Source: Cryptosporangium arvum DSM 44712 (GTDB lineage Bacteria; Actinomycetota; Actinomycetes; Mycobacteriales; Cryptosporangiaceae). From it: a stretch of 64,000 nucleotides of DNA. Shown here piece after piece: positions 1-64,000 of the stretch. Each line of letters opens with the position of its first letter. The stretch's first letter is position 1. Under the pieces are notes generated by a model. It was not told where the DNA came from, made no database searches, and was given only the letters and a program-made list of their open reading frames with translations. The translations under genes were made by a program, and so were the position numbers. Location: the NCBI RefSeq assembly GCF_000585375.1, contig NZ_KK073874.1, positions 3,038,001 through 3,102,000 of the forward strand, written 5' to 3'.

Positions 1-1181
1 ACGTGGAAATCGACCGGGGGACTGGCCAGGAGAACACCGGTGAGGCCGCCGAACAGGAACGTGACGAGGAAGCCGATCGAGAACAACATCGGCGTCTCGA
101 ACGTCAGCTGGCCCCGCCACATCGTGCCGATCCAGTTGAAGAACTTGATCCCGGTGGGCACCGCGATCAAATACGACAGGAAGCTGAAGAACGGCAGCAA
201 CACCGCACCGGTGACGAACATGTGGTGGGCCCACACGGTCATCGACAGGGCCGCGATGCCGAGCGTCGCGGCCACCATTCCCTTGTAGCCGAACAGCGGT
301 TTCCGGCTGAACGCCGGAATGACCTCGGTGATGATGCCGAAGAACGGCAACGCGAGGATGTAGACCTCGGGATGGCCGAAGAACCAGAACAGGTGCTGCC
401 AGAGGATCGGGCCGCCGGTGGACGCGTCGTAGACGTGGCCACCCAGGTGCCGGTCGGCCATCAGCGCCAGGAACGCCGCCGCCAGGATCGGGAAGACCAT
501 CAGCACCAGCAGGCTGGTGACCAGCATGTTCCAGGTGAAGATCGGCATCCGGAACATCGTCATGCCCGGGGCGCGCATGGTCAGGATCGTCGTCACGATG
601 TTCACGGCACCCAGGATGGTGCCGAGCCCCGACAGGACGAAGCCCATGATCCACAGGTCGGTACCGGCGCCGGGGGAGTTCGTCACGTCGTTGAGCGGGG
701 CGTAGGCGAACCAGCCGAAGTCCGCGGCGCCGCCCGGGGTGAGGAATCCCGCCAGCACCATCAGGCCGCCGAGCGCGAACGCCCAGTAGGCGAACGCGTT
801 CAACCGCGGGAACGACACGTCGGGCGCGCCGATCTGCAGCGGCACCAGGAAGTTGGCGAACGCGAAGCCCAGCGGTGTCCCGAAGAGCAGCAGCATGATC
901 GAGCCGTGCATCGTGAACAGCTGGTTGTACTGCTCGTTGGAGAGGAACTGCAGCCCGGGGCGGGCGAGCTCGGCCCGCATGAGCAGTGCCATGATGCCGG
1001 CCGCGGCGAAATAGAAGAACGACGTGACCAGATAGAGAATGCCGATCTGTTTCGCGTCGGTGGTGCGGATGATCCGGCCCAGCGCGCTACCCCGGACCGA
1101 TTCGCGTACCGGCCAGGGCCGCACGACGATCGGCTCCGGAGCCAGTTGTTCCGGTGTGGTGCGCTCCGCCTCGGTGGTCAT
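1..1181 (-). CDS. ctaD: Cytochrome c oxidase subunit I (CtaD), N-terminal 393 residues; cut by window edge
   Basis: Catalytic subunit of the aa3-type cytochrome c oxidase in the cytoplasmic membrane, reducing O2 to water with proton pumping. The reverse-strand translation starts [12 protein letters not shown], followed by repeated membrane helices. It shows the haem-ligand region [13 protein letters not shown], the CuB/Tyr region [19 protein letters not shown] and the His-His pair WAHHMFVTG. The reading frame is open at base 1 after ASPPVDFH, so roughly the last third of a normal protein of about 550-600 residues lies outside. The ATG at 1181 is preceded by AGGAG about 8 nt upstream. The same-strand amidohydrolase upstream is 91 bp away, so a separate promoter is likely. 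The identification is secure. Confidence 0.97.
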
Positions 1182-1272
1182 CGTCGACGCTCCTGTGGTT
1201 GGCTCAGCCACGCACTTTCCGCAGGAATCAGCTCACCAGATCCGGTCCGGCCCTGCTCCACAATCGCGTGAA

Positions 1273-2718
1273 TTAAAGGTCCAGGTGTGTGACCCGCCCG
1301 GCCACGAACGTCGCCGCGACCCTCATGTCGCGCAGCCCCGCCGCGTCGGCGCCGGGTTCCAGCGGGTTCGCGTCCAGGAGCGCCAGGTCGGCGGGGGAGC
1401 CGGGGGCGACGGTCGGCCGGCCGTCCACACTGGCCGCCAGGGCCTGGGCCGCGGTCAGCGACTCGGCCGGGTTCCAGGGGTCCCGCTCGTCGGCCGAGCG
1501 GTGCACGGCCGCGGCCATCGCGAGCCACGGGTCCAGCGGGGACACCGGAGCGTCGCTGCCCAGCGCCAGCGGCACCCCGGCGGCCAGCATCGAGGAGAAC
1601 GCGTAGCACCGCTCGGTGCGGTCCGGCCAGATCTCCGCGGCCACGTCGCGGTCGTCGAGCAGGTGCGCCGGCTGGATGCTCGCCCGTAGCCCGAGGCGCG
1701 CCATCCGGCCGAAGTCGGCGAACCGCGCGAGCTGCACGTGCTCGATCCCGCCCCGCGCGCCGGTCGCCTCGAACGCGTCCACGGCGGTGGTGAGCGCGGC
1801 GTCGCCGATCGCGTGCAGGGCGATCTCCAGACCGGCGCCGGAGGCCCGGCCGAGCAACCGCACCAGCTCGTCGAGCGGGTAGTTCTGGGTGCCGTGGCGG
1901 CCGTCCCCGTACGGCTCGCAGCAGCGCGCGGTGCGGGAGTTGAGCGAGCCGTCGGAGATGATCTTCAGCGGCCCCATCGTGAGCAGCCCGGACGCGTCCA
2001 GCACGGACCCGGTGCGCAGCCCGGCCGCGATCACGTCCTCGAGCCCGTCGGCGTAGGTCGCGGTGCGTACCCGCAGCCCGTCGATGCCCGCCGCGAAGCG
2101 TGCCGGCCAGGCCCGGAACCCCGGCTCGAACTCCATGTCCCCGATGCCCACCACGCCCCGGGCGGCGGCGTCGGACTGGGCCAGCCGGTAGGCCTGGTCG
2201 AGGTCGGCGGCCAGCCGGTCCTCCAGGTGGGGCACCAGCGTGAACCAGTCGTTCTCGTCGATCACCCCGGCCCGCGCGGGCACGCCGAGCCACCGCTGCG
2301 CCGCCGAGTTGAGCCACCCGCAGTGGACGTCCCCGCTGATCAGCACGATCGGGACGGTGCTGCTCAGCGCGTCGAGATGAGCGGTTCGCGGTTGCTCGGA
2401 CCAGGTGGCGGGCCGGAATCCGGCCCCGACCACGACGGCGGGCCGGCTCTCCAGGTGCGCGCGTACGCGCGCGACCGCCTCGGCCGGGCCGGTGGTGCCG
2501 CTCAGGTCCAGGCGCAGCCGCGCCTGCGCCCACTGCCGGAAGTGCACGTGCTGGTCCCACAGGCCCGGCATCAGCCAGCGGCCGCCGGCGTCGATCACCC
2601 GGTCCGCGGGCTCCCCGAGCGCGGTCACCGTCCCGTCCTCCAGGCGGACGTCGGTCACGCCGGCGTCCGCCGCGCCGGTGACCGGGACGAGGCGGACGTC
2701 GCGCAGCAGCAGGCTCAT
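1273..2718 (-). CDS. Amidohydrolase family 3 (YtcJ-like) metal-dependent hydrolase
   Basis: 481-residue cytoplasmic amidohydrolase of the YtcJ / N-substituted-formamide-deformylase type. The metal-binding motif DQHVHFRQW lies near residue 61, LHAIGDAAL in the middle, and SDAPVSPLDPWLAM near the C-terminus supplies the metal Asp. A C-terminal composite beta-domain with GSPADLALLD is typical of the superfamily. The ATG at 2718 overlaps the stop of the upstream MarR gene (ATGA), so the two are probably translationally coupled and co-transcribed. The natural substrate cannot be read from sequence; members hydrolyse amides, formamides or ureas. An association with the regulator or with the divergent exporter is inference from gene order only. 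Confidence 0.9.
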   Translation of the reverse strand: MSLLLRDVRLVPVTGAADAGVTDVRLEDGTVTALGEPADRVIDAGGRWLMPGLWDQHVHFRQWAQARLRLDLSGTTGPAEAVARVRAHLESRPAVVVGAGFRPATWSEQPRTAHLDALSSTVPIVLISGDVHCGWLNSAAQRWLGVPARAGVIDENDWFTLVPHLEDRLAADLDQAYRLAQSDAAARGVVGIGDMEFEPGFRAWPARFAAGIDGLRVRTATYADGLEDVIAAGLRTGSVLDASGLLTMGPLKIISDGSLNSRTARCCEPYGDGRHGTQNYPLDELVRLLGRASGAGLEIALHAIGDAALTTAVDAFEATGARGGIEHVQLARFADFGRMARLGLRASIQPAHLLDDRDVAAEIWPDRTERCYAFSSMLAAGVPLALGSDAPVSPLDPWLAMAAAVHRSADERDPWNPAESLTAAQALAASVDGRPTVAPGSPADLALLDANPLEPGADAAGLRDMRVAATFVAGRVTHLDL

Positions 2719-3131
2719 TTGCGCAGCAGCCCGAGGATGCGTGCCAGTTCGGCCTGGTCGTCGGCGGAGAGCACGCCGAACATCTTGTCGCCCTCGGTGC
2801 GGCGCGCCCGCATGATCGCGGCGCCGACCGAGCGGCCCTCCTCGGTGGTCGCGACGAGCGTCGCCCTGCGGTCGCTCGGATCGGCGCTCCGCTCGACCAG
2901 GCCGCGCTCCTCGAGCCCGTCGACGACCTCGGTGGTGGACCGGGGCGCGATCCGCAGGTGCTCGGAGAGGGCGGAGAGCCGCATCTCGCCGTGCCGCACG
3001 AGCACGCCGAGCGCCCGGAACTGCCCGGGGGTGATCTCCCACGGTTCGAGCGTCTCCTTGGTGAGGTGACGCAACCGGCGGGCCACCGCCCAGAACGTCT
3101 CGGACAGGCTCTCGGAGTCGTGCTCGATCAC
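2715..3131 (-). CDS. MarR-family transcriptional regulator
   Basis: 138-residue winged-helix regulator. It starts VIEHDSESLSETFW and contains the MarR core, with LSALSEHLRIAPRSTTEVVDGLEERGLVER as recognition helix and start of the wing, then DPSDRRATLVATTEEG. Length and layout match MarR proteins, which act as dimers and usually lose DNA binding when they bind small phenolics or drugs. I chose the GTG at 3131 because the next upstream in-frame start (ATG at 3188) would place the leader inside the operator palindrome. The gene overlaps the amidohydrolase by 4 bp and is divergent from the ABC exporter. It therefore probably controls both directions. Confidence 0.93.
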   Translation of the reverse strand: MIEHDSESLSETFWAVARRLRHLTKETLEPWEITPGQFRALGVLVRHGEMRLSALSEHLRIAPRSTTEVVDGLEERGLVERSADPSDRRATLVATTEEGRSVGAAIMRARRTEGDKMFGVLSADDQAELARILGLLRK

Positions 3132-3167
3132 GCGGAATACCGTACCAGGGGGTCTTGTTGTTCCCTC

Positions 3168-3188
3168 ATGTTGAGGTAACCTCAGCAT
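3168..3188. promoter_or_regulatory. Near-perfect palindromic operator between marR and the ABC exporter
   Basis: A perfect TGAGGT-A-ACCTCA palindrome at 3172-3184 extends to a 21-bp dyad with ATG/CAT ends and a single mismatched pair. A further CCTCA half-site begins at 3164, so it overlaps the same TGAGG arm. Its place between divergent marR and the exporter, and its size, fit a MarR dimer site. Binding is inferred. Confidence 0.7.
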
Positions 3189-3212
3189 TAGTCGAACATC
3201 GAGGAGACGCAC

Positions 3213-5006
3213 TTGGCTACCGCCACCGCACCGGGCCGCCGAGGCCCGCAGAAACTGTCCGAGGCCGAGAAGGCCCAGGCGCGCACCGTGTCGCTGCGCC
3301 GCATCGCCCGCTTGTTCCGCACCCATCGCTGGCAACTCACGGTCGTGACCGCGATCATCGTCGCGTCGTCGGTCGTGTCGCTGGCGTCCCCGTTCCTGCT
3401 CCGCGAGGTCATCGACGTCGCGCTGCCCACCCAGAACCTCCGGCTCCTGGTCTGGCTCGTGATCGGCATGGTCGCCGTCGCCGCCGTGACGTCCGCGTTC
3501 GGCGTCGTCCAGACCTGGATCTCCACGACCGTCGGCCAGCAGGTCATGCACCGGCTGCGCACCGAGGTCTTCACCCACCTGCAGCGCCAGTCGATCGGCT
3601 TCTTCACCCGCACGCGCACCGGCGAGGTGCAGTCGCGGATCACCAACGACATCGGCGGCATGCAGACCGTCGTCACGTCCACCGCGACGTCGATCGCCTC
3701 GAACCTCACGACCGTGATCGCCACGATGGTCGCGATGGTCGCGCTGTCCTGGCGGCTCTCGCTCGTCTCGCTCGTCGTGCTGCCGCCGGCGATCTACCTG
3801 ACCCGGCGGGTCGCGCGGATGCGCCAGGCGATCACCGCCCAGCGCCAGCGCGAGCTCGCCGACCTGAACGTCACGATCGAGGAAGGCCTGTCGGTCAGCG
3901 GCGCCCAGCTCGCGAAGACGATGGGCACCGGGGGCGTACTCGTCGACCGGTTCACCGCGTCCTCGTCGCGCCTGATCGACCTGGAGCTGCGCTCCGAGCT
4001 GGCCGGCCGCTGGCGGATGGCGACGATGTCGATCATCTTCGCGGCCATCCCCGCGGTGATCTACCTGAGCGCCGGCCTGCCCGGCACCACCGGCACGCTG
4101 AGCATCGGTACGTTGGTCGCTTTCACGAGCCTGCAGGGGACGCTGTTCCGCCCGCTGACCGGGTTGCTGAACACCGGGGTGTCGGTGGCGGCGTCGCTGG
4201 CGCTGTTCGCCCGCATCTTCGAGTACCTGGACCTGCCGGTCGAGGTCGCCGACCCGGTCGCGCCCCGGGACCTGCCGTCGGCCGAGGGGCACCTCCGCTT
4301 CGAGGACGTGACGTTCACCTACCCCGGCAACGACGTGGCCGCGGTGGCCGGTGTGTCGCTGGACGTCCCGGCCGGGACCACGCTGGCGCTCGTCGGCGCC
4401 ACCGGCTCGGGCAAGAGCACGATGGCCGCGCTGATCGCCCGGCTCCACGACCCGACCGGCGGGCGCGTGACGCTCGACGGTGTCGACCTGCGCGACCTGC
4501 GGCTGGCCGACCTGTCGTCGATCGTCGGCGTGGTGTCGCAGGAGACGTACCTGCTGCACACGAGCGTGCGCGAGAACCTGCGCTACGCCAAGCCGGACGC
4601 GACCGACGCCGAGATCGAGAACGCGGCCCGGGCCGCGCAGATCCACGATCTGATCGTGGGCCTGCCCGACGGGTACGACACGACGGTCGGGTCGCGGGGC
4701 TACCGGTTCTCCGGCGGGGAGAAGCAGCGGATCGCGATCGCGCGGACGCTGCTGCGTGACCCGCGGGTGCTGGTGCTCGACGAGGCGACGAGCGCGCTCG
4801 ACAACACCACCGAGCGGGCCGTGCAGAAGGCGTTCGACGCGCTCTCGGCCGGCCGCACGACGGTCACCATCGCCCACCGGCTCTCGACCGTGCGCGACGC
4901 CGACCAGATCGCCGTGCTCGACCACGGACGGATCGTGGAGGTCGGCACGCACGACGCGCTGCTGGCCCGCTCGGGCCGCTACGCCACGCTGGCGCTCGCG
5001 GCCTGA
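3213..5006 (+). CDS. ABC exporter half-transporter (fused membrane and ATPase domains), multidrug-type
   Basis: 597-residue type IV ABC exporter subunit. An N-terminal membrane domain (about residues 40-330, six helices) is fused to an ATPase domain. The ATPase shows Walker A GATGSGKST, a Q-loop in VVSQETYLLHTSV, signature FSGGEKQR, Walker B VLVLDEATSALD and the switch His in IAHRLS. Such half-transporters dimerise and expel lipids, peptides or drugs. The start is TTG at 3213, preceded by GAGGAG at 3201-3206. It is divergent from the MarR gene across a palindromic operator, the usual arrangement for drug-induced exporters. The substrate is unknown; homo- or heterodimer cannot be told, but no partner half-transporter lies next to it. 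Confidence 0.95.
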   Translation: MATATAPGRRGPQKLSEAEKAQARTVSLRRIARLFRTHRWQLTVVTAIIVASSVVSLASPFLLREVIDVALPTQNLRLLVWLVIGMVAVAAVTSAFGVVQTWISTTVGQQVMHRLRTEVFTHLQRQSIGFFTRTRTGEVQSRITNDIGGMQTVVTSTATSIASNLTTVIATMVAMVALSWRLSLVSLVVLPPAIYLTRRVARMRQAITAQRQRELADLNVTIEEGLSVSGAQLAKTMGTGGVLVDRFTASSSRLIDLELRSELAGRWRMATMSIIFAAIPAVIYLSAGLPGTTGTLSIGTLVAFTSLQGTLFRPLTGLLNTGVSVAASLALFARIFEYLDLPVEVADPVAPRDLPSAEGHLRFEDVTFTYPGNDVAAVAGVSLDVPAGTTLALVGATGSGKSTMAALIARLHDPTGGRVTLDGVDLRDLRLADLSSIVGVVSQETYLLHTSVRENLRYAKPDATDAEIENAARAAQIHDLIVGLPDGYDTTVGSRGYRFSGGEKQRIAIARTLLRDPRVLVLDEATSALDNTTERAVQKAFDALSAGRTTVTIAHRLSTVRDADQIAVLDHGRIVEVGTHDALLARSGRYATLALAA

Positions 5007-5007
5007 C

Positions 5008-6300
5008 TCAGCCGGGTTGGAACGCCGTCCTGGTGCGGGCGAGGGGGTCCAGGCGCAGGGCGTGGGCGCGGCCCTTGACGCGGTAGCGCAGGATCTGCAC
5101 CGCGCCCAGCGCCCAGAGCACGTACTGGAACGACATGGCCCAGCGGAACGCGTCCGGGGTGTAGCCGGCGCTCCCGCCGCCGCTGCGCTGGTCGAGGATC
5201 GCGCCGACCGCGACGACCATGGTGAGGGTCGCGACGAACCCGGCCTGGTTGATGATCCCGGTCGCGCTGGCCAGCCGCTCGACCGGATTCGACGTCCGGC
5301 CCAGGTCGAACCCGATCATCGAGCCCGGGCCGCCGAGCCCGATCACGACGACGAGCAGCACGAGCACCGGCAGCGGCGCCCGTCCCGGCCACGCGAGCAC
5401 CAGCGTCCAGGCGGCGACGATCGCCCCGACCACCCCGAGCGCGATCGTCGATCGCTGCCACGGGTGGTGCGCGGTGAGCCATCCCATCACCGGCCCGGCC
5501 GCGATCAGCGACAACACCATGAGCGTGATCAGCAGCGACGCGACGTTCGGCGAGAGGCCCTCGCCCTTCACCAGGAACGGGAAGCCCCAGAGCAGCGCGA
5601 ACATCGTCGGGCTGAACTGCGTCGTGAAGTGCACCCAGAAGCCCAGCCGCGTGCCCGGCTGCTGCCAGGAGGTAGCGAGGCTGGTGCGGATCGCGCCGAG
5701 CGACAGCGCCGGGCCGCGGAGCGTCCGGGTGCCCGGCTCGTCGTGCAGGAACAGCAGCCCGGCGATCGCGGTCGCCAGCCCCAGCGACGCGGCGATCCCG
5801 TACGCCCAGGTCCAGCCGAGGTTGCTCAGCGCCCAGGTCATCGGAACCGCCGCGACGATCGCGCCGAGCTGCCCGGTCACCCCGGTGAGCTGCGTGACCA
5901 GCGGCACGCGCTGGGGCGCGAACCACACGTTGACCAGGCGCAGCACCGCGATGAACGTCATCGCGTCGCCGATGCCGACGAACGTGCGGGCGAGCAGTGC
6001 GGCCTGGTAGGAGCCGGCGAGCGCGAACCCGGCCTGGGCGACGGTGAGGACGGTCGCCCCGGTGAGCAGCACCGCCCGCGACCCGAACCGGTCGACGAGC
6101 AGCCCCACCGGGATCTGCATCGCCGCGTACACCAGCAGCTGCAGCATCGTGAACGTGGCCAGCTGGGCCGCGGTGATGTCGAAACGTTCGGTGGCGAGGA
6201 GGCCGGCCACGGCGAGGGAGGAGCGATGGAAGACGGCGACGAAATAGATGGAGAGGCCGACCAGCCAGACGATCCAGGCACCTCGAGCCTGATTCGACAC
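5008..6300 (-). CDS. Major facilitator superfamily permease
   Basis: About 430-residue, 12-helix MFS protein. VDRFGSRAVLLTGA is the loop 2-3 signature, after a first helix reading WIVWLVGLSIYFVAVFHRSSLAVAGLL. This matches nitrate/sugar-phosphate-like MFS proteins of the RhmT/ExuT kind, but the substrate is not evident. I prefer the GTG at 6300 because AGGGA lies 7 nt upstream; an in-frame ATG at 6315 has no ribosome-binding site. It converges with the ABC exporter, with one base between the two stop codons. It is followed upstream by the PTS EIIC gene on the same strand. Confidence 0.88.
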   Translation of the reverse strand: MSNQARGAWIVWLVGLSIYFVAVFHRSSLAVAGLLATERFDITAAQLATFTMLQLLVYAAMQIPVGLLVDRFGSRAVLLTGATVLTVAQAGFALAGSYQAALLARTFVGIGDAMTFIAVLRLVNVWFAPQRVPLVTQLTGVTGQLGAIVAAVPMTWALSNLGWTWAYGIAASLGLATAIAGLLFLHDEPGTRTLRGPALSLGAIRTSLATSWQQPGTRLGFWVHFTTQFSPTMFALLWGFPFLVKGEGLSPNVASLLITLMVLSLIAAGPVMGWLTAHHPWQRSTIALGVVGAIVAAWTLVLAWPGRAPLPVLVLLVVVIGLGGPGSMIGFDLGRTSNPVERLASATGIINQAGFVATLTMVVAVGAILDQRSGGGSAGYTPDAFRWAMSFQYVLWALGAVQILRYRVKGRAHALRLDPLARTRTAFQPG

Positions 6301-6337
6301 AGAACGTCCCTTCATGGATGCGGAGTGTGGGTCTTAC

Positions 6338-7477
6338 TCACGATGCGCTCTCTGAATCGATCAGCTCCGTGCGCCCCCCGGTCGTTCCCGCGGTGCGTTT
6401 GGCCCGCGTCACACTTTTCGCGCCGATCACCGCGGCGCAGCTCAGCGCGGTGCCCAGGACGATCGCGGTGAGGAAAACGACAACGTGCCCGACGCTGAAC
6501 AGCGCGAGCACCCCGCCGTGGGGCGCGCCGACGGTGGCGTGGGCGCCGGCCGCCACGGCCCCCGCGGTGGCGGACCCGAGCACGGCGGCCGGTACGACCC
6601 GGGCGGGGTCGGCGACCGCGTAGGGGATCGCGCCCTCGGTGACGAAGAGCGCCCCGAGAGCGGCCGCGGTGGGGGCGTGGGCCCGTTCGTGGTCGGTGAA
6701 GAGGTTCGGGGCGAGGCGGGTGGCGAGCGCCAGGGCGAGGGGTGCGCACATCCCCGCCGCCATGACCGCGGCCATGGCGGCGCCGGAGTGGGGCGGCGTC
6801 GCGGTGGTGTCGGTCCGGGCCGTGACGTCCGGAACCAGCGGGGTGGCCAGGGTGGTGAGGCCGGAGGCGGCGAACGCGTAGGCGACCTTGTTGACCGGCC
6901 CGCCGAGATCGATCGCGGTCATCGTCCCGAGGACCGCACCGACCAGGACCGTCGAGGAGCCGTCGAGGCTGCCGAGCCATCCGGTCAGCGCCCGGGTCAC
7001 CGCGGCGAGCGGTGGCCCGATCACCCCGAGCATCAACCCTCCGGTGACGAGCGTCGCGACGACCGGCAGCGCGACGATCAGCACCGGGCCGTGCGTCCAC
7101 TCGGGCCGCCGGATCCGGCTGATGAGCGCCGCGAGCACACCGGCGAGCACACCCCCGACGAGCGCACCGAGAAATCCGGCGCCGACCGCCGCGGCCGCCA
7201 CCCCCGTCGTGAGGCCGGGAACCAGCCCCGGACGGCCGGCCAGCGCATACGCCACCGCGGCCGCGAGCACCGGCGCGAGCAGGCCGAACGCGAGCGCGCC
7301 CACGGAGAAGACCAGGGTCCCGGTGCGTTGCAGCGGGCTGAACGGCTCCCCGGTCACGCTGCCACCGGCGAGCAGCAGCCCCAGCGCCTGCAGGATGCCC
7401 CCGGCCGCGACGAACGGAATCGCGTAGCTGACGCCGACGAGCAGCGCGCGGCGGAACGGTAGGTGCGGTGTGGTCAT
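6338..7477 (-). CDS. Orphan PTS fructose-type permease (EIIC domain only)
   Basis: 379-residue membrane protein matching the EIIC domain of fructose/mannitol-type phosphotransferase permeases. It begins MTTPHLPFRRALLVGVSYAIPFVAAGG and contains the family motifs DLGGPVNKVAYAF, TEGAIPYAVADP and GAPHGGVLA. EIIA and EIIB domains are absent from the protein and from neighbouring genes, and no EI or HPr gene is in the window. It must therefore use IIA/IIB proteins encoded elsewhere, or act without phosphorylation. The ATG at 7477 has CGGAG upstream; another ATG 30 bp upstream is possible. The MFS gene ends 26 bp upstream on the same strand, suggesting co-transcription. Confidence 0.9.
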   Translation of the reverse strand: MTTPHLPFRRALLVGVSYAIPFVAAGGILQALGLLLAGGSVTGEPFSPLQRTGTLVFSVGALAFGLLAPVLAAAVAYALAGRPGLVPGLTTGVAAAAVGAGFLGALVGGVLAGVLAALISRIRRPEWTHGPVLIVALPVVATLVTGGLMLGVIGPPLAAVTRALTGWLGSLDGSSTVLVGAVLGTMTAIDLGGPVNKVAYAFAASGLTTLATPLVPDVTARTDTTATPPHSGAAMAAVMAAGMCAPLALALATRLAPNLFTDHERAHAPTAAALGALFVTEGAIPYAVADPARVVPAAVLGSATAGAVAAGAHATVGAPHGGVLALFSVGHVVVFLTAIVLGTALSCAAVIGAKSVTRAKRTAGTTGGRTELIDSESAS

Positions 7478-7503
7478 GGTTTCGCTCCGAGCGGTGCGAA
7501 GGG

Positions 7504-8982
7504 TCATGGAACGAGGAACTCCAGCCCGGGGTAGCCCCGGATGGTCCCCGCGGGCGGGGGCGCGGTCGCGGGTCGGGAACGGGTGTGGTCGGTGGTGACG
7601 GCGTGGTCGGAGGCGTCGAGGAGGAGGGAGAGGTCGCCCACGCTCGCGCCGAGGCGGTCGGCGGTGAGGGCCGCGTAGACCCGGGCCCGGGAGCGGAGCG
7701 CGGCGGCGACCGTCGTGGCGTCCGGGAGCTCGACCGCCACGACGACGGCGAGCGCGGCCGCGACCAGCGCCAGCGCGGTGATCGTGGAGAGGGCGGCCGG
7801 CAGGCCGGCGTGCGCGGCGAGGAACCCGACGACGGGCGGGCCACCGAGCAGCCCGCTGTACCCGACCGTCGACGCGAGCCCGACGCCGCGCGGTCCCCCG
7901 ACCAGGCCGGCCCGTCCGATCACGAGCGGGAACACGTTCGCCAGACCCAGCCCGACCAGGACGAAACCCCCGAGGGCGACGAACTGGTCCGTGCCGTAGG
8001 CGGCGGCGGTCGCGCCGATCGCGGCGGCGAGCGCGCCGGCGACCAGGACGCGGGTGTCGCCGAACCGGATCACCCAGCGGGCTCCGGCGAGCCGGCCGCA
8101 CCCCATGGCGAGGCAGAACGCGGCGTACCCCGCGGCGGCCACGCCCGGTGTTGCGTGCAGGGTCTCGCGCAGGTGCAGCGCACCCCAGTCCGACAACGCC
8201 CCCTCGGCGAACGCGGTGCTCCCCGCGATCGCTCCCAGCAGCACCAGCAGCACCAGCACCCCGCGCCCACCGGATCCGCCCGGCCCCGCACCCACCGGGG
8301 CGGGCCCCGTGCCGGCGGGGGCCGCCCGCGGCGTGCCCTCGGGTGCCGCGGCCGGGGTGACGTCGGGCGTCGGGTTGGAGTCCGGTGAGCGGAGCGCCGG
8401 GCGCAGCGCGGTGGCCAGGAGCGCGCCGACGGTGGCGACCGCGGTGAAGTGCACGGGGACGGGCAGCATGGCCGAGGCCAGGCCGCCCAGGAGGGCGCCG
8501 GCCAGGCCTCCGAAGCTGAACAGCGCGTGCAAGGCCGACATCACCGGGCGTCGCCGGTGCTGTCCCAGGCTCACGCCGAGGCTGTTCGCGGCGACGTTGG
8601 CGGCTCCGGTGGCCGCGCCGAACGCGGTGAGGGCCACGCAGAGGGCGCCGAGGCCGGTACAGAAGCCGGGTGGGATCAGCGCGAGCGCGACCAGCACGCC
8701 GGCGACCGCGGCCACGCGGCCGGCGCCGAAGCGCGCGCACCACGCTCCGGTCAGGCGCATGCTCACGAGCGCCCCGAGCGAGACGCCAAACAGTGCGGTG
8801 CCCAGGGCGGTGTGGGTGGCGCCGACCCGGTCGGCGACGTCGGGCACGCGTGCGGCCCAGGTGCCGAAGATCGCGCCGTCCAGGGCGAAGAGGGTGGCGA
8901 CGGCGGCGTAGTGCCGTCGCGGGGAGGGGGTTCGGTCGCGTTCGGGCACGCGCGAGCAGGCCGCCGGTAGAGCAGCAGTCAC
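7504..8982 (-). CDS. MFS transporter (YbjJ-like sugar/drug family)
   Basis: 492-residue MFS protein with about 12 helices: FALDGAIFGTWAARVPDVADRVGA in helix 1, MRLTGAWCARFGAGRV in the loop 2-3 position, and a Pro/Ala/Gly-rich central linker (about residues 205-240). The arrangement resembles the YbjJ family, whose substrates are poorly known. A C-terminal extension of about 70 residues carries YAALTADRLGASVGDLSLLLDASDHAV and is probably cytoplasmic. The start is GTG at 8982 with AAGGG upstream. The gene lies 26 bp upstream of the PTS EIIC gene and is probably in one operon with it. Confidence 0.85.
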   Translation of the reverse strand: MTAALPAACSRVPERDRTPSPRRHYAAVATLFALDGAIFGTWAARVPDVADRVGATHTALGTALFGVSLGALVSMRLTGAWCARFGAGRVAAVAGVLVALALIPPGFCTGLGALCVALTAFGAATGAANVAANSLGVSLGQHRRRPVMSALHALFSFGGLAGALLGGLASAMLPVPVHFTAVATVGALLATALRPALRSPDSNPTPDVTPAAAPEGTPRAAPAGTGPAPVGAGPGGSGGRGVLVLLVLLGAIAGSTAFAEGALSDWGALHLRETLHATPGVAAAGYAAFCLAMGCGRLAGARWVIRFGDTRVLVAGALAAAIGATAAAYGTDQFVALGGFVLVGLGLANVFPLVIGRAGLVGGPRGVGLASTVGYSGLLGGPPVVGFLAAHAGLPAALSTITALALVAAALAVVVAVELPDATTVAAALRSRARVYAALTADRLGASVGDLSLLLDASDHAVTTDHTRSRPATAPPPAGTIRGYPGLEFLVP

Positions 8983-9237
8983 GATGGAAGACCCTTCGAG
9001 GAGCAGGCGATTCGAGCGGACCGCGCCGTTCGGGCGCGAATCGGTCGGACGTCGGCGTCCTGATTCGGGTGGCCGGAACCGGAGATCGTGGGCCGGGGTT
9101 CCGGGCTCTGCGACGAGCGCGCCGGGGCCTCTCCGGAACGGCTTCTGACTCGATCAAGAATGCGGCGATCACAGCACGCAGTCAAATTCCTGCGCTGTGT
9201 ACTGAATCACCCGCTGCCGGTGGCCGATGGGACCGGT

Positions 9238-9510
9238 ATGAGGCAGGCAACGAAGCCGATGATCATCGGGATCAGTTCGCCGACGAACATCGTCACGAAG
9301 CGGATCGAAGGAGCCGTCCTGGCCGGGCCACCTCGCCACGACGTGCTCGTGATGCAGCACTACACCGCCCGGCTGGACGTGACCGTGTGCGACGTGCGCA
9401 CCGAAGCGGAGCCGGGTGCGGGGAGCTTCCATCTCGTCCACGAATCCGAGGAGGTCGTGGCCGCGCCGGACGTCGCCGACTGGATCGTGCGGCGCTATCC
9501 GTCCGGGTGA
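9238..9510 (+). CDS. Small hypothetical protein (90 residues)
   Basis: I do not recognise this family. The frame MRQATKPMIIGISSPTNIVT...WIVRRYPSG is 90 residues with nearly all codons ending in G or C, which supports real coding. It contains a mixed core (VLVMQHYTARLDVTVCDVRTEAEPG) and no signal peptide or membrane helix. The start is uncertain: ATG at 9238 or 9259, neither with a strong ribosome-binding site. Its last 16 bp overlap the 3' end of the convergent PfkB kinase gene. The 255 bp upstream contain no other gene that I can support. Confidence 0.5.
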   Translation: MRQATKPMIIGISSPTNIVTKRIEGAVLAGPPRHDVLVMQHYTARLDVTVCDVRTEAEPGAGSFHLVHESEEVVAAPDVADWIVRRYPSG

Positions 9511-10427
9511 TCCATCTCCGCCCGGGTCGGGCCGGTCGCCGACCCGGGCTTCCGCACCGCGATGGCCGCCGCGCGCACGGCGTCGGCCAGCGCCTCGTCG
9601 ACCGGGGAACCCGACACCAGCCGCGCCAGCAGGACGCCGGTGTGGATGTCGCCGGCGCCGGTCGTGTCGACCGCCGGAACCTTCGGAGCCGGTACCGACA
9701 CCACCCGCGACCCGAGCGCACCCCCGGTCGCGACACACCCGTCCGCGCCCTCACGCACCACGACCAGCGCGCCCGGTGCGTCACGCAGTCCACGCACCGC
9801 CTCCAGCAACGACACCCCCGACGCCGAGGACCCGCTCAACAACCGGGCCTCCCGCTGGTTCACGGTCAGCAGGTCCACCCGGCCCACCACCCGCGCCCAC
9901 CGCTCGGCCGGCACCTCGAGCACGAGTGGCCCCGGATCCAGCGCCACCAGCACCCCGGCCGGTAACGTCGGCAGCCACCCGGCCAGCACCGGCCCGGTGT
10001 CGGGATACGCCAGGTCGTAGCCCGACGCCACGACCGCGTCGCCGGGCGCGGGCTCGATCTTCGCCAGGTCCTCGACGGTCAGCGCCGACTCGACCCCCGC
10101 GCTCGTGACGAACGTCCGCTCACCGTCCGGCTCCACCAGCGCCACCGCGAAACCGGAGTCGCCGTGGGTGCGCGGCAACGCGGTCGCGGTGACGCCCTCG
10201 GCGCTCAGCGCGGCCCGGATCACCTCGCCGTACCGACCGGCGCCGACCGGCGCGGCGTACACGCAGCGGACACCCTGCCGCGCCACGGCCGACGCGAGGT
10301 TGAAGCCACCACCCGCGTGGATCCGGGTTCCGGTGGCGACGACGTCGCCTCCCCGCTCGGGCAGCGCGGGAACGTCGATGGCGACGTCGACCAGAGCGCT
10401 CTCCAGCGAGTACACGGTCGGCTCCAC
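9495..10427 (-). CDS. PfkB-family carbohydrate kinase (ribokinase-like)
   Basis: About 310-residue cytoplasmic sugar kinase. It shows the N-terminal glycine-rich substrate region GGGFNLASAVARQG, the ATP/substrate motif LTVNQREARLL and the catalytic anion-hole motif DTTGAGDIHTGVL, whose Asp is the base. The phosphorylated sugar cannot be deduced. In this neighbourhood it could serve the missing IolC step (5-dehydro-2-deoxygluconokinase), but it is transcribed apart from the iol operon, so that is speculation. I prefer the GTG at 10427, which places the first beta strand (VYSLESALVDVAI) near the N-terminus; an ATG at 10475 would add 16 residues. Confidence 0.88.
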   Translation of the reverse strand: MEPTVYSLESALVDVAIDVPALPERGGDVVATGTRIHAGGGFNLASAVARQGVRCVYAAPVGAGRYGEVIRAALSAEGVTATALPRTHGDSGFAVALVEPDGERTFVTSAGVESALTVEDLAKIEPAPGDAVVASGYDLAYPDTGPVLAGWLPTLPAGVLVALDPGPLVLEVPAERWARVVGRVDLLTVNQREARLLSGSSASGVSLLEAVRGLRDAPGALVVVREGADGCVATGGALGSRVVSVPAPKVPAVDTTGAGDIHTGVLLARLVSGSPVDEALADAVRAAAIAVRKPGSATGPTRAEMDHPDG

Positions 10428-10530
10428 CGGCCCAACCGTACTGATCGGCGCGCGGCAACGCTCAGATCGGCTCATTCGGATCCGATGGGATTCCCAAGGC
10501 CCCCGACTGCGGTTACAGGAGTTGCGGGAG

Positions 10531-12000
10531 GTGCGCGTGGGGGACTCGCGGCGGGTCGCCGCAGTGGTGCTCGCGGTGATCGGAGTCCTCTTCGGGATCT
10601 ATCTGCTCGGCAACGAGTGGGTCCGGGTCTCGGTCGTGCTCGTCGCCGACGGCGCGGGGGCCGTCCTGGTGCTCCGCGGGGTCCTGCGCCACCGTCCGCC
10701 CGGGCCGCTCCCGTGGCTGTTCCTGGCCGGTGCGCAGTCGCTGGCCGTCATCGCCGACTGTCTCTTCTACGGCGGGTACCTGTTCGACCGGGCGTGGGAC
10801 TTCCCCGGTCCGCCGGACCTGTTCTTCCTCGCGCGCTACCCGCTCTGGTTCGCGGTCGCGCTGCTCTGGGTCCACCGGTCCACCCGGCACGACGCGTTCC
10901 GGTGGCGCACCGACGTGACGCTCGTCGACGTCGCGATCATCGTGGTCGCCAGCGCCCTGCTGTCGTGGATCTTCGTGATCTCGCCGCTGATCCGGGACTC
11001 GCCCGACGTCGCGCTGCTCGTGCTGTACGCGGCCTATCCGGTCGGTGACCTGATCCTGCTCGCGGTCGGCATGCGGATCTGGTTCGGCGGCGGGCAGCGC
11101 AGCGTGTCGCTGGGGCTGCTCGGCGGCTTCGCCACCTGCTGGCTGGCCGCCGACACCGCCTACCTGCTCAGCCTCGCGAACGGCACCTACCGGTTCCTCG
11201 GGTGGACCGAGCCGCTCTGGATCGCGGCCGCGATCGCGCTGGCCGCGGCGGCCACCCACCCGTCGATGGTCTCGGTCGGGCGGCCCTCGGCCGACGCGCC
11301 CCGGTCCGGTACCGGTCGCCGGCTGGTGCTGCTCGGTGGGGTGTCGCTGCTGGCGCCCGCGGCCCAGTTCGTGCAGTACCTGCGGGACGGCGATCTGCAC
11401 GTTCCGGTCGTCACCGCCACCTGCGCCGTGCTGTTCGTGCTGGTGATGTTCCGGATGGGCGTCCTGCTCCGGGAGCAGCGGCGGATCGCGATCACCGACA
11501 CGCTGACCGGGCTGCGTACGCGCCGGTTCTTCGAGGAGAACCTCGCGCTGGAGGCCGAGCGGGCCGCGCGGTTCGGCTCGCCGATGGGTGTGCTGCTCGT
11601 CGACGTCGACCACTTCAAGACCGTCAACGACCGCTACGGGCACAAAGCGGGGGACACCGTGCTGCGCGAGGTGGCCCGCCGGCTGCGGGAGTGCGCGCGG
11701 GCCGGCGACGTCGTCGCGCGCTACGGCGGCGAGGAGTTCGCGCTGCTGGTGGCCCCCACCGACCGCGCCGGGGCGGCGCGGCTCGGCGAACGGTTGCGTG
11801 ACGCGGTCGGCGGCGAGTCGTTCCGGCTCGACGACCGCACCGAACTGCTGGTCACCGCCTCGATCGGGGTGGCGCTGCTCCCCGACCACGCGGCGACGCC
11901 CGACGAGCTCACGGTCCGGGCCGACCAGTGCCTCTACCGGGCCAAGAACGCCGGCCGCAACCGCGTGGTCGTCGCCGGGGAGCTACCGGTCACCCACTAG
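10531..12000 (+). CDS. Membrane diguanylate cyclase (polytopic sensor plus GGDEF)
   Basis: Makes cyclic di-GMP from two GTP at the membrane. About ten predicted helices (residues 5-320) form a sensor of unknown ligand. The GGDEF domain follows, from ITDTLTGLRTRRFFEENLALE onward, with active-site RYGGEEF and an RAGD inhibitory-site motif five residues upstream. The enzyme is therefore predicted active and product-inhibited. Two starts fit: GTG 10531 with AGGAG 9 nt upstream, and GTG 10537 with GGGAG 6 nt upstream. It is divergent from the PfkB kinase and converges with iolG, sharing the CTAG stop. It resembles the two cyclases at 35.7-38.8 kb, including the helix motif LLSWIFVISPL. Confidence 0.93.
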   Translation: MRVGDSRRVAAVVLAVIGVLFGIYLLGNEWVRVSVVLVADGAGAVLVLRGVLRHRPPGPLPWLFLAGAQSLAVIADCLFYGGYLFDRAWDFPGPPDLFFLARYPLWFAVALLWVHRSTRHDAFRWRTDVTLVDVAIIVVASALLSWIFVISPLIRDSPDVALLVLYAAYPVGDLILLAVGMRIWFGGGQRSVSLGLLGGFATCWLAADTAYLLSLANGTYRFLGWTEPLWIAAAIALAAAATHPSMVSVGRPSADAPRSGTGRRLVLLGGVSLLAPAAQFVQYLRDGDLHVPVVTATCAVLFVLVMFRMGVLLREQRRIAITDTLTGLRTRRFFEENLALEAERAARFGSPMGVLLVDVDHFKTVNDRYGHKAGDTVLREVARRLRECARAGDVVARYGGEEFALLVAPTDRAGAARLGERLRDAVGGESFRLDDRTELLVTASIGVALLPDHAATPDELTVRADQCLYRAKNAGRNRVVVAGELPVTH

Positions 12001-13010
12001 GCCGCCGCGCGGACCGGGCGGGGGGCCAGCTCCACCGGCACGCGGGCGCCGGTACGCACCGCCTCGACGCCCGCGGCGCACACCGCCACCGCCGCGTACC
12101 CGTCCCAGGTGCCGGGGCCGTCGACCGTGCCCCGCCGCGCGGCCCGGACCCAGCGCTGCAGTTCGGTGTCGTACGCGGTCGCGAACCGTTCGATGAACCC
12201 GGCGGTCTGCACCCGGCCCCGCACGCCGCCCGTTCTGGCCACCAGCGGGCCGCCGTCCAGGCCGATCATCGCGTTCCCGTGTTCGGCCACCAGCTCGGTG
12301 CGCACCTCGTACGCCACCCGGCTGCGCCCGGAGATCTCGACGTCGACGAGCCGGCCCGACTCGGTCTCCATCAGCACCAGCATCGGGTCGCTGACGCCCG
12401 GCGGCGCCTCCCGGGAGGCCCGCGGACGCTTCACGGTGACCGCGACGATCTCCTCGTCGAGCAGGAACCGCGCCACGTCGGCCTCGTGCACCACCGAGTC
12501 ACGCATCATCATCTCGGAGGTGAACGCGTCGGACTGCGCGGGGTTGCGGTGCACGCAGTGCAGCAGCAGCGGCGCTCCCAGCTCGCCCGAGGCCACCAGC
12601 GAGCGCAGCGCCGCGTACTCCGCGTCGAAGCGCCGCATGAAGCCGAGCTGCACCAGCGGCGTCGCCAGCGTCGCCTCCCGCTCCACGATCCGGTACGCGG
12701 TGTCCGCGGTGAGCGTCAGCGGCTTCTCGCAGAGCACCGGGATCCGCCGGTCGAGGCAGGCCAGCACCTGCGCCTCGTGCGCGAACCCCGGCGACGCGAT
12801 CACGACCGCGTCCACGTCGGCGGCGTCGATCGCGGCGAGCGGATCGGCCTCCACCCGCGCGCCGACCGCGCGGGCCACCCGCTCGGCGCGGGGGCCGTCG
12901 GCGTCGGACACCACGGTCACCCGGGCGTGGGCGATGCGCTCCGCGAGCGCCGCCGCGTGATAACTGCCCATCACCCCGACGCCGAGCACGGCGACCCTCA
13001 GGTCGCTCAT
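11997..13010 (-). CDS. iolG: Gfo/Idh/MocA oxidoreductase, probable inositol 2-dehydrogenase
   Basis: 337-residue NAD(P)-dependent dehydrogenase. The N-terminal Rossmann fold has VLGVGVMGSYHAAAL, the EKP motif appears in PVLCEKPLTL, and the family's C-terminal beta domain contains HEADVARFLLDEE. In the iol pathway this enzyme oxidises myo-inositol to scyllo-inosose. It is the last gene of the operon, its ATG overlapping the stop of the IolE-like gene (ATGA). The name rests on family plus operon position; several paralogous IolG-like enzymes with other substrates exist, so the exact inositol isomer is open. Its stop codon shares the CTAG tetranucleotide with the convergent cyclase gene. Confidence 0.82.
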   Translation of the reverse strand: MSDLRVAVLGVGVMGSYHAAALAERIAHARVTVVSDADGPRAERVARAVGARVEADPLAAIDAADVDAVVIASPGFAHEAQVLACLDRRIPVLCEKPLTLTADTAYRIVEREATLATPLVQLGFMRRFDAEYAALRSLVASGELGAPLLLHCVHRNPAQSDAFTSEMMMRDSVVHEADVARFLLDEEIVAVTVKRPRASREAPPGVSDPMLVLMETESGRLVDVEISGRSRVAYEVRTELVAEHGNAMIGLDGGPLVARTGGVRGRVQTAGFIERFATAYDTELQRWVRAARRGTVDGPGTWDGYAAVAVCAAGVEAVRTGARVPVELAPRPVRAAA

Positions 13011-13911
13011 GACGGGGCGCCGATCGACACCGGAGCTCCGCTGCACCCGGCCAGATACGTGTGGGTGCGCCGCGCGATCGGCAGCGGGCGCTCCGGCTCG
13101 CACGGGTACATGTCCTGCTCGACGATCGCGTACAGGTCGCGCCCGAGCGTCCCGACCGCGTCGAGCACCGCGCCCAGGTCGGGGACGCCGTTCGGCGGCT
13201 CGCACATCACCCCGCGCCGCACCGCCTCCGGGAACACCAGGTCCTCGGCCTCCACCTGCTTGGCGATCTCCGGGTCGACCTGCTTGAGGTGCAGGTACCC
13301 GATCCGCTCCGGGTAGCGCCCGATCAGCTCCAGGCTGTCGCCGCCGTAGTAGGCCACGTGCCCGGTGTCCAGACACAGGTTGACGTAGGCCGGGTCGGTG
13401 TCGGCGAGGAAGCGCTCGATGTCGCGCTGGTACCCGATGTGGCTGTCGGCGTGCGAGTGGAACTGGAGCGTCAGCCCGTACTCGTCGAGGATCCGCCGGC
13501 CGAGTTCGTTCGTGTCGGTCGTGAGCTTGGTCCACTGCGCGTCGGTGAGCGTCGGGCTCTCCAGGTTCTCGCCGGTCTTGTGGTGCCGGTAGAGATCCGG
13601 GATGACGACGATGTGCTGCCCGCCGACCGCCCTGGTCAGCGACGCGACGTCGGTGACCTGCCGCCAGACCGCGTCCCAGGAGTCGGGGCGGTGCAGCGCG
13701 GAGAACACCGTGCCGGCCGAGACCCGCAGGCCGTGGGCTTCCAGCGCCTCGGTCAACGCGACCGGGTCGTTCGGGAGGTAGCCGTAGGGGCCGAGCTCGA
13801 TCCAGTCGTAACCGGCGGCCTTCACCTCGGCCAGGAAGCGGTCGGCCGGGGTCTGCGCCGGGTCGTCGGCGAACCAGACGCCCCATGAGTCGGGCGCGGA
13901 ACCAATGGTGA

Positions 13912-13915
<4 letters not shown>
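13007..13915 (-). CDS. iolE: Sugar phosphate isomerase/epimerase, IolE-like (inosose dehydratase-type)
   Basis: 302-residue TIM-barrel protein of the AP-endonuclease-2 family. It starts MITIGSAPDSWGVWF, typical of IolE. It carries putative metal ligands in LQFHSHADSHIG (His), VNLCLDTGHVAYYGGD (Asp/His), GYLHLKQVD (His) and the C-terminal IVEQDMYP (Glu). IolE dehydrates scyllo-inosose to a trihydroxycyclohexanedione. Four-base overlaps link it to iolD upstream and iolG downstream. An IolH/IolI-type isomerase is the main alternative, because these families share the fold. Confidence 0.82.
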
Positions 13916-15767
<1,852 letters not shown>

Positions 15768-15771
<4 letters not shown>

Positions 15772-16613
15772 CGCCTGCCCTCCAGCCGGGGATCGATGGC
15801 TTGGCCGGCCCAGGTGCCGCGCACCCAGGCGTGGTCGGGGTGGTCGGAGATCAGCCAGGCGCGCTCGGCGCCCGGCCCGGCCATGACGTTGAGGTAGTAC
15901 ATGTCGAAGCCGGGCGCGGCGATGCACGGGCCGTGCCAGCCGTAGGGGACCAGCGCGGTGTCCCGGTCGCGGACCTCGGCGAGCACGTCGATCCCGCCCG
16001 CGGCCGAGCTGCTCGTGCGGTGGTAGCCGAAGCCCGGCTCGCCCGCCGGCCCGGCCGCGATCTCGAAGTAGTAGATCTCCTCGAGCGCGGACTCGGTGGC
16101 GGTGGCCTCGTCGTGCTTGTGGGCGGGGTAGCTCGACCAGTTGCCGTCCGGGGTGACGACCTCGCACGCGATCAGCGCGCCGGTCTCGAAGACCCCGACC
16201 GTGCCGAAGTTGCGTACCAGCCGGCTCGCCGAGCCGGCGCCACGCCGCTCCACCGGCACGTCGCCGGCCGGGCCGTACCGGAACGGAAGGGACACGTCGG
16301 TCCGCGCTCCGCAGAGCGCCACCCGCCCCTCCACCGCGAGCTGCGCGGTCGTTCCGATCGGCAGGTAGGCGAAGTCGGTCGGCCCGGCGAAGACGTCCGC
16401 CCGGCCGTCGAGCCGGAACGACTCCTCGCCGACCGTGACCGTCGCCCCGCCGTCCAGCGGAACCACGAGCATCTCCTCCGCGCCCGTCGCGAGGGATCGG
16501 GACACGCTGAGCACGCGCAGCGACGAGTAGCCCCAGCCGGCGTTCTCGGGCGTCACGACGACGTCGTACCCGTCGGCGGCCGCGGTACCCGCGGGGCGGA
16601 ACCAGGTGCTCAT
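15768..16613 (-). CDS. iolB: 5-deoxy-glucuronate isomerase IolB
   Basis: 281-residue bicupin enzyme converting 5-deoxy-glucuronate to 2-deoxy-5-keto-gluconate. Family signatures are WFRPAGTAAADGYD at the N-terminus, SYPAHKHDE (metal His residues), LEEIYYFEI and the C-terminal VPYGWHGPCIAAPGFDMYYLN. Both cupin halves are present and length is normal. The ATG overlaps the stop of the upstream aldolase gene and its own stop overlaps the iolD start, both ATGA. Confidence 0.95.
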
Positions 16614-17506
16614 GCGACCGACCTCACCAGCGACACGGCCGTGTCGACCGCGGTCACGACGTCGTCGTCGGGGGGATAGAGCAGCGCGCGCCCCACGACC
16701 AGCCCGCGCACCGACGGCAGCGCGAGCGCCTTCGCCCACTCGGCGTAGGTCTCGTCGGGCCGGGCGGTCGGGTCGCCGCCGAGCAGCAGCGTGGGCAGCG
16801 TGGTCGCCGCCATGACCCGGTCCATGTCCGGCACCACCGGCAGCTTCATCCAGGTGTACGCGCTGGACGCGCCGAGGCCCTGGGCGATGTGCACGGCCCG
16901 GGTCACGGCGTCGGGGGAGAGGTCGTTGACGAGCTTGCCGTCGACCCGCCGGGACAGGAACGGCTCGACCATCGCGAGCAGCCCCGCGCGGCTCAGCTCG
17001 GTGATCGCCCGCGCGCAGGTCTCCAGCGTCGCCACCGAGGCCGGGTCGTCCAGGTCGACGCGCAGCAGCATCTTGGCCCCGTTGAACCCGGCCTCGACGA
17101 CCGTCCGGACGTCGTAGGCGGTCATCCGGTCGTCGGCCTCGAACGCGCTGCCGAGCAGGCCACCGCGGTTCATCGACGCGATGACGACCTTGTCCTCGAG
17201 CGCGCCGAGCAGCAGCAGGTCGTCGAGGACGTCGGCGGTGGCGAGCAGCCCGTCGACGCCCGGCCGGCGCAGCGCCGTGCGGACGCGGGCGAGCATGTCG
17301 CCGCGATCGGCCATCGCGTCCGGGCGGCCCCGGACCGCCAGCGCCCCGCGCGCCGGGTGGTCGCAGGCCAGGAGCATGAGCCGGCCGTCGGCGGGGAGGG
17401 TGGGGCGGGTCCGGCGAGCGGCCAGCAGCGCGGCGACCCGGCCGGGTTCGCGGGCTCTGATCTCGGTGACCTCGGTGAGACTGTCGGCGAAAGCGCTCCG
17501 AGTCAT
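16610..17506 (-). CDS. Cgl0159-type (beta/alpha)8 aldolase-like protein of iol operons
   Basis: 298-residue TIM-barrel protein of the DeoC/LacD aldolase superfamily, close to the Cgl0159 family found in actinobacterial inositol operons. It shows LMLLACDHPARGALAVRG near the N-terminus, NGAKMLLRVDLDD with a candidate Schiff-base Lys, and AYTWMKLPVV. A likely job is cleavage of 2-deoxy-5-keto-gluconate-6-phosphate (the IolJ step), but that is inferred from position. It is the first gene of the iol operon: GGAGG lies 5 nt before the ATG at 17506, and a promoter-like sequence lies upstream. iolC and iolA, usually nearby, are not in the window. Confidence 0.85.
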   Translation of the reverse strand: MTRSAFADSLTEVTEIRAREPGRVAALLAARRTRPTLPADGRLMLLACDHPARGALAVRGRPDAMADRGDMLARVRTALRRPGVDGLLATADVLDDLLLLGALEDKVVIASMNRGGLLGSAFEADDRMTAYDVRTVVEAGFNGAKMLLRVDLDDPASVATLETCARAITELSRAGLLAMVEPFLSRRVDGKLVNDLSPDAVTRAVHIAQGLGASSAYTWMKLPVVPDMDRVMAATTLPTLLLGGDPTARPDETYAEWAKALALPSVRGLVVGRALLYPPDDDVVTAVDTAVSLVRSVA

Positions 17507-17564
17507 GCTGCCTCCGTCGCGGTCGGCGGTGCCGCGGTGGGGCGCGGCGTCGGTGCCGGGGAAA

Positions 17565-17594
17565 ACGCTAGGGCGGACGCCGGAATGGCGTCAA
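17565..17594 (-). promoter_or_regulatory. Candidate promoter of the iol operon
   Basis: On the minus strand TTGACG (17594-17589), an 18-bp spacer and TAGCGT (17570-17565) match the actinobacterial housekeeping pattern. The -10 lies about 58 bp upstream of the first iol start codon. Matched by eye. Confidence 0.5.
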
Positions 17595-17599
17595 TAGTT

Positions 17600-17625
17600 T
17601 GTCAGGACATTATGTTCTGTTGACA
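17600..17625. promoter_or_regulatory. Palindromic operator between the iol operon and the sugar ABC operon
   Basis: GGACAT-T-ATGTTC (17605-17617) is a 13-bp dyad with one mismatched pair. It is framed by TGTCA at 17600-17604 and TGACA at 17621-17625, which pair with each other. It overlaps the likely -35 of the rightward promoter and lies just upstream of the leftward one, so one regulator could control both operons. No regulator gene is in the locus. Confidence 0.6.
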
Positions 17626-17648
17626 CGGGCTGTGGGGTCTACCACACT
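17620..17648 (+). promoter_or_regulatory. Candidate promoter of the sugar ABC importer operon
   Basis: A consensus -35 TTGACA (17620-17625) is followed after 17 bp by CACACT (17643-17648), a weak -10. The -35 sits inside the palindromic operator, which would suit repression. Confidence 0.45.
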
Positions 17649-17690
17649 CCCCAACGATCGACCCCCATGCGTCGCCCCCAGGAGAACTCA

Positions 17691-18649
17691 ATGAAGAAGT
17701 TCGCCGTCGCCGGAGTGGTCGTCGGTCTGTTCCTCGCCGTGGCCGGGTGCAGTGGCACCGGTCAGGAGAAGGGCGCCGACGAAGCGAGCGATTTGGACCT
17801 CACGTACGCGATCGTCACGCACGGTGCGCCCGGTGACGCGTTCTGGGACCGGGTCAAATCCGGTGCCGAGCGGGCGGGCAAGGACTACGGCGTGAAAGTT
17901 GAGTACTCCTCGGACGCCGACCCGGCCAAGCAGTCGCAGCTCGTCGACGGCGCGGTGGCCGACAAGGTCGACGGCGTCATCGTCTCGATGGCCAACCCCG
18001 ACGGGCTCGAGCAGTCGGTGAAGAACGCGGTCGCCGCCGGGATCCCGGTGATCACGATCAACTCCGGCATCGACAAGTGGAAAGAGTTCGGCGCGATGAC
18101 CCACATCGGTCAGAGCGAGGAGATCGCGGGCAACGCGGTCGGCGCCAGGCTCAAGACCGCGGGCTGGAAGAACGCGCTCTGCGTCATCCAGGAGGCCGGC
18201 AACGTCGGGCTCGAGGAGCGGTGCAAGGCGGTGACCGCGACGATGGGCGGCAAGGTGACGAACCTGCAGGTCGACGGCACCGACGACAACGCGGTGCAGG
18301 CGACGATCACCTCGAAGCTGCAGGCCGACAAGACGATCGACGGTGTGCTCACGCTGGGCGGCCAGTACGCGATCGACGCGGTGAGCGCGGTCGGGGAGGC
18401 GGGGTCGTCGGCGAAGGTCGCCACGTTCGACCTCTCCGCCGACGTCATCAAGAACATCCAGGACGGCAAGATCGAGTTCGCGGTCGACCAGCAGCCGTTC
18501 GTGCAGGGCTACGCCGCCGTGACCGCGCTCTACCTCAAGAGCATCAACGGCAACGACTTCGGCGGTGGCCAGCCGGTGTACTCCGGTCCGGCGTTCATCA
18601 CCAAGGAGAACGCGGACGCGGTCGGCAAGTTCGCGGCCAAGGGCACCCG

Positions 18650-18653
<4 letters not shown>
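17691..18653 (+). CDS. Sugar ABC transporter substrate-binding lipoprotein (inositol-type candidate)
   Basis: 320-residue periplasmic-binding-protein-like lipoprotein. Its signal peptide [20 protein letters not shown] ends in a lipobox whose Cys would be lipidated. The mature part has the type I two-lobed fold of ribose/xylose/inositol binders ([50 protein letters not shown]). The ATG at 17691 has AGGAG 6 nt before it. Its stop overlaps the permease GTG by 4 bp. Myo-inositol is the likely ligand because the operon is divergent from the iol genes across a shared operator; sequence alone does not fix it. Confidence 0.92.
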
Positions 18654-19677
<1,024 letters not shown>

Positions 19678-19681
<4 letters not shown>

Positions 19682-20508
19682 GCACACCCCTGATCGAAGT
19701 CGAGAAGATCGGCAAGCGCTACGGCAACATCATCGCGCTGGCCGACGTGTCGACGTCCGTGCACGCCGGTGAGGTGACGTGCGTGCTCGGTGACAACGGC
19801 GCCGGGAAGTCGACGTTCATCAAGATCCTGTCCGGGGCGCATCCGCACTCCGACGGCCGCCTGGTCGTCGACGGCGAGGAGCGGCACTTCGCCTCGCCGC
19901 GGGAGGCGTTGGCGCTGGGCATCGCGACGGTCTACCAGGACCTGGCGGTCGTGCCGCTGATGCCGGTGTGGCGCAACTTCTTCCTGGGGTCGGAGCCCAC
20001 CCGCAGGTTCGGGCGGCTGGACACCGGGCTCATGAAGAAGACGACGAAGTCCGAGCTGGCCGCGATGGGCATCGACCTGCGTGACGTCGACCAGCCGATC
20101 GGCACGCTCTCCGGCGGTGAGCGGCAGTGCGTCGCGATCGCGCGGGCGGTGTACTTCGGCGCGCGGGTGCTGATCCTGGACGAGCCGACGGCGGCGCTGG
20201 GCGTGAAGCAGTCGGGGGTGGTGCTGCGCTACGTCGCGCGGGCCCGCGACCGCGGTCTGGGCGTCGTGTTCATCACCCACAACCCGCACCACGCCTATCC
20301 GGTCGGGGACCGGTTCATGCTGCTGCGCCGGGGCCGGTCGATGGGCGACCACCCGAAGTCGGAGATCACGCTGCCGGAGCTCACCGCGCTGATGGCCGGC
20401 GGGGCCGAGCTGGAGGCGCTGAGCCACGAGCTCGCGGCCGAGCTCGGCGAGGACTCCGCGGTCGCCCAGGAGCTCTCCTCGGAGGTGTCCGACCTCCGCT
20501 CGCCGTGA
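19678..20508 (+). CDS. Sugar ABC transporter ATP-binding protein, single-domain
   Basis: 276-residue ATPase. Walker A is [14 protein letters not shown], the Q-loop [17 protein letters not shown], the signature [15 protein letters not shown], Walker [16 protein letters not shown] and the H-loop [10 protein letters not shown]. Sugar importers of this class often have two fused ATPase domains of about 500 residues; this is the single-domain FrcA-like form, which would work as a homodimer. It closes the three-gene importer operon and is followed by a strong hairpin at 20524. Confidence 0.94.
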
Positions 20509-20523
20509 CGTCGCGTCCGTCGG

Positions 20524-20555
20524 ACCCCGCGCTCTCGCGCGGGGTTCGTCGTTTT
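20524..20555 (+). terminator. Rho-independent-like terminator after the sugar ABC operon
   Basis: ACCCCGCGC / GCGCGGGGT form a perfect 9-bp stem with a 4-nt loop (20524-20545). The sequence TCGTCGTTTTG follows. It lies 16 bp after the ATPase stop codon. Confidence 0.75.
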
Positions 20556-20661
20556 GTGCGCCACTACTTCTGGCACCGAGTGACGTAAGGCCCGTAGGGT
20601 GGGGGGAACACCCCCGGCGCGGGCAGTGTGGCCGCGTCACCGAGTCGAGAGCCGAAGACAC

Positions 20662-21843
20662 ATGGCGAGCACCAGGGATTGGTTCGAGACCGTCGCGGAA
20701 GCGCAGCGGCGGGCGAAGAAGCGGCTGCCGAAGCCGGTCTACCTCGCGCTGCTGGGCGGTGCCGAGGCCGGCGCGACGATGGACGACAACGTCAACGCCT
20801 TCCGCGAGCTCGGATTCCGTCCGCGCATCGCCGACCTGCCGGCCAGCCGGGAGCTGTCCACCACCGTGATGGGCCAGCAGATCGCGTTCCCGGTACTCAT
20901 CTCCCCGACCGGTGTCCAGGCCGTCGACCCGGACGGCGAGGTCGCGGTGGCCAAGGCCGCGTCGCAGCTCGGTACCGCGATGGGCCTGTCCTCGTTCGCG
21001 TCCAAGCCGATCGAGGAGGTCATCAAGGAGAACGAGAAGCTCTTCTTCCAGTCGTACTGGGTCGGCAGCCGGGACGCCATGCTCGCCCGCGCCGAGCGGG
21101 CCCGCGCGGCCGGCGCGAAGGGCCTGATCGTCACGCTCGACTGGGTCTTCGACTCCCGCCGCGACTGGGGCAGCCCGTTCATCCCCGAGCGGATCAACGC
21201 CGAGGCGGTCCGCAAGTACGCGTTCCCGGTGGCGGCGCGCCCCGGGTACCTCTACCGCTGGATCCGCAGCGGCGCGCTGCCCGACCTCGGCGTGCCGAAC
21301 CTGGTGCTGCCGGGCGAGGAGGTGCCCACGTTCTTCGGCGCCTACGGCCAGTGGATCCAGACCCCGGCCCCCACCTGGGACGACCTGCAGTGGCTGCGTG
21401 AGCAGTGGGGCGGGCCGTTCATGATCAAGGGCATCACCCACCCCGACGACGCCCGGCGCGCGGTCGACATCGGCGCCACCGCGATCTCGGTGTCGAACCA
21501 CGGCGGCAACAACCTCGACTCGACGCCGGCGACGATCCGCCTGCTCCCGGCGGTCGCGGACGCGGTCGGCGACCAGATCGAGGTGCTGCTCGACGGAGGG
21601 ATCCGGCGCGGGAGCGACGTCGTGAAGGCGCTCGCGCTCGGGGCTCGTGCGGTGCTGATCGGCCGGGCGTACCTGTGGGGGATGGGGGCGAACGGGGAGA
21701 AGGGCGTGAACAACGTCCTGGTGATCATCCGCGACGGCATCAGCGAGACGCTCTACGGTCTCGGCAAGTCGTCGATCCATCATCTGACGCCCGACGACCT
21801 GGTGATCCCGGCCGACTTCACCCGCAGCGGCACCAAACACTGA
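20662..21843 (+). CDS. mftD: MftD-like FMN-dependent alpha-hydroxy-acid dehydrogenase (mycofactocin-associated type)
   Basis: 393-residue FMN enzyme of the lactate dehydrogenase/glycolate oxidase family. It shows NVNAFRELGFRPRIADLPASR near residue 43, FPVLISPTGVQAVDPDGEVA (FMN contacts), the catalytic His region SVSNHGGNNLDSTPAT and the phosphate-binding VLLDGGIRRGSDVVKAL...ARAVLIGRAYLWG. The pattern is that of MftD, the heme/flavin partner in mycofactocin clusters. The mftA, mftB, mftC, mftE and mftF genes are not in the window, so it stands alone here. The ATG at 20662 lacks a strong ribosome-binding site. It lies downstream of a terminator, and an unrelated system follows 102 bp later. A plain L-lactate dehydrogenase role is the alternative. 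Confidence 0.85.
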   Translation: MASTRDWFETVAEAQRRAKKRLPKPVYLALLGGAEAGATMDDNVNAFRELGFRPRIADLPASRELSTTVMGQQIAFPVLISPTGVQAVDPDGEVAVAKAASQLGTAMGLSSFASKPIEEVIKENEKLFFQSYWVGSRDAMLARAERARAAGAKGLIVTLDWVFDSRRDWGSPFIPERINAEAVRKYAFPVAARPGYLYRWIRSGALPDLGVPNLVLPGEEVPTFFGAYGQWIQTPAPTWDDLQWLREQWGGPFMIKGITHPDDARRAVDIGATAISVSNHGGNNLDSTPATIRLLPAVADAVGDQIEVLLDGGIRRGSDVVKALALGARAVLIGRAYLWGMGANGEKGVNNVLVIIRDGISETLYGLGKSSIHHLTPDDLVIPADFTRSGTKH

Positions 21844-21945
21844 CACGATCCGGTGGTACCCGGACGCCACCGGATCCACTACGGAGCACCCGCGCGTTGA
21901 CCGCGCGTCCTACCCTGGTGACCCACGGTTATCAAGGAGGATGCC

Positions 21946-24129
21946 GTGACGAGTGGGGACGGGTCGGGTCCGGAGAAGGATCGGCTGTACTGGCGGTACC
22001 TGGTCGCGTTCGGCCTCGCGACCTGCGCGATCGGGGGCCCGGCGGCGGCCACCGACCTGCCCGACTCGGCGTTCGCGTGGGTTCTGCTCGGTGTGACGGC
22101 GATGATCGGCGGGGTCGCCGCGACCGAGGCGATGGACGCGGCGATCCGCCGGGTCCAGGAGAAGGTCACCGCCTCCCGCGCGATCGCCGCCGGTCCCTCC
22201 GACCCGGATCCGGACCCCGCCCCGGAGCCCGGTCCCGGTTCCGTGCCGGATCCCGATCCGGAGCCGGTCGGGAGGCCGGTGGCGAAGGGCCGGACGCGGC
22301 TGCCGTCGTTCGTGCTGCCGGCGCTGGTGGTCCTCGTCGCGCTCCTGGTCGGGATCTCGATCCCGCAGGTACGCGACGCGGTCTACTTCTGGATGTACGG
22401 CTGCAGCCCGCCCCCCACGCTGCGCGTGCTCACCAGCGCCGAGGGCCTCGCGCCGGTGTCCGAGCTCGCACGCGCCTACGAGCGGGCCAGCGCGGCCGAG
22501 CACGACGGGTGCCCCGCGGCCGACCTCTACGTCTACGCGGCCGACACCGGCGCGGCCCCGATCGACGACGCCCGCGAGGCCGACCGGGAGTACGGGGTCG
22601 TGAGCGGCGGCCTGGCCAACGGCTGGCCCAGCGAGAGCCTCGGCGCGTTCGGCCCCCGCCCGGACGTCTGGCTGCCCGACACGAGCGTCGACGTCGCCAG
22701 GGTCCGGGCCCTGACCGGGGGTGACGGCACGCTGATCCCGGCGCGGGTGCCGTCGCTCGGCGTCACCCCGGTCGTTCTCGGCGTCCCGAGGGGTGTGTTC
22801 GCGCGGAGCCCCGACCGGTGGCGGCAGCGCTCCTGGGCCGGCGTGCTGGCCGAGGCCGAGAAGCAGGGCGTCCCGGTCCTGCGCCCGGGGCCGCCCCGCT
22901 CGGCGACCGGCGAGATCGCCACCGAGTTCGTCTACCGCAGCGTCGGGCCGGCTCCCGACCAGCGGGCCGACGCGGTCCAGCGGGTCGAGCGCCAGATCGG
23001 TCTCGCGTTCGGCCGCGGCCGGTACACCGCCGGTGACGCGCTCGCGCTGCTCTGCCAGCGGCGCGAGCGCACGGACGTCGCCAGCGCGATGATCGTCACC
23101 GAGCAGCAGCTCGTCCGCTACAACCAGGGCCGGCCGCTGGGCGACAACTGCCCGCTGGAGGAGCGCGACAGCACCGGCCAGCGCCTCGACGAGGCGAAGC
23201 AGCTGGTGGCGGTGTACCCCACCGGCACCGGGAGCCTCGACCACCCGTTCGTCGAGCTGCGCTGGCCGGACCGCACGACCAAACCGGCGAAGCTGATCCG
23301 GGCCTGGAAGACGTGGCTGACCTCGGAGAGTGGGCGGCAGGCGCTGATCGACGCCGGGCTGCGCCCCGCGTCGGACGGCAAGGGCGCGGTACCGGTGTCC
23401 GAGCCGCTGACCGGGAAGTGGGGCGCCGACGCCGCCGCGCTGTTCGAGCGCACCAGCCCGTCGGCCCAGCAGGTCCTCGAGGCGCGCACCCGATACGACA
23501 ACGCCAAACCGCAGGCGCGGACGCTCGTGCTGCTGGACACGTCGGGGTCGATGGGCGACGCGGTGAGCACGGCCTCGCGGCGCAACTCCGGCCAGACCGC
23601 GGAGTGGACCCGGCTCGACGCCGCCCGCCAGGCGTTGCGCGCGGCGGCCCCGCAGGTGGCGCCGGACGACGAGGTCGGCGTGTGGGGCTTCTCGAGCACC
23701 CGGATCCCGCCCGACCGGTTGCTCCCGGTCGAGAAGCGCGACCCCGGCGCGCTCGGGAAGGCGATGGTGCGGCTGGACGCGGTCCGCGCGCAGGGCGGCA
23801 CCCCGCTCTACCGGGCGATCGAGGCCGGGCTGGCCGGGCTGGACGGCTCCTCCGGGGACCGGACCGTCACGCTCATCGTGATCACCGACGGCGAGGACAC
23901 CGACACCGCTCCGGGGCGTCCCACGCCCGACCGGCTGCGCGCGGACGCCTCCGCCGCCGGGATCCGGGTGTCGGTCGTCGCGATGGGCGACGCCAGCTGC
24001 GCCGGACCGGCGTTGCACACGCTGACGACCGCCACCGGCGGGGAGTGCGTCGACGCCGCGAGCCCGACGCTGGCGCCCGCGCTGGTGGGCCTGTTCGACG
24101 CGGTGAGAGGGGGCCGGGGTGGGAACTGA
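21946..24129 (+). CDS. Membrane-anchored binding-protein/VWA fusion protein
   Basis: 727 residues. Two N-terminal helices (about 18-65) and a third (about 118-138) are separated by a Pro/Asp-rich linker. A large presumably extracellular segment follows, resembling an extracellular solute-binding domain (about 160-500, e.g. LRVLTSAEGLAPVSELARAYERAS). A C-terminal VWA domain (about 520-720) has an intact metal site: DTSGSMGD, the Thr in QGGTPLYRAI and ITDGEDTDT. The start is GTG at 21946 with AAGGAGG 5 nt upstream. It overlaps the next gene by 11 bp, so the two products are made together. VWA domains bind protein partners through a divalent metal; the function of this fusion is unknown. Confidence 0.85.
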   Translation: MTSGDGSGPEKDRLYWRYLVAFGLATCAIGGPAAATDLPDSAFAWVLLGVTAMIGGVAATEAMDAAIRRVQEKVTASRAIAAGPSDPDPDPAPEPGPGSVPDPDPEPVGRPVAKGRTRLPSFVLPALVVLVALLVGISIPQVRDAVYFWMYGCSPPPTLRVLTSAEGLAPVSELARAYERASAAEHDGCPAADLYVYAADTGAAPIDDAREADREYGVVSGGLANGWPSESLGAFGPRPDVWLPDTSVDVARVRALTGGDGTLIPARVPSLGVTPVVLGVPRGVFARSPDRWRQRSWAGVLAEAEKQGVPVLRPGPPRSATGEIATEFVYRSVGPAPDQRADAVQRVERQIGLAFGRGRYTAGDALALLCQRRERTDVASAMIVTEQQLVRYNQGRPLGDNCPLEERDSTGQRLDEAKQLVAVYPTGTGSLDHPFVELRWPDRTTKPAKLIRAWKTWLTSESGRQALIDAGLRPASDGKGAVPVSEPLTGKWGADAAALFERTSPSAQQVLEARTRYDNAKPQARTLVLLDTSGSMGDAVSTASRRNSGQTAEWTRLDAARQALRAAAPQVAPDDEVGVWGFSSTRIPPDRLLPVEKRDPGALGKAMVRLDAVRAQGGTPLYRAIEAGLAGLDGSSGDRTVTLIVITDGEDTDTAPGRPTPDRLRADASAAGIRVSVVAMGDASCAGPALHTLTTATGGECVDAASPTLAPALVGLFDAVRGGRGGN

Positions 24130-25471
24130 TCGGCGGTACGTCTCCGGGCTGGGGGAGTGGTACCGGGCCGGGCGGTCGTGGGTGGACGAGCACCGCGGCC
24201 GGTCGGGTCTGGTGGCGGGCGTCCTGATCGGGGTGCTCCTGGCGGCGACCACGGTGTACGCGGTCCCGCGCCTGATCGACTCCACCTGGGAGGACGGCGA
24301 GCTCGTCCTGCTCAGCGGCCAGGACGACAGCGTCGGCGACCAGCGGCAGCAGCTCATCGACGAGTGGAACGCCCTGCACCCCGACCACCGGGTGCGCATC
24401 GAGGAGATCCGCAGCATCGCCGACGCCGAGCGCGGCGAGATGCTCGCCCGGGCCGGCGGTGACGGTCCGGCCGTCGACGTACTGAACCTCGACGTCGCCT
24501 GGCTGCCGGAGTTCGCCGAGGCCGGGCTGCTGCGCCGGATCGCCGACGACACCGTCGACCGGGCCGCGTTCCTGGCCGGCCCGCTGAGCACCTGCGAGTA
24601 CGACGACCGGGTCTGGGCGTTGCCGTTCAACACCGACGCCGCGCTGCTCTACCGCCGCAAGGACTACCTGCCGTCCGAGCCGCCCTCCTGGACGTCGTTC
24701 ACCGGCAGCCTGGACATGCTCTTCAAAGGCAACGCGCTGCAGAAGGCCGGCCCGCAGGCCGGTCTGGTGACCCAGCTCGGCGACTACGAGGGCCTGACGG
24801 TCAACGCGCTGGAGATGGTGTGGGCGGCCGGCGGGGAGATCGTCGACGAGGACGGCGAGGTGAGGGTCGACTCCCGCGCCGCCCAGGCCGGCCTCAACTA
24901 CCTGGTCGACGGCCTGAAGACCGACCCGAAGCGGATCTTCCCGGGCTCGGTCGGGTACTCCGAGGCCGACAGCACCTCCGCGTTCCTGCAGGACCAGGCG
25001 ATGTACCTGCGCAACTGGCCGGTGGCCTACCGGGCCCTGGAGGAGCAGGACCGGGAGTCCGGCCGGGCGGAGAAGGACTCCCGCTACGCGGTGTCGGCGC
25101 TGCCGTGGCCGAGCGTCCTGGGCGGGCAGAACCTCGCGGTCGCCGGGCGCAGCGAGCACCCCCGCGCGGCGCGGGCGCTGATCGGCTTCCTCACCGACTC
25201 GCGCAGCCAGCAGATCCTGTTCGAGCGCGGCGGCTTCGCGGCCACCCGCAAGGTCGTCTACCAGGACGCCGAGGTCCGGAAGAACTACCGGTACGCGGCG
25301 GCGCTGCTGGAGTCGCTCGAACGCGCGCGGCCCCGGCCGCGGTCGCCGCACTACGCGTTGTTCAGCGAGGTGCTGCGGGGCGCGCTGCACGAGGGGTTGG
25401 TGACCGGTGACTGGCCGCCACCGGACCTGGCCGACGATCTGCGCGCCGCGCTGCGCGGCCAGCGGCGGTAG
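24119..25471 (+). CDS. Membrane-tethered extracellular solute-binding protein (partner of VWA protein)
   Basis: 450 residues. A short cytoplasmic N-terminus is followed by one helix (GLVAGVLIGVLLAATTVYAVP, residues 30-50) and then a sugar-type extracellular solute-binding domain: IDEWNALHPDHRVRIEEI, VDVLNLDVAWLPEFAEAGLLR, RVWALPFNTDAALLYRRKDYLP. There is no lipobox, so it is an anchored rather than lipidated binding protein. The GTG start lies inside the end of the VWA gene (11-bp overlap). No permease or ATPase gene is adjacent, which argues for sensing or cell-surface binding rather than import. Confidence 0.87.
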   Translation: MGTDRRYVSGLGEWYRAGRSWVDEHRGRSGLVAGVLIGVLLAATTVYAVPRLIDSTWEDGELVLLSGQDDSVGDQRQQLIDEWNALHPDHRVRIEEIRSIADAERGEMLARAGGDGPAVDVLNLDVAWLPEFAEAGLLRRIADDTVDRAAFLAGPLSTCEYDDRVWALPFNTDAALLYRRKDYLPSEPPSWTSFTGSLDMLFKGNALQKAGPQAGLVTQLGDYEGLTVNALEMVWAAGGEIVDEDGEVRVDSRAAQAGLNYLVDGLKTDPKRIFPGSVGYSEADSTSAFLQDQAMYLRNWPVAYRALEEQDRESGRAEKDSRYAVSALPWPSVLGGQNLAVAGRSEHPRAARALIGFLTDSRSQQILFERGGFAATRKVVYQDAEVRKNYRYAAALLESLERARPRPRSPHYALFSEVLRGALHEGLVTGDWPPPDLADDLRAALRGQRR

Positions 25472-25604
25472 CCGTTCGGCGCGCGGATCGGGCCGTTCAA
25501 CGCTCGATCTGATTAACGCTGCGTAGATCGGGCAGGGTTGCACACTGAAACCAACAAGTATCACCGGTTTACCCGGATAGCCCAACTTCGCTGCGGAGGG
25601 CGCC

Positions 25605-27014
25605 GTGTCTTTTTTGTCCGCACTTGATCGCCGCCACACGGTGGCCCCGGAGGGGTTCAGCCGCTGGCTCATCCCGCCGGCGGCGCTGTCCGTGCACCTC
25701 TGCATCGGGCAGGCGTACGCCACGAGCGTCTACAAGAACTCGCTCGTCGCCCACTTCGACGTGAGCCAGACCGCGATCGGCATCATCTTCAGCATCGCGA
25801 TCGTCATGCTCGGCCTCTCCGCCGCCGTCGCCGGCACCTGGGTGGAGACGAATGGGCCCCGCAAGGCAATGTTCGTCTCGGCGTGCTTCTGGGGCACCGG
25901 CTTCCTGGTCGGTGCGCTCGGCATCGCCACCGAGCAGCTGTGGCTGGTCTACCTCGGCTACGGCTTCCTCGGCGGCATCGGCCTCGGCATCGGGTACATC
26001 TCGCCGGTCTCGACGCTGATCAAGTGGTTCCCCGACCGTCCCGGGCTGGCCACCGGCCTGGCGATCATGGGCTTCGGCGGCGGCGCGCTGATCGCCAGCC
26101 CGGCGTCGCGTCAGCTGATGTCGTTCTACGACTCCGGCTACGACCCGTCCGACGCGAAGTCGATCGCCGACGGGCACGCGCTGGTCATGCTGTTCCTGAC
26201 GCTCGGCATCGTCTACTTCGTCATCATGATGTTCGGCGTCGTCAACATCCGGGTGCCGCGGGAAGGCTGGCGTCCGGAGGGCTTCGACCCCGCCGCGGTG
26301 GCGGCGAAGCCGATGGTCACCACGGCCAGCGTGTCGGCCGCGAACGCGATCAGGACGCCGTCGTTCTGGCTGCTGTGGATCGTGCTGTTCTGCAACGTCA
26401 CCGCCGGTATCGGCATCCTCGAGCAGGCCAGCCCGATGATCCAGGACTTCTTCCGGGACGGCGACGCGTCGGCGGTCGGGGTGTCCGCGGCGGCCGGCTT
26501 CGTCGGGTTGCTCTCGCTGTTCAACATGGGTGGCCGGTTCATCTGGTCGTCCACCTCGGACGTCGTCGGGCGCAAGCGCATCTACATGCTCTACCTCGGC
26601 GTCGGCATCCTGCTCTACGTGTTGCTGGCCTCGGTCGGTGACTCCGCGACCTGGCTGTTCGTGCTGCTGGCCGGCGTCATCATCTCGTTCTACGGCGGCG
26701 GCTTCGCCACCGTGCCGGCCTACCTGCGTGACCTGTTCGGCACGTTCCAGGTCGGCGCGATCCACGGGCGGCTGCTGACCGCCTGGTCCGCGGCCGGCGT
26801 CGCCGGTCCGCTGATCATCAACGGCTTCCTCGACGCCCAGGGCGAGCCGGGTTCGCTCACCTCGTCGGCGTACCGGCCGGCGCTCTTCACCATGGTGGGC
26901 GTGCTGGCCGTCGGGTTCGTCGCGAACCTGCTGATCCGGCCGGTGGCCGAGAAGTACCACGAGAAGTCGGCTCCGACGGAGCCCACCGCCGAGACCGAGG
27001 AGGCAAAAGCATGA
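25605..27014 (+). CDS. OFA-family MFS transporter (oxalate/formate antiporter type)
   Basis: 469-residue, 12-helix MFS carrier. VHLCIGQAYATSVYKNSLVAHF in helix 1 and SPVSTLIKWFPDRPGLATGLAIMGFGGGALIASP in the centre are hallmarks of the oxalate:formate antiporter family. The real substrate in actinobacteria is usually unproven and could be another small carboxylate. The GTG at 25605 has GGAGG 5 nt upstream. Its stop codon overlaps the start of a 37-residue membrane gene (ATGA), which looks like a dedicated small subunit. The 133 bp before it contain no gene. Confidence 0.9.
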   Translation: MSFLSALDRRHTVAPEGFSRWLIPPAALSVHLCIGQAYATSVYKNSLVAHFDVSQTAIGIIFSIAIVMLGLSAAVAGTWVETNGPRKAMFVSACFWGTGFLVGALGIATEQLWLVYLGYGFLGGIGLGIGYISPVSTLIKWFPDRPGLATGLAIMGFGGGALIASPASRQLMSFYDSGYDPSDAKSIADGHALVMLFLTLGIVYFVIMMFGVVNIRVPREGWRPEGFDPAAVAAKPMVTTASVSAANAIRTPSFWLLWIVLFCNVTAGIGILEQASPMIQDFFRDGDASAVGVSAAAGFVGLLSLFNMGGRFIWSSTSDVVGRKRIYMLYLGVGILLYVLLASVGDSATWLFVLLAGVIISFYGGGFATVPAYLRDLFGTFQVGAIHGRLLTAWSAAGVAGPLIINGFLDAQGEPGSLTSSAYRPALFTMVGVLAVGFVANLLIRPVAEKYHEKSAPTEPTAETEEAKA

Positions 27015-27124
27015 GTGAGCAGACGCAGCGGATCCGGCTGGTGGTCTCCTGGCTCCTGGTGACGGTGCTGCTGGGTTACGGCATCGTCCAGACGCTCATC
27101 ACCGCGGCCAAGCTGTTCGAGTAA
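27011..27124 (+). CDS. 37-residue single-helix partner of the OFA transporter (MFS small subunit)
   Basis: A very short gene encoding MSEQTQRIRL followed by one hydrophobic helix (residues 10-29, VVSWLLVTVLLGYGIVQTLI) and the tail TAAKLFE. The ATG overlaps the stop of the OFA carrier by 4 bp, so translation is coupled. Small proteins of this kind are annotated elsewhere as MFS transporter small subunit and occur next to OFA carriers. It probably packs against the carrier in the membrane; that is inference. It ends 6 bp before the inverted repeat that precedes the first sigma gene. Confidence 0.8.
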   Translation: MSEQTQRIRLVVSWLLVTVLLGYGIVQTLITAAKLFE

Positions 27125-27130
27125 ACAGAT

Positions 27131-27174
27131 CGCCTCTCCTCCGGCGTCCTACTGGCGACATCGGAGGAGAGGCG
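27131..27174 (+). promoter_or_regulatory. Inverted repeat masking the ribosome-binding site of sigma gene 1
   Basis: CGCCTCTCCTCC (27131-27142) is perfectly complementary to GGAGGAGAGGCG (27163-27174), with a 20-nt loop. The right arm is the Shine-Dalgarno sequence, ending 5 nt before the ATG. If both arms are transcribed the start site would be hidden. Related repeats precede the two following sigma genes. Confidence 0.7.
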
Positions 27175-27179
27175 TACTG

Positions 27180-27671
27180 ATGACATCTGACGGGGAGTCG
27201 TTCGACTCCTACGTTGCCGCGGAGGGCGCCGCCCTGCTGCGGTTCGCGCACGTGCTCACCGGTGACCACCACCTGGCCGAGGACCTCGTCCAGGAAGCGT
27301 TGGTCAAGGCGCACCGGCGCTGGAGCCGCATCGACCGGCCCGGCGCGTACGTCAAGAAGGCCGTGCTCCGGCAGTACCTGTCCTGGCGCAGACGCCGCTC
27401 GTCCGGCGAACGGCCCACCGACGCCACGCTCGAGGGCACCGCCGCCCAGCGTGACGTCGCCGAGCAGGTGACCGACCGGCACGCGCTCCGCGGGCTGCTC
27501 GCGACCTTGCCGCGCCAGCAGCGTGCCGTGCTCGTCCTGCGCTTCTTCGAGGATCTGGACGACGCCACGATCGCCGAGCTCATCGGCTGCTCGGCCACCA
27601 CCGTGCGTGCCCATGCCAGCAAAGGGCTGAGCCGGTTACGCCGGTCCGCCCAGACCGTCGACGCGGAGTGA
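27180..27671 (+). CDS. SigE-family ECF sigma factor (tandem copy 1)
   Basis: 163-residue extracytoplasmic-function sigma factor. Region 2 (about residues 8-75) contains LTGDHHLAEDLVQEALVKAHRRW and the arginine-rich SWRRRRSS. Region 4 (about 105-158) reads LPRQQRAVLVLRFFEDLDDATIAELIGCSATTVRAHASKGLSRLR and would contact the -35. The Shine-Dalgarno sequence sits in the right arm of a hairpin-forming repeat. The downstream gene, 10 bp away, encodes a membrane protein that is probably its anti-sigma or sensor partner. The pair is the first of three similar pairs in tandem. Confidence 0.95.
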   Translation: MTSDGESFDSYVAAEGAALLRFAHVLTGDHHLAEDLVQEALVKAHRRWSRIDRPGAYVKKAVLRQYLSWRRRRSSGERPTDATLEGTAAQRDVAEQVTDRHALRGLLATLPRQQRAVLVLRFFEDLDDATIAELIGCSATTVRAHASKGLSRLRRSAQTVDAE

Positions 27672-27681
27672 GGAGAACACC

Positions 27682-28845
27682 ATGACCGATATGGAGATCC
27701 AGCTCCGCGGAGCGATGGACGACCTGGCCGAGGACGCTCCATCGGCCGAGGGCCTGCTGAGCGCCGTGCACCGGCGCGGCCGGGCCGACCGGCGCCGCCG
27801 CCTGATCGTCGGGGCGGTCGCGGTGCTCGCGGCCGGCGTGCTCGGGGGCACTTCGATCGTCGCGGTCGCCGAGCGCTCCGACGAGCAGCAGGTGCAGACG
27901 CTCCAGGTGGCGATGCCGGCCGGCAGCAGCCGCAGCGCGCCGCCGTCGCCGGTGTCCACCGGCTGGCTGCCGAAGGGGTTCCCGGAACCGACCGTGCGGC
28001 TGCTCGGGCCGAACGCGTGGGGCCTGGACACCCGCCGCGACGAGGGGATGGCCGCGCTGCAGGTGCAGATCATGCCCGCGAAGCCGGTCGTACGCACCAA
28101 GCCGGGGACGCTGCTGACGCTCGCGCAGGGGGGCGTCGAGTACTCGCTGTACTGGGTGCCGACGCACGCACCCGGGGCACCGCCGTACGGCAACACGCCG
28201 CCCGAGGCGGAGGGCCCGTACGGCGAGTTGATCTTCGAGCGGCAGCCCGGCCAGTGGATCCGCATCATCGTGCAGAACTCCGCCGGTGACGTCGACCTCG
28301 GCATCACCCAGTCCGACCTGATCCGGATCGCGACCGGCCTGCGCGACGAGCCCCGCACGCTGCCCGACGCGATCGAGCTGGGCCTACTGCCGGGCAACGT
28401 CGTGTGGGGGCAGCTGAAGAACGAGGACTACGGCGTCTACGCGGGGTTCGTCGACGCGGACGCCCCCGCGCGTCCGGTCGACCAGAACGAGCAGCCCAAC
28501 GGGCACAACGGCAGTGTCGCGTCCCAGGTGGCGGTGTCGGTCGTCCCGCAGGACTCGCTCGACATCAGCGAGTTCGCGCCGCCGCTCAGCCCGCTCCCGG
28601 AGGAGGACCCGGACGGCGACGGCTCGTTCGGCACCACCCGGCGGCCGTCGCCTCCGGTGGTCGCCGAGGACGGGTCGGTGTACCGGCGCGACGGGTCGAC
28701 GACCGTGCTCTACCGGCTGGCGAGCAACCCGAAGCTGCTCGTGGTGGTGCGGGTGAAGGACGGCGTGATGTCCGGAGCGGAGCTGCTCAAGGTCGCGCGG
28801 AGCGTCCGCCTCGGCCCGGACGCGGCGGTGAAACCCGGGCGGTGA
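27682..28845 (+). CDS. Membrane partner of sigma 1 (putative anti-sigma/sensor)
   Basis: 387 residues. The N-terminal cytoplasmic part (about 1-40) has LLSAVHRRGRADRRRR before a single helix (about 41-62, LIVGAVAVLAAGVLGGTSIVAVA). An extracytoplasmic domain of about 320 residues follows and contains GELIFERQPGQWIRII, a motif shared with the partners of sigma 2 and 3. There is no zinc-binding anti-sigma motif (HxxxCxxC), so inhibition of the sigma factor is inferred from gene order and topology. The ATG at 27682 has GAGGAG upstream. It differs from its paralogues in an acidic, Pro-rich insertion around residues 295-330. Confidence 0.8.
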   Translation: MTDMEIQLRGAMDDLAEDAPSAEGLLSAVHRRGRADRRRRLIVGAVAVLAAGVLGGTSIVAVAERSDEQQVQTLQVAMPAGSSRSAPPSPVSTGWLPKGFPEPTVRLLGPNAWGLDTRRDEGMAALQVQIMPAKPVVRTKPGTLLTLAQGGVEYSLYWVPTHAPGAPPYGNTPPEAEGPYGELIFERQPGQWIRIIVQNSAGDVDLGITQSDLIRIATGLRDEPRTLPDAIELGLLPGNVVWGQLKNEDYGVYAGFVDADAPARPVDQNEQPNGHNGSVASQVAVSVVPQDSLDISEFAPPLSPLPEEDPDGDGSFGTTRRPSPPVVAEDGSVYRRDGSTTVLYRLASNPKLLVVVRVKDGVMSGAELLKVARSVRLGPDAAVKPGR

Positions 28846-28857
28846 CCCGGACCACGG

Positions 28858-28906
28858 CACGCGCCTGCTCCCGCGTCTTACTCCACGACACGGGAGGAGG
28901 CGCGTG
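28858..28906 (+). promoter_or_regulatory. Inverted repeat masking the ribosome-binding site of sigma gene 2
   Basis: CACGCGCCTGCTCCCG (28858-28873) pairs with CGGGAGGAGGCGCGTG (28891-28906) with one mismatch and a 17-nt loop. The loop shares CGTC and CGACA with the other two copies. The right arm holds the Shine-Dalgarno sequence. Confidence 0.65.
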
Positions 28907-28909
28907 CCG

Positions 28910-29404
28910 ATGGAGTCGTTCGACTCGTACGTGACCGCCGACGGCGCCGCGCTGCTGAGGTTCGCGCACGCCTTGACCGGCGATCACCACCTCGCCGAGG
29001 ACCTGGTCCAGGAGGCACTGGTCCGGACCCACCGCCGCTGGAACCGGGTCGATCAGCCGGGCGCCTACGTCCGCAAAGCGGTGGTGCGCCAGTTCCTGTC
29101 CTGGCGCCGGAGACGCTCGTCGGGTGAGATACCCGCGCCGGAGTTCGGCCGCGACGAGCCGTCGAGTGCCGACCACGCCGACGTGCTGGCCGACCAGGAC
29201 GCGCTCGCCGCGCTGCTGGCCACGTTGCCGCGTCAGCAGCGCGCGGTGCTCTTCCTGCGCTTCTTCGAGGATCTCGACGACGCCGCGATCGCGGACGTGC
29301 TCGGCTGCTCGGCGGTGACCGTCCGCGGTTACGCGAGCCGCGGGCTGGCCCGGTTACGCGAGTCGGCGCCGGAGACCTTCGTCCGGAACGGGAGGACGTC
29401 GTGA
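28910..29404 (+). CDS. SigE-family ECF sigma factor (tandem copy 2)
   Basis: 164 residues, MESFDSYVTADGAALL onward. Region 2 has LTGDHHLAEDLVQEALVRTHRRW and SWRRRRSSGE. Region 4 has LPRQQRAVLFLRFFEDLDDAAIADVLGCSAVTVRGYASRGLARLR. It is closely similar to copies 1 and 3, diverging mainly in the inter-domain linker (APEFGRDEPSSADHAD). I chose the ATG at 28910 because its distance from the Shine-Dalgarno matches copy 1; a GTG at 28904 would sit only 3 nt from GGAGG. The stop overlaps the partner gene's GTG by 4 bp. Confidence 0.94.
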   Translation: MESFDSYVTADGAALLRFAHALTGDHHLAEDLVQEALVRTHRRWNRVDQPGAYVRKAVVRQFLSWRRRRSSGEIPAPEFGRDEPSSADHADVLADQDALAALLATLPRQQRAVLFLRFFEDLDDAAIADVLGCSAVTVRGYASRGLARLRESAPETFVRNGRTS

Positions 29405-30480
29405 ACGAGCTCGACACCGCCTTGCGCACGCTCTACGCCGGCCGCGCCGACCGGGCGCCGTCCGGCACCGACCTGCTGTCGGCCGTGCACGGCCGGGCCC
29501 GCCGGGACCGGCGCCGGCGGGTGCTGGCCGGGATCGCGGCGGTCGTCGCGGTGGTGCTGGCCGGCGGCGTCGGCGTCGCGCTGACGCACCGCCCCGAGGA
29601 GAACCGCACGCTGCAGGTCACCGAGGGCAAGGCGGCGGCGCCACCCCCGGCGCCGATCAGCGTGACCCGGTGGCCCGAGGGGTACGCGAAGCCGGCCGTC
29701 CAGTACCTCGGCCAGGGAGTCTGGGACATCGAGTCGCGTGCGGGGTCGGCGGCGCTGTCCGTGCAGGTGATGAGCTACCGGCCCGCGGTACGCCCGGGGC
29801 CGGGGCAGCGGCAGAGCATTCCGGTGGACGGCGTGCCGGGCACGCTCTACTGGTTGCCCCCGACCCTCGCGGCCCCGGACCCGGCGTCCCCCGATCCGAC
29901 CGGTCCGTTCGCCGAGCTGACGTATCAACGCAAGCCCGGGCAATGGATCCGGATCGTCGGGGTGAACGTGGGCACTACCCTTGCCCGGGCGATGCTGCGT
30001 CTGTTCTCGGTCGCAGGACACCTCACCGACCGGAAATCTCCGGTCGTCGACACGATCCGGCTGGCGCTCCCGGACGGCACCGCGTGGGGGCGGGTGGATG
30101 CCGCGGGATCGCATTCACGGGTGATGCTCGTCGACGAGCGGACGCCCGTCGCCGCGGTGGCGCTCAACGATCTGCCGGACAGCCGCATCGTCACCCAGCA
30201 GCGCCGGGCGATCGTCGAAGTCGTCGACAAGGACGGCGAGATCGTGCGGAACCTGCCGCAGATCACGGGGCAGGGGGGAACGCTGACGTCGTCGGAGGTC
30301 GGGCCGGAGGGCCGGGTGTTCGACCTGGGCACCATCCGGTGGTTCGTGCACCTGGTCGCCGGGAGCGAGCGGGCCGCGGTGGTCATCCGGGTGGACACGA
30401 CCGACCCGCTCGCCGACGTCGGTACGCTGCGCCGGCTCGCGGAGAGCGTACGGCTGGGCGTCGACGCGAAGATCGGCTGA
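29401..30480 (+). CDS. Membrane partner of sigma 2 (putative anti-sigma/sensor)
   Basis: 359 residues. A cytoplasmic N-terminus with LLSAVHGRARRDRRRR is followed by one helix (VLAGIAAVVAVVLAGGVGVAL) and an extracytoplasmic domain containing LYWLPPTLA and AELTYQRKPGQWIRIV. The layout and these motifs are shared with the partners of sigma 1 and 3, so the three pairs arose by duplication. The GTG start overlaps the sigma stop (GTGA), implying fixed stoichiometry. No catalytic residues are recognisable. Confidence 0.8.
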   Translation: MNELDTALRTLYAGRADRAPSGTDLLSAVHGRARRDRRRRVLAGIAAVVAVVLAGGVGVALTHRPEENRTLQVTEGKAAAPPPAPISVTRWPEGYAKPAVQYLGQGVWDIESRAGSAALSVQVMSYRPAVRPGPGQRQSIPVDGVPGTLYWLPPTLAAPDPASPDPTGPFAELTYQRKPGQWIRIVGVNVGTTLARAMLRLFSVAGHLTDRKSPVVDTIRLALPDGTAWGRVDAAGSHSRVMLVDERTPVAAVALNDLPDSRIVTQQRRAIVEVVDKDGEIVRNLPQITGQGGTLTSSEVGPEGRVFDLGTIRWFVHLVAGSERAAVVIRVDTTDPLADVGTLRRLAESVRLGVDAKIG

Positions 30481-30506
30481 GAATTCCGGGTGACCGGCAT
30501 GCGGAT

Positions 30507-30550
30507 CGCCTCTCCTCCCGCGTCTCAACTCGCGACACGGGAGGAGAGCG
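30507..30550 (+). promoter_or_regulatory. Inverted repeat masking the ribosome-binding site of sigma gene 3
   Basis: CGCCTCTCCTCCCG (30507-30520) pairs with CGGGAGGAGAGCG (30538-30550) with a single bulged C and a 17-nt loop. It is again placed so that the right arm contains the Shine-Dalgarno sequence, 5 nt before the ATG. Confidence 0.65.
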
Positions 30551-30555
30551 TGCCG

Positions 30556-31050
30556 ATGAGACCTGACTTCGGCTCCTATCTGGAGGCCGACGGCGCCACG
30601 CTGTTGCGGTTCGCGTACGTGCTGACCGGCGACCACCACCTGGCCGAGGACCTCGTCCAGGAGGCCCTGGTCCAGGTGCACCGGCGCTGGGCGCGGATCG
30701 AGGAACCGCGCGCCTACGTCCGCAAGGCGGTGCTGCGTCACTACCTGTCCTGGCGGCGGCGTCGCTCCTCGGACGAGATCCCGGCCCGGGACGCGGTGTG
30801 GCGCTCCACGGCGCAGGACGACCACGCCGAGCGGGTCGTCGACCGGGACGCGCTGTGGAGCGCGCTGGCCACCCTCCCGCGTCAGCAGCGCGCGGTGCTG
30901 ACCCTGCGTTTCTACTCCGACCTCGACGACGCCGCGATCGCCGAGCTGATCGGCTGTTCGGCGCACACCGTCCGGGGCTACGCCAGCCGCGGCCTGGCCC
31001 GCCTGCGCGAGTCGGCCGCCGTGCTGCAGTCGGTGAGAGGAGAGTCATGA
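30556..31050 (+). CDS. SigE-family ECF sigma factor (tandem copy 3)
   Basis: 164 residues beginning MRPDFGSYLEADGATLLRF. Region 2 carries LTGDHHLAEDLVQEALVQVHRRW and SWRRRRSSDE. Region 4 carries LPRQQRAVLTLRFYSDLDDAAIAELIGCSAHTVRGYASRGLARLR. The ATG at 30556 is chosen by spacing to GGAGGAG, as in the other copies; longer in-frame starts would run back through the hairpin. The stop overlaps the partner ATG (ATGA). Confidence 0.94.
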   Translation: MRPDFGSYLEADGATLLRFAYVLTGDHHLAEDLVQEALVQVHRRWARIEEPRAYVRKAVLRHYLSWRRRRSSDEIPARDAVWRSTAQDDHAERVVDRDALWSALATLPRQQRAVLTLRFYSDLDDAAIAELIGCSAHTVRGYASRGLARLRESAAVLQSVRGES

Positions 31051-32177
31051 CCGACCTGGATCGCGCGCTGCGGGCCACGATGGCTCACCGCGCCGCCGAC
31101 GCACCCCGCGCCGACGGGCTGATGACCGCGGTGCTCGACCGCGGCCGGCGGCAGCGGCGCCGGCGGTTGATCGCCGGTGTGCTCTCGCTCGCGTTGATCG
31201 TCGGTGGTGGGGTCGTCGGCACGGCCGTCGTGTGGCACCCGGACGAGGACCGGACCCTGCAGATCACCGACGGCCGCGCGCCGTGGCCGGACCCGGCGCC
31301 GATCCGCCCGGGCTGGCTACCGGACGGTTTCGACGAGCCGCGGGTGCTCTACCTGCGGCCGGGAACCTGGGGATTCGACTCCTACCGGACGAGTCCCCGC
31401 GCCTGGTTGTCGGTCGACGTCATGAGCCGCGAACCGGAGCTGCGCCGTGGGCCCGGCGAGCGGCGGGCCGTCGAGGTCGACGGGGCGGACGCGACGCTCT
31501 ACTGGGTGCCGACGCACGCGTTGGGTGATCCGAAGTACGGCACCGAACCGCCCGAGTCGATGGGCCCGTTCGGCGAGCTGACGTACCAGCGCAGAGCCGG
31601 GCAGTGGGTGCGGATCGCGGCGTCGAACGACGAGGGCGGCTCGATGGGTCTCACGGAGGCGGACCTGGTCGAGATCGCGGAGAACCTCACCGACGAGAAG
31701 CAGCCGGTCGCCGACGTCGTCCGGATGACGCTCCCGCCGGGGACCGAGGTGGGGCGGGTCGAGGCCGGAGGCTCCCGGGCGACGCTCGTGCTCGTCGACG
31801 CCGGAGCGCCGGACGAACCGGTGAGCCTGGCCGAGTGGCCGGGCACCCTCAACACCGGCGAGGCCGGGCCGACCGGCGCCCGGATGACCGTCCTGCTGAC
31901 CCGGAGCGACGATCCGGAGCTGACGAGGTTCAACACCTCGAACGCGACGTCCGCGCGGCAGCGGTACGAGGACCTGACCGCCCCGGTGAAGTTGCCCCCC
32001 GGCGGCGCGCTGTTCCGCGACGGTTCGAGCGTGTGGTACCTCCACCCGCTGCCCGGCCACGACCGCATGACGATCGCCATCCGGGCCGGCTCCACCGACC
32101 CGCTGGCGACCGCCGACACGCTGCGGTCGATCGCGGAGAGCGTCCGGCCCGGCCCGGACGCGAAGTTCCCGCGCTGA
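31047..32177 (+). CDS. Membrane partner of sigma 3 (putative anti-sigma/sensor)
   Basis: 376 residues. The cytoplasmic segment has LMTAVLDRGRRQRRRR, then one helix (LIAGVLSLALIVGGGVVGTAVV). The extracytoplasmic domain has LYWVPTHALGDPKYGTEPPE and GELTYQRRAGQWVRIA. LYWVPTHA also occurs in partner 1, confirming paralogy. It ends the array and is followed by a 13-bp hairpin at 32184. Confidence 0.8.
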   Translation: MTDLDRALRATMAHRAADAPRADGLMTAVLDRGRRQRRRRLIAGVLSLALIVGGGVVGTAVVWHPDEDRTLQITDGRAPWPDPAPIRPGWLPDGFDEPRVLYLRPGTWGFDSYRTSPRAWLSVDVMSREPELRRGPGERRAVEVDGADATLYWVPTHALGDPKYGTEPPESMGPFGELTYQRRAGQWVRIAASNDEGGSMGLTEADLVEIAENLTDEKQPVADVVRMTLPPGTEVGRVEAGGSRATLVLVDAGAPDEPVSLAEWPGTLNTGEAGPTGARMTVLLTRSDDPELTRFNTSNATSARQRYEDLTAPVKLPPGGALFRDGSSVWYLHPLPGHDRMTIAIRAGSTDPLATADTLRSIAESVRPGPDAKFPR

Positions 32178-32183
32178 AATCCC

Positions 32184-32212
32184 GCGGGGCCTCTCCACCG
32201 GAGAGGCCCCGC
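32184..32212. terminator. Hairpin between convergent sigma array and pgi
   Basis: GCGGGGCCTCTCC / GGAGAGGCCCCGC form a perfect 13-bp stem with a 3-nt loop, between two convergent genes. It has no clear T-run, so it may act as a bidirectional terminator of the actinobacterial type. Confidence 0.7.
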
Positions 32213-32218
32213 TCGGGT

Positions 32219-33850
32219 TCAGCTGCGGCGCGCCGCCCGGTACCGGCGGATCAGCGCGTTCGTGGACGAGTCGTGCGACAGCTCGCTGTCGGTGCTGAGC
32301 TCGGGCACGATCCGCTGCGCCAGCGCCTTGCCCAGCTCGACGCCCCACTGGTCGAACGAGTTGATCTGCCAGATCGCACCCTGCACGAACACCTTGTGCT
32401 CGTAGAGCGCGACGAGCGCGCCGAGCGTGCGGGGGGTGAGCTTCTCGACGACGAACGTCGTCGACGGGTGGTTGCCGGGGAACGTGCGGTGCGGCACCAG
32501 CTCGGGCGCGACGCCCTCGGCGGCGACCTGCTCGGCGGTCTTGCCGAACGCCAGCGCCTCGGCCTGGGCCAGCACGTTCGCGGTCAGCAGGTCGTGCTGG
32601 TCGCCGACCTCGTCGGCCGGGTGCAGGAACGCGATGAAGTCGGCCGGGATCAGCGTCGTGCCCTGGTGGATGAGCTGGTAGTAGGCGTGCTGACCGTTGG
32701 TGCCCGGCGTGCCCCAGACGATCGGCCCGGTCTGGTAGCCGACCGGTGTGCCGTCGCGGCGCACCCGCTTGCCGTTGGACTCCATGTCCAGCTGCTGCAG
32801 GTAGTCGGTGAACCGGCTCAGGTAGTGCGCGTAGGGCAGCACGGCGTGGCTCTGCGCGTCGAAGAACTCGCGGTACCAGACGCCGAGCACGCCCATGATC
32901 ACCGGCAGGTTCTGCTCGAGCGGGGCCGAGGCGAAGTGCTCGTCGACCGCGCGCATGCCCTCGAGCAGCTCCCGGAAGCCCGACGGTCCGATCGCGACCA
33001 TCAGCGACAGGCCGATCGCGGAGTCGAACGAGTAGCGGCCGCCGACCCAGTCCCAGAACCCGAACGTGTTGGCCGGGTCGATGCCGAACTTCTCGACCTC
33101 GCCGAGGTTCGTGGACACCGCGACGAAGTGCTTCGCGACGTCGGCCTTCTCGCCCAGCTGGTCCACCAGCCAGTCCCGGGCGGCCCGCGCGTTGGTCATG
33201 GTCTCGAGCGTCGTGAACGTCTTGGAGGCGACGATGAACAGCGTCTGCTCGGCGTCCAGGCCCTTGAGGTTGGACGCCAGGTCGTCACCGTCGACGTTCG
33301 ACACGAACCGGCACGCGATCTCCGGGTCGGCGTAGGGCTCCAGGGCCTGGTAGGCCATCCGCGGGCCGAGGTCGGAGCCGCCGATGCCGATGTTGACGAC
33401 GGTGCGGATGCGCCGCCCGGTCGACCCGGTCCACTCGCCACCGCGGACGCGGTCGGAGAACGCGGCCATCCGGTCGAGCACCTCGTGCACGAGCGGGACG
33501 ACGTCCTCGCCGTCGACCACGATCGACGCGTCCCGCGGGGCGCGCAGAGCCGTGTGCAGCACGGCCCGGTCCTCGGTCGTGTTGATCTTCTCGCCGCGCA
33601 GCATCGCGTCCCGATGGCCCTCGACGTCGGCCGCGCGGGCCAGCGCGAACAGGGCCTCCAGCGCGGCCGCGTCGACGCGGTGCTTCGAGTAGTCGGCCAC
33701 CAGGCCGGCCGCCTCGACGGTCAGCCGGCCGGCGCGGTCGGCGTCGGCCGCGAACAGGTCACGCAAGTGGGTGTCGCGCAGCCGGGCGGCGTGCTCGGCC
33801 GCCGCGGCCCACTCGGGTGTCGCATCGATTTCGACCGTCTTCGGGGACAT
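32219..33850 (-). CDS. pgi: Glucose-6-phosphate isomerase
   Basis: 543-residue glycolytic enzyme interconverting glucose-6-phosphate and fructose-6-phosphate in the cytosol. Family signatures are [17 protein letters not shown] near residue 150, [54 protein letters not shown] with the catalytic residues, and the C-terminal [12 protein letters not shown]. Length is normal for the bacterial large form. I chose the ATG at 33850, which has GGGAGG about 8 nt upstream. It converges with the sigma array across a hairpin. Confidence 0.97.
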
Positions 33851-33924
33851 GCGTGGTCCTCCCACAGCTCAGCGCTCAGTCACCGTCGAACGTAGTCTGC
33901 CCGCACGGACGCGTCATGAACGCC

Positions 33925-35730
33925 TCACCGTGCGGGCGCGCGCTGCTCGAACGAGACCGATGGCTGGCTCAGCGCCTGCTGCGCCAGGGCGGCGTGGATG
34001 AGCTCCGGGGCGTCGGGCCGCCCGTGCAGCCAGCCCTGGTTCTCGTCGCAGCCGTGATGGCGGAGCACGTCGGCCTGGTACTGCTGCTCGACGCCTTCGG
34101 CAACCGTGGTCAGCCCGAGAGCGTGGGCCAGCCCGGTGATCGCGGCGATCAGCGGTGCGCCGTTGTCCTGCGGCTGGATCGTCGAGACGAACGAGCGGTC
34201 GATCTTGAGGATGTCGGCCGGGAGATGGTGAAGGCGGCTGAGCGACGAGTACCCGGTGCCGAAGTCGTCGATCGCGATCCGGACGCCGTCCGCGCGCAGC
34301 CGGCGCAGTGCGTCCAGGGCCACCGGAGAGTCGGCCTCCATCGTGCTCTCGGTGACCTCCAGCACCAGCCGCTGCGCCGGGAGGCCGGTGCGGATCAGCA
34401 CGTCGACGACCTGCTGGTAGTAGTCCGGCTGGTGCAGTTCGCGGCCGGAGACGTTGACCGTGACCTTCGCCGGGACCGCGCGCGGCCAGGCCGCGGCCTC
34501 CCGGCACGCGGTCTCGAGCACCCAGTGGTCGAGTTTGCTGATGAACCCGCTGCTCTCCGCGATCGGGATGAACTCGGCCGGGGAGACCGGCCCCTTGCCG
34601 GGCCGGTTCCACCGCAGCAGGGCTTCGGCGCCGGTCACCAGGCCGGTCGCGCCGCTGACGATCGGCTGGTAGGCGACCGAGAACTCGTTGTTGGTGAGCG
34701 CCGAGCTGAGCAGCATCCAGCTCTCGCCGCCGGCGTCGTTGCTGCTGAACGTCCGGCCGCCGCCGCTGCTCTTGGCCTCGTAGAGCGCGATCTCGGCCCG
34801 GCTGGCCAGCAGCGACGCGGTGTCGCCGGTCTGCCACACCGCGACGCCGGCGGAGAACTCCGGGTGGACGGCGCGGAACGCGTCGAGCTGAGCGCTGAGC
34901 TTGCCCGACGTCGCGCCGGGCCAGACGATCGCGAACTCGTCGGCGCCGTGCCGGGCCATCACCACGTCCTCGCCGGCCTGCGCGACCCAGTCCCGGGCGA
35001 AGGTCTGCAGGCGCTTGTCGCCCTCGGCCCGGCCCTGCTGCTCGTTCGTCGCGGTGAAGCCGTCCAGGTCGAGGATCGCCACGCTCAGCTGACCGCTGCC
35101 GCGTTCGGCGTCGGTGAGGGTGGTCTGCAGGAGGCGGTCGAACCCGCGACGGTTCGGCAGGCCGGTGAGCCCGTCGACGTCGGCGTCGGCGGCCGCGCGG
35201 ATCAGGGCCACGGTGATGCCGGCCACCAGCACGCTCAACCCGACGAGCGCGACGACGCCGACCCAGGGGACGGCGTCCCAGAGGAGTTTGGCGACGACGA
35301 TCGCGGTGAGCGCGTGGGCCGTGGTCAGGGCCGCGGCCGCCCACTCGAAGAAGAACGACGTGTACATCACGACGATCACGAACAGCGACGCGATCGCGAT
35401 CGTCTCGGGCCGGCCGCGCAGCAGCCAGACCTCGAGGGTGAGGACCGCGGCCGAGACGTGGCTGATCGCGTAGAAGGTCCACTGCGGCAGCCGGCGACCG
35501 GCCAGCGCCAGCCCGACACCGGCCAGGAGCGCCGCCACCGACAGACCGAGCACCCACGCGGTCCCGGACCGGTCCGCGCCGCCCCAGTCGTGGCGGGCGG
35601 CCCAGTGGCTCACCAGCCCGATGACCCCGCCGGTGACGTAGCAGGCTCCGGCGGTGCGGGCCATCGCGGGGCCGGTCGCGATGACCGACGGCCGGATGCG
35701 CCGCCGTCCGCGCTGATTGGCCGTCGTCAT
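33925..35730 (-). CDS. Membrane c-di-GMP phosphodiesterase with degenerate GGDEF and intact EAL
   Basis: 601 residues. Five to six helices (about 25-180) are followed by a GGDEF domain (about 185-330) whose signature reads HGADEF at 261-266 instead of GGDEF. The EAL domain (about 340-590) has AEALLRW, VNVSGREL, VLEVTEST, IDDFGTGYSSLSRL, LKIDRSFV, VAEGVEQ and CDENQGWLHGRP, so the catalytic metal ligands and Lys are present. It is predicted to hydrolyse c-di-GMP, with the GGDEF part inactive or regulatory. The ATG at 35730 follows GGGAGGAG. Two cyclases on the same strand lie immediately upstream (20-bp gap), so enzymes making and breaking the messenger may be co-expressed. Confidence 0.93.
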   Translation of the reverse strand: MTTANQRGRRRIRPSVIATGPAMARTAGACYVTGGVIGLVSHWAARHDWGGADRSGTAWVLGLSVAALLAGVGLALAGRRLPQWTFYAISHVSAAVLTLEVWLLRGRPETIAIASLFVIVVMYTSFFFEWAAAALTTAHALTAIVVAKLLWDAVPWVGVVALVGLSVLVAGITVALIRAAADADVDGLTGLPNRRGFDRLLQTTLTDAERGSGQLSVAILDLDGFTATNEQQGRAEGDKRLQTFARDWVAQAGEDVVMARHGADEFAIVWPGATSGKLSAQLDAFRAVHPEFSAGVAVWQTGDTASLLASRAEIALYEAKSSGGGRTFSSNDAGGESWMLLSSALTNNEFSVAYQPIVSGATGLVTGAEALLRWNRPGKGPVSPAEFIPIAESSGFISKLDHWVLETACREAAAWPRAVPAKVTVNVSGRELHQPDYYQQVVDVLIRTGLPAQRLVLEVTESTMEADSPVALDALRRLRADGVRIAIDDFGTGYSSLSRLHHLPADILKIDRSFVSTIQPQDNGAPLIAAITGLAHALGLTTVAEGVEQQYQADVLRHHGCDENQGWLHGRPDAPELIHAALAQQALSQPSVSFEQRAPAR

Positions 35731-35749
35731 TCGTTCGCTCCTCCCTGGT

Positions 35750-37267
35750 TCACGGGTGTGCCACCTTCTCCGCCCGTCGCGGTGGACCGGTCGCGTCGAC
35801 CGGAGGCGGAGAGCCCGCGGTCGTGGTGACCCGGTTGCGCCCGGACGTCTTGGACGCGTAGAGCAGCTCGTCCGCGAGAGCCAGGAGGTCGTCGACGGTC
35901 GTGGTGTCCTCCGGCATCGTGGCGACGCCGATCGAGACCGTCACCGTCGCCGACGTGGCCGGCCCCACCGGGATCGGCACGTCGGCGATCGTCCGGCGGA
36001 CGCGTTCGGCGACCTCCCGGGCGATCGGCGGGGTCGTGTTCGAGAGGAGGACGACGAACTCCTCGCCCCCGTAGCGGGCCAGCAGATCTCCGCCGCGCGT
36101 CGCGACGTACAGGCGCCGCGCGACCTCGCGCAGGACCCGGTCGCCGCCGTGGTGGCCGTGGGTGTCGTTCACCGACTTGAAGTGGTCGACGTCGATCAGC
36201 AGGACGCCCAGCCCGGCGCCGCGCAGCGCCCGCTCGCCCTCCATGACCAGGCTGTGCTGGAAGTAGCGCCGGGTGTGCAGCCCGGTCAGCCCGTCGGTGA
36301 TCGCGACCTCCCGCTGGGCCGCGACCAGACCGCCCATCCGGGCCAGCACGAGCAGGAAGAGCAGCGCGCAGGCGGTACAGACGAGCGGGATGTGCTGCGG
36401 CGCGCCCCGGAGGTACTGCACGAGCAGCGTCGCCGGGGCGAGCAGCGACGCGACCGCGAGCAGGGCCAGCCGGTACCGTCCCGCCTCCGCGACGACGGCC
36501 GGCGACGGTTCCTCCACCAGCCGGACGCTCGGATGCAACACCGAGGCCCCCAGCAGGATCGAGGCGACCAGCCAGGCCGTCTCCGGCCAGTAGCCGCCGA
36601 GCAGCTCCTCCCCGGCCAGGGACTCGACGCTCTGCAGGGTGTCGGCGGCCGTGAACGCGATCAGGGAGCCCGCCAGCAGCCACAGCGACGGCGGGTGCAC
36701 TCCCTTGCCGAGGACCAGGCGCGCGCCGATCGAGAGCAACAGCAGATCGCCGAACGGGAACGCGACGAGCGCGGCCCGGTCGACGACGCTGAGCGTGCTG
36801 TCCCCGGTCAGCGGGTAGATCAGGTAGACCCACGAGAGCAGGGCCGCCGAGACCGTGACGATGCCGGCGTCGAGGGCGGCCGCCCGGTCCATCGACGGGG
36901 TCCGGCGGCGGATCAGGAGCACCAGGCCGAGGGCCAGCAGCGGGTACTGCACGGCGAAGATCAGCGCGAGCGCGCCGAGGAACGCGGGTTTGGCGTCGCC
37001 GAACAGCGGCGGCAGGTACGTCGGCAGGCACCCCAGGAAGATCATGAACTGGCTGGCCGCGATCAGGGCCCAGGCCACTCGGGCCCCGGGGCGGTTCAGC
37101 CGGATGCCGAAGACGGCCGCGACGGCCCCGGCCAGCGTCAGCGCGATGTTGAGCTCGTCGTGCGGGAGCGTGGGGCCGCCGGAGAGCGGGTAGAGCCGGT
37201 ACCCGGCCACGCCCGCCGCCCCGCCGGCCAGGAAGGCGAGCCAGACGTTCTCCCGCCGGATCCTCAT
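35750..37267 (-). CDS. Membrane diguanylate cyclase (tandem copy 2)
   Basis: 505 residues. About ten helices (residues 8-310) are followed by a GGDEF domain starting ITDGLTGLHTRRYFQHSLVMEGERAL. The active site is RYGGEEF, with an RGGD inhibitory-site motif five residues upstream. It is the same length as the neighbouring gene and shares LLSWVYLIYPLTGD and FPFGDLLLLSIGARL with it, showing a tandem duplication. The ATG overlaps the neighbour's stop (ATGA). The signal sensed by the membrane part is unknown. Confidence 0.94.
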   Translation of the reverse strand: MRIRRENVWLAFLAGGAAGVAGYRLYPLSGGPTLPHDELNIALTLAGAVAAVFGIRLNRPGARVAWALIAASQFMIFLGCLPTYLPPLFGDAKPAFLGALALIFAVQYPLLALGLVLLIRRRTPSMDRAAALDAGIVTVSAALLSWVYLIYPLTGDSTLSVVDRAALVAFPFGDLLLLSIGARLVLGKGVHPPSLWLLAGSLIAFTAADTLQSVESLAGEELLGGYWPETAWLVASILLGASVLHPSVRLVEEPSPAVVAEAGRYRLALLAVASLLAPATLLVQYLRGAPQHIPLVCTACALLFLLVLARMGGLVAAQREVAITDGLTGLHTRRYFQHSLVMEGERALRGAGLGVLLIDVDHFKSVNDTHGHHGGDRVLREVARRLYVATRGGDLLARYGGEEFVVLLSNTTPPIAREVAERVRRTIADVPIPVGPATSATVTVSIGVATMPEDTTTVDDLLALADELLYASKTSGRNRVTTTAGSPPPVDATGPPRRAEKVAHP

Positions 37268-38781
37268 CGGTGCGCCGCCGTCGTGGTCGTCTCGTCGACG
37301 GCCGGAGCGGAGCCCGTGGGCGCGGCCCGGTTGACGGTCGAGGTGACCCGGTCGCGCCCGGTCTCCTTGGACGCGTAGAGCAGCTGGTCGGCCAGGAGCA
37401 CGAGGTCGTCGACGTTCGTGGCGTCCTCCGGCATCGTGGCGACGCCGATCGAGACCGTGATCGTCGTCGACGTCGTCGGGTTCACCGGCATCGGCGTCTC
37501 GCTGATCGCGAGGCGGACCCGTTCGGCGATCTCCCGGGCGATCGGCGGGACCGTGTTCGGCACCAGGACCGCGAACTCCTCGCCGCCGTAGCGGGCGACC
37601 AGGTCCCCGCCGCGCATCACGACGCGCAGCCGGGTCGCCACCTCGCAGAGCACTCGATCGCCGCCGTGGTGCCCGTAGGTGTCGTTTATCGCCTTGAAGT
37701 GGTCGATGTCGAGGAGGAGGACGGCGAGCCCGGCGCCGCGCAGGGCGCGCTCGCCCTCGACCGTGAGGCTGTGCTCGAAGTAGCGCCGGGTGTGCAACCC
37801 GGTCAGGCTGTCGGTGATCGCGACCTCGCGCTGGGTGGCGACCAGCCGCGCCATCCGCCCCAGCACGAGCAGGAACAGCAGTGCGCAGGTGGCGCACACC
37901 AGCGGGACGTGCAGCGACGCCCCGCGCAGGTACTGGACCAGCAGCGTCACCGGGGCGAGCAGCGACGCGACCGCGAGCAGGACCAGGCGGCGGGTGCCGG
38001 CGTCCGGGTCGGCGGTGGGGGAGACCTCCTCCACCGCACGCACGCTCGGGTGCAGCCCGGCCACTCCGAGCGCGACCGCGGCCAGCACCCAGAGCGTCTC
38101 CGGCCAGGTGCCGCCGATCAGCAGCATCCCGTTCAGCGCTTCGACGCTCTGCCCGGTGTCGCCGAGCGTGAGCAGCACCAGGTAGCCGGCGAGCAGCCAG
38201 AGCGCCGGGGGGCGCAGCCCGGCGCCGAGCATGAGCCGCGCGCCGACCGCGAGCAGCAGCAGGTCCCCGAGCGGGAACGCGGCGATCGCGACCTCGTCGA
38301 GCCGTGTGAGCGCCGGGTCTGCGGTGAGCGGGGAGATCAGGTAGATCCACGACAGCAGCGACGCCGACACCGTGAGGATCGCGGCGTCGATCAGGCTGGC
38401 GACGTCCCAGGACGGGGCACGCCGCCGGATCAGGAGCAGCAGACCGACCCCGGTCAACGGGTACTGGGCCACGTAGATGATGGTCAGGAGGCTGGGGAAG
38501 TCGGGCTTGTCGAAGCCCAGCAGTGGCCCCAGGTAGACCGGGACGCTGCCGGCGAACAGGGCCAGCTGCCCGGCGGCGAGCAGGCCCCAGGCGCCGATCG
38601 CCCGCGGCCGATGGATCCACATCCCGGCGCCGACCGCGACCGCTCCGGCCAGCACGAGCGTGAGGTACACCAGGCTGGTCGCGCCACCGACGGGAACCAG
38701 CCGGAACGTCACCACGCCGATCAGCCCGGCGGCCAGAAAGGCCAGCCAGGCCGGTGGACCCTTCCGCACCGTGGTGGCCAT
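37264..38781 (-). CDS. Membrane diguanylate cyclase (tandem copy 1)
   Basis: 505 residues, MATTVRKGPPAWLAFLAAG onward. Ten predicted helices and then a GGDEF domain (ITDSLTGLHTRRYFEHSLTVEGERAL) with RYGGEEF and RGGD. First gene of a same-strand group of two cyclases and one EAL protein; the 96 bp upstream separate it from the TetR gene. LLSWIYLISPLTAD matches the motif in the cyclase at 10.5 kb, so all three belong to one local paralogous set. Confidence 0.94.
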   Translation of the reverse strand: MATTVRKGPPAWLAFLAAGLIGVVTFRLVPVGGATSLVYLTLVLAGAVAVGAGMWIHRPRAIGAWGLLAAGQLALFAGSVPVYLGPLLGFDKPDFPSLLTIIYVAQYPLTGVGLLLLIRRRAPSWDVASLIDAAILTVSASLLSWIYLISPLTADPALTRLDEVAIAAFPLGDLLLLAVGARLMLGAGLRPPALWLLAGYLVLLTLGDTGQSVEALNGMLLIGGTWPETLWVLAAVALGVAGLHPSVRAVEEVSPTADPDAGTRRLVLLAVASLLAPVTLLVQYLRGASLHVPLVCATCALLFLLVLGRMARLVATQREVAITDSLTGLHTRRYFEHSLTVEGERALRGAGLAVLLLDIDHFKAINDTYGHHGGDRVLCEVATRLRVVMRGGDLVARYGGEEFAVLVPNTVPPIAREIAERVRLAISETPMPVNPTTSTTITVSIGVATMPEDATNVDDLVLLADQLLYASKETGRDRVTSTVNRAAPTGSAPAVDETTTTAAHR

Positions 38782-38877
38782 CCAACCTCCGTGCTCCAGG
38801 CGGATCCCTTCCAGCGTCCCCGGATACGGGAGTTGTACGGGTGCAGCACGGTTGCAGAACAGTTGCGGCCTTTATAG

Positions 38878-39453
38878 CTATTTGAGTAGTGGGCCGGTTT
38901 CCTCGGTCAGCGCGAGGAGCAGGTCGCGGGTCTCCGCCAGCTCGCGCGGTTCCAGGCGCCCCTCGAACAGCGACGCGGTCGCGGTGCCGTCGGCCGCGCG
39001 AGTGATCAGCGCACTGCGTTGCGGGTGCAGTCCGTCCTGCGCGAACGCCTCCTTCCAGTGCCGCCCGTCCTCCTGTGCCCGGGCCAGCACCTGGGGGAGA
39101 TGGCCGAGCGCGGCCATCAGCGTCGCGTCGTGCCGGAGGGTGTCCGCGCCGTTCGGGTGCCCCAGGTTGGCGAAGACCGCGCGGACGTAGGCGCGGGTCA
39201 GGCGCCCCGGGCGGTCGTCGGCCGGGTCGAGGTGCGCTTCCACGGTGGCGTCGAACTGGGTCATCAGGTCGTCGACCAGGCCGCTGAACAGCGCGTCCTT
39301 GGAGGGGAAGTGGTGCAGGAGCCCGCCTTTGGAGACGCCGGCCTCGCGGGCGACGACCTCCAGGCTGACGGTGGCGCCGTGGGCGAGGACGGCGCGGGCG
39401 GCGGCGTCGAGCAGGATCCGCCGGGTGCGGGGGGCGTCTCGGGTCTGCGCCAT
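38878..39453 (-). CDS. TetR-family repressor of the adjacent exporter
   Basis: 191 residues. The N-terminal helix-turn-helix covers about residues 10-56 (TVSLEVVAREAGVSKGGLLHHFPSKDALF), and the C-terminal ligand domain is all helical. GVSKGGLLHHFPSK is typical of repressors controlling drug exporters. It is divergent from the DHA2-type MFS gene, with a perfect ACCGTC-TG-GACGGT palindrome just before that gene. Control of the exporter and of itself is inferred. Confidence 0.93.
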   Translation of the reverse strand: MAQTRDAPRTRRILLDAAARAVLAHGATVSLEVVAREAGVSKGGLLHHFPSKDALFSGLVDDLMTQFDATVEAHLDPADDRPGRLTRAYVRAVFANLGHPNGADTLRHDATLMAALGHLPQVLARAQEDGRHWKEAFAQDGLHPQRSALITRAADGTATASLFEGRLEPRELAETRDLLLALTEETGPLLK

Positions 39454-39502
39454 CGGGCTCCTCGGGGTCGGGGGTGTGACGAGAATATCGATGTACTAAC
39501 CG

Positions 39503-39516
39503 ACCGTCTGGACGGT
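39503..39516. promoter_or_regulatory. Palindromic TetR-type operator before the DHA2 exporter
   Basis: ACCGTC-TG-GACGGT is a perfect 14-bp dyad placed 6 bp before the MFS start and about 50 bp from the divergent TetR start. A bound repressor there would block both transcription start regions. Confidence 0.6.
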
Positions 39517-39522
39517 ACGTTG

Positions 39523-40992
39523 ATGTCCATGACAACGATGGTGACACCGCGGGCGGCCGGACGCCGGGAGTGGGCCGCGCTGGCCGTGGTGACGCTCGCG
39601 GTCGTCGTGCTCGCGATCGACGCCACCGTGCTGTCGCTGGCTGTGCCCGCGCTCACCGCGGACCTCGCGCCGTCCGCGACCGCACTGCTGTGGATCGGCG
39701 ACGCGTACTCGTTCGCGCTGGCCGGGCTCCTGGTGACGATGGGAACGCTGGCCGACCGGATCGGCCGCAAGCGGCTGCTGCTGATCGGCGCGACCGGGTT
39801 CGCGCTCGCATCGCTGCTCGCCGCGTTCGCGCCCGCCGCCGGGTGGCTGATCGCCGGCCGCGCGCTGCTCGGCGTCGCCGGGGCCACGCTCATGCCCTCG
39901 ACGTTGTCGATCATCCGTACGCTCTTCGCCGACGCCCGGCAGCGCACCACCGCGATCGCGGTGTGGTCGGCGGCGGCCGGTGGAGGTGCGGCGCTCGGCC
40001 CCGTCGTCGGCGGCGTGCTGCTCGACCACTTCTGGTGGGGCTCGGTGTTCCTGATCAACGTGCCGGTGATGGTGCTGCTGATCGGGTTCGGCGCGGTGCT
40101 GCTGCCGGAGTCGCGGGACCCGTCGCCGGGCCCGTTCGACCTCGGCGGCGCGCTGATGTCGCTGGTCGCGATCGTGGCGCTCGTCTACGCGGTGAAGCAC
40201 ACGGTGTCCGACGGGCTCTCCGCGGTCGCGCTGATCTCGGCCGGCGTCGGGCTCGCGGTCGGGTACGCGTTCGTGCGGCGCCAGCGGCGGTCGGCGTCAC
40301 CGTTGATCGACGTGCGGCTGTTCGCGCGGCCCGCGTTCGCCGGTGCGGTCGGAGCGAGCCTGCTCGCGGTGTTCGCGTTCAGCGGGCTGCTGTTCTTCTT
40401 CTCGCAGTACCTGCAGCTGGTGCGGGGCTACAGCCCGTCGGCGGCGGGGGTGCGTGAACTGCCGGCGACGGTCGCGTCGATCGCGGTCGTGGCGGTGGCG
40501 GGGTGGCTGGTCGTGCGGTGCGGGCGCGGCCGGGTGATCGGGGGCGGGCTGCTGCTCGCCGGGGCCGGGTTCGTCGGCCTCGCGCTGGCCGAGGGAGCCT
40601 CGCGTTACCTGTGGCTCGGGCTCGCGCTGGTGCTGGTGGGGCTCGGCGTCGGGCTCGCGTTCACGCTGACCACCGACGCGGTGCTCTCGGCGGTGCCGGC
40701 CGACCGGGCCGGGTCGGCGTCGGCGGTGGCCGAGACCGCGTACGAGCTGGGGGTCGCGCTCGGGATCGCGGTCCTCGGCAGCGCGCAGACCGTGCTGTAC
40801 CGCAACGCGTTACCGGCCGACGCGGGCGCGGCGGCGCGGGACTCGCTGGCGGCGGCGGCCGCGGCGGGCGAACCGCTGGCCGGGGCCCGGGAGGCGTTCG
40901 TCGCGGCCATGCAGACCACCTCGGTGATCGCGGCCGTCCTGCTGGCGGTAGCGGCCGCGATCGCCTGGCGCGTGATCCCGTCCGAACGCTAG
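39523..40992 (+). CDS. DHA2-family MFS exporter (14 helices), drug efflux type
   Basis: 489 residues. Helix 1 and its loop read VVLAIDATVLSLAVPALTADL, followed by the drug-efflux motif WIGDAYSFALAGLLVTMGTLADRIGRKRLLLIG and motif C-like WSAAAGGGAALGPVVGGVLL. These place it with EmrB/QacA/LfrA-type proton-driven exporters. ATG starts at 39523, 39529 and 39538 are possible and none has a strong ribosome-binding site, so the first is given. Divergent TetR and an intervening palindrome indicate ligand-induced expression. Confidence 0.93.
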   Translation: MSMTTMVTPRAAGRREWAALAVVTLAVVVLAIDATVLSLAVPALTADLAPSATALLWIGDAYSFALAGLLVTMGTLADRIGRKRLLLIGATGFALASLLAAFAPAAGWLIAGRALLGVAGATLMPSTLSIIRTLFADARQRTTAIAVWSAAAGGGAALGPVVGGVLLDHFWWGSVFLINVPVMVLLIGFGAVLLPESRDPSPGPFDLGGALMSLVAIVALVYAVKHTVSDGLSAVALISAGVGLAVGYAFVRRQRRSASPLIDVRLFARPAFAGAVGASLLAVFAFSGLLFFFSQYLQLVRGYSPSAAGVRELPATVASIAVVAVAGWLVVRCGRGRVIGGGLLLAGAGFVGLALAEGASRYLWLGLALVLVGLGVGLAFTLTTDAVLSAVPADRAGSASAVAETAYELGVALGIAVLGSAQTVLYRNALPADAGAAARDSLAAAAAAGEPLAGAREAFVAAMQTTSVIAAVLLAVAAAIAWRVIPSER

Positions 40993-41033
40993 GCCCGGCG
41001 ACACGGCCCTCGCGGGCCGGGAGGCCGCGCGGG

Positions 41034-42104
41034 TCAGGCGGCCGCGGTGGCCAGCTCGCGTCGTGAGTCGGAGGCGGCGGTACGGGCGGCCGGTTCGAGC
41101 GGGAGCGGTGCGGGGCCGGTGGGCGCGGCCTCGATCGCGAGCATCGCCCGGGGTGCGGCCGGCGCGACGGCCGGGCTCACCGGCGCGACCGCGGCCCGGC
41201 GGCGGACGACCAGGCGGTAACCGAGGACGGCGATCCCGGGCAGGGCCGCCACCAGCGCGAACAGCCCGTACACGACCGCGATCGTGAGCCCGGCCTGGGC
41301 CCCGAGCCCGGCCAGCCCGAACGCCCACGCGCAGAAGCCCTCACGGGGCCCCCAGCCGCCGACGCTCAGCGGCACCGCCATGACCAGCAGCGCCAGCACC
41401 ATCAGCGGCAGCAGCTGCCCGATCGGCGCGGTGGCCCCGGCCGCGCGCGCCGCCAGCACGAACGTCGCCAGGTGCGAGACCACGACCACGGCCGACGAGA
41501 TCCCGACCCAGATCCAGTTGCGCTTCGCGAGCAGCCCGCACCGCACGTCCCGGCCGACCGCGGCGGCCCGGCGCCGCAGCCCCGGGCGGGACGCGACGAC
41601 GGCGGTGAGCACGACGACGGCGACGAGGACACCCACGAGCAGCGACCGCGGCACCCGGACCCAGACGTAGTGCAGCAGCCACGGGTGCGCGAGCAGCACG
41701 GCCCCGCCGATGACGAACATCGCGACCTGGCCGGCGAACCGCTCCAGCACGACCGCGCGCACCCCGCGCCCCACGTCGCCGGTGTCGCGTCCGTTGCGCA
41801 CCGCGCGGTGGACGTCGCCGAGCAGCCCGCCGGGGAGCGTCGCGTTCAGGAACAGCGACTGGTAGTAGTCGGCGACCGCGCTGTGCAGCGGCATCCGGAT
41901 CCCCAGGCCGCGGGCGGCCAGCACCCAGCGCCAGGCGCTGGCCACGGTCGCGAGTAACCCGATGCCGAACGCGGCGAGCAGCGACCAGACGTTGATGACA
42001 CGCAACCCGTCCAGGAACGCGTTCGAGCCGAGGCGCCAGAGCAGGATGCCGATGATGGCGACCCCACCGAGCGTCCGGACCCAGGCCCAGATGCGTTGCT
42101 TCAT
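41034..42104 (-). CDS. Flippase-like integral membrane protein (UPF0104 / LPG-synthase-type membrane domain)
   Basis: 356 residues with about eight helices. VASAWRWVLAARGLGIRMPLHSAVADYYQSLFLNATLPGGLLGDVHRA and VVLERFAGQVAMF are typical of the AglD/MprF-N-terminal membrane family. Its members translocate or modify lipids; no aminoacyl-transferase domain is attached. The C-terminal 50 residues are Pro/Ala-rich and probably cytoplasmic. It is the last gene of a seven-gene operon and overlaps the methyltransferase stop by 4 bp. In that setting it could flip a lipid-linked product made by the upstream genes; this is inference. Confidence 0.85.
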   Translation of the reverse strand: MKQRIWAWVRTLGGVAIIGILLWRLGSNAFLDGLRVINVWSLLAAFGIGLLATVASAWRWVLAARGLGIRMPLHSAVADYYQSLFLNATLPGGLLGDVHRAVRNGRDTGDVGRGVRAVVLERFAGQVAMFVIGGAVLLAHPWLLHYVWVRVPRSLLVGVLVAVVVLTAVVASRPGLRRRAAAVGRDVRCGLLAKRNWIWVGISSAVVVVSHLATFVLAARAAGATAPIGQLLPLMVLALLVMAVPLSVGGWGPREGFCAWAFGLAGLGAQAGLTIAVVYGLFALVAALPGIAVLGYRLVVRRRAAVAPVSPAVAPAAPRAMLAIEAAPTGPAPLPLEPAARTAASDSRRELATAAA

Positions 42105-42982
42105 TCCGCTGCCCCAAGCATTGTCGTCGCCCCGTGCGGCAGGGCGAGCAGATCGGTGTGGTGGATGGTCACCCGGAGGTCGCCCGTGGCGAGGGCGTCG
42201 AGCCTCCTGGTCAGGTAGTCCTCGGCATCGTGGCCGCGCAGGGCGGCGGCGGCCGGAACCCAGCCGCGGAGCCATTCCGCGGTCAGGTCGGCGTGCGCCG
42301 CCCCGAGCCGCCACACGCTCGACCGCTGCTCGACCACCCAGCCGCGCCGGGTGAATGCGTCCGCAGCGGCGCCGCCCGCGTCGGGACCGAGCAGTTCCCG
42401 GCCCTCGACGTGGTGACGCAGGTGGTCGGCGAACCCGGCGGCGAGTTCCTCGTCGAGCGGATCGGCGGGGGAGAAGTCGACGGCGCCGGTGACCGAGAGC
42501 GTGATCAGCGCCGGGCACCCGGCCTCGACGCAGGTGGCCGCCAGTCGGTCGATCTCGTCGACGCTGAGCAGGTCCAGCAGCGCCGACGCGGTGATCAGCG
42601 ACGTCGAGCGAAGGTCACCGGGCGAGAGCTCGGTGAGATCGGCGTGCCGGGTCATCACGGTCACGCGGGAGGCGTCGGCCGCGGCCTCGGCGGCGTTGGC
42701 GGACGCGAACGCGAGCAGGTCGGCGTCGTGGTCCTGCAGTATCCAGCGCTGCGGGCCGTCGAGCTGCGGCGCGAGCCAGCGCTGCATCGAGCCGGTGCCG
42801 CAGCCGAGGTCCCGGATCAGGAGCGAGCCGCGGGTCGCGAGCGTCTCGGCCAGGTGACGGCGCAGCGGGACGAGCAGGTCGCGCGAGCGGGCCTCGGCGT
42901 CGGCCGGTTCACGCAGCTCCAGCCACGTCGGCGCATAGCGCGGTGCGTCCGTCAGTGTCACCCGTTCTCCGCTCATGTTCAC
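42101..42982 (-). CDS. Class I SAM-dependent methyltransferase
   Basis: 293 residues with a Rossmann SAM-binding fold: motif I LLIRDLGCGTGSMQRWLAP at about residues 55-72, then the acidic loop WILQDHDADLL and the post-II region LITASALLDLLS. Length and motifs fit a small-molecule methyltransferase; the substrate is unknown. The GTG at 42982 overlaps the stop of the CDP-alcohol transferase (GTGA); an ATG at 42976 is an alternative with better spacing from TAGG. Its own stop overlaps the start of the flippase-like gene. It is part of the 41-47 kb operon. Confidence 0.87.
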   Translation of the reverse strand: MNMSGERVTLTDAPRYAPTWLELREPADAEARSRDLLVPLRRHLAETLATRGSLLIRDLGCGTGSMQRWLAPQLDGPQRWILQDHDADLLAFASANAAEAAADASRVTVMTRHADLTELSPGDLRSTSLITASALLDLLSVDEIDRLAATCVEAGCPALITLSVTGAVDFSPADPLDEELAAGFADHLRHHVEGRELLGPDAGGAAADAFTRRGWVVEQRSSVWRLGAAHADLTAEWLRGWVPAAAALRGHDAEDYLTRRLDALATGDLRVTIHHTDLLALPHGATTMLGAAE

Positions 42983-43758
42983 TTACCTACTTCCACGTAC
43001 GGCTCGGAGACGGTACCGGTTCGAACCACACGCGTCACAGCCGTATGCCTGCGGTACAGGAAAAGGATGTCCCGGCCGAACGAGAACGTCAGTACGGCGA
43101 GCGACACACTGGCGATCGTCGTCATGACGGAGTCGGGTACCACTCCGGCCGCCGCGACGATCAGCACGATGCCCTGCACCGCGGCGATGACGCTGCGCGA
43201 CTGCCGGCGGGGCAGGTCACCGCGCAGCCAGGGGAAGGCCAGGCCGGCCGCCAGGTACAGGTAGCGGTAGGCGCCGATCGCGACGACGATCCAGAGGCCG
43301 AGCGCGTGGGCGACGTAGACGCTGAGCACCAGCGCGAGGATCGAGTCGACCTCACCGTCGAACCGGCCGCCCAGCTTCGTGGTGGTGCCGGTGCGGCGGG
43401 CCACCTGCCCGTCGATGCCGTCCATCAGCCAGGCGACGACGGCGAGCGTGACCAGGACGACCACCGGCGCGTCCCGGGTGGCCACCGAGTCCGCGACCAG
43501 CGCGGTCACGCCGCCGACGAGCGTGCACCGGGTGAGCGTCACCGCGTTGGCGGGCCCCAGCGACGCCGCCCCCGAACGGAGCAGCGCGCTGGTGAGCAGA
43601 GCCCAGGTGGTCACCGCGAACGTGATGCCGGCCAGCCATCCGGGGGTGCCGAGCCCTACCCCCGCGGCGAGACCACCGAGCACGGCGGTCTGCAGGAGCA
43701 CTCCCGCGGTGGCACCGCAGAGGGGACTCGCTGCGCTGACTCGAACATCTAACGTCAC
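42979..43758 (-). CDS. CDP-alcohol phosphatidyltransferase
   Basis: Integral membrane transferase that joins a CDP-activated alcohol to an acceptor hydroxyl in phospholipid-type synthesis. The family signature D-x2-DG-x2-AR-x8-G-x3-D-x3-D is complete (MDGIDGQVARRTG followed by GGRFDGEVDS), with about six helices around it. I prefer the GTG at 43758, giving 259 residues, because codon third positions upstream lose their G/C bias. A TTG at 43839 would give a 4-bp overlap with the HAD gene like other junctions here, so it stays possible. The acceptor and donor in this operon are unknown. Confidence 0.9.
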   Translation of the reverse strand: MTLDVRVSAASPLCGATAGVLLQTAVLGGLAAGVGLGTPGWLAGITFAVTTWALLTSALLRSGAASLGPANAVTLTRCTLVGGVTALVADSVATRDAPVVVLVTLAVVAWLMDGIDGQVARRTGTTTKLGGRFDGEVDSILALVLSVYVAHALGLWIVVAIGAYRYLYLAAGLAFPWLRGDLPRRQSRSVIAAVQGIVLIVAAAGVVPDSVMTTIASVSLAVLTFSFGRDILFLYRRHTAVTRVVRTGTVSEPYVEVGK

Positions 43759-43835
43759 TGATCCACCCGTTCCGGTCCGGTCACGACCCCGCGTCGCGCG
43801 CCAGATAGCACGGGCGGTTGCCACAGAAGGTTCAG

Positions 43836-44504
43836 TCAAACAAGCGACACGACGTGCCGGAGCCCGCGAGGGCCCGTCGCCGCGGGCCGGGGAAGCAGAA
43901 ACGCGTGCATTCCGACGGCGATCGCGCCCGAGTCGGTGAGCGGGTTGTCACCGACGAACAGGGTGCGTGCCGGGTCGACCTCGAGCGCGTCGCAGGCGGC
44001 CAGGAACACCGGGGTCGCGGGCTTGCACATGCCGTGCTGGAACGACATGACGACGGTGTCCACATAGGCCATGATGCCGAGCCGTTCCATCGCGGGACGG
44101 ATGTCGAAACCGGTGTCGCTCACGATGCCGATCTTCGTCCCGCGGTCGCGGAGCGCGCGCAGCGTCGGCACGGTGTCGGGGAACGCCTCCCAGGACTCGG
44201 CGGCCACCGTGCGGGCGTACAGCTTCTCCGAGAGGCCCTCGGCGAGCTGCTCGGCGCCCGCCGACCGGTACAGCGCGGTCCACACGTCGTGGTGCTTGTC
44301 CTCGGACAGGTCGCGGCCCTTGGCCATCTCCTCGGCCGTGCTGCTGCGGTCCAGGACGCGCTTCCAGACGTCGGCCACCTCGCCGGGGTCCAGCGGGGCC
44401 ATCCCGAGGTCGGCCGCCGCGCGGTGCAGCAGGGTCTCGCCGCTGCCGGCCAGGCGGATCAGGGTGTCGCCGGCGTCGAACAGGACTGCGTCGAACTCGC
44501 TCAC
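43836..44504 (-). CDS. HAD-superfamily hydrolase (phosphatase-like)
   Basis: 222-residue haloacid-dehalogenase-fold enzyme. Motif I is FDAGDTLI (nucleophile Asp), motif II GIVSDTGFD, motif III the Lys in CKPATPVF and motif IV FVGDNPLTDSGAI. The helical cap lies between motifs I and II. All catalytic residues are present, so phosphatase activity on a small metabolite is likely. The GTG start overlaps the glycosyltransferase stop by 4 bp. In the operon it might dephosphorylate a sugar or pterin phosphate; that is a guess. Confidence 0.9.
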   Translation of the reverse strand: MSEFDAVLFDAGDTLIRLAGSGETLLHRAAADLGMAPLDPGEVADVWKRVLDRSSTAEEMAKGRDLSEDKHHDVWTALYRSAGAEQLAEGLSEKLYARTVAAESWEAFPDTVPTLRALRDRGTKIGIVSDTGFDIRPAMERLGIMAYVDTVVMSFQHGMCKPATPVFLAACDALEVDPARTLFVGDNPLTDSGAIAVGMHAFLLPRPAATGPRGLRHVVSLV

Positions 44505-45697
44505 GTCCGCGTCTCCTCCACTACGGCCCGAATTTCCGTGAATAGCACGCGTGCCGTGTCGTCCCAGTTCGGAAAGGACTCCGAACGGGCCTTCGCGGCC
44601 GCGGCCATGGTGTGGCGTCGCTCGTCGTCCTCGGCGAGCGTGCGCAGGGCCGCGGCGAGCGCGGCGACGTCGCCGGGCGGCACCGCGAAGCCCTCGCGGC
44701 CGTGGCGGGCCAGGTGGGGAAGGTTCCCGGCGTCCCAGCCGACGACCGGCAGGCCCTCCGTCATCGCCTCGCCGTAGACCGTCCCGTACGGCTCGCGGAC
44801 GCTGGCCAGCGCGAACACGTCCGCGGCGCGGTAGAGGCCGACGACCTCGGCCGGGGTGACGAGGCCGTGGATCGTCACCCGGCCGGCGAGGTCGTCGCGG
44901 TCGAGGCGCCGGCGCACGCGCGCGGCGTAGCCGGGGTCGATGTCGGGGTCGCCGACCAGGTGCAGGGTCACCGCGTCGGCCGGGAGGGTCGCGACGGCCT
45001 CGAGCAGGTCGAGCAGGCCCTTGCGTTCGACCCAGTTGCCGACCGAGAGCACCGCGGTGCGCCGACCCTGCCGCAGGTCGGCGGCGGGAGCGACGGCGTC
45101 GTCGGCCGGGTTGCGCCCGGGTGCCACGACCGTCAGCAGGTCGGCGGGGAGGCCCGACGCGCGGAGGGTGTCGGCCAGGTCCTCGCTGGCGATCAGCAGC
45201 TTCGACGCGAAGCGGTACGCCCGCTGGTCGAGCAAGGCCTGGACCGTCCGCCGTACGCCCGTGTGGTCGATGCCCCCGGGCGGCTGGTGCAGCATCCCGA
45301 CGATCGGCGGTAGCCCACGCGCCCGCCACCGCCACCGCCCGCGACCTCCCGCGCCTCGAGCCGCGCCCGGAGTCGCGCCTTGAGCCGCGCCTTGAGCCGC
45401 GCCCGGGCCCGCGGTCGCCGGGCCCGCGGTCGCCGAGGCCCCGGCGGTCGGGGACGAGGCGGCGCGGCGGAGCCACGGGCCCAGGTAGGCGGCGGCGATG
45501 CTGTCGAGCAGGATCGCGTCGGGGGCGCGGGCCGCGAGGTCGGCGAGCAGGCCGCGGCCGGCGGCGACGGAGGCCGCGAACGAGCGCTCCGGCACCGACA
45601 CGAACTCCAGGAGCGCGTCGTGGGCGGCGGCGCGATCGGCGACGCGCCGGTGGTAGAGGTACCCACCGGTCATCGTCGCCGGATCACCCAGCGTCAA
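44501..45697 (-). CDS. GT4-family glycosyltransferase
   Basis: About 398 residues, GT-B fold. The C-terminal donor domain has VLSVGNWVERKGLLDLLEAV, IHGLVTPAEVVGLYRAADVFALAS and the EX7E segment REPYGTVYGEAMTEGLPVVGWDAGNLPHLA. A low-complexity Ala/Gly/Pro insert (about residues 77-118) separates the N-terminal half from PPIVGMLHQPPGG. The start is uncertain: the first ordinary start is TTG at 45697, yet the frame stays open upstream and reads RVALLTLGDP, the expected first beta strand, so a rare CTG start near 45712 is possible. The donor sugar and acceptor are unknown. It follows the pterin-synthase-like gene. Confidence 0.87.
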   Translation of the reverse strand: MTLGDPATMTGGYLYHRRVADRAAAHDALLEFVSVPERSFAASVAAGRGLLADLAARAPDAILLDSIAAAYLGPWLRRAASSPTAGASATAGPATAGPGAAQGAAQGATPGAARGAGGRGRWRWRARGLPPIVGMLHQPPGGIDHTGVRRTVQALLDQRAYRFASKLLIASEDLADTLRASGLPADLLTVVAPGRNPADDAVAPAADLRQGRRTAVLSVGNWVERKGLLDLLEAVATLPADAVTLHLVGDPDIDPGYAARVRRRLDRDDLAGRVTIHGLVTPAEVVGLYRAADVFALASVREPYGTVYGEAMTEGLPVVGWDAGNLPHLARHGREGFAVPPGDVAALAAALRTLAEDDERRHTMAAAAKARSESFPNWDDTARVLFTEIRAVVEETRT

Positions 45698-45732
45698 CAG
45701 CGCGACCCGCAGCGGACCGGCGTCGGGCGCGC

Positions 45733-46113
45733 TCAGGCGAGCACGCCCGAGTAGCCGCCGAACTCGGTCGCGTTCTCGTAGACGCGCACCGACAGCGTCG
45801 CGCCGGGCGTGCCGATCGCCGCGCCGATCCGGCCGTGCACCCAGTGCGCGAAGTCCTCGACGGTGACCGCTTCCTTGCCGATCTCCGGCGCGACGATCTC
45901 GTCCAGGTCGTTGTCCTGGAGCTGTTTCGTGAGGTCCTCGAGTGCGCCGACGAGCACGTCGAGATCGACGACCATGCCCTTCTCGTCGAGCTGCTCCCGG
46001 GAGACGACGAGCGCTAACCGGTAGTCGTGCGAGTGCTTCTCGCCCTCCGGGGGCGGCATGTCGGGCATGGTATGGAATGCGCGAACTCCGCGCTCGGTGC
46101 CTGCTTCGTACAT
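45733..46113 (-). CDS. 6-pyruvoyl-tetrahydropterin synthase / QueD-like protein
   Basis: 126-residue T-fold enzyme of the PTPS/6-carboxytetrahydropterin synthase family. Candidate zinc His residues are H14 (FHTMP) and H27/H29 (KHSHDYRL). The conserved MVVDLDVLVGALEDL and the C-terminal substrate Glu in VRVYENATEFGGY are present. The protein contains no Cys, so the usual catalytic Cys is absent and the reaction may differ from standard PTPS or QueD. AGGAG precedes the ATG at 46113. No queuosine genes are nearby; it sits between a dehydrogenase and a glycosyltransferase. Confidence 0.87.
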   Translation of the reverse strand: MYEAGTERGVRAFHTMPDMPPPEGEKHSHDYRLALVVSREQLDEKGMVVDLDVLVGALEDLTKQLQDNDLDEIVAPEIGKEAVTVEDFAHWVHGRIGAAIGTPGATLSVRVYENATEFGGYSGVLA

Positions 46114-46123
46114 GGCTTAACTC

Positions 46124-47089
46124 CTATCGGATGTAACGCAGAGCGGTGTGCAGGATGCCCGGATCGCCACGGTCGATCGCGGCGAACGCGTCGGCCGCGT
46201 CGGTGAACGCGAACTCGGTCGTGGCCAGCGACTTCAGCGGTAGCTCGGAGAGCAGGCCACGGGCGGTGACGCGCCGCCGGGCGTTCGTCCACCGCCCCTG
46301 GGCCGCGAACGGGATCGTCGACACCTGGCTGCTGCGGATCGTGAGCCGTCGCCGGTGGAAGTGCTCGCCGAGCGGCAGCGGTACCGGCTTGGTGCCGTAC
46401 CACGATCCCACCAGCGCCGTGCCCTCGTGCGCGAGCAGCGCCAGCCCGTCGGCCAGCGCACGCGGCGCGCCCGACGTCTCGATCAGCAGCGGCACCTCGC
46501 CGGGAGCCTCGTCCGGGCCGACCGCGTGGAGGCCGAGTTCGTGGGCCCTTTCCCGGCGCGTGGCCTCGGGTTCCACCGCGACGACCGAGGCGCCGGCTCG
46601 GTGCAGCAGCAACGACGTCAGCAGCCCGATCGCGCCCAGCCCGGTCACCACCACGGTGTCCTCGAGCACCGGACCGGCGTCGAGGGTGAGCTGCAGTGCG
46701 GTCTCCACCAGCGGGAACAGCGTCCCGATCCGCGGGTCGAGGTCATCGGGCAGCACCACGACGTCGTCCTCGCCGGCGACGAACCGGTCCTGGTGGGGGT
46801 GGAACGCGAACACGGTCCGGCCGGTGAGCGACCCGCTCTCGACGACGCCGACGCAGCTGTACCCGTACTGGAACGGGTAGTCGAAGCCACCGTCGGCGAG
46901 CGCGGAGAGCGTCGTGTCCCGCTCGGTGGAGGGGTTCAGCTCACCGCGGTAGGCGAGCAGCTCGGTGCCCGCGCTGATGCCGGACCAGACCGTGCGGACC
47001 AGCAGGTCGCCGGGGCCGGGCTCCGGGTCGTCGACGGCGCGGATCTCGATCGCGCGTGGGGCGGTGAACCAGAGGGCGTGCGTGGTCAT
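46124..47089 (-). CDS. MDR-family dehydrogenase resembling bacteriochlorophyllide/zinc-type alcohol dehydrogenase (BchC-like)
   Basis: 321 residues. The N-terminal GroES-like half has VRTVWSGISAGTELLAYRGELNPS and FQYGYSCVGVVESG. The NAD(P)-binding half has VVVTGLGAIGLLTSLLLHRAGASVVAVEP. The catalytic-zinc motif GHE of classical alcohol dehydrogenases is absent, and SGISAGTE replaces the usual CGTD, as in BchC-like proteins. It is the first gene of the operon, lying 10 bp before the pterin-synthase-like gene. GGAG lies 5 nt before its ATG. It may reduce or oxidise a side chain of the product; the substrate is not known. Confidence 0.86.
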   Translation of the reverse strand: MTTHALWFTAPRAIEIRAVDDPEPGPGDLLVRTVWSGISAGTELLAYRGELNPSTERDTTLSALADGGFDYPFQYGYSCVGVVESGSLTGRTVFAFHPHQDRFVAGEDDVVVLPDDLDPRIGTLFPLVETALQLTLDAGPVLEDTVVVTGLGAIGLLTSLLLHRAGASVVAVEPEATRRERAHELGLHAVGPDEAPGEVPLLIETSGAPRALADGLALLAHEGTALVGSWYGTKPVPLPLGEHFHRRRLTIRSSQVSTIPFAAQGRWTNARRRVTARGLLSELPLKSLATTEFAFTDAADAFAAIDRGDPGILHTALRYIR

Positions 47090-47153
47090 CGATCTCCGGG
47101 AGGGGTAGGAGTTGCTCGCATCAGTGTGCAACGGCGCTGGTGACGGCGCAGGT

Positions 47154-48320
47154 TCAGCTTTCCAGAGTGAGCTTCACCAAACGCAGGTCCCCGGTGTCGG
47201 CCTGGAAATACGTCACGTACTGCACCAAATCGTCGCGTTCGGCGTACTCGGGGTGACCGAAACCGGCGTAGTTGACGTCCGCACCCCGCGTCGTGAAGAG
47301 CGGGAAGTCCGGCGACCACGGCCCGGACGGCGACGCGCCGACCTGTGCCCGCATGACGTTGTCGCCGTACGGCAGGTACACGTTGAGCCACCCGTTCAGG
47401 CCGCGGACCGGGAAGACCGTGTTCCCCGCGGCGCCGGCCTCGACGGTGTCCACCGCCGCTCCGGTCTCGGCCGACCAGCGCTCCTGCCCGTCCGCCTCGC
47501 GTCCGGAGTAGAACCGCCACCGTGACCGGTCGCCGATCCGGTCCAGCGGCACCCGGGCCAGGTGGCAGCGTTCGGAGCACGCGCCGTAGACGTACGCGTC
47601 CCCGCCGATCGTCAGCGCCGCGGTGTTGTACGCGTCGGACGGTGGGAAGAACATGGTCGGGTCGGGGCCCTCGACGCTCAGCACCGGGTTCGACCGGGAC
47701 GCGTCGAGCCGGGTCACCCGGCGGGTACGCATGTCCAGGGCCGCGATCCCGGTCCCCAGTGGCCGGCCGTACGTCCCGGAGCACGGGGTGCCCTCGCCGC
47801 CATCGCGGCAGAGCTTCACGTAGAAGATCAGTACCCGGCCGCGACGCGGGTCGGCGATCACCGGGCCGGGCCAGAACGCGAACTTCGCGCCGCAGTAGAG
47901 GTCGGCCGCCGGGCTGCAGTCGCCGCCGTGCGCCAGTTCGAACGCCGACTCCGACGGCGTGTGCGTGATCACGGGTGTCGGCACCGAGCCGCTCAGGTCG
48001 ACGCCGTCGGCGGCGCGCCGGTCGGTCGTCGACGCCGCGCTGTTGGACAGGAACCCCTCCGGGTCGCGGAGCACGGTGTCCCCGAAGACCCACACCGAGC
48101 GGTCGCCGTAGGCGGTGCTCTGCCCGTTGTCCCGGGCGGTGACACGCCCGTCCTGGTCGATCGGCCCGAGTTCGACCGCGCGCACGGCCGGGACCGCGGG
48201 GAGGTTCCCGGACGGTGGTGACCGCTCCGGCCGCCGCAGCACGACTCCCACGACGATCAACGAGGCCCCGAGCGCCACCGCCACCGCTGCGGCCACCACT
48301 CGACGATCGGCGGCGCGCAT
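47154..48320 (-). CDS. Secreted or anchored DUF4185-like beta-propeller protein
   Basis: 388 residues. An N-terminal hydrophobic segment (about residues 8-28, RRVVAAAVAVALGASLIVVGVVL) acts as signal or anchor. The body has the sugar-hydrolase-like propeller motifs YGDRSVWVFGDTVLRDP and GPDPTMFFPPSDAYNTAAL found in DUF4185/DUF5005 proteins, which are related to five-bladed glycosidases. Cys pairs (CSPAADLYCG, CSERC) suggest disulphides outside the cell. Activity is not known. It is on the same strand as the operon downstream, 64 bp away, so it may or may not belong to it. The ATG at 48320 has no clear ribosome-binding site. Confidence 0.75.
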   Translation of the reverse strand: MRAADRRVVAAAVAVALGASLIVVGVVLRRPERSPPSGNLPAVPAVRAVELGPIDQDGRVTARDNGQSTAYGDRSVWVFGDTVLRDPEGFLSNSAASTTDRRAADGVDLSGSVPTPVITHTPSESAFELAHGGDCSPAADLYCGAKFAFWPGPVIADPRRGRVLIFYVKLCRDGGEGTPCSGTYGRPLGTGIAALDMRTRRVTRLDASRSNPVLSVEGPDPTMFFPPSDAYNTAALTIGGDAYVYGACSERCHLARVPLDRIGDRSRWRFYSGREADGQERWSAETGAAVDTVEAGAAGNTVFPVRGLNGWLNVYLPYGDNVMRAQVGASPSGPWSPDFPLFTTRGADVNYAGFGHPEYAERDDLVQYVTYFQADTGDLRLVKLTLES

Positions 48321-48330
48321 GGCGTCCAAA

Positions 48331-49476
48331 TTAGTGGTTCTTGGCGACCACTGTTCGCAGCAGGATCAACCCGAGCACCGAGCAGCAGGCAGCGGCCGCG
48401 AACGCGGCGCGGTAGCCGCCGAGCGCGGCGGCCTGGCCGACGACGAGGCCACCGAGCCCGGTCGCCACGTCGAAGAACATCGTGAACGTGGAGACGGCCG
48501 CGGGGCGCTCGGCCTCGCTCACCCGGCTGATCGTCAGCGCCATCAGCCCGGGGTACTGGAACGCGATGCCGGCGCCGAACGGCAGGATGCCGACGTAGAT
48601 CCAGAGCGGCGACGGCGCGGCCGCGATGATCACCAGCCCGATGACCACGCCGGTGGTGGCCAGCGTGCCGGCCCGGACCGCGCCGATCCGGTCGGGGAGA
48701 CCACCGGCGAAGATCCGCGCGGCCAGCACGACACCCGAGTACGCCAGGAACATCAACGCCGGGTTGGAGCCGCGCAGCTCGTCGACGTAGAGCGGGACGT
48801 AGGCGTTGAACGCGACCACGCCGATGATCCCCAGCGCCAGCACCGCTCCCGGCCAGAGCGCCGCGGAGTGGAAGCGCGGCACCTTCTCACCCGGGTCGCG
48901 GTGGTTCGTGACCAGCAGCATCGGCAGCGTTCCGGCGAGCTGGAGGACGCCGGCGAGCAGGAACGTCGGCCCGAAGCCGAACGTCTCGTAGACCGGCTGG
49001 CCGATCACCGGCCCCAGCCCGATGCCCAGGTAGGGCGCGACCGAGAAGTAGCTCGACGCGCGGGAGCGCTGCTCGGCCGGCGCGGTCGCCATCACCCGGG
49101 CGATGCACGCGACGAACATCACCGCCAGCGCGGCCCCGGTGAGCAGGCGGAGCGCGAGGAGCACCGCGAAGCTGTCGGCGAACGCGTGGCCCGCGGTGGC
49201 CACCGCTCCGGCCACGCCACCGAGCAGGACGAGCCGCTGGAAACCCCAGTTCTGGATGGCCGGGGCGGTGAACGGCCGGATCATCACCGCCGAGACCGCC
49301 ATCGAGCCGACGACGACGCCGATGGCCAGGTCACCACCGCCGAGATCCCGGACGAAGTACGGGAGCACCGGCAGCGTCATGCCGAGCGCGAGGAACACGC
49401 CCAACGCCGCGACCAGCAGCAGGCTGAACTCCTTGGTGATCAGCCGGGCTTCGGGCCGATCACGCAAGGTGGCCAT
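48331..49476 (-). CDS. MFS transporter
   Basis: 381-residue, 12-helix MFS permease, MATLRDRPEARLITKEFSLL onward. The loop 2-3 is weakly conserved (MIRPFTAPAIQNWGFQRLVLLGG), and the second half contains ARIFAGGLPDRIGAVRAG. It resembles sugar-efflux or drug-efflux MFS proteins of the YfcJ/AraJ type, but no substrate can be named. The ATG at 49476 is preceded by GGAGAGGG. It lies 10 bp upstream of the DUF4185-like gene, suggesting co-transcription. Confidence 0.9.
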   Translation of the reverse strand: MATLRDRPEARLITKEFSLLLVAALGVFLALGMTLPVLPYFVRDLGGGDLAIGVVVGSMAVSAVMIRPFTAPAIQNWGFQRLVLLGGVAGAVATAGHAFADSFAVLLALRLLTGAALAVMFVACIARVMATAPAEQRSRASSYFSVAPYLGIGLGPVIGQPVYETFGFGPTFLLAGVLQLAGTLPMLLVTNHRDPGEKVPRFHSAALWPGAVLALGIIGVVAFNAYVPLYVDELRGSNPALMFLAYSGVVLAARIFAGGLPDRIGAVRAGTLATTGVVIGLVIIAAAPSPLWIYVGILPFGAGIAFQYPGLMALTISRVSEAERPAAVSTFTMFFDVATGLGGLVVGQAAALGGYRAAFAAAACCSVLGLILLRTVVAKNH

Positions 49477-49573
49477 GCCGCCCTCTCCGCCGCCGGAACT
49501 TGGTCGCACGAAACAACCGCTACCGAAAGTCCTAACCGGGGAGAGGGCCGAACCGGGGCCTCTGTGGCCTATT

Positions 49574-50656
49574 TCACCGCAGAACCGACGTCGTCCACGT
49601 CGTCGGGTCGGAGAGCGTACCGACCGGTTGCACGCTCGCGGCCAGCCGGCGGCACTCGGCCTTGGTGGCCACGGTGCTCGCCTCGGTGTCGTCGGGGCCA
49701 CCGCACTGCAGCGACACCTCGGTGCCGGGCGCCAGGTCGAAGATGATCGCCGACAGACCGGGGTAGAGGTCCTCGCGGATCTTCCGCGTCCCCAGCGTGA
49801 CGTTGGGCTTCGGCAGGTTCGCGGCCTTGCGGGCTTCGCCGACGCCGATCAGCGCCGAGGGACGCTTCCACCCCGCGGACGCGAACTCCATGGTCACGCC
49901 CCCGGTGCCGCCGGCGGTACGCACGATCGGGATCTTCGGGTCGCTGAACCGCAGTGGCATGGAGAACGGCTTCGGCCGGTCGAGACGGACCGACCGCGCG
50001 ATCCTGGTGGCCACCTCCATCGGATCGGTGACGTTGGCGACCTCCACCTGCGCCGTTCCGCCCTTCCCGTACTCCCAGCGCAGGATCCCCGCGTTCTTCA
50101 GCGCCCGCGTGGGGGCCTTGGTGTTCGTCGGCGACGGGCTGCTGCCCGGCGAGGCGACGACCTGCGGATCGGTGTAGATCGGCACCGGAACCTGGTGCCA
50201 GGTGCTGGGCCGGCCGTTGATGTCCGGGCCGTCGATCGGCCGGCCGAACAACTCGACGGCCGGGAATCCACCGGTGCGCGGGATGGCGTACACCGTCACC
50301 CCGGCTGCCTTCGGACCGGAGTAGGTGCGGAACTCGGCGGTGACCGCGGCGTTCCACAGGCCGGAGGTGAACCCGTCCGGTACCCAGCCCACCTCGAGCC
50401 GCGGGTTGAGCGGATCGAACGTGCTCGGGGCCGAGACGAACGGCGCCGGCTGGGCGTGGTCCTCCGGCTTGAACGCGGTCACCACGCCGAGCGTGACGAC
50501 CAGGACGACGGCCGCCGCGGCGGCGATGACGAGCCACTGGGTACGGCGGCGCCGCAGCTGGGCGGTGGCGATCGCCCGGTCGACGTCGACGGTCGTGGGC
50601 GGAGCCGGGTCGTTCGCCATCCGGATGAGCAGATCTCGGGTTCGCAGTTCGTTCAT
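49574..50656 (-). CDS. Membrane partner of sigma factor 4 (putative anti-sigma/sensor)
   Basis: 360 residues. A cytoplasmic N-terminus with TAQLRRRRTQ is followed by one helix (WLVIAAAAAVVLVVTLGVVTAF) and a large extracytoplasmic domain containing VPDGFTSGLW. The layout equals the partners in the 27-32 kb array, though similarity is lower. The C-terminal part has a Cys pair (LQCGG, AECRR). It overlaps the sigma stop by 4 bp (ATGA). Function as anti-sigma is inferred from order and topology. Confidence 0.78.
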   Translation of the reverse strand: MNELRTRDLLIRMANDPAPPTTVDVDRAIATAQLRRRRTQWLVIAAAAAVVLVVTLGVVTAFKPEDHAQPAPFVSAPSTFDPLNPRLEVGWVPDGFTSGLWNAAVTAEFRTYSGPKAAGVTVYAIPRTGGFPAVELFGRPIDGPDINGRPSTWHQVPVPIYTDPQVVASPGSSPSPTNTKAPTRALKNAGILRWEYGKGGTAQVEVANVTDPMEVATRIARSVRLDRPKPFSMPLRFSDPKIPIVRTAGGTGGVTMEFASAGWKRPSALIGVGEARKAANLPKPNVTLGTRKIREDLYPGLSAIIFDLAPGTEVSLQCGGPDDTEASTVATKAECRRLAASVQPVGTLSDPTTWTTSVLR

Positions 50657-51174
50657 CGTGGGACTCCTCGATGGTGCTGAGCAGGCTCCTCGTCGGGCAG
50701 GGCGCGGCGGAGGGCGGCCAGAGCACGTGAGGTCTGGCTCTTCACGGTCCCGGCGGAGCAGTTCAAGGCGTCCGCGGTCTGGTCGACCGAGAGGTCGGAG
50801 TAGAAGCGCAGGACGATCACCGCGCGTTGACGCGGGGGCAGTGCGGCCAGCGCGGCGCGGACGGCGACGGCGGCGGCCGGATCGGGGTCCGAGACCGCGG
50901 TGGTGTCCTGCCCGGCGTCGACGAGCACGACCCGGCGGGCCCAGCTCGTTCGTCGCTCGGAGAGGAAGACCCGGACGAGCACGGTGCGCGCGTACGCGTC
51001 GCGGTCGGTGGCCGCGGCGACCCGCTCCCAGCGCAGGTACAGCTTGACCATGGTGTTCTGGACCAGGTCGTCGGCGCTGTGCCAGTCCTGGCAGAGCAGA
51101 TACGCCAGCCGCCGGAACATGTGTTGTCGGTCCGTGACGTACTCGCGGTACGCCTGGTCCGGTTGGTCGGTCAC
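50653..51174 (-). CDS. SigE-family ECF sigma factor (fourth pair)
   Basis: 173 residues. Region 2 has DRQHMFRRLAYLLCQDWHSADDLVQNTMVKLYLRW. Region 4 has LPPRQRAVIVLRFYSDLSVDQTADALNCSAGTVKSQTSRALAALR. It belongs to the same broad family as the three tandem sigma factors but is clearly more distant. The GTG start is at 51174. A perfect 15-bp palindrome lies 30 bp upstream and may be part of its control. The partner gene follows with an ATGA overlap. Confidence 0.94.
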   Translation of the reverse strand: MTDQPDQAYREYVTDRQHMFRRLAYLLCQDWHSADDLVQNTMVKLYLRWERVAAATDRDAYARTVLVRVFLSERRTSWARRVVLVDAGQDTTAVSDPDPAAAVAVRAALAALPPRQRAVIVLRFYSDLSVDQTADALNCSAGTVKSQTSRALAALRRALPDEEPAQHHRGVPR

Positions 51175-51204
51175 CCGTCGCCCTTCGTCGTCGGAAGAAG
51201 CCTT

Positions 51205-51219
51205 CCCTCTGACAGAGGG
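51205..51219. promoter_or_regulatory. Perfect 15-bp palindrome upstream of sigma gene 4
   Basis: CCCTCTG-A-CAGAGGG lies between the sigma gene and the convergently positioned end of the PAP2 gene. It could be an operator or a transcript hairpin for the PAP2 gene's upstream neighbour. Role unassigned. Confidence 0.5.
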
Positions 51220-51249
51220 GGACGGGTGTGCTTTCGGTTGTCGCCGTTT

Positions 51250-51975
51250 TCAGCGAGCCGGTTCCCGCGCCGGATGCAGCGCGCGGGCGAGCGCCAGCGC
51301 GGCCAGGGCGGTGAGCGCGCCGCCGACCACGTCGAGCACCCAGTGGTGGCCGGTGACCAGCACGTCGACGCCGGTGATCACCGCGTGCAGCCAGGCCAGC
51401 GCCCGGAGCCAGACGTTCGCGGTGAGCGCTCCGACCGCGAGCGCGGCCCAGACGGCCCAGCCCACGTGCATGCTCGGGAACGCCGCGTAGGGGTTCTCCA
51501 GCCCGGAGATGATCGGAGCGTCGGCGAACCCTTCGACCAGCCGGGGCGGCGCGGTGGGCCAGAGCCACGAGACGGTCACGCCGAGCAGGCTCGCGGTGAC
51601 GAACGCGGTGCGGTAGCGCGGGTACGCGGCCGGGCGGAACAGCACGAGCAGACCGAAGAGGACGATCGGGACCGCGAAGTGCGCGGTGACGTAGTAGGCG
51701 TCGGCGATCAGAACGCGGGTGGGGCCACCGCTCCACCAGGTGGCCAGGTCGGCCTCGACGTCGAGGCCGAGCGCGCTCTCGACCGCGACGAGCGTGCCCG
51801 CGTGCGCGGTGGCGGCGTCCGCCCGGTCCGCCGCGCCGACCGCCACCGCGAGATACGCGCCGACACCGACCAGGATGATCGCGATCTCGGTCGCCACCAC
51901 CCGCAGCCAGACCCGCGGCGGCGCGGAGATCGCCGTCGATACCGTCGATGCCGCGGTCGTACTCAGAATCGCCAC
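51250..51975 (-). CDS. PAP2-superfamily membrane phosphatase/phosphotransferase (AUR1-like)
   Basis: 241 residues with about six helices. The catalytic motifs of the PAP2 fold are present: ENPYAAFPSMHVGW (motif 2, SxH) and TGHHWVLDVVGG (motif 3, HxxxD). This arrangement matches inositol-phosphoryl-ceramide-synthase-like and lipid phosphate phosphatase proteins in actinobacteria. It would act on lipid phosphates at the outer membrane face. The GTG at 51975 is preceded by GGGGAGGG. Substrate unknown. Confidence 0.9.
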   Translation of the reverse strand: MAILSTTAASTVSTAISAPPRVWLRVVATEIAIILVGVGAYLAVAVGAADRADAATAHAGTLVAVESALGLDVEADLATWWSGGPTRVLIADAYYVTAHFAVPIVLFGLLVLFRPAAYPRYRTAFVTASLLGVTVSWLWPTAPPRLVEGFADAPIISGLENPYAAFPSMHVGWAVWAALAVGALTANVWLRALAWLHAVITGVDVLVTGHHWVLDVVGGALTALAALALARALHPAREPAR

Positions 51976-52070
51976 CTGCGCCCTCCCCGGTCAGAGGTGG
52001 CGTGATCCCCCGCAAATCGACGCAGTACACCTGCTGCGTGCGAGATCACGCCGGGATGCGGGCAGGTCCG

Positions 52071-52155
52071 GGCAGGTATTTCGGGCCTACGGCAGGTTTT
52101 TCGGGCCTACGGCAGGTTTTTCGGGCCTACGGCGGGTTTCCGGGCCTTCCGGCGG
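52071..52155. repeat. 20-bp tandem repeat, about four units
   Basis: The unit TCGGGCCTACGGCAGGTTTT occurs exactly at 52081 and 52101, with one-to-few changes at 52121 and a decayed copy at 52141. A partial unit (GGCAGGTATT) precedes them. An inverse match, CGTAGGCCCG, lies at 52179-52188. It occupies the 225-bp gap between the PAP2 and MHS transporter genes, where I find no gene. Confidence 0.9.
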
Positions 52156-52200
52156 CCGGGGTAGGGCCGGGCACCCGTCGTAGGCCCGGGACGACGTCGG

Positions 52201-53517
52201 TCAGGCGGGGGCGGGGATCTGCGTCGGGGAGGGGTGCGCGGTGCGGCCGAGGTCCGCGGTGGGCACGTGCGCGGTCTCCCGGGCGGTGGCGGTCGCCACG
52301 GCGGAGATCACGCAGAGCACGGCCAGCATCACGGCCACCGGGAGCCAGCCGCTGCGCCCGTCACCGGACACGGCCGCCCCGATCGTCGGGGCGAACCCGC
52401 CGATCGCGAACCCGATCTGCGTCCCGATCGCCATCCCCGACAACCGCACCCTGGTCGTGAACATCTCCCCGTAGAACGCGGGCCAGGTCGAGTTCGGCGC
52501 GCTGTAGACGACCCCCGACAGCAGGATGCCGATCGCGAAGATCAGCACCCAGTTGCCGTGGCCGATCGCCGACAGGTACGCGAACATCAGCGCCGCCGAG
52601 CCAAGCGTGCCCCCGATCATCACCGGCTTGCGCCCGATCCGGTCGGCCAGCGACGCCCACAGCGGGATCGCCCCCAGCGCGACCACGTTGGCCAGCACCC
52701 CCACCCAGAGCAGCGTCGAGCGTTCGAGCCCGGCCGTGTCGGTACCGAACGACAGCGCGTACACCCCGAAGATCGTGCTCACCGACGCGACCATCGCCAC
52801 CAGGATCACCCGCAGCACCGACGCCCAGTGGTCCCGGAACAGGATCGCCAGCGGCATCTTCGCGCTGTCCTCCTGCACGAACGCCGGCGTCTCCTCCATC
52901 CGGCGCCGGATCAGGTACCCGACCAGCATCACCAGCACGCTCAGCAGGAACGGGATCCGCCAGCCCCAGCTGAGCAGCGCCGACTCCGGCAACGCGGCGA
53001 CCGGCAGGAACGCCGCGGTCGCGAGGATCTGCCCCATCTGGGTGCCGTTGAGCGTGAAGCTGGTGAAGAACCCGCGGCGGCCCTCCGGCGCGTGTTCCAG
53101 CGTCATCGAGTTCGCGCTGGCCTGCTCGCCGGCCGCGGAGAAGCCCTGCGCGAGCCGCAGCACCACGAGCAGCGTCGGGGCGAGGACCCCCACCTGCGCG
53201 TACGTCGGCAGGCAGCCGACCAGGAACGTCGAGACGCCCATCAGCATCAGCGTGAACACCAGCACCCGCTTGCGTCCGAACTTGTCGCCGATGTGCCCGA
53301 GGATGAACGCGCCGATCGGCCGCGCGGCGTAGCCGACTCCGAACGTGGCCAGGGCGAGCAGCGTGCCGGTCGCGGGGTCGGAGTCGGGGAAGAACACCTT
53401 GTTGAAGACGAGGGCGGCGGCGGTGCCGTAGATGAAGAAGTCGTAGTACTCGAGCGCGCTGCCGATCCAGGCCGCTAACGCTGCTTTGCGCGGTTGCGCG
53501 ATGGGGGTTTCGGACAC
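52201..53517 (-). CDS. MHS-family MFS transporter, probable shikimate/quinate (ShiA-like) symporter
   Basis: 438 residues, 12 helices. Metabolite:H+ symporter hallmarks are WIGSALEYYDFFIYGTAAALVF in helix 1, RPIGAFILGHIGDKFGRKRVLV in loop 2-3 and RLAQGFSAAGEQASANSMTLEHAP. Family members carry shikimate, alpha-ketoglutarate, citrate or proline. Adjacent shikimate-degrading genes make shikimate or quinate the best guess. I chose the GTG at 53517 because GGGAG lies 6 nt upstream. A palindrome at 53574 and a same-strand TetR gene lie upstream. Confidence 0.9.
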   Translation of the reverse strand: MSETPIAQPRKAALAAWIGSALEYYDFFIYGTAAALVFNKVFFPDSDPATGTLLALATFGVGYAARPIGAFILGHIGDKFGRKRVLVFTLMLMGVSTFLVGCLPTYAQVGVLAPTLLVVLRLAQGFSAAGEQASANSMTLEHAPEGRRGFFTSFTLNGTQMGQILATAAFLPVAALPESALLSWGWRIPFLLSVLVMLVGYLIRRRMEETPAFVQEDSAKMPLAILFRDHWASVLRVILVAMVASVSTIFGVYALSFGTDTAGLERSTLLWVGVLANVVALGAIPLWASLADRIGRKPVMIGGTLGSAALMFAYLSAIGHGNWVLIFAIGILLSGVVYSAPNSTWPAFYGEMFTTRVRLSGMAIGTQIGFAIGGFAPTIGAAVSGDGRSGWLPVAVMLAVLCVISAVATATARETAHVPTADLGRTAHPSPTQIPAPA

Positions 53518-53573
53518 GAGGGGCTCCCTGGTGGTGTGCGTCGGTGCAGACACAGCGAGGGGTCGCGCTAATG

Positions 53574-53585
53574 AACCGTACGGTT
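53574..53585. promoter_or_regulatory. Palindromic operator before the MHS transporter
   Basis: AACCGTACGGTT is a perfect 12-bp dyad 57 bp upstream of the transporter start, in the 147-bp gap downstream of the TetR gene. It is a plausible site for that TetR protein. Confidence 0.55.
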
Positions 53586-53664
53586 AGGTACCAGAGAGTG
53601 AGTTAGCCCCGGGTCGACTGTCAAGGGGTGGGTGCGATCTCCGGGGCCGACACCCCGGCGCGGG

Positions 53665-54330
53665 TCAGGCGCGGCCGACGTGGGCGGTCAGGTACTCGAG
53701 GAGGAGCTCGCCGATCATCCGGCGGTGCTGCGCGCTGCGCTCGGCGTCGAGCATGTCGCGGCCGAAGATCGCCTCGAACGTGTAGCGGTTCGCGGTGCGG
53801 AACACGCAGAACGCGCTGATGACCATGTGGACGTCGAGCGCGTCGACGTCGTCGCGGAACAGCCCGGCGGCCCGGCCCCGCTCGAGGATGCCGCTGAGCA
53901 CGTCGACCGCGGGTGCCGCGAGCGTCGGCAGGATCGGCGAGGTGCGCAGGTGCTCGGCGTGGTGGATGTTCTCGATGCTCACCAGCCGGATGAACGCCGG
54001 GTGGGACTGGTGGTGGTCGAACGTCAGCTCGGCCAGTGCCCGCAGGGCCCGCGCCGGATCGAGGTGATCGACGTCCAGCTCCTGCTCGAGCCGCCGGATC
54101 CCGGCGTACGCCCGTTCCAGCACCGCGAGGTAGAGCTCCTGCTTGGAGCCGAAGTAGTAGTAGATCATCCGCTTGGTGGTGCGTGTCTTCGCCGCGATCT
54201 CGTCCACCCGGCCGCCGGCGTACCCGCGGCTGGCGAACTCCTCGGTCGCGGCGTCCAGGATCTCGGCGCGCGTCCGCTCGGCGTCGCGCTGACGCTCCGG
54301 CGTCACGTCGTCGGCGGGGGCAGCGGTCAC
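53665..54330 (-). CDS. TetR-family regulator of the quinate/shikimate locus
   Basis: 221 residues. The helix-turn-helix spans about 18-65 (ILDAATEEFASRGYAGGRVDEIAAKTRTTKRMIYYYFGSKQELY). An all-helical C-terminal ligand domain contains HPAFIRLVSIENIHHAEHLR, seen in aromatic-acid and quinate regulators. The GTG start is at 54330. It is divergent from the shikimate dehydrogenase gene (97-bp AT-richer gap) and upstream of the transporter on its own strand, so it can control both sides. Confidence 0.92.
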   Translation of the reverse strand: MTAAPADDVTPERQRDAERTRAEILDAATEEFASRGYAGGRVDEIAAKTRTTKRMIYYYFGSKQELYLAVLERAYAGIRRLEQELDVDHLDPARALRALAELTFDHHQSHPAFIRLVSIENIHHAEHLRTSPILPTLAAPAVDVLSGILERGRAAGLFRDDVDALDVHMVISAFCVFRTANRYTFEAIFGRDMLDAERSAQHRRMIGELLLEYLTAHVGRA

Positions 54331-54427
54331 GATCCGACCTTAAGCCCTTCGGTCACGGGTACCTCTTCCCCTGGGTGGCATCCTGGGCTACAACTAACTA
54401 TCGAGTACATTAAGTCGGAGGAGAGCC

Positions 54428-55417
54428 GTGTCCCTCTCGTCGCTCGCCTCGCGGGGCACCGACCACGTGCTCGTCGGCCTGATCGGTGCCGGAATCGGCC
54501 CGTCCCTGTCGCCGGCGCTGCACGAGCGGGAAGCCGCGCACCTCGGGATCGACTACTCCTACCGGCGGCTCGACCTGGACGAACTGCACCGCGACCCGGA
54601 CGCGGTCGGCGACCTGGTTGACGAGGCACGGCGGGCCGGCTACCGCGGGCTGAACATCACCCATCCCTGCAAGCAACTGGTGATCCCGCACCTGGACGAG
54701 CTGTCCCGGGCGGCGGGGGAGATCGGGGCGGTGAACACGGTCGTGTTCGCACCGGACGGCCGCACGACCGGGCACAACACGGACTGGTCGGGGTTCCGCA
54801 ACGGGATGGTCGCCGGCCTGCCGGGCGTCGATCGAGGAGCAGTGGTGCTGCTGGGCGCCGGTGGCGCCGGGGCGGCCGCCGCCTACGCGCTGCTCGCGCT
54901 CGGTGCGGGGACCGTCCACGTGGTGGACGTGGACAAGGCCCGCGCCGAGGCCCTCGGCGGCCGATTCACCCCGTCCGCGCGCGCCGCGGATCCCGCCGGA
55001 CCGTCGGCGCGCGCTGCGTCGTCGTGTCCGCCCGTCGCCGACCCGGCGTCGGACGGGGTGGGGGAGAGCGGGGCGGGGCGGGTGACCGGGCACAGGGTGG
55101 CGGAGCTGGCGGAACTGCTGGCGGTCGCCGACGGGCTGGTGCACGCCACGCCGGTGGGGATGGCCGAACATCCGGGGTTACCGCTGGACCCGGGGCTGCT
55201 GCGGCCCGGGCTGTGGGTCGCCGAGATCGTCTACCGGCCGCTCGAGACCGAGTTGCTGCGTGCCGCACGGTCCGCGGGCTGCCGGACGCTCGACGGCGGC
55301 GCGATGGCCGTCCACCAGGCCGCGGCGGCGATGCGGCTGTTCACCGGCGTCGAGCCCGACGCCGGCCGGATGACCGGTCACCTGCACGAACTGATCCGCG
55401 CGGAGACCGGGCAGTGA
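54428..55417 (+). CDS. Shikimate/quinate dehydrogenase
   Basis: 329 residues. The substrate half has GLIGAGIGPSLSPALHEREA, LNITHPCKQLVIPHLDEL (catalytic Lys) and GHNTDWSGF (catalytic Asp). The nucleotide half has VVLLGAGGAGAAAAYALLALG and HVVDVDKARAEAL, where an Asp after the second strand suggests NAD rather than NADP. With the catabolic neighbours this points to oxidation of shikimate or quinate, not biosynthesis. A low-complexity stretch of about 40 residues (roughly 180-220) is inserted in the nucleotide domain. GGAGGAG precedes the GTG at 54428. Confidence 0.92.
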   Translation: MSLSSLASRGTDHVLVGLIGAGIGPSLSPALHEREAAHLGIDYSYRRLDLDELHRDPDAVGDLVDEARRAGYRGLNITHPCKQLVIPHLDELSRAAGEIGAVNTVVFAPDGRTTGHNTDWSGFRNGMVAGLPGVDRGAVVLLGAGGAGAAAAYALLALGAGTVHVVDVDKARAEALGGRFTPSARAADPAGPSARAASSCPPVADPASDGVGESGAGRVTGHRVAELAELLAVADGLVHATPVGMAEHPGLPLDPGLLRPGLWVAEIVYRPLETELLRAARSAGCRTLDGGAMAVHQAAAAMRLFTGVEPDAGRMTGHLHELIRAETGQ

Positions 55418-55455
55418 CGCGCGGAGACCGGGCGATGACGCAGGGAGGCCCGGCA

Positions 55456-57309
55456 ATGAGGACAGCGATCGCCACCGTCTGCCTTTCCGGGACGCTCGAG
55501 GACAAGCTCGTCGCGGCGGCCGACGCCGGTTTCGACGGGGTCGAGATCTTCGAGCCGGACCTGGTCGCGTCCCCGACCAGCCCGGGCGAGGTGCGGGTGC
55601 TCTGCCGCGACCTCGGGCTCTCGATCGACCTGTACCAGCCGTTCCGTGACCTCGACTCGGTGGATCCCGGGCGGTTCGCGGCTAGCCTGCGCCGGGCCGA
55701 GCGCAAGTTCGACGTGATGGCGGAGCTGGGCGTCGACCGGGTGCTCGTGTGTTCGTCGGTGGGCCCGGACGCGGTGACCGACGACGGGTTGCTCGCCGCG
55801 CAGCTGACCGAGCTGGCGTCGCGCGCGGCCGCGCGGGGGTTGCGGATCGCCTACGAGGCGCTGGCCTGGGGTTCGCACGTGAACACGTACGAGCATTCCT
55901 GGGACGTGGTCGCGCGGGCCGACCACCCGGCGCTGGGCGTCTGCCTGGACAGTTTCCACATCCTGTCCCGGGGGTCCGACCCGGCGCCGATCGCCGGGAT
56001 CCCCGGGGAGAAGATCTTCTTCCTGCAGCTCGCGGACGCGCCGCACCTGTCGATGGACGTCCTGCAGTGGAGCCGGCACCACCGGCTGTTCCCCGGGCAG
56101 GGCGCGTTCGATCTGCCGGCGTTCCTGCGGCCGGTGCTGGCCGCGGGGTACACGGGGCCGTTGTCGCTCGAGGTGTTCAACGACGTGTTCCGGCAGGCCG
56201 ACCCGGGTCCGACGGCGGTGGACGCCCGCCGCTCGCTCCTGGCCCTCGCGGAGGCCACGGCTCTCGCCGGAGCCGGCGCCCGGGCGTCGGCGGTGGTCGC
56301 CGATCCGGTCGCGGCGCCCGCCCCGGTGCTGGGCGGGCACGCGTTCGTGGAGCTGCTCGCCGAGCCGGCCGAGGCGGTCCGGCTCGGTGGGGTGCTCGCG
56401 TCGCTCGGGTTCGTGCGTACCGGGCGCCACCGGAGCAAGCCCGTCGAGCGGTGGGAGCAGGGGCGCGCGCGGGTGCTGGTCAACGCGGCCGGCACCGGGG
56501 GCGCGGCGCTCGGTGCGCTCGCGGTCGAGTCCGCCGACCCGCCCGCCGCCGCGCTGCGGGCCCAGCGGCTGCTCGCGCCGCTGCTGCCCCGGGAGCGGGG
56601 ACCGGCCGAGGCCGACCTGGCCGCGGTGGCCGCCCCCGACGGCACCCCGTTGTTCTTCGCGCGCACCGGGGATTTCGCGGGTGGCTGGAGCAGCGACTTC
56701 GTGCCCGACCCGGACGGCAGGCCCGCGCCGGCCGGCTCCGGGGTCACCCGGATCGACCACGTCGGCCTCTCCGAACCCTTCGACCACTTCGACGAGGCCG
56801 CGCTCTTCTACCGCTCGGTGCTGGGCCTCACCCCGGTCACGGCCGGCGAGTTCGCCGCGCCCTTCGGCCTCATCCGCGGGCGCGCGCTCACCGACGACGC
56901 GCGCAGCGTCCGCCTGGCCCTCACCGTGGCCCGGCTCCGGCGCGGCGACTGGGCGCCCGCGGTGGCCGACCCGCAGTACGTCGCGTTCGCCACCGACGAC
57001 GTGGTGGCCGCAGCGCGCCGGGCCCGCGACGCCGGCGCGCCCCTCCTCGCCATTCCCGACAACTACTACGACGACCTCGCGGCCCGGTACGAGCTCGAAC
57101 CGCGCGACCTCGCGACCTACCGAGAGCTGGGCATCCTCTACACCCGGGACGACGGCGCCTACCTCCAGGTCGGTACCCAGCTGCTCGGCGGCCGGCTGTT
57201 CCTGCTCCTGGTCCAGCGCCTCGACGGCTACGACGGCTACGGCTGGGCCGACGCCCCGGTCCGGATGGCCGCCCATCGCCGCAACCGCCTGGTCCGCGCG
57301 GCGACCTGA
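55456..57309 (+). CDS. 3-dehydroshikimate dehydratase fused to a VOC/HPPD-like domain (QuiC/QsuB type)
   Basis: 617 residues. The N-terminal TIM barrel (about 1-285) has candidate metal ligands in IAYEALAWGSHVNTYEHSW, GVCLDSFHILSRG, FLQLADAP and LSLEVFND; it would dehydrate 3-dehydroshikimate to protocatechuate. The C-terminal half (about 295-600) resembles a 4-hydroxyphenylpyruvate-dioxygenase-like double VOC domain (HAFVELLAEPAEAVRLGGVL, RIDHVGLSEPFDHFDEAALFYRSVLGL). This fusion is known in QsuB-type dehydratases. GGGAGG lies 7 nt before the ATG at 55456. It is co-directional with the shikimate dehydrogenase 38 bp upstream. Confidence 0.92.
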   Translation: MRTAIATVCLSGTLEDKLVAAADAGFDGVEIFEPDLVASPTSPGEVRVLCRDLGLSIDLYQPFRDLDSVDPGRFAASLRRAERKFDVMAELGVDRVLVCSSVGPDAVTDDGLLAAQLTELASRAAARGLRIAYEALAWGSHVNTYEHSWDVVARADHPALGVCLDSFHILSRGSDPAPIAGIPGEKIFFLQLADAPHLSMDVLQWSRHHRLFPGQGAFDLPAFLRPVLAAGYTGPLSLEVFNDVFRQADPGPTAVDARRSLLALAEATALAGAGARASAVVADPVAAPAPVLGGHAFVELLAEPAEAVRLGGVLASLGFVRTGRHRSKPVERWEQGRARVLVNAAGTGGAALGALAVESADPPAAALRAQRLLAPLLPRERGPAEADLAAVAAPDGTPLFFARTGDFAGGWSSDFVPDPDGRPAPAGSGVTRIDHVGLSEPFDHFDEAALFYRSVLGLTPVTAGEFAAPFGLIRGRALTDDARSVRLALTVARLRRGDWAPAVADPQYVAFATDDVVAAARRARDAGAPLLAIPDNYYDDLAARYELEPRDLATYRELGILYTRDDGAYLQVGTQLLGGRLFLLLVQRLDGYDGYGWADAPVRMAAHRRNRLVRAAT

Positions 57310-57324
57310 GGCCATGCTGGGCCG

Positions 57325-57723
57325 ATGGCCACCCTCAAGACCACCCGCACCGACGCGAGCGTCGACGAGTTTCTCGCCGCGGTACCCGGCGAGGCCCGCC
57401 GGGCCGACGCGCACACGATCCGTGCCCTGATGGCCCGGGTGACCGGCGACCCGGGCGCGATGTGGGGCGCGAACATCGTCGGCTTCGGGGCGACCCCGCT
57501 GCGGTACGCGTCCGGCCGGACCGTCGACTGGTTCCGCATCGGCTTCTCGCCCCGGAAAGCCGCCACCACCCTCTACCTGGGCGACACCTTCCCGCGGAAG
57601 GACGAGCTGCTCGCCGCCCTCGGCCCGCACACCACCGGTGCGAGCTGCGTCTACGTCAAGCGCCTCGACGCGGTCGACCCGTCCGTCCTCGAAGCCCTCA
57701 TCACCGCAGCCGCGGCCCCGTGA
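57325..57723 (+). CDS. DUF1801-family protein
   Basis: 132 residues. The family features are VDEFLAAVPGEARRADAHTIRALMARVTGD, MWGANIVGFGATPLRYASGR and DWFRIGFSPRKAATTLYL. The fold is YdhG-like; biochemical function is not established. Its stop codon overlaps the GTG of the downstream sigma factor by 4 bp, so the two are probably translated together. It lies 15 bp after the dehydratase gene, so transcriptional read-through is possible. Confidence 0.88.
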   Translation: MATLKTTRTDASVDEFLAAVPGEARRADAHTIRALMARVTGDPGAMWGANIVGFGATPLRYASGRTVDWFRIGFSPRKAATTLYLGDTFPRKDELLAALGPHTTGASCVYVKRLDAVDPSVLEALITAAAAP

Positions 57724-58730
57724 CCCGGCGCCGGATGCCGTCCCTGACCGCCGAGGAGCTCGAGCGTCATCGCCGTGAGCTGCGCGTTCACTGCTACCGC
57801 CTGCTCGGGTCGTACACCGACGCCGAGGACCTCGTCCAGGAGACGTTCCTGCGCGCGTGGACGAAGCGCGACACGTTCGAGGGCCGCTCGACGCTGCGGG
57901 CGTGGCTGTACCGCATCGCCACGAACGCGTGTCTCGACTGGCTCGACGGGAAAGCCCGCCGGGTTCTCCCGCATCAGCTGACCGGGCCGTCCGACCCGAG
58001 CGTCGGCCTCGCGCCGCGCACCGACGTGCCCTGGCTCCAGCCGTTCCCCGACCACGAGCTGGCCGCGCCGGACGAGTCGGGCCCCGAGGCCGTGGCCGTC
58101 GGGCGCGAGACGATCGAGCTCGCGTTCCTGGCCGCGTTGCAGCTCCTGCCCGCCCGCCAGCGCGCCGCGCTGGTCCTGCGTGACGTGCACGGCTGGCCGG
58201 CGTCCGACGTCGCCGGTGCGCTCGGCCTGAGTGTTCCGGCCGTCAACAGCGCGCTGCAGCGCGCCCGCGCCACCCTCCGGGAGAGCCTTCCGGAGCGCCG
58301 GGCCGACTGGCGCGCCGCCACCGAGCCGACCGCCGAGGAAAAGCACCTGCTCCACCGCTATCTGGACGCGGTGCGACGCGGCGACGTCGACGCGGTGGCC
58401 GCGCTGCTGGCCGAGGACATCCGGACGACCATGCCGCCGTGGCCGATGTGGTTCCGCGGGCGGGAGCACGTCCGGCGGGCCCTGGCGTCGAGCTGGGATC
58501 CGGCGCTGGAGGGCTACGTCGGCGAGTTCGTGATGCGCCCGGTGGGCGCGAACCGTCAGCCGGCGGTGGCGTCCTGGACCCGGCGGCCCGGCGAGCCCGC
58601 GTTCCGGCCGTTCGCGATCTCGGTGATGGAAATCCGTGACGGGTTCTTCACCGGGATGACCGCGTTCCACGACCCGGCGCTGTTCCCGGCGTTCGGGTTG
58701 CCCGCCGAGATTCTTCCGGCCGACCGATGA
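57720..58730 (+). CDS. ECF sigma factor with SnoaL-like C-terminal domain (SigG/SigJ or SigX5 type)
   Basis: 336 residues. Region 2 has LLGSYTDAEDLVQETFLRAWTKRDTFEGRSTLRAWLYRIATNACLD. Region 4 has LPARQRAALVLRDVHGWPASDVAGALGLSVPAVNSALQRARATLRE. A C-terminal SnoaL/NTF2-like domain of about 120 residues follows (LLHRYLDAVRRGDVDAVAALLAEDIRTTMPPWPMWFRG). In such factors this domain modulates activity in place of a separate anti-sigma. The start is GTG at 57720 overlapping the DUF1801 stop, or ATG at 57735. A DHFR-like gene follows 63 bp later. Confidence 0.93.
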   Translation: MTRRRMPSLTAEELERHRRELRVHCYRLLGSYTDAEDLVQETFLRAWTKRDTFEGRSTLRAWLYRIATNACLDWLDGKARRVLPHQLTGPSDPSVGLAPRTDVPWLQPFPDHELAAPDESGPEAVAVGRETIELAFLAALQLLPARQRAALVLRDVHGWPASDVAGALGLSVPAVNSALQRARATLRESLPERRADWRAATEPTAEEKHLLHRYLDAVRRGDVDAVAALLAEDIRTTMPPWPMWFRGREHVRRALASSWDPALEGYVGEFVMRPVGANRQPAVASWTRRPGEPAFRPFAISVMEIRDGFFTGMTAFHDPALFPAFGLPAEILPADR

Positions 58731-58793
58731 GTTCTCCGCCGGGTTCCCGTCTCAACGAAGGTCCGTAACGAACTCCGCGGGAGCTGAGAATCC

Positions 58794-59333
58794 ATGGGAA
58801 AGCTGCTCTACGGCGCCACGATGTCGCTCGACGGTTTCATCGCCGGCCCGGGTGACGACATGCAGTGGCTGCGTGACTTCCTCGGTCCCGACCCGGTCGC
58901 CGACGAACTGGTGGCCCAGGTCGGGTCGTGCCTCGTCGGCGGCCGGTCCTACCGCGGTGACGACCCGAACATGGGCACCGAGAAGGAAGGCCCGTTCGGC
59001 GGGGCGTGGGAAGGTCCCCAGTTCGTGCTGACACACAACCCGCCGGACGTCGCGGTGCCGGGGATCACGTTCGTCACCGACCTCGCGACCGCGGTGACCG
59101 CGTCCAAGGCGGCAGCCGGCGACAAGTACGCGTGCATCATCGGCGCCGACGTGGGCCGCCAGTGCCTGGAGGCCGGCGCGGTCGACGACGTGCTGATGTT
59201 CGTCGCGCCGATCCTGCTCGGCGACGGCGTGCCGATGTTCCGGCACCTCGGCGGCGCGCACATCCGGCTGAACCCGCCGCGCGTGCACCGGACCGACCAC
59301 GCCGTCAGCCTCTGGTACACCGTCCGGCGCTGA
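58794..59333 (+). CDS. Dihydrofolate-reductase-family protein (RibD C-terminal-like)
   Basis: 179 residues, MGKLLYGATMSLDGFIAGPGDDMQWL onward. The pattern ATMSLDGFIA, a VGGRSYRG region for cofactor binding and VDDVLMFVAPILLGDGVPMF are typical of the RibD-C/YyaP/YwjB reductases. These are NADPH-dependent, but the substrate of stand-alone members is mostly unknown. GGGAG lies about 10 nt before the ATG. The gene follows the SnoaL-tailed sigma factor and could be one of its targets; this is inferred only from neighbourhood. Confidence 0.9.
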   Translation: MGKLLYGATMSLDGFIAGPGDDMQWLRDFLGPDPVADELVAQVGSCLVGGRSYRGDDPNMGTEKEGPFGGAWEGPQFVLTHNPPDVAVPGITFVTDLATAVTASKAAAGDKYACIIGADVGRQCLEAGAVDDVLMFVAPILLGDGVPMFRHLGGAHIRLNPPRVHRTDHAVSLWYTVRR

Positions 59334-59366
59334 ACCCGGACGTACTCCACGCGCGTATCCTGAAGC

Positions 59367-60140
59367 ATGAGCTCCAGGAGCGCCGTCGTGTCCTCGCTTC
59401 GCGCGAACCCCGCCGTCTCGTCGATCCATCAGTCCCTCGACTTCTACTGGGGCAACGACGTCCGTGACGCGGCGATGGACGCGTTCCACGCCACGTTCGT
59501 GCGCCCGGGCGACCTGGTGTTCGACGTGGGTGCCCACGTCGGGGACCGGGTGGCGAGCTACCGGCGGCTCGGGGCGCGGGTGGTGGCGCTCGAGCCGCAG
59601 CCGCTGTGCGGCCGGGCGCTGACCGAGATCTTCGCCGACGACCCGGCGGTGCGGGTGGTCGAGGCCGCGGTCGGGGCGGAGCCGGGAAGCGTGACGTTCT
59701 ACGTCAACACCGCGAACCCGACGGTCTCCACGGTGTCGAAGGACTTCGTCGAGGCCGCGTTCGGGGCGAACGGGTGGCACGGCCAGGTGTGGGACACCGA
59801 GATCTCGGTGCCGACCGTGACGCTCGACGAGCTGATCGGCGAGTACGGCGAGCCCGCGTTCGTGAAGATCGACGTCGAGGGCTACGAGTACGCGGTGCTC
59901 TCGGGGCTCTCCGCGGCGGTGCCCGCGTTGTCGTTCGAGTTCACCACGATCGAGCGCGGCGTCGCCCAGCAGTGCCTGGACCGGACCGTCGCGCTGGGGT
60001 TCACGTCGTTCAACGTCGCGCTGGGCGACGCGATGGACTTCGAGTTCGCGGCGTGGACGTCGGCGGAGGACGTCGCCGCGCACCTCGCGGGGCTACCCCA
60101 CGAGGCCAACAGCGGCGACGTCTACTGCCGCCGCGGCTAG
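59367..60140 (+). CDS. FkbM-family SAM-dependent methyltransferase
   Basis: 257 residues. The SAM motif is LVFDVGAHVGDRVASYRRLG, followed by VVALEPQPLCGRAL and the FkbM signature FVKIDVEGYEYAVLSGL. Members methylate sugar or polyketide hydroxyls, and many are uncharacterised. The ATG start is at 59367. It converges with the SDR gene, both stops sharing the CTAG at 60137-60140. No sugar-modification genes are beside it, so the substrate is unknown. Confidence 0.92.
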   Translation: MSSRSAVVSSLRANPAVSSIHQSLDFYWGNDVRDAAMDAFHATFVRPGDLVFDVGAHVGDRVASYRRLGARVVALEPQPLCGRALTEIFADDPAVRVVEAAVGAEPGSVTFYVNTANPTVSTVSKDFVEAAFGANGWHGQVWDTEISVPTVTLDELIGEYGEPAFVKIDVEGYEYAVLSGLSAAVPALSFEFTTIERGVAQQCLDRTVALGFTSFNVALGDAMDFEFAAWTSAEDVAAHLAGLPHEANSGDVYCRRG

Positions 60141-60802
60141 GAGTCGCCGTAGACCGGGATGCGGGCGCCGCTGATCGGGGCCGCGTCGTCGCTGAGCAGG
60201 AACGCGATGACCTTGGCGACGGCCGCGGTGGACACGGCCTTGGCGGCGGACTCCGGCGACAGCCAGCTGCGGTTGGCCGGGGTGTCGAGCACCGACGGCA
60301 GCACCGAGTTGACGCGGATCCCGGCCGGGCGCAGTTCGTCGGCGAGCAGCTCGGTGACCCGCACGACCGCGGCCTTGCTCGCGGCGTGCCCGACCGGCGC
60401 CTTCCCGGCCACCGCGGTCTTCGACCCGACCGTGACGATCGAGGATCCCCGCGGCATCCGTGACGCGGCCTGCTGCGCGCTCCACAGCAGCGTCGAGACG
60501 TTGCCTTCCCAGAGGCCGGTGAACGTGTCCTCGTCCAGGTCGGCGAGGCGGCCCGGTGCGAAGCCGCCGGCCAGCGTGACCAGCCCGGACGGCGTCCCGA
60601 TCTCGTCGACGCGCTTCCACGCGGCCAGCACGGAGGCCCGGTCGGCGAGGTCGACCGCGATCGGGTGCACGTCGTCGAGCGCCTCCGGGGCCGCGCCGTC
60701 GCGGTCGAGAGCGACGACCGTGCGGCCCCGGGCGGTGAGGTCGGCGAGCACCGCCCGGCCGAGCGCTCCGGCGGCTCCGGTGACGACTACCAGGCCGGTC
60801 AT
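60137..60802 (-). CDS. Short-chain dehydrogenase/reductase with substituted catalytic Tyr
   Basis: 221 residues. The Rossmann motif TGAAGALG and the cofactor Asp in ALDRDG are present. The Ser of the triad is probable in IVTVGSKTA. The active-site YxxxK reads HAASK (H139, K143), so the catalytic Tyr is replaced by His. NSVLPSVLDTPANR follows as in normal SDRs. Either it has altered chemistry or it binds cofactor without classical catalysis. GAGGGGG precedes the ATG at 60802. Confidence 0.88.
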   Translation of the reverse strand: MTGLVVVTGAAGALGRAVLADLTARGRTVVALDRDGAAPEALDDVHPIAVDLADRASVLAAWKRVDEIGTPSGLVTLAGGFAPGRLADLDEDTFTGLWEGNVSTLLWSAQQAASRMPRGSSIVTVGSKTAVAGKAPVGHAASKAAVVRVTELLADELRPAGIRVNSVLPSVLDTPANRSWLSPESAAKAVSTAAVAKVIAFLLSDDAAPISGARIPVYGDS

Positions 60803-60932
60803 ATGTCCCCCTCCGTGCACAGTGTCCGGTCCGATCGTAGCCAGCGACTCTTCATCCGCCGTTCACCGGATCGGCGGAGGCGGCCCGGTGGCGCCGGTAG
60901 TTTGGGCAGAGTTCCGACCGGAGGGGATCACG

Positions 60933-61655
60933 ATGACCGCCGCGACCACGCGCGCTGTGCCGTTACCCGGCACGTACAACGTCCGGGACGCCGGCGGGTA
61001 CGCCACCGCGGGCGGTGGTTCGGTGCGGCGCGGGCTGCTGATTCGCGCCGACGGGCTGTCCGGGCTCGACGACGAGGGCCGGGCGCAGCTGGCCGCGCTC
61101 GGCGTCCGCACCGTGATCGACCTGCGTGAGGGCGCCGAGGTCGAGGTGGCGCCGGACGCGCTGGGCGACCTGCCGATCCGTTATCGGCACCTCCCGGCGT
61201 TCGCCGGGGTGGCCGCGCAGGAGCGTCCGCGGTCGCTCCAGGACGCGTACCACCTCATGGTCGACGAGTGCGGCGACGCGCTGGCCGCCGTGATCCCCGC
61301 GCTCGCCGAGCCCGGCGCGTTGCCCGCGGTGGTGCACTGCACCGCGGGCAAGGACCGCACCGGGGTCGTGATCGCGATCGTGCACGCGCTGCTCGGGGTG
61401 GGCGCCGCGGACGTCGAGGCGGACTACGCGGCGACCGCGCGGAACCTCTCCACGGGTTTCGCCGACAAGATCCGCGCGACGATGCCTCCCGGCGAGCACA
61501 CCGACGCGATGCTCGCCGAGATGCTCGCCTGCCCGCCCGAGCTGATCCGCGCGACGCTGGCCCGCATCGGCGACGTCGAGCAGTACCTGACCGCCCACGG
61601 CCTGCCGCCCGGGGCCGTGGCCGGCCTGCGCGCGGCGTTGCTCGATCGGCCCTAG
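60933..61655 (+). CDS. Tyrosine/serine protein phosphatase (dual-specificity-like, PtpB type)
   Basis: 240 residues. The phosphatase P-loop is VVHCTAGKDRTGVVIAIV (Cys nucleophile, Lys-Asp in CTAGKDRTG as in MptpB/IphP-type enzymes). N-terminal NVRDAGGYATAGGGSVRRGLLIRADGL and VRTVIDLRE are also family marks. It may act on phosphotyrosine or phosphoinositides; no signal peptide is seen, so it is cytoplasmic unless exported otherwise. GGAGGGG precedes the ATG at 60933. Its TAG shares CTAG with the convergent acyl-CoA synthetase. Confidence 0.92.
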   Translation: MTAATTRAVPLPGTYNVRDAGGYATAGGGSVRRGLLIRADGLSGLDDEGRAQLAALGVRTVIDLREGAEVEVAPDALGDLPIRYRHLPAFAGVAAQERPRSLQDAYHLMVDECGDALAAVIPALAEPGALPAVVHCTAGKDRTGVVIAIVHALLGVGAADVEADYAATARNLSTGFADKIRATMPPGEHTDAMLAEMLACPPELIRATLARIGDVEQYLTAHGLPPGAVAGLRAALLDRP

Positions 61656-63337
61656 GAACGCAGGGCGTCGTCCCGGTATTCGGGGACGTCGGAGGTCGCG
61701 GCGTCGAAACGCTGCTGTTCCAGGGTGCGCAGCTCGACGCGGCGGATCTTGCCGGAGATCGTCTTCGGCAGGTCGGCGAACTCGATCCGGCGCACCCGCT
61801 GGAACGGCGCCAGGTGCTCGCGGGCGTAGGCCAGGATCGTCTCCGCCGTCGCCGCGGTCGGCTCCCACCCGGCGGCGAGCACGACGAACGCTTTCGGCAC
61901 CGCGAGCCGGATCGGATCCGGGGCCGGCACGATCGCGGCCTCGACGACCGCCGGGTGCTCGAGCAGCACGCTCTCCAGCTCGAACGGGCTGATCTTGTAG
62001 TCGCTGGCCTTGAACACGTCGTCGGTGCGCCCGACGTAGGTGACGTACCCGTCGGCGTCCCGGGTCGCCACGTCACCCGTGTGGTAATAACCGCCGGCCA
62101 TCGCCTCCTCGTGCCGGGCCGGATCGTCGGTGTAGCCGACCATCAGGTTCACCGGCCGGGCGGCGAGGTCCAGGCACAGCTCGCCCTCGGCGTCCGACGG
62201 CGCCCCGGTGACCGGGTCGACGAGCACCACCGGCACGCCCGGCAGCGGCCGCCCCATCGACCCCGGGCGCACGTCCTGACCCGGGGTGTTCGCGACCTGA
62301 ACGGACGTCTCGGTCTGCCCGAACCCGTCCCGGATCGTCAGGCCCCACCGCTCCCGGACCTGCTCGATCACCTCGGGGTTGAGCGGTTCGCCGGCCGCCA
62401 CCACCTCACGCAGCGCGCCCGGCCCACCGGACAGGTCGGCCTGGATCAGCATCCGCCAGACCGTCGGCGGCGCGCAGAACGTCGTCACACCGCACCGGCG
62501 GATCTGCTCCTGCAGGGCGTCGGCATCGAAGCGGGTGTAGTTGTAGACGAAGATCGTGGCCTCGGCGATCCAGGGCGCGAACACGTTGCTCCACGCGTGT
62601 TTCGCCCAGCCCGGCGAGCTGATGTTCAGGTGCACGTCGCCGGGGCGCAGCCCGATCCAGTACATCGTCGAGAGGTGGCCGACGGGGTAGCTCACCTGGT
62701 TGTGCTCGACGAGCTTCGGGCGGCTCGTGGTGCCGGAGGTGAAGTAGACGAGCAGCGTGTCGTCGGGGGTGGTGAGGGGTTCGCGGCGGGTGCCGGGGAA
62801 GCCCGACGCGTCGGCGTAGGACCGCCAGCCGACCGCGCCGCCGACCGCGAGCCTGCCGTAGCCGCCGGGGACGTCGTCGAACTTCGGGGTGTCGGCGGAG
62901 TTCGCGATGACGTAGGCGGCCCGGCCGCGGTCGACGCGGTCGCGGAGGTCGGCCGGGCCGAGCGCGGTGGTGGTCGGCATGATCACGGCACCGAGCTTGG
63001 TGATCGCGAGCACCGACTCCCAGAGCTCGACCTGGTTGGACAGCATGAGCAGCACCCGGTCGCCCCGCCCGACGCCGTCGGCGGCCAGCAGGTCCGCGAG
63101 CCGGTCGGAGCGGGTGACCATGTCGTCGAACGAGTATCGGTTCTCGGTGCCGTCCTCCTCGACGATCCAGAGCGCGGTGCGGTCGTTGCCGCGCGCGTAC
63201 GCGTCGAACCAGTCGATCGCCCAGTTGAACGGGCCGTCGAACGTCGGCCAGGTGAACTCCGCGACCGCACGGTGGTAGTCGGTGCGGTGGCGCAGGAGTA
63301 GGTCACGGGCGTGCCGGTACGTCTCGGTCGCGGACAT
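61652..63337 (-). CDS. Acyl-CoA synthetase (AMP-forming, medium-chain/AcsM-like)
   Basis: 561 residues of the ANL superfamily. The P-loop-like motif is LLVYFTSGTTSRPKLVEH, the acyl-adenylate motif DGFGQTETSV, then GGYYHTGDVATRDADGYVTYVGRTDDVFKASDYKISPFELE and the catalytic Lys in LPKTISGKIRRVELR. It activates a carboxylic acid as its CoA thioester, probably a medium-chain or aromatic acid. It is divergent from the GAF/LuxR-type regulator gene that follows, an arrangement common in actinomycetes, suggesting control by that regulator. Confidence 0.94.
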   Translation of the reverse strand: MSATETYRHARDLLLRHRTDYHRAVAEFTWPTFDGPFNWAIDWFDAYARGNDRTALWIVEEDGTENRYSFDDMVTRSDRLADLLAADGVGRGDRVLLMLSNQVELWESVLAITKLGAVIMPTTTALGPADLRDRVDRGRAAYVIANSADTPKFDDVPGGYGRLAVGGAVGWRSYADASGFPGTRREPLTTPDDTLLVYFTSGTTSRPKLVEHNQVSYPVGHLSTMYWIGLRPGDVHLNISSPGWAKHAWSNVFAPWIAEATIFVYNYTRFDADALQEQIRRCGVTTFCAPPTVWRMLIQADLSGGPGALREVVAAGEPLNPEVIEQVRERWGLTIRDGFGQTETSVQVANTPGQDVRPGSMGRPLPGVPVVLVDPVTGAPSDAEGELCLDLAARPVNLMVGYTDDPARHEEAMAGGYYHTGDVATRDADGYVTYVGRTDDVFKASDYKISPFELESVLLEHPAVVEAAIVPAPDPIRLAVPKAFVVLAAGWEPTAATAETILAYAREHLAPFQRVRRIEFADLPKTISGKIRRVELRTLEQQRFDAATSDVPEYRDDALRS

Positions 63338-63419
63338 CGTTGCCCCTTCTCGTGAGTGCTCGCGACCCTAAGCAATCCCGCCGACGCCCGTTACCCCCGT
63401 TCGGGGGAGGCATAGTGAG

Positions 63420-64000
63420 GTGGTGGACGACCTCGGTGAACGCTCGGTGGTGCGTGGTGCGCTGCTCCGGTTGCGCCGGACCAGCGGGGTCCCGGTCGCG
63501 TTCGGCGGGCTGGTGGCGCCGCGCGGCATGCGCCTCACCGAATTCAGCGGGACGACGACCGGCGGGCTGCGTGACCTGCTGGTGACCGCCGGGAACGGGC
63601 TCGGCGGGCGGGTGCTGGCCCGAGCGGGCGCGGAGAGCGTCGCCGACTACGCGTCCGACCCGCGGATCACCCACGAGTACGACCGCCCCGTGCTCGACGA
63701 GGGGTTACGGGCGGTCGCGGCGGTGCCCGCGGTCGTCGGTGGGGTCGCGCTCGCGGTGCTGTACGGCGGCATCCGGGAACCGCTGGCGCTCGGGCCACGG
63801 GTGCTGGCGGCGATGTCGGCGGCGGCGGCCGACGTGGCGACCGAGCTCGCCGTGCGCCGCGAGGTCGAGCGCCGGCTACGCACGCTGGAGACGGCCGCGA
63901 TCACCCGGGCGGCCCGGGAGCTGCCGTCGGCGCCGGAGTGGGACGAGGTCCGCGCCGCGCACGCCGAGCTCCGCGCGATCTCCCGCGAGGTGGCCGACCC
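63420..64000 (+). CDS. GAF-domain/LuxR-type transcriptional regulator, N-terminal part; cut by window edge
   Basis: 193 residues are visible, VVDDLGERSVVRGALLRLRRTSGVPVAFGGL onward. The segment forms a GAF-like sensory domain (LRDLLVTAGNGLGGRVLARAG, HEYDRPVLDEGLRAVAAVPAVVGG, VLYGGIREPLALG), followed by a helical region. The DNA-binding C-terminus lies outside the window, so the LuxR assignment comes from family resemblance and from the usual neighbourhood with an acyl-CoA synthetase. The start is GTG at 63420 or 63423, with GGGGGAGG about 10 nt upstream. Confidence 0.72.
   Translation, partial: MVDDLGERSVVRGALLRLRRTSGVPVAFGGLVAPRGMRLTEFSGTTTGGLRDLLVTAGNGLGGRVLARAGAESVADYASDPRITHEYDRPVLDEGLRAVAAVPAVVGGVALAVLYGGIREPLALGPRVLAAMSAAAADVATELAVRREVERRLRTLETAAITRAARELPSAPEWDEVRAAHAELRAISREVAD

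Follow-up and report, generated by a model that had tools for sequence, protein, structure and literature searches.

A recurrent gene cluster pairing a BchC-like dehydrogenase with a divergent PTPS-like protein in Cryptosporangium and distant relatives, and a tentative route to a GTP-derived glycolipid

In cyanobacteria and Chlorobium, pterin glycosides are made by way of GTP cyclohydrolase I and sepiapterin reductase, and to our knowledge neither a CDP-alcohol phosphotransferase nor a flippase takes part. Within the PTPS superfamily, the available text of two studies defines PTPS-I by a CxxxHGH motif (PMC5041015, PMC5445326) and PTPS-III by ExxHGH (PMC5041015). A PTPS-IV neighbourhood (COG0720/IPR007115), with PTPS-IV beside PF00925 and PF01872, was recorded in 2017 (available text of PMC5445326; also PMC5041015), and PF00925, the GTP cyclohydrolase II (GCHII) family, is named GTP cyclohydrolase I/FolE2 in the former. 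In a third system, split GTP opening, a member of the creatininase family has been shown to remove the formyl group from the intermediate that follows opening of GTP (available text of PMC9478397).

Layout and protein families of the operon

The window is the 64,000-nucleotide stretch of Cryptosporangium arvum DSM 44712 that was analysed. Inspection of its open reading frames and start codons confirmed seven genes, all on the minus strand, running from 47089 to 41034, and the Pfam matches of all seven products exceed the respective cut-offs. The operon and the two genes upstream of it are as follows:

46124..47089, minus strand: dehydrogenase (DH) of the MDR superfamily, BchC-like, 321 aa, operon gene 1 (PF00107, 38.5 bits)
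45733..46113, minus strand: PTPS-like tunnel-fold protein, 126 aa (PF01242, 57.1 bits)
44501..45736, minus strand: GT4 glycosyltransferase, start codon uncertain (PF00534, 96 bits)
43836..44504, minus strand: HAD phosphatase, FDAGDT nucleophile motif (PF00702, 69.5 bits)
42979..43839, minus strand: CDP-alcohol phosphotransferase (CDP), membrane protein (PF01066, 45 bits)
42101..42982, minus strand: SAM-dependent methyltransferase (MT), DLGCGTG motif (PF13649, 35 bits)
41034..42104, minus strand: LPG_synthase_TM (LPG_TM; UPF0104-like) membrane protein, presumed flippase (PF03706, 112 bits)
47154..48329, minus strand: DUF4185 protein directly upstream of DH, possible operon extension (PF13810, 54 bits)
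48331..49476, minus strand, as the operon: MFS gene, upstream next to the DUF4185 gene

The DH and PTPS genes are 10 bp apart, and 4-bp overlaps join PTPS to GT4 (if the latter starts at CTG 45736 rather than TTG 45697 or ATG 45673), GT4 to HAD, HAD to CDP (if TTG is the start), CDP to MT and MT to the flippase gene. We place the CDP start at TTG 43839; the alternative in-frame GTG 43758 gives a 77-bp gap to HAD, and GTG 43701, picked by the gene caller, a gap above 77 bp. Depending on the starts, neighbouring genes either overlap by 4 bp or stand 10 to about 77 bp apart, and the coordinates bear out the first-pass annotation of seven same-strand genes with gaps below 80 bp and several 4-bp overlaps. 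Since the DUF4185 and MFS genes, which the first-pass annotation does not mention, follow directly upstream of DH in the same orientation and persist in the congeners, the transcription unit may extend upstream to both, judging from gene arrangement; among 224 loci, tblastn matches to the DUF4185 gene at E<=1e-40 occur only in the three congeners (L063-L065).

The family names given in that annotation hold at the level of Pfam, but the narrower NCBIfam models for BchC, QueD and TIGR00374 all fall below their cut-offs. By the curated model the DH is not BchC (nearest, TIGR01202, 84 bits vs a cut-off of 291); it carries an SxxSxGTE motif and shares 39 invariant columns among 15 sequences, the window's included. 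The flippase-like protein reaches 26.8 bits with TIGR00374 (cut-off 43.2). The CDP motif DxxDGxxARx8GxxxDxxxD is complete in the window protein and in 42 of 43 cluster relatives.

Recurrence of the gene set across phyla

The operon is kept in three congeners, whole in L063 and L065 and, in L064, up to a contig edge after HAD, and its exact seven-gene content and order were found only in the genus among the loci examined. The set of families is not private to the genus, an idea we rejected: a Virgisporangium locus (L140) has all seven together with GCHII-RibD_C. DH and PTPS lie within 4 kb of each other in 112 of 146 loci, and dropping seven duplicate contigs leaves 105 distinct ones. Their common core, the BchC-like DH and the divergent PTPS protein, usually with GT4, spans Actinomycetota, Pseudomonadota, Chloroflexota, Desulfobacterota, Verrucomicrobiota and, among archaea, the haloarchaea. 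One haloarchaeal locus, L213, stands outside this set: it has DH and CDP, with no PTPS found near. Partners in the 105 loci, among which related genomes are not independent, are GT (92), RibD_C (79), GCHII (66), some MT (46), CDP (43) and LPG_TM (39), and 33 loci hold all six of DH, PTPS, GT4, MT, CDP and LPG_TM. A HAD gene is found in 7 loci, a histidine phosphatase gene in 12, and no locus has both. Because the gene caller had missed creatininase genes inside clusters, counts were redone on six-frame ORFs. DH and PTPS share a strand in 105/105 loci, which were selected for holding both, and their distances are correlated (r=0.91 over 92 loci; 0/500 permutations).

Single-protein PTPS searches missed most members (matches in 14/394 genomes), and PTPS profile A2 matched in 54/296 genomes at E<=1e-8, 43 of them at E<=2e-20; the own genome is part of all these counts, and other PTPS types are among the weaker A2 matches. 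With DH alone as bait, 80 loci gave PTPS in 69, GT in 58, RibD_C in 58, GCHII in 45, CDP in 24 and LPG_TM in 17. The window MT matched at E<=1e-8 in 49 of the 394 genomes of the class, its own included, and 19 of the 20 loci fetched with it contain PTPS. GT, CDP, LPG_TM, MT and HAD were all absent from 22 control loci, which were picked after the fact as lacking DH and hold zero DH by construction; PTPS is present in 15, and their GCHII (2), RibD_C (1) and creatininase (2) genes lie on own-genome stretches fetched for carrying them. An alternative control of 25 loci without DH (GT 2, CDP 1, LPG_TM 2, MT 2) was set aside, as it holds cluster pieces (e.g., L259, L270). A lack of co-occurrence in other genomes had been set beforehand as the refuting outcome; the families recur together across phyla, beyond chance, and the gene set is well supported. 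GT4, CDP and LPG_TM could suffice by themselves to make a glycophospholipid, in an ordinary operon with PTPS and DH as passengers, but we find this reading scarcely credible, since PTPS is the commonest partner of DH, the lipid genes are optional around it, and the MT bait also retrieves PTPS.

As for the lipid genes, both CDP and LPG_TM are present in 37 of the 105 loci, CDP only in 6, LPG_TM only in 2, and neither within 11 kb in 60 (31 of 66 among long-flank loci). The core may therefore work without lipid attachment, and it could make a soluble pterin glycoside, like cyanobacteria and Chlorobium, with CDP and LPG_TM serving a separate, merely co-regulated envelope lipid; pteridine glycosyltransferases are indeed known (available text of PMC5683033 and PMC13259868). 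Such a division of labour seems somewhat unlikely to us, because the strong pairing of CDP with LPG_TM and their presence by the core in five phyla (Actinomycetota, Pseudomonadota, Chloroflexota, Desulfobacterota and Verrucomicrobiota) would be hard to obtain by chance co-regulation.

The PTPS-like protein and the opening of GTP

The window PTPS, the sole PF01242 match in its genome, belongs to the PTPS/COG0720 superfamily by its Pfam domain, its tunnel fold and three zinc histidines (H14, H27 and H29). Its AlphaFold model (pLDDT 96.4) has QueD as best Foldseek match and SCO6650 at rank 15, with TMq of 0.73-0.85 against QueD and SCO6650 chains. The earlier label 'PTPS/QueD-like' nevertheless fails by motif, which is that of neither QueD nor PTPS. 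Where QueD has its catalytic Cys (CxxxHGH), the window has Glu23, at -4 from an HSH, and the NCBIfam QueD score is 30.6 vs a cut-off of 89.25 bits; the stretch reads E-G-E-K-H-S-H, with Glu at -4 and -2 and Gly at -3, which differs from PTPS-III ExxHGH, and it has no Cys for the CxxxxxHGH of PTPS-II (biopterin). In place of the PTPS-IV signature FGPAQ, found in relatives L066 and L255, the window reads PPPEGE. Across the 105 loci, site -4 is Glu in 67, Ala in 37, a gap in 1 and never Cys, and E113 is kept in 104, H14 in 103, H27 in 103 and H29 in 85 (locus L184 is gapped at most sites). In 19 loci, Streptomyces-type ones included, the protein reads HGA and one zinc ligand is lost, so the chemistry may differ between clades.

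A glutamate in place of the catalytic cysteine, as in PTPS-III, would allow the protein to replace FolB in folate synthesis, with the remaining genes forming a lipid operon. This is very improbable: the glutamate sits at -4 from HxH rather than as in ExxHGH (available text of PMC5041015), the genome encodes a FolB of its own, with FolE less than 1 kb away, and PTPS keeps company with DH, at correlated distances, throughout the loci selected for the pair.

GCHII and RibD_C are absent from the window and present in the clusters of relatives, where these PTPS-IV-type neighbours (PF00925 and PF01872) occur in 66 and 79 of the 105 loci. A GCHII-RibD_C fusion is Pfam-confirmed in L054; fusions with extra domains on over-long ORFs (L145, L148 and L163) were taken for antisense gene-caller artefacts, DH lying on the other strand. 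A creatininase-family gene accompanies GCHII lacking the usual tyrosine in 11/12 loci, which come from two families, and GCHII with the tyrosine in 0/53; in the twelfth non-tyrosine genome, a creatininase gene lies beyond the stretch examined, about 11 kb away from the MT. This coupling, like the gene set and its conservation, is plain from the genomes. Since the pairing matches known two-enzyme GTP opening, the pathway probably starts from GTP, turned into a ribitylamino-pyrimidine, rather than from a folate-derived pterin, and the proposal that folate synthesis supplies the pterin precursor, made because no GTP cyclohydrolase lies nearby, is probably wrong, given riboflavin-type genes inside the relatives' clusters. 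In C. arvum itself FolE leaves room for a folate source. We found no GCHII-RibD_C fusion in its genome; nearest to one come RibBA through its GCHII part, at 56 percent, and a stand-alone GCHII, at 47 percent, and the matches to RibD_C are at 40 percent over no more than 97 residues.

The same pyrimidine is a precursor of the flavin/F420 type, and PTPS-IV has been tied to F420 in an unpublished statement, so the product might be a deazaflavin or other heterocycle made from GTP-derived ribitylamino-pyrimidine instead of a pterin. We consider this quite unlikely: no F420 enzyme appears among the Pfam-identified neighbours, several recurrent families fall outside that set, and we know of no F420 steps that use a GT4 or a CDP phosphotransferase.

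Proposed pathway and comparison with known systems

Our preferred reading, tentative at a probability of about 0.42 and built on gene content, is that the Cryptosporangium-type operon is one form of a widespread uncharacterised cluster for a GTP-derived, pterin-like head group that would be glycosylated, methylated, coupled to a phospholipid and displayed on the outer face. We infer its substrates throughout, and take the step order from the colinear GCHII-RibD_C-DH-PTPS-GT genes of proteobacterial relatives (such as L183, L210, L212 and L216). GCHII, with or without the creatininase-family deformylase, would yield 2,5-diamino-6-ribosylamino-4(3H)-pyrimidinone 5'-phosphate, and RibD_C would convert ribosyl to ribityl; in C. 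arvum both steps would need genes from outside the cluster. DH would then oxidise a side-chain hydroxyl, most simply at C2', to the same ketone that arises with GTP cyclohydrolase I through an Amadori rearrangement. The PTPS-like protein, with its likely pterin-binding glutamate kept, its zinc ligands usually kept and no cysteine, may close or tailor the pterin ring or side chain. A HAD or histidine phosphatase would remove the phosphate, GT4 add a sugar, MT methylate, the CDP phosphotransferase join the product to phosphatidyl, and the LPG_TM protein presumably flip it. The glycosylated, lipid-linked, outer-face molecule of the first-pass annotation fits this gene set, with GTP as the source; its lipid attachment stays conjectural. 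A bolder version, which we think unlikely, is a pterin route of bacteria and haloarchaea that bypasses GTP cyclohydrolase I: GCHII would open the ring, RibD_C reduce the ribose, DH re-oxidise C2' and a cysteine-free tunnel-fold enzyme close the ring, and the pterin, sugar-coated and phospholipid-fixed, would give a new class of redox- and light-active membrane lipids at the cell surface.

SCO6650 of Streptomyces coelicolor (PDB 3d7j), from the region SCO6650 to SCO6655, is a crystallised protein without assigned function, encoded in a Streptomyces-type cluster locus: L255, ordered DH-PTPS-GT-MT-LPG_TM-creatininase-GCHII, encodes a near-identical protein (E 2.2e-81). SCO6650 is not among the matches of the window PTPS alone at E<=1, and a profile of 12 window-type PTPS has 3d7j as its top match (2.8e-9), with human PTPS (2.1e-7) and QueD (4.3e-7) behind it. 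Unlike the window, L255 carries Ala in the Cys position, reads HGA for HxH, keeps GCHII in the cluster and has no HAD gene that we found. SCO6652, by count along the gene order (as are all SCO numbers here other than SCO6650 and SCO6655), is the cluster methyltransferase; its log2 change is 0.8 at 24 h, 4.3 at 48 h and 4.1 at 72 h, a rise of about 17- to 20-fold over first mycelium once the aerial (48 h) and spore (72 h) stages are reached (PMC3610822 Table 3, available text), hinting at a role in the aerial-hypha or spore envelope of S. coelicolor. If the preferred reading is true, it would assign a function to SCO6650 and also to the PTPS-IV proteins, whose role appears in the available text only as an unpublished statement. 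It would further predict a new pterin or pyrimidine glycolipid in organisms as far apart as Streptomyces-type actinomycetes, Methylomonas and haloarchaea; with the cluster present in tractable Streptomyces, the question is directly testable there.

The cyanobacterial and Chlorobium pterin glycoside route resembles the cluster in its PTPS-family step, reductase and glycosyltransferase. The claim that no described pathway has this set stands for the whole, of which we found no description among the literature matches listed, with most subscription journals outside their scope, but part of it was in print in 2017 (available text of PMC5445326). Like the PTPS-IV neighbourhood, many relatives have PTPS beside PF00925 and PF01872, and L066 and L255 have FGPAQ; the window differs in lacking all three, and the available text of PMC5445326 and PMC5041015 does not mention DH, GT4, CDP phosphotransferase, LPG_TM or MT as PTPS-IV partners. 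As in the split opening by BrbF and ArfB, a creatininase-family formamidase would act after the GTP ring is opened, but that route feeds riboflavin (available text of PMC9478397), whereas the gene in the relatives adjoins GCHII in a separate cluster.

The operon and its conservation within the genus

The genome of C. arvum is a single contig of 9,195,993 bases, and the first-pass annotation had placed the seven genes correctly; they occupy the minus strand between 47089 and 41034. The genes for the MDR dehydrogenase (DH) and the PTPS-like protein are separated by 10 bp, and the later joints are mostly probable 4-bp overlaps, some of which hinge on uncertain start codons. All of the families proposed earlier, including the GT4 glycosyltransferase (GT), HAD protein, CDP-alcohol phosphotransferase (CDP), methyltransferase (MT) and presumed flippase LPG_synthase_TM (LPG_TM), are backed by Pfam; it is the narrower names BchC, QueD and TIGR00374 that miss the NCBIfam cut-offs. 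One gene runs towards the operon:

39538-40992, convergent to the operon's end, MFS gene (family assigned by eye)

Two similar 505-aa membrane proteins, both with GGDEF-like C-termini (by eye), are encoded in tandem at 35750-37267 and 37264-38781 with a 4-bp overlap, and look like a tandem duplication.

With the PTPS-like protein as query against 61 genomes (its own included), three congeners matched at 83-85 percent identity. The same operon is present in the stretches retrieved from two of them (L063 and L065) and, in the third (L064), as far as HAD, where the contig ends; the upstream DUF4185 and MFS genes are likewise kept in the congeners. Near the operon, at 52201-55417, lie genes for an MFS transporter, a TetR regulator and a shikimate-dehydrogenase-like protein (families by eye). 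The same three adjoin the cluster in the Streptomyces-type locus L255 (16893-19901; 67, 64 and 53 percent identity), the one locus outside the genus among 224 in which they were found at E<=1e-40.

Extent of the cluster

DH, PTPS and GT genes are grouped in distant Actinomycetota (tblastn, 48 short loci). Genome contigs were searched with a DH alignment, from which the best 80 of 397 relatives were taken, and longer stretches and the DH-selected loci were annotated with profiles made from the cluster. Counts were made on six-frame ORFs of 146 loci (40 obtained via PTPS, 80 via DH, 20 via MT and 6 from the window's own genome). No more than 4 kb separates DH from PTPS in 112 of the 146, a number that falls to 105 once seven duplicates are dropped. 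Within 11 kb of PTPS, these 105 loci carry GT (92), RibD_C (79), GTP cyclohydrolase II (GCHII; 66), MT, counting its divergent form (46), CDP (43), LPG_TM (39), sulfatase-like proteins (21), histidine phosphatase (12), creatininase (11) and HAD (7), the HAD and histidine phosphatase genes being mutually exclusive. CDP and LPG_TM occur together in 37 loci, CDP alone in 6, LPG_TM alone in 2 and neither in 60. All six of DH, PTPS, GT, MT, CDP and LPG_TM are found in 33/105 loci, which span Actinomycetota, Pseudomonadota, Chloroflexota, Desulfobacterota and Verrucomicrobiota. Three haloarchaeal loci combine DH, PTPS and MT, one with CDP and one with GT, and none has GCHII, RibD_C or LPG_TM nearby.

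Gene calls on the DH-selected set (n=80) gave PTPS in 69, GT and RibD_C in 58 each, GCHII in 45, CDP in 24 and LPG_TM in 17, and 22 control loci chosen for absence of DH contained no GT, CDP, LPG_TM, MT or HAD. Used as bait, the window methyltransferase matched in 49/394 class genomes; the 20 loci retrieved from these 49 carry PTPS (19), GT (19), DH (18), GCHII (17), CDP (16) and LPG_TM (16), and the genome of the PTPS-less one (L259, genome G437) has its DH, PTPS and GT on a different contig (L062). Over 92 loci, DH and PTPS distances correlate at r=0.91 and GT distances with those of DH and PTPS at 0.57 and 0.55, values unmatched in 500 permutations and partly reflecting shared species history. 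The seven-gene finding is upheld, and its extent exceeds the first report: it belongs to an uncharacterised biosynthetic cluster spanning bacteria and archaea.

Pfam scans of representatives identified GCHII fused to RibD_C (L054), RibD_C by itself with FolB (L058), creatininase with GCHII (L066), CDP-OH phosphotransferase (L171, L188, L191, L213) and LPG_synthase_TM (L188). Separate sulfatase-like proteins lie just over the 25-bit Pfam cut-off (L143, 26.3 bits; L203, 27.4 bits). Several Actinomycetota (L149, L157, L165, L168, L171, L177, L259, L269) encode CDP joined to a sulfatase-like domain, which in the one fusion Pfam-scanned (L171, 11982-14393, 803 aa) falls under the cut-off at 22.3 vs 25 bits; the fusion is possibly an outer-face processing enzyme. 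Geodermatophilaceae-like clusters, along with some others, carry FkbM-type methyltransferases next to the core (L143, by Pfam; L147, L148, L149, L151, L152, L153, L157), which perhaps substitute for the window-type enzyme. Among Pseudomonadota, and in one locus from Desulfobacterota, a YceI-type gene is found repeatedly at the cluster (L186, L188, L200, L209, L214, L217; L188 by Pfam); YceI is a lipid-binding family, which agrees with a lipid product.

The PTPS-like protein and the probable opening of GTP

The window PTPS is the sole PF01242 match in its genome, where FolE and FolB are encoded elsewhere, within 1 kb of each other. Identity with PTPS-I, II or III was ruled out by motif, and the protein looks like a sister of PTPS-IV that lacks the FGPAQ signature. 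Across the 105 loci, H14 is kept in 103, H27 in 103, H29 in 85 (Ala in 19) and E113, which we take to be the pterin anchor, in 104; position -4 from HxH is Glu in 67, Ala in 37 and a gap in 1. The Asp-His pair of QueD-like 2oba, presumably catalytic, aligns with Gln66-Asp67. As a single query against the PDB, the protein gave weak matches (best 0.012), SCO6650, the crystallised S. coelicolor PTPS-like protein, not being among them; a profile of 12 window-type sequences placed SCO6650 (3d7j) on top at 2.8e-9, followed by human PTPS (2.1e-7) and QueD (4.3e-7). In a Foldseek search with the AlphaFold monomer model (pLDDT 96.4), QueD came first (2.9e-8) and SCO6650 ranked 15 (2.7e-7), yet with the highest TMq, 0.85. 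A near-identical SCO6650 is encoded in L255, within a full cluster.

At the tyrosine site of GCHII, in an EGRGIGLxxKxxAYxLQ-like stretch, 53 loci have Tyr, 12 have Met, His or Leu, and one was unread. S. coelicolor SCO6655, with Met at this site, presumably halts at the formylamino intermediate. Of the non-Tyr loci, 11/12 have a creatininase-family gene no more than 15 kb from PTPS, vs 0/53 Tyr loci; in the twelfth (L267) there is one ~11 kb from MT, beyond the stretch scored. BrbF, of the creatininase family, is reported to remove the formyl group of this intermediate, yielding the diamino pyrimidine (PMC9478397). The correlation looks like GTP being opened by either of two equivalent routes and points to GCHII as a functional member of the cluster, although the 12 non-Tyr loci come from two families and may represent just one or two evolutionary events.

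The window carries a form of the cluster that lacks the two GTP-opening enzymes. In its genome the closest sources of the first step are a stand-alone Tyr-type GCHII (C1:2757773) and a RibBA (C1:2586440), and those of the RibD_C step are 16 RibD_C-domain matches, the best of which shares only 40 percent identity over 97 residues with the cluster type. The RibD_C/DHFR-like match within the window (58794-59333, 38.9 bits) is among the weaker of the 16.

Proposed pathway and relation to known systems

We propose that RibD_C would abolish the C1' aldehyde state and that DH would then oxidise C2', which would yield the Amadori product that GTP cyclohydrolase I forms; ring closure to a dihydroneopterin phosphate could then proceed without that enzyme. 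The re-oxidation at C2' is our own suggestion; in L183 and loci like it the genes run GCHII-RibD_C-DH-PTPS-GT, which matches the proposed order of steps without proving it. The catalytic residues of CDP are intact in 42/43. A GTP-derived glycosylated compound is the probable product, and the odds that it is lipid-linked are about even. The whole reading, a GTP-derived pterin-like head group that is glycosylated, methylated, coupled to a phospholipid and displayed outside, is tentative, with a probability of about 0.42.

In S. coelicolor, SCO6652 is one of the most strongly induced unknown genes of the aerial and spore stages (PMC3610822), and SCO6655 is listed with genes whose expression opposes predicted riboflavin flux (PMC2853524). 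Among the literature matches listed, PTPS-IV, PF00925 and PF01872 were never joined with the set of DH, GT4, CDP phosphotransferase, methyltransferase and LPG_TM. Earlier work contains a record of PF00925 and PF01872 beside PTPS-IV (PMC5445326) and the assertion, as unpublished, of a role for PTPS-IV in F420 synthesis (PMC5041015).
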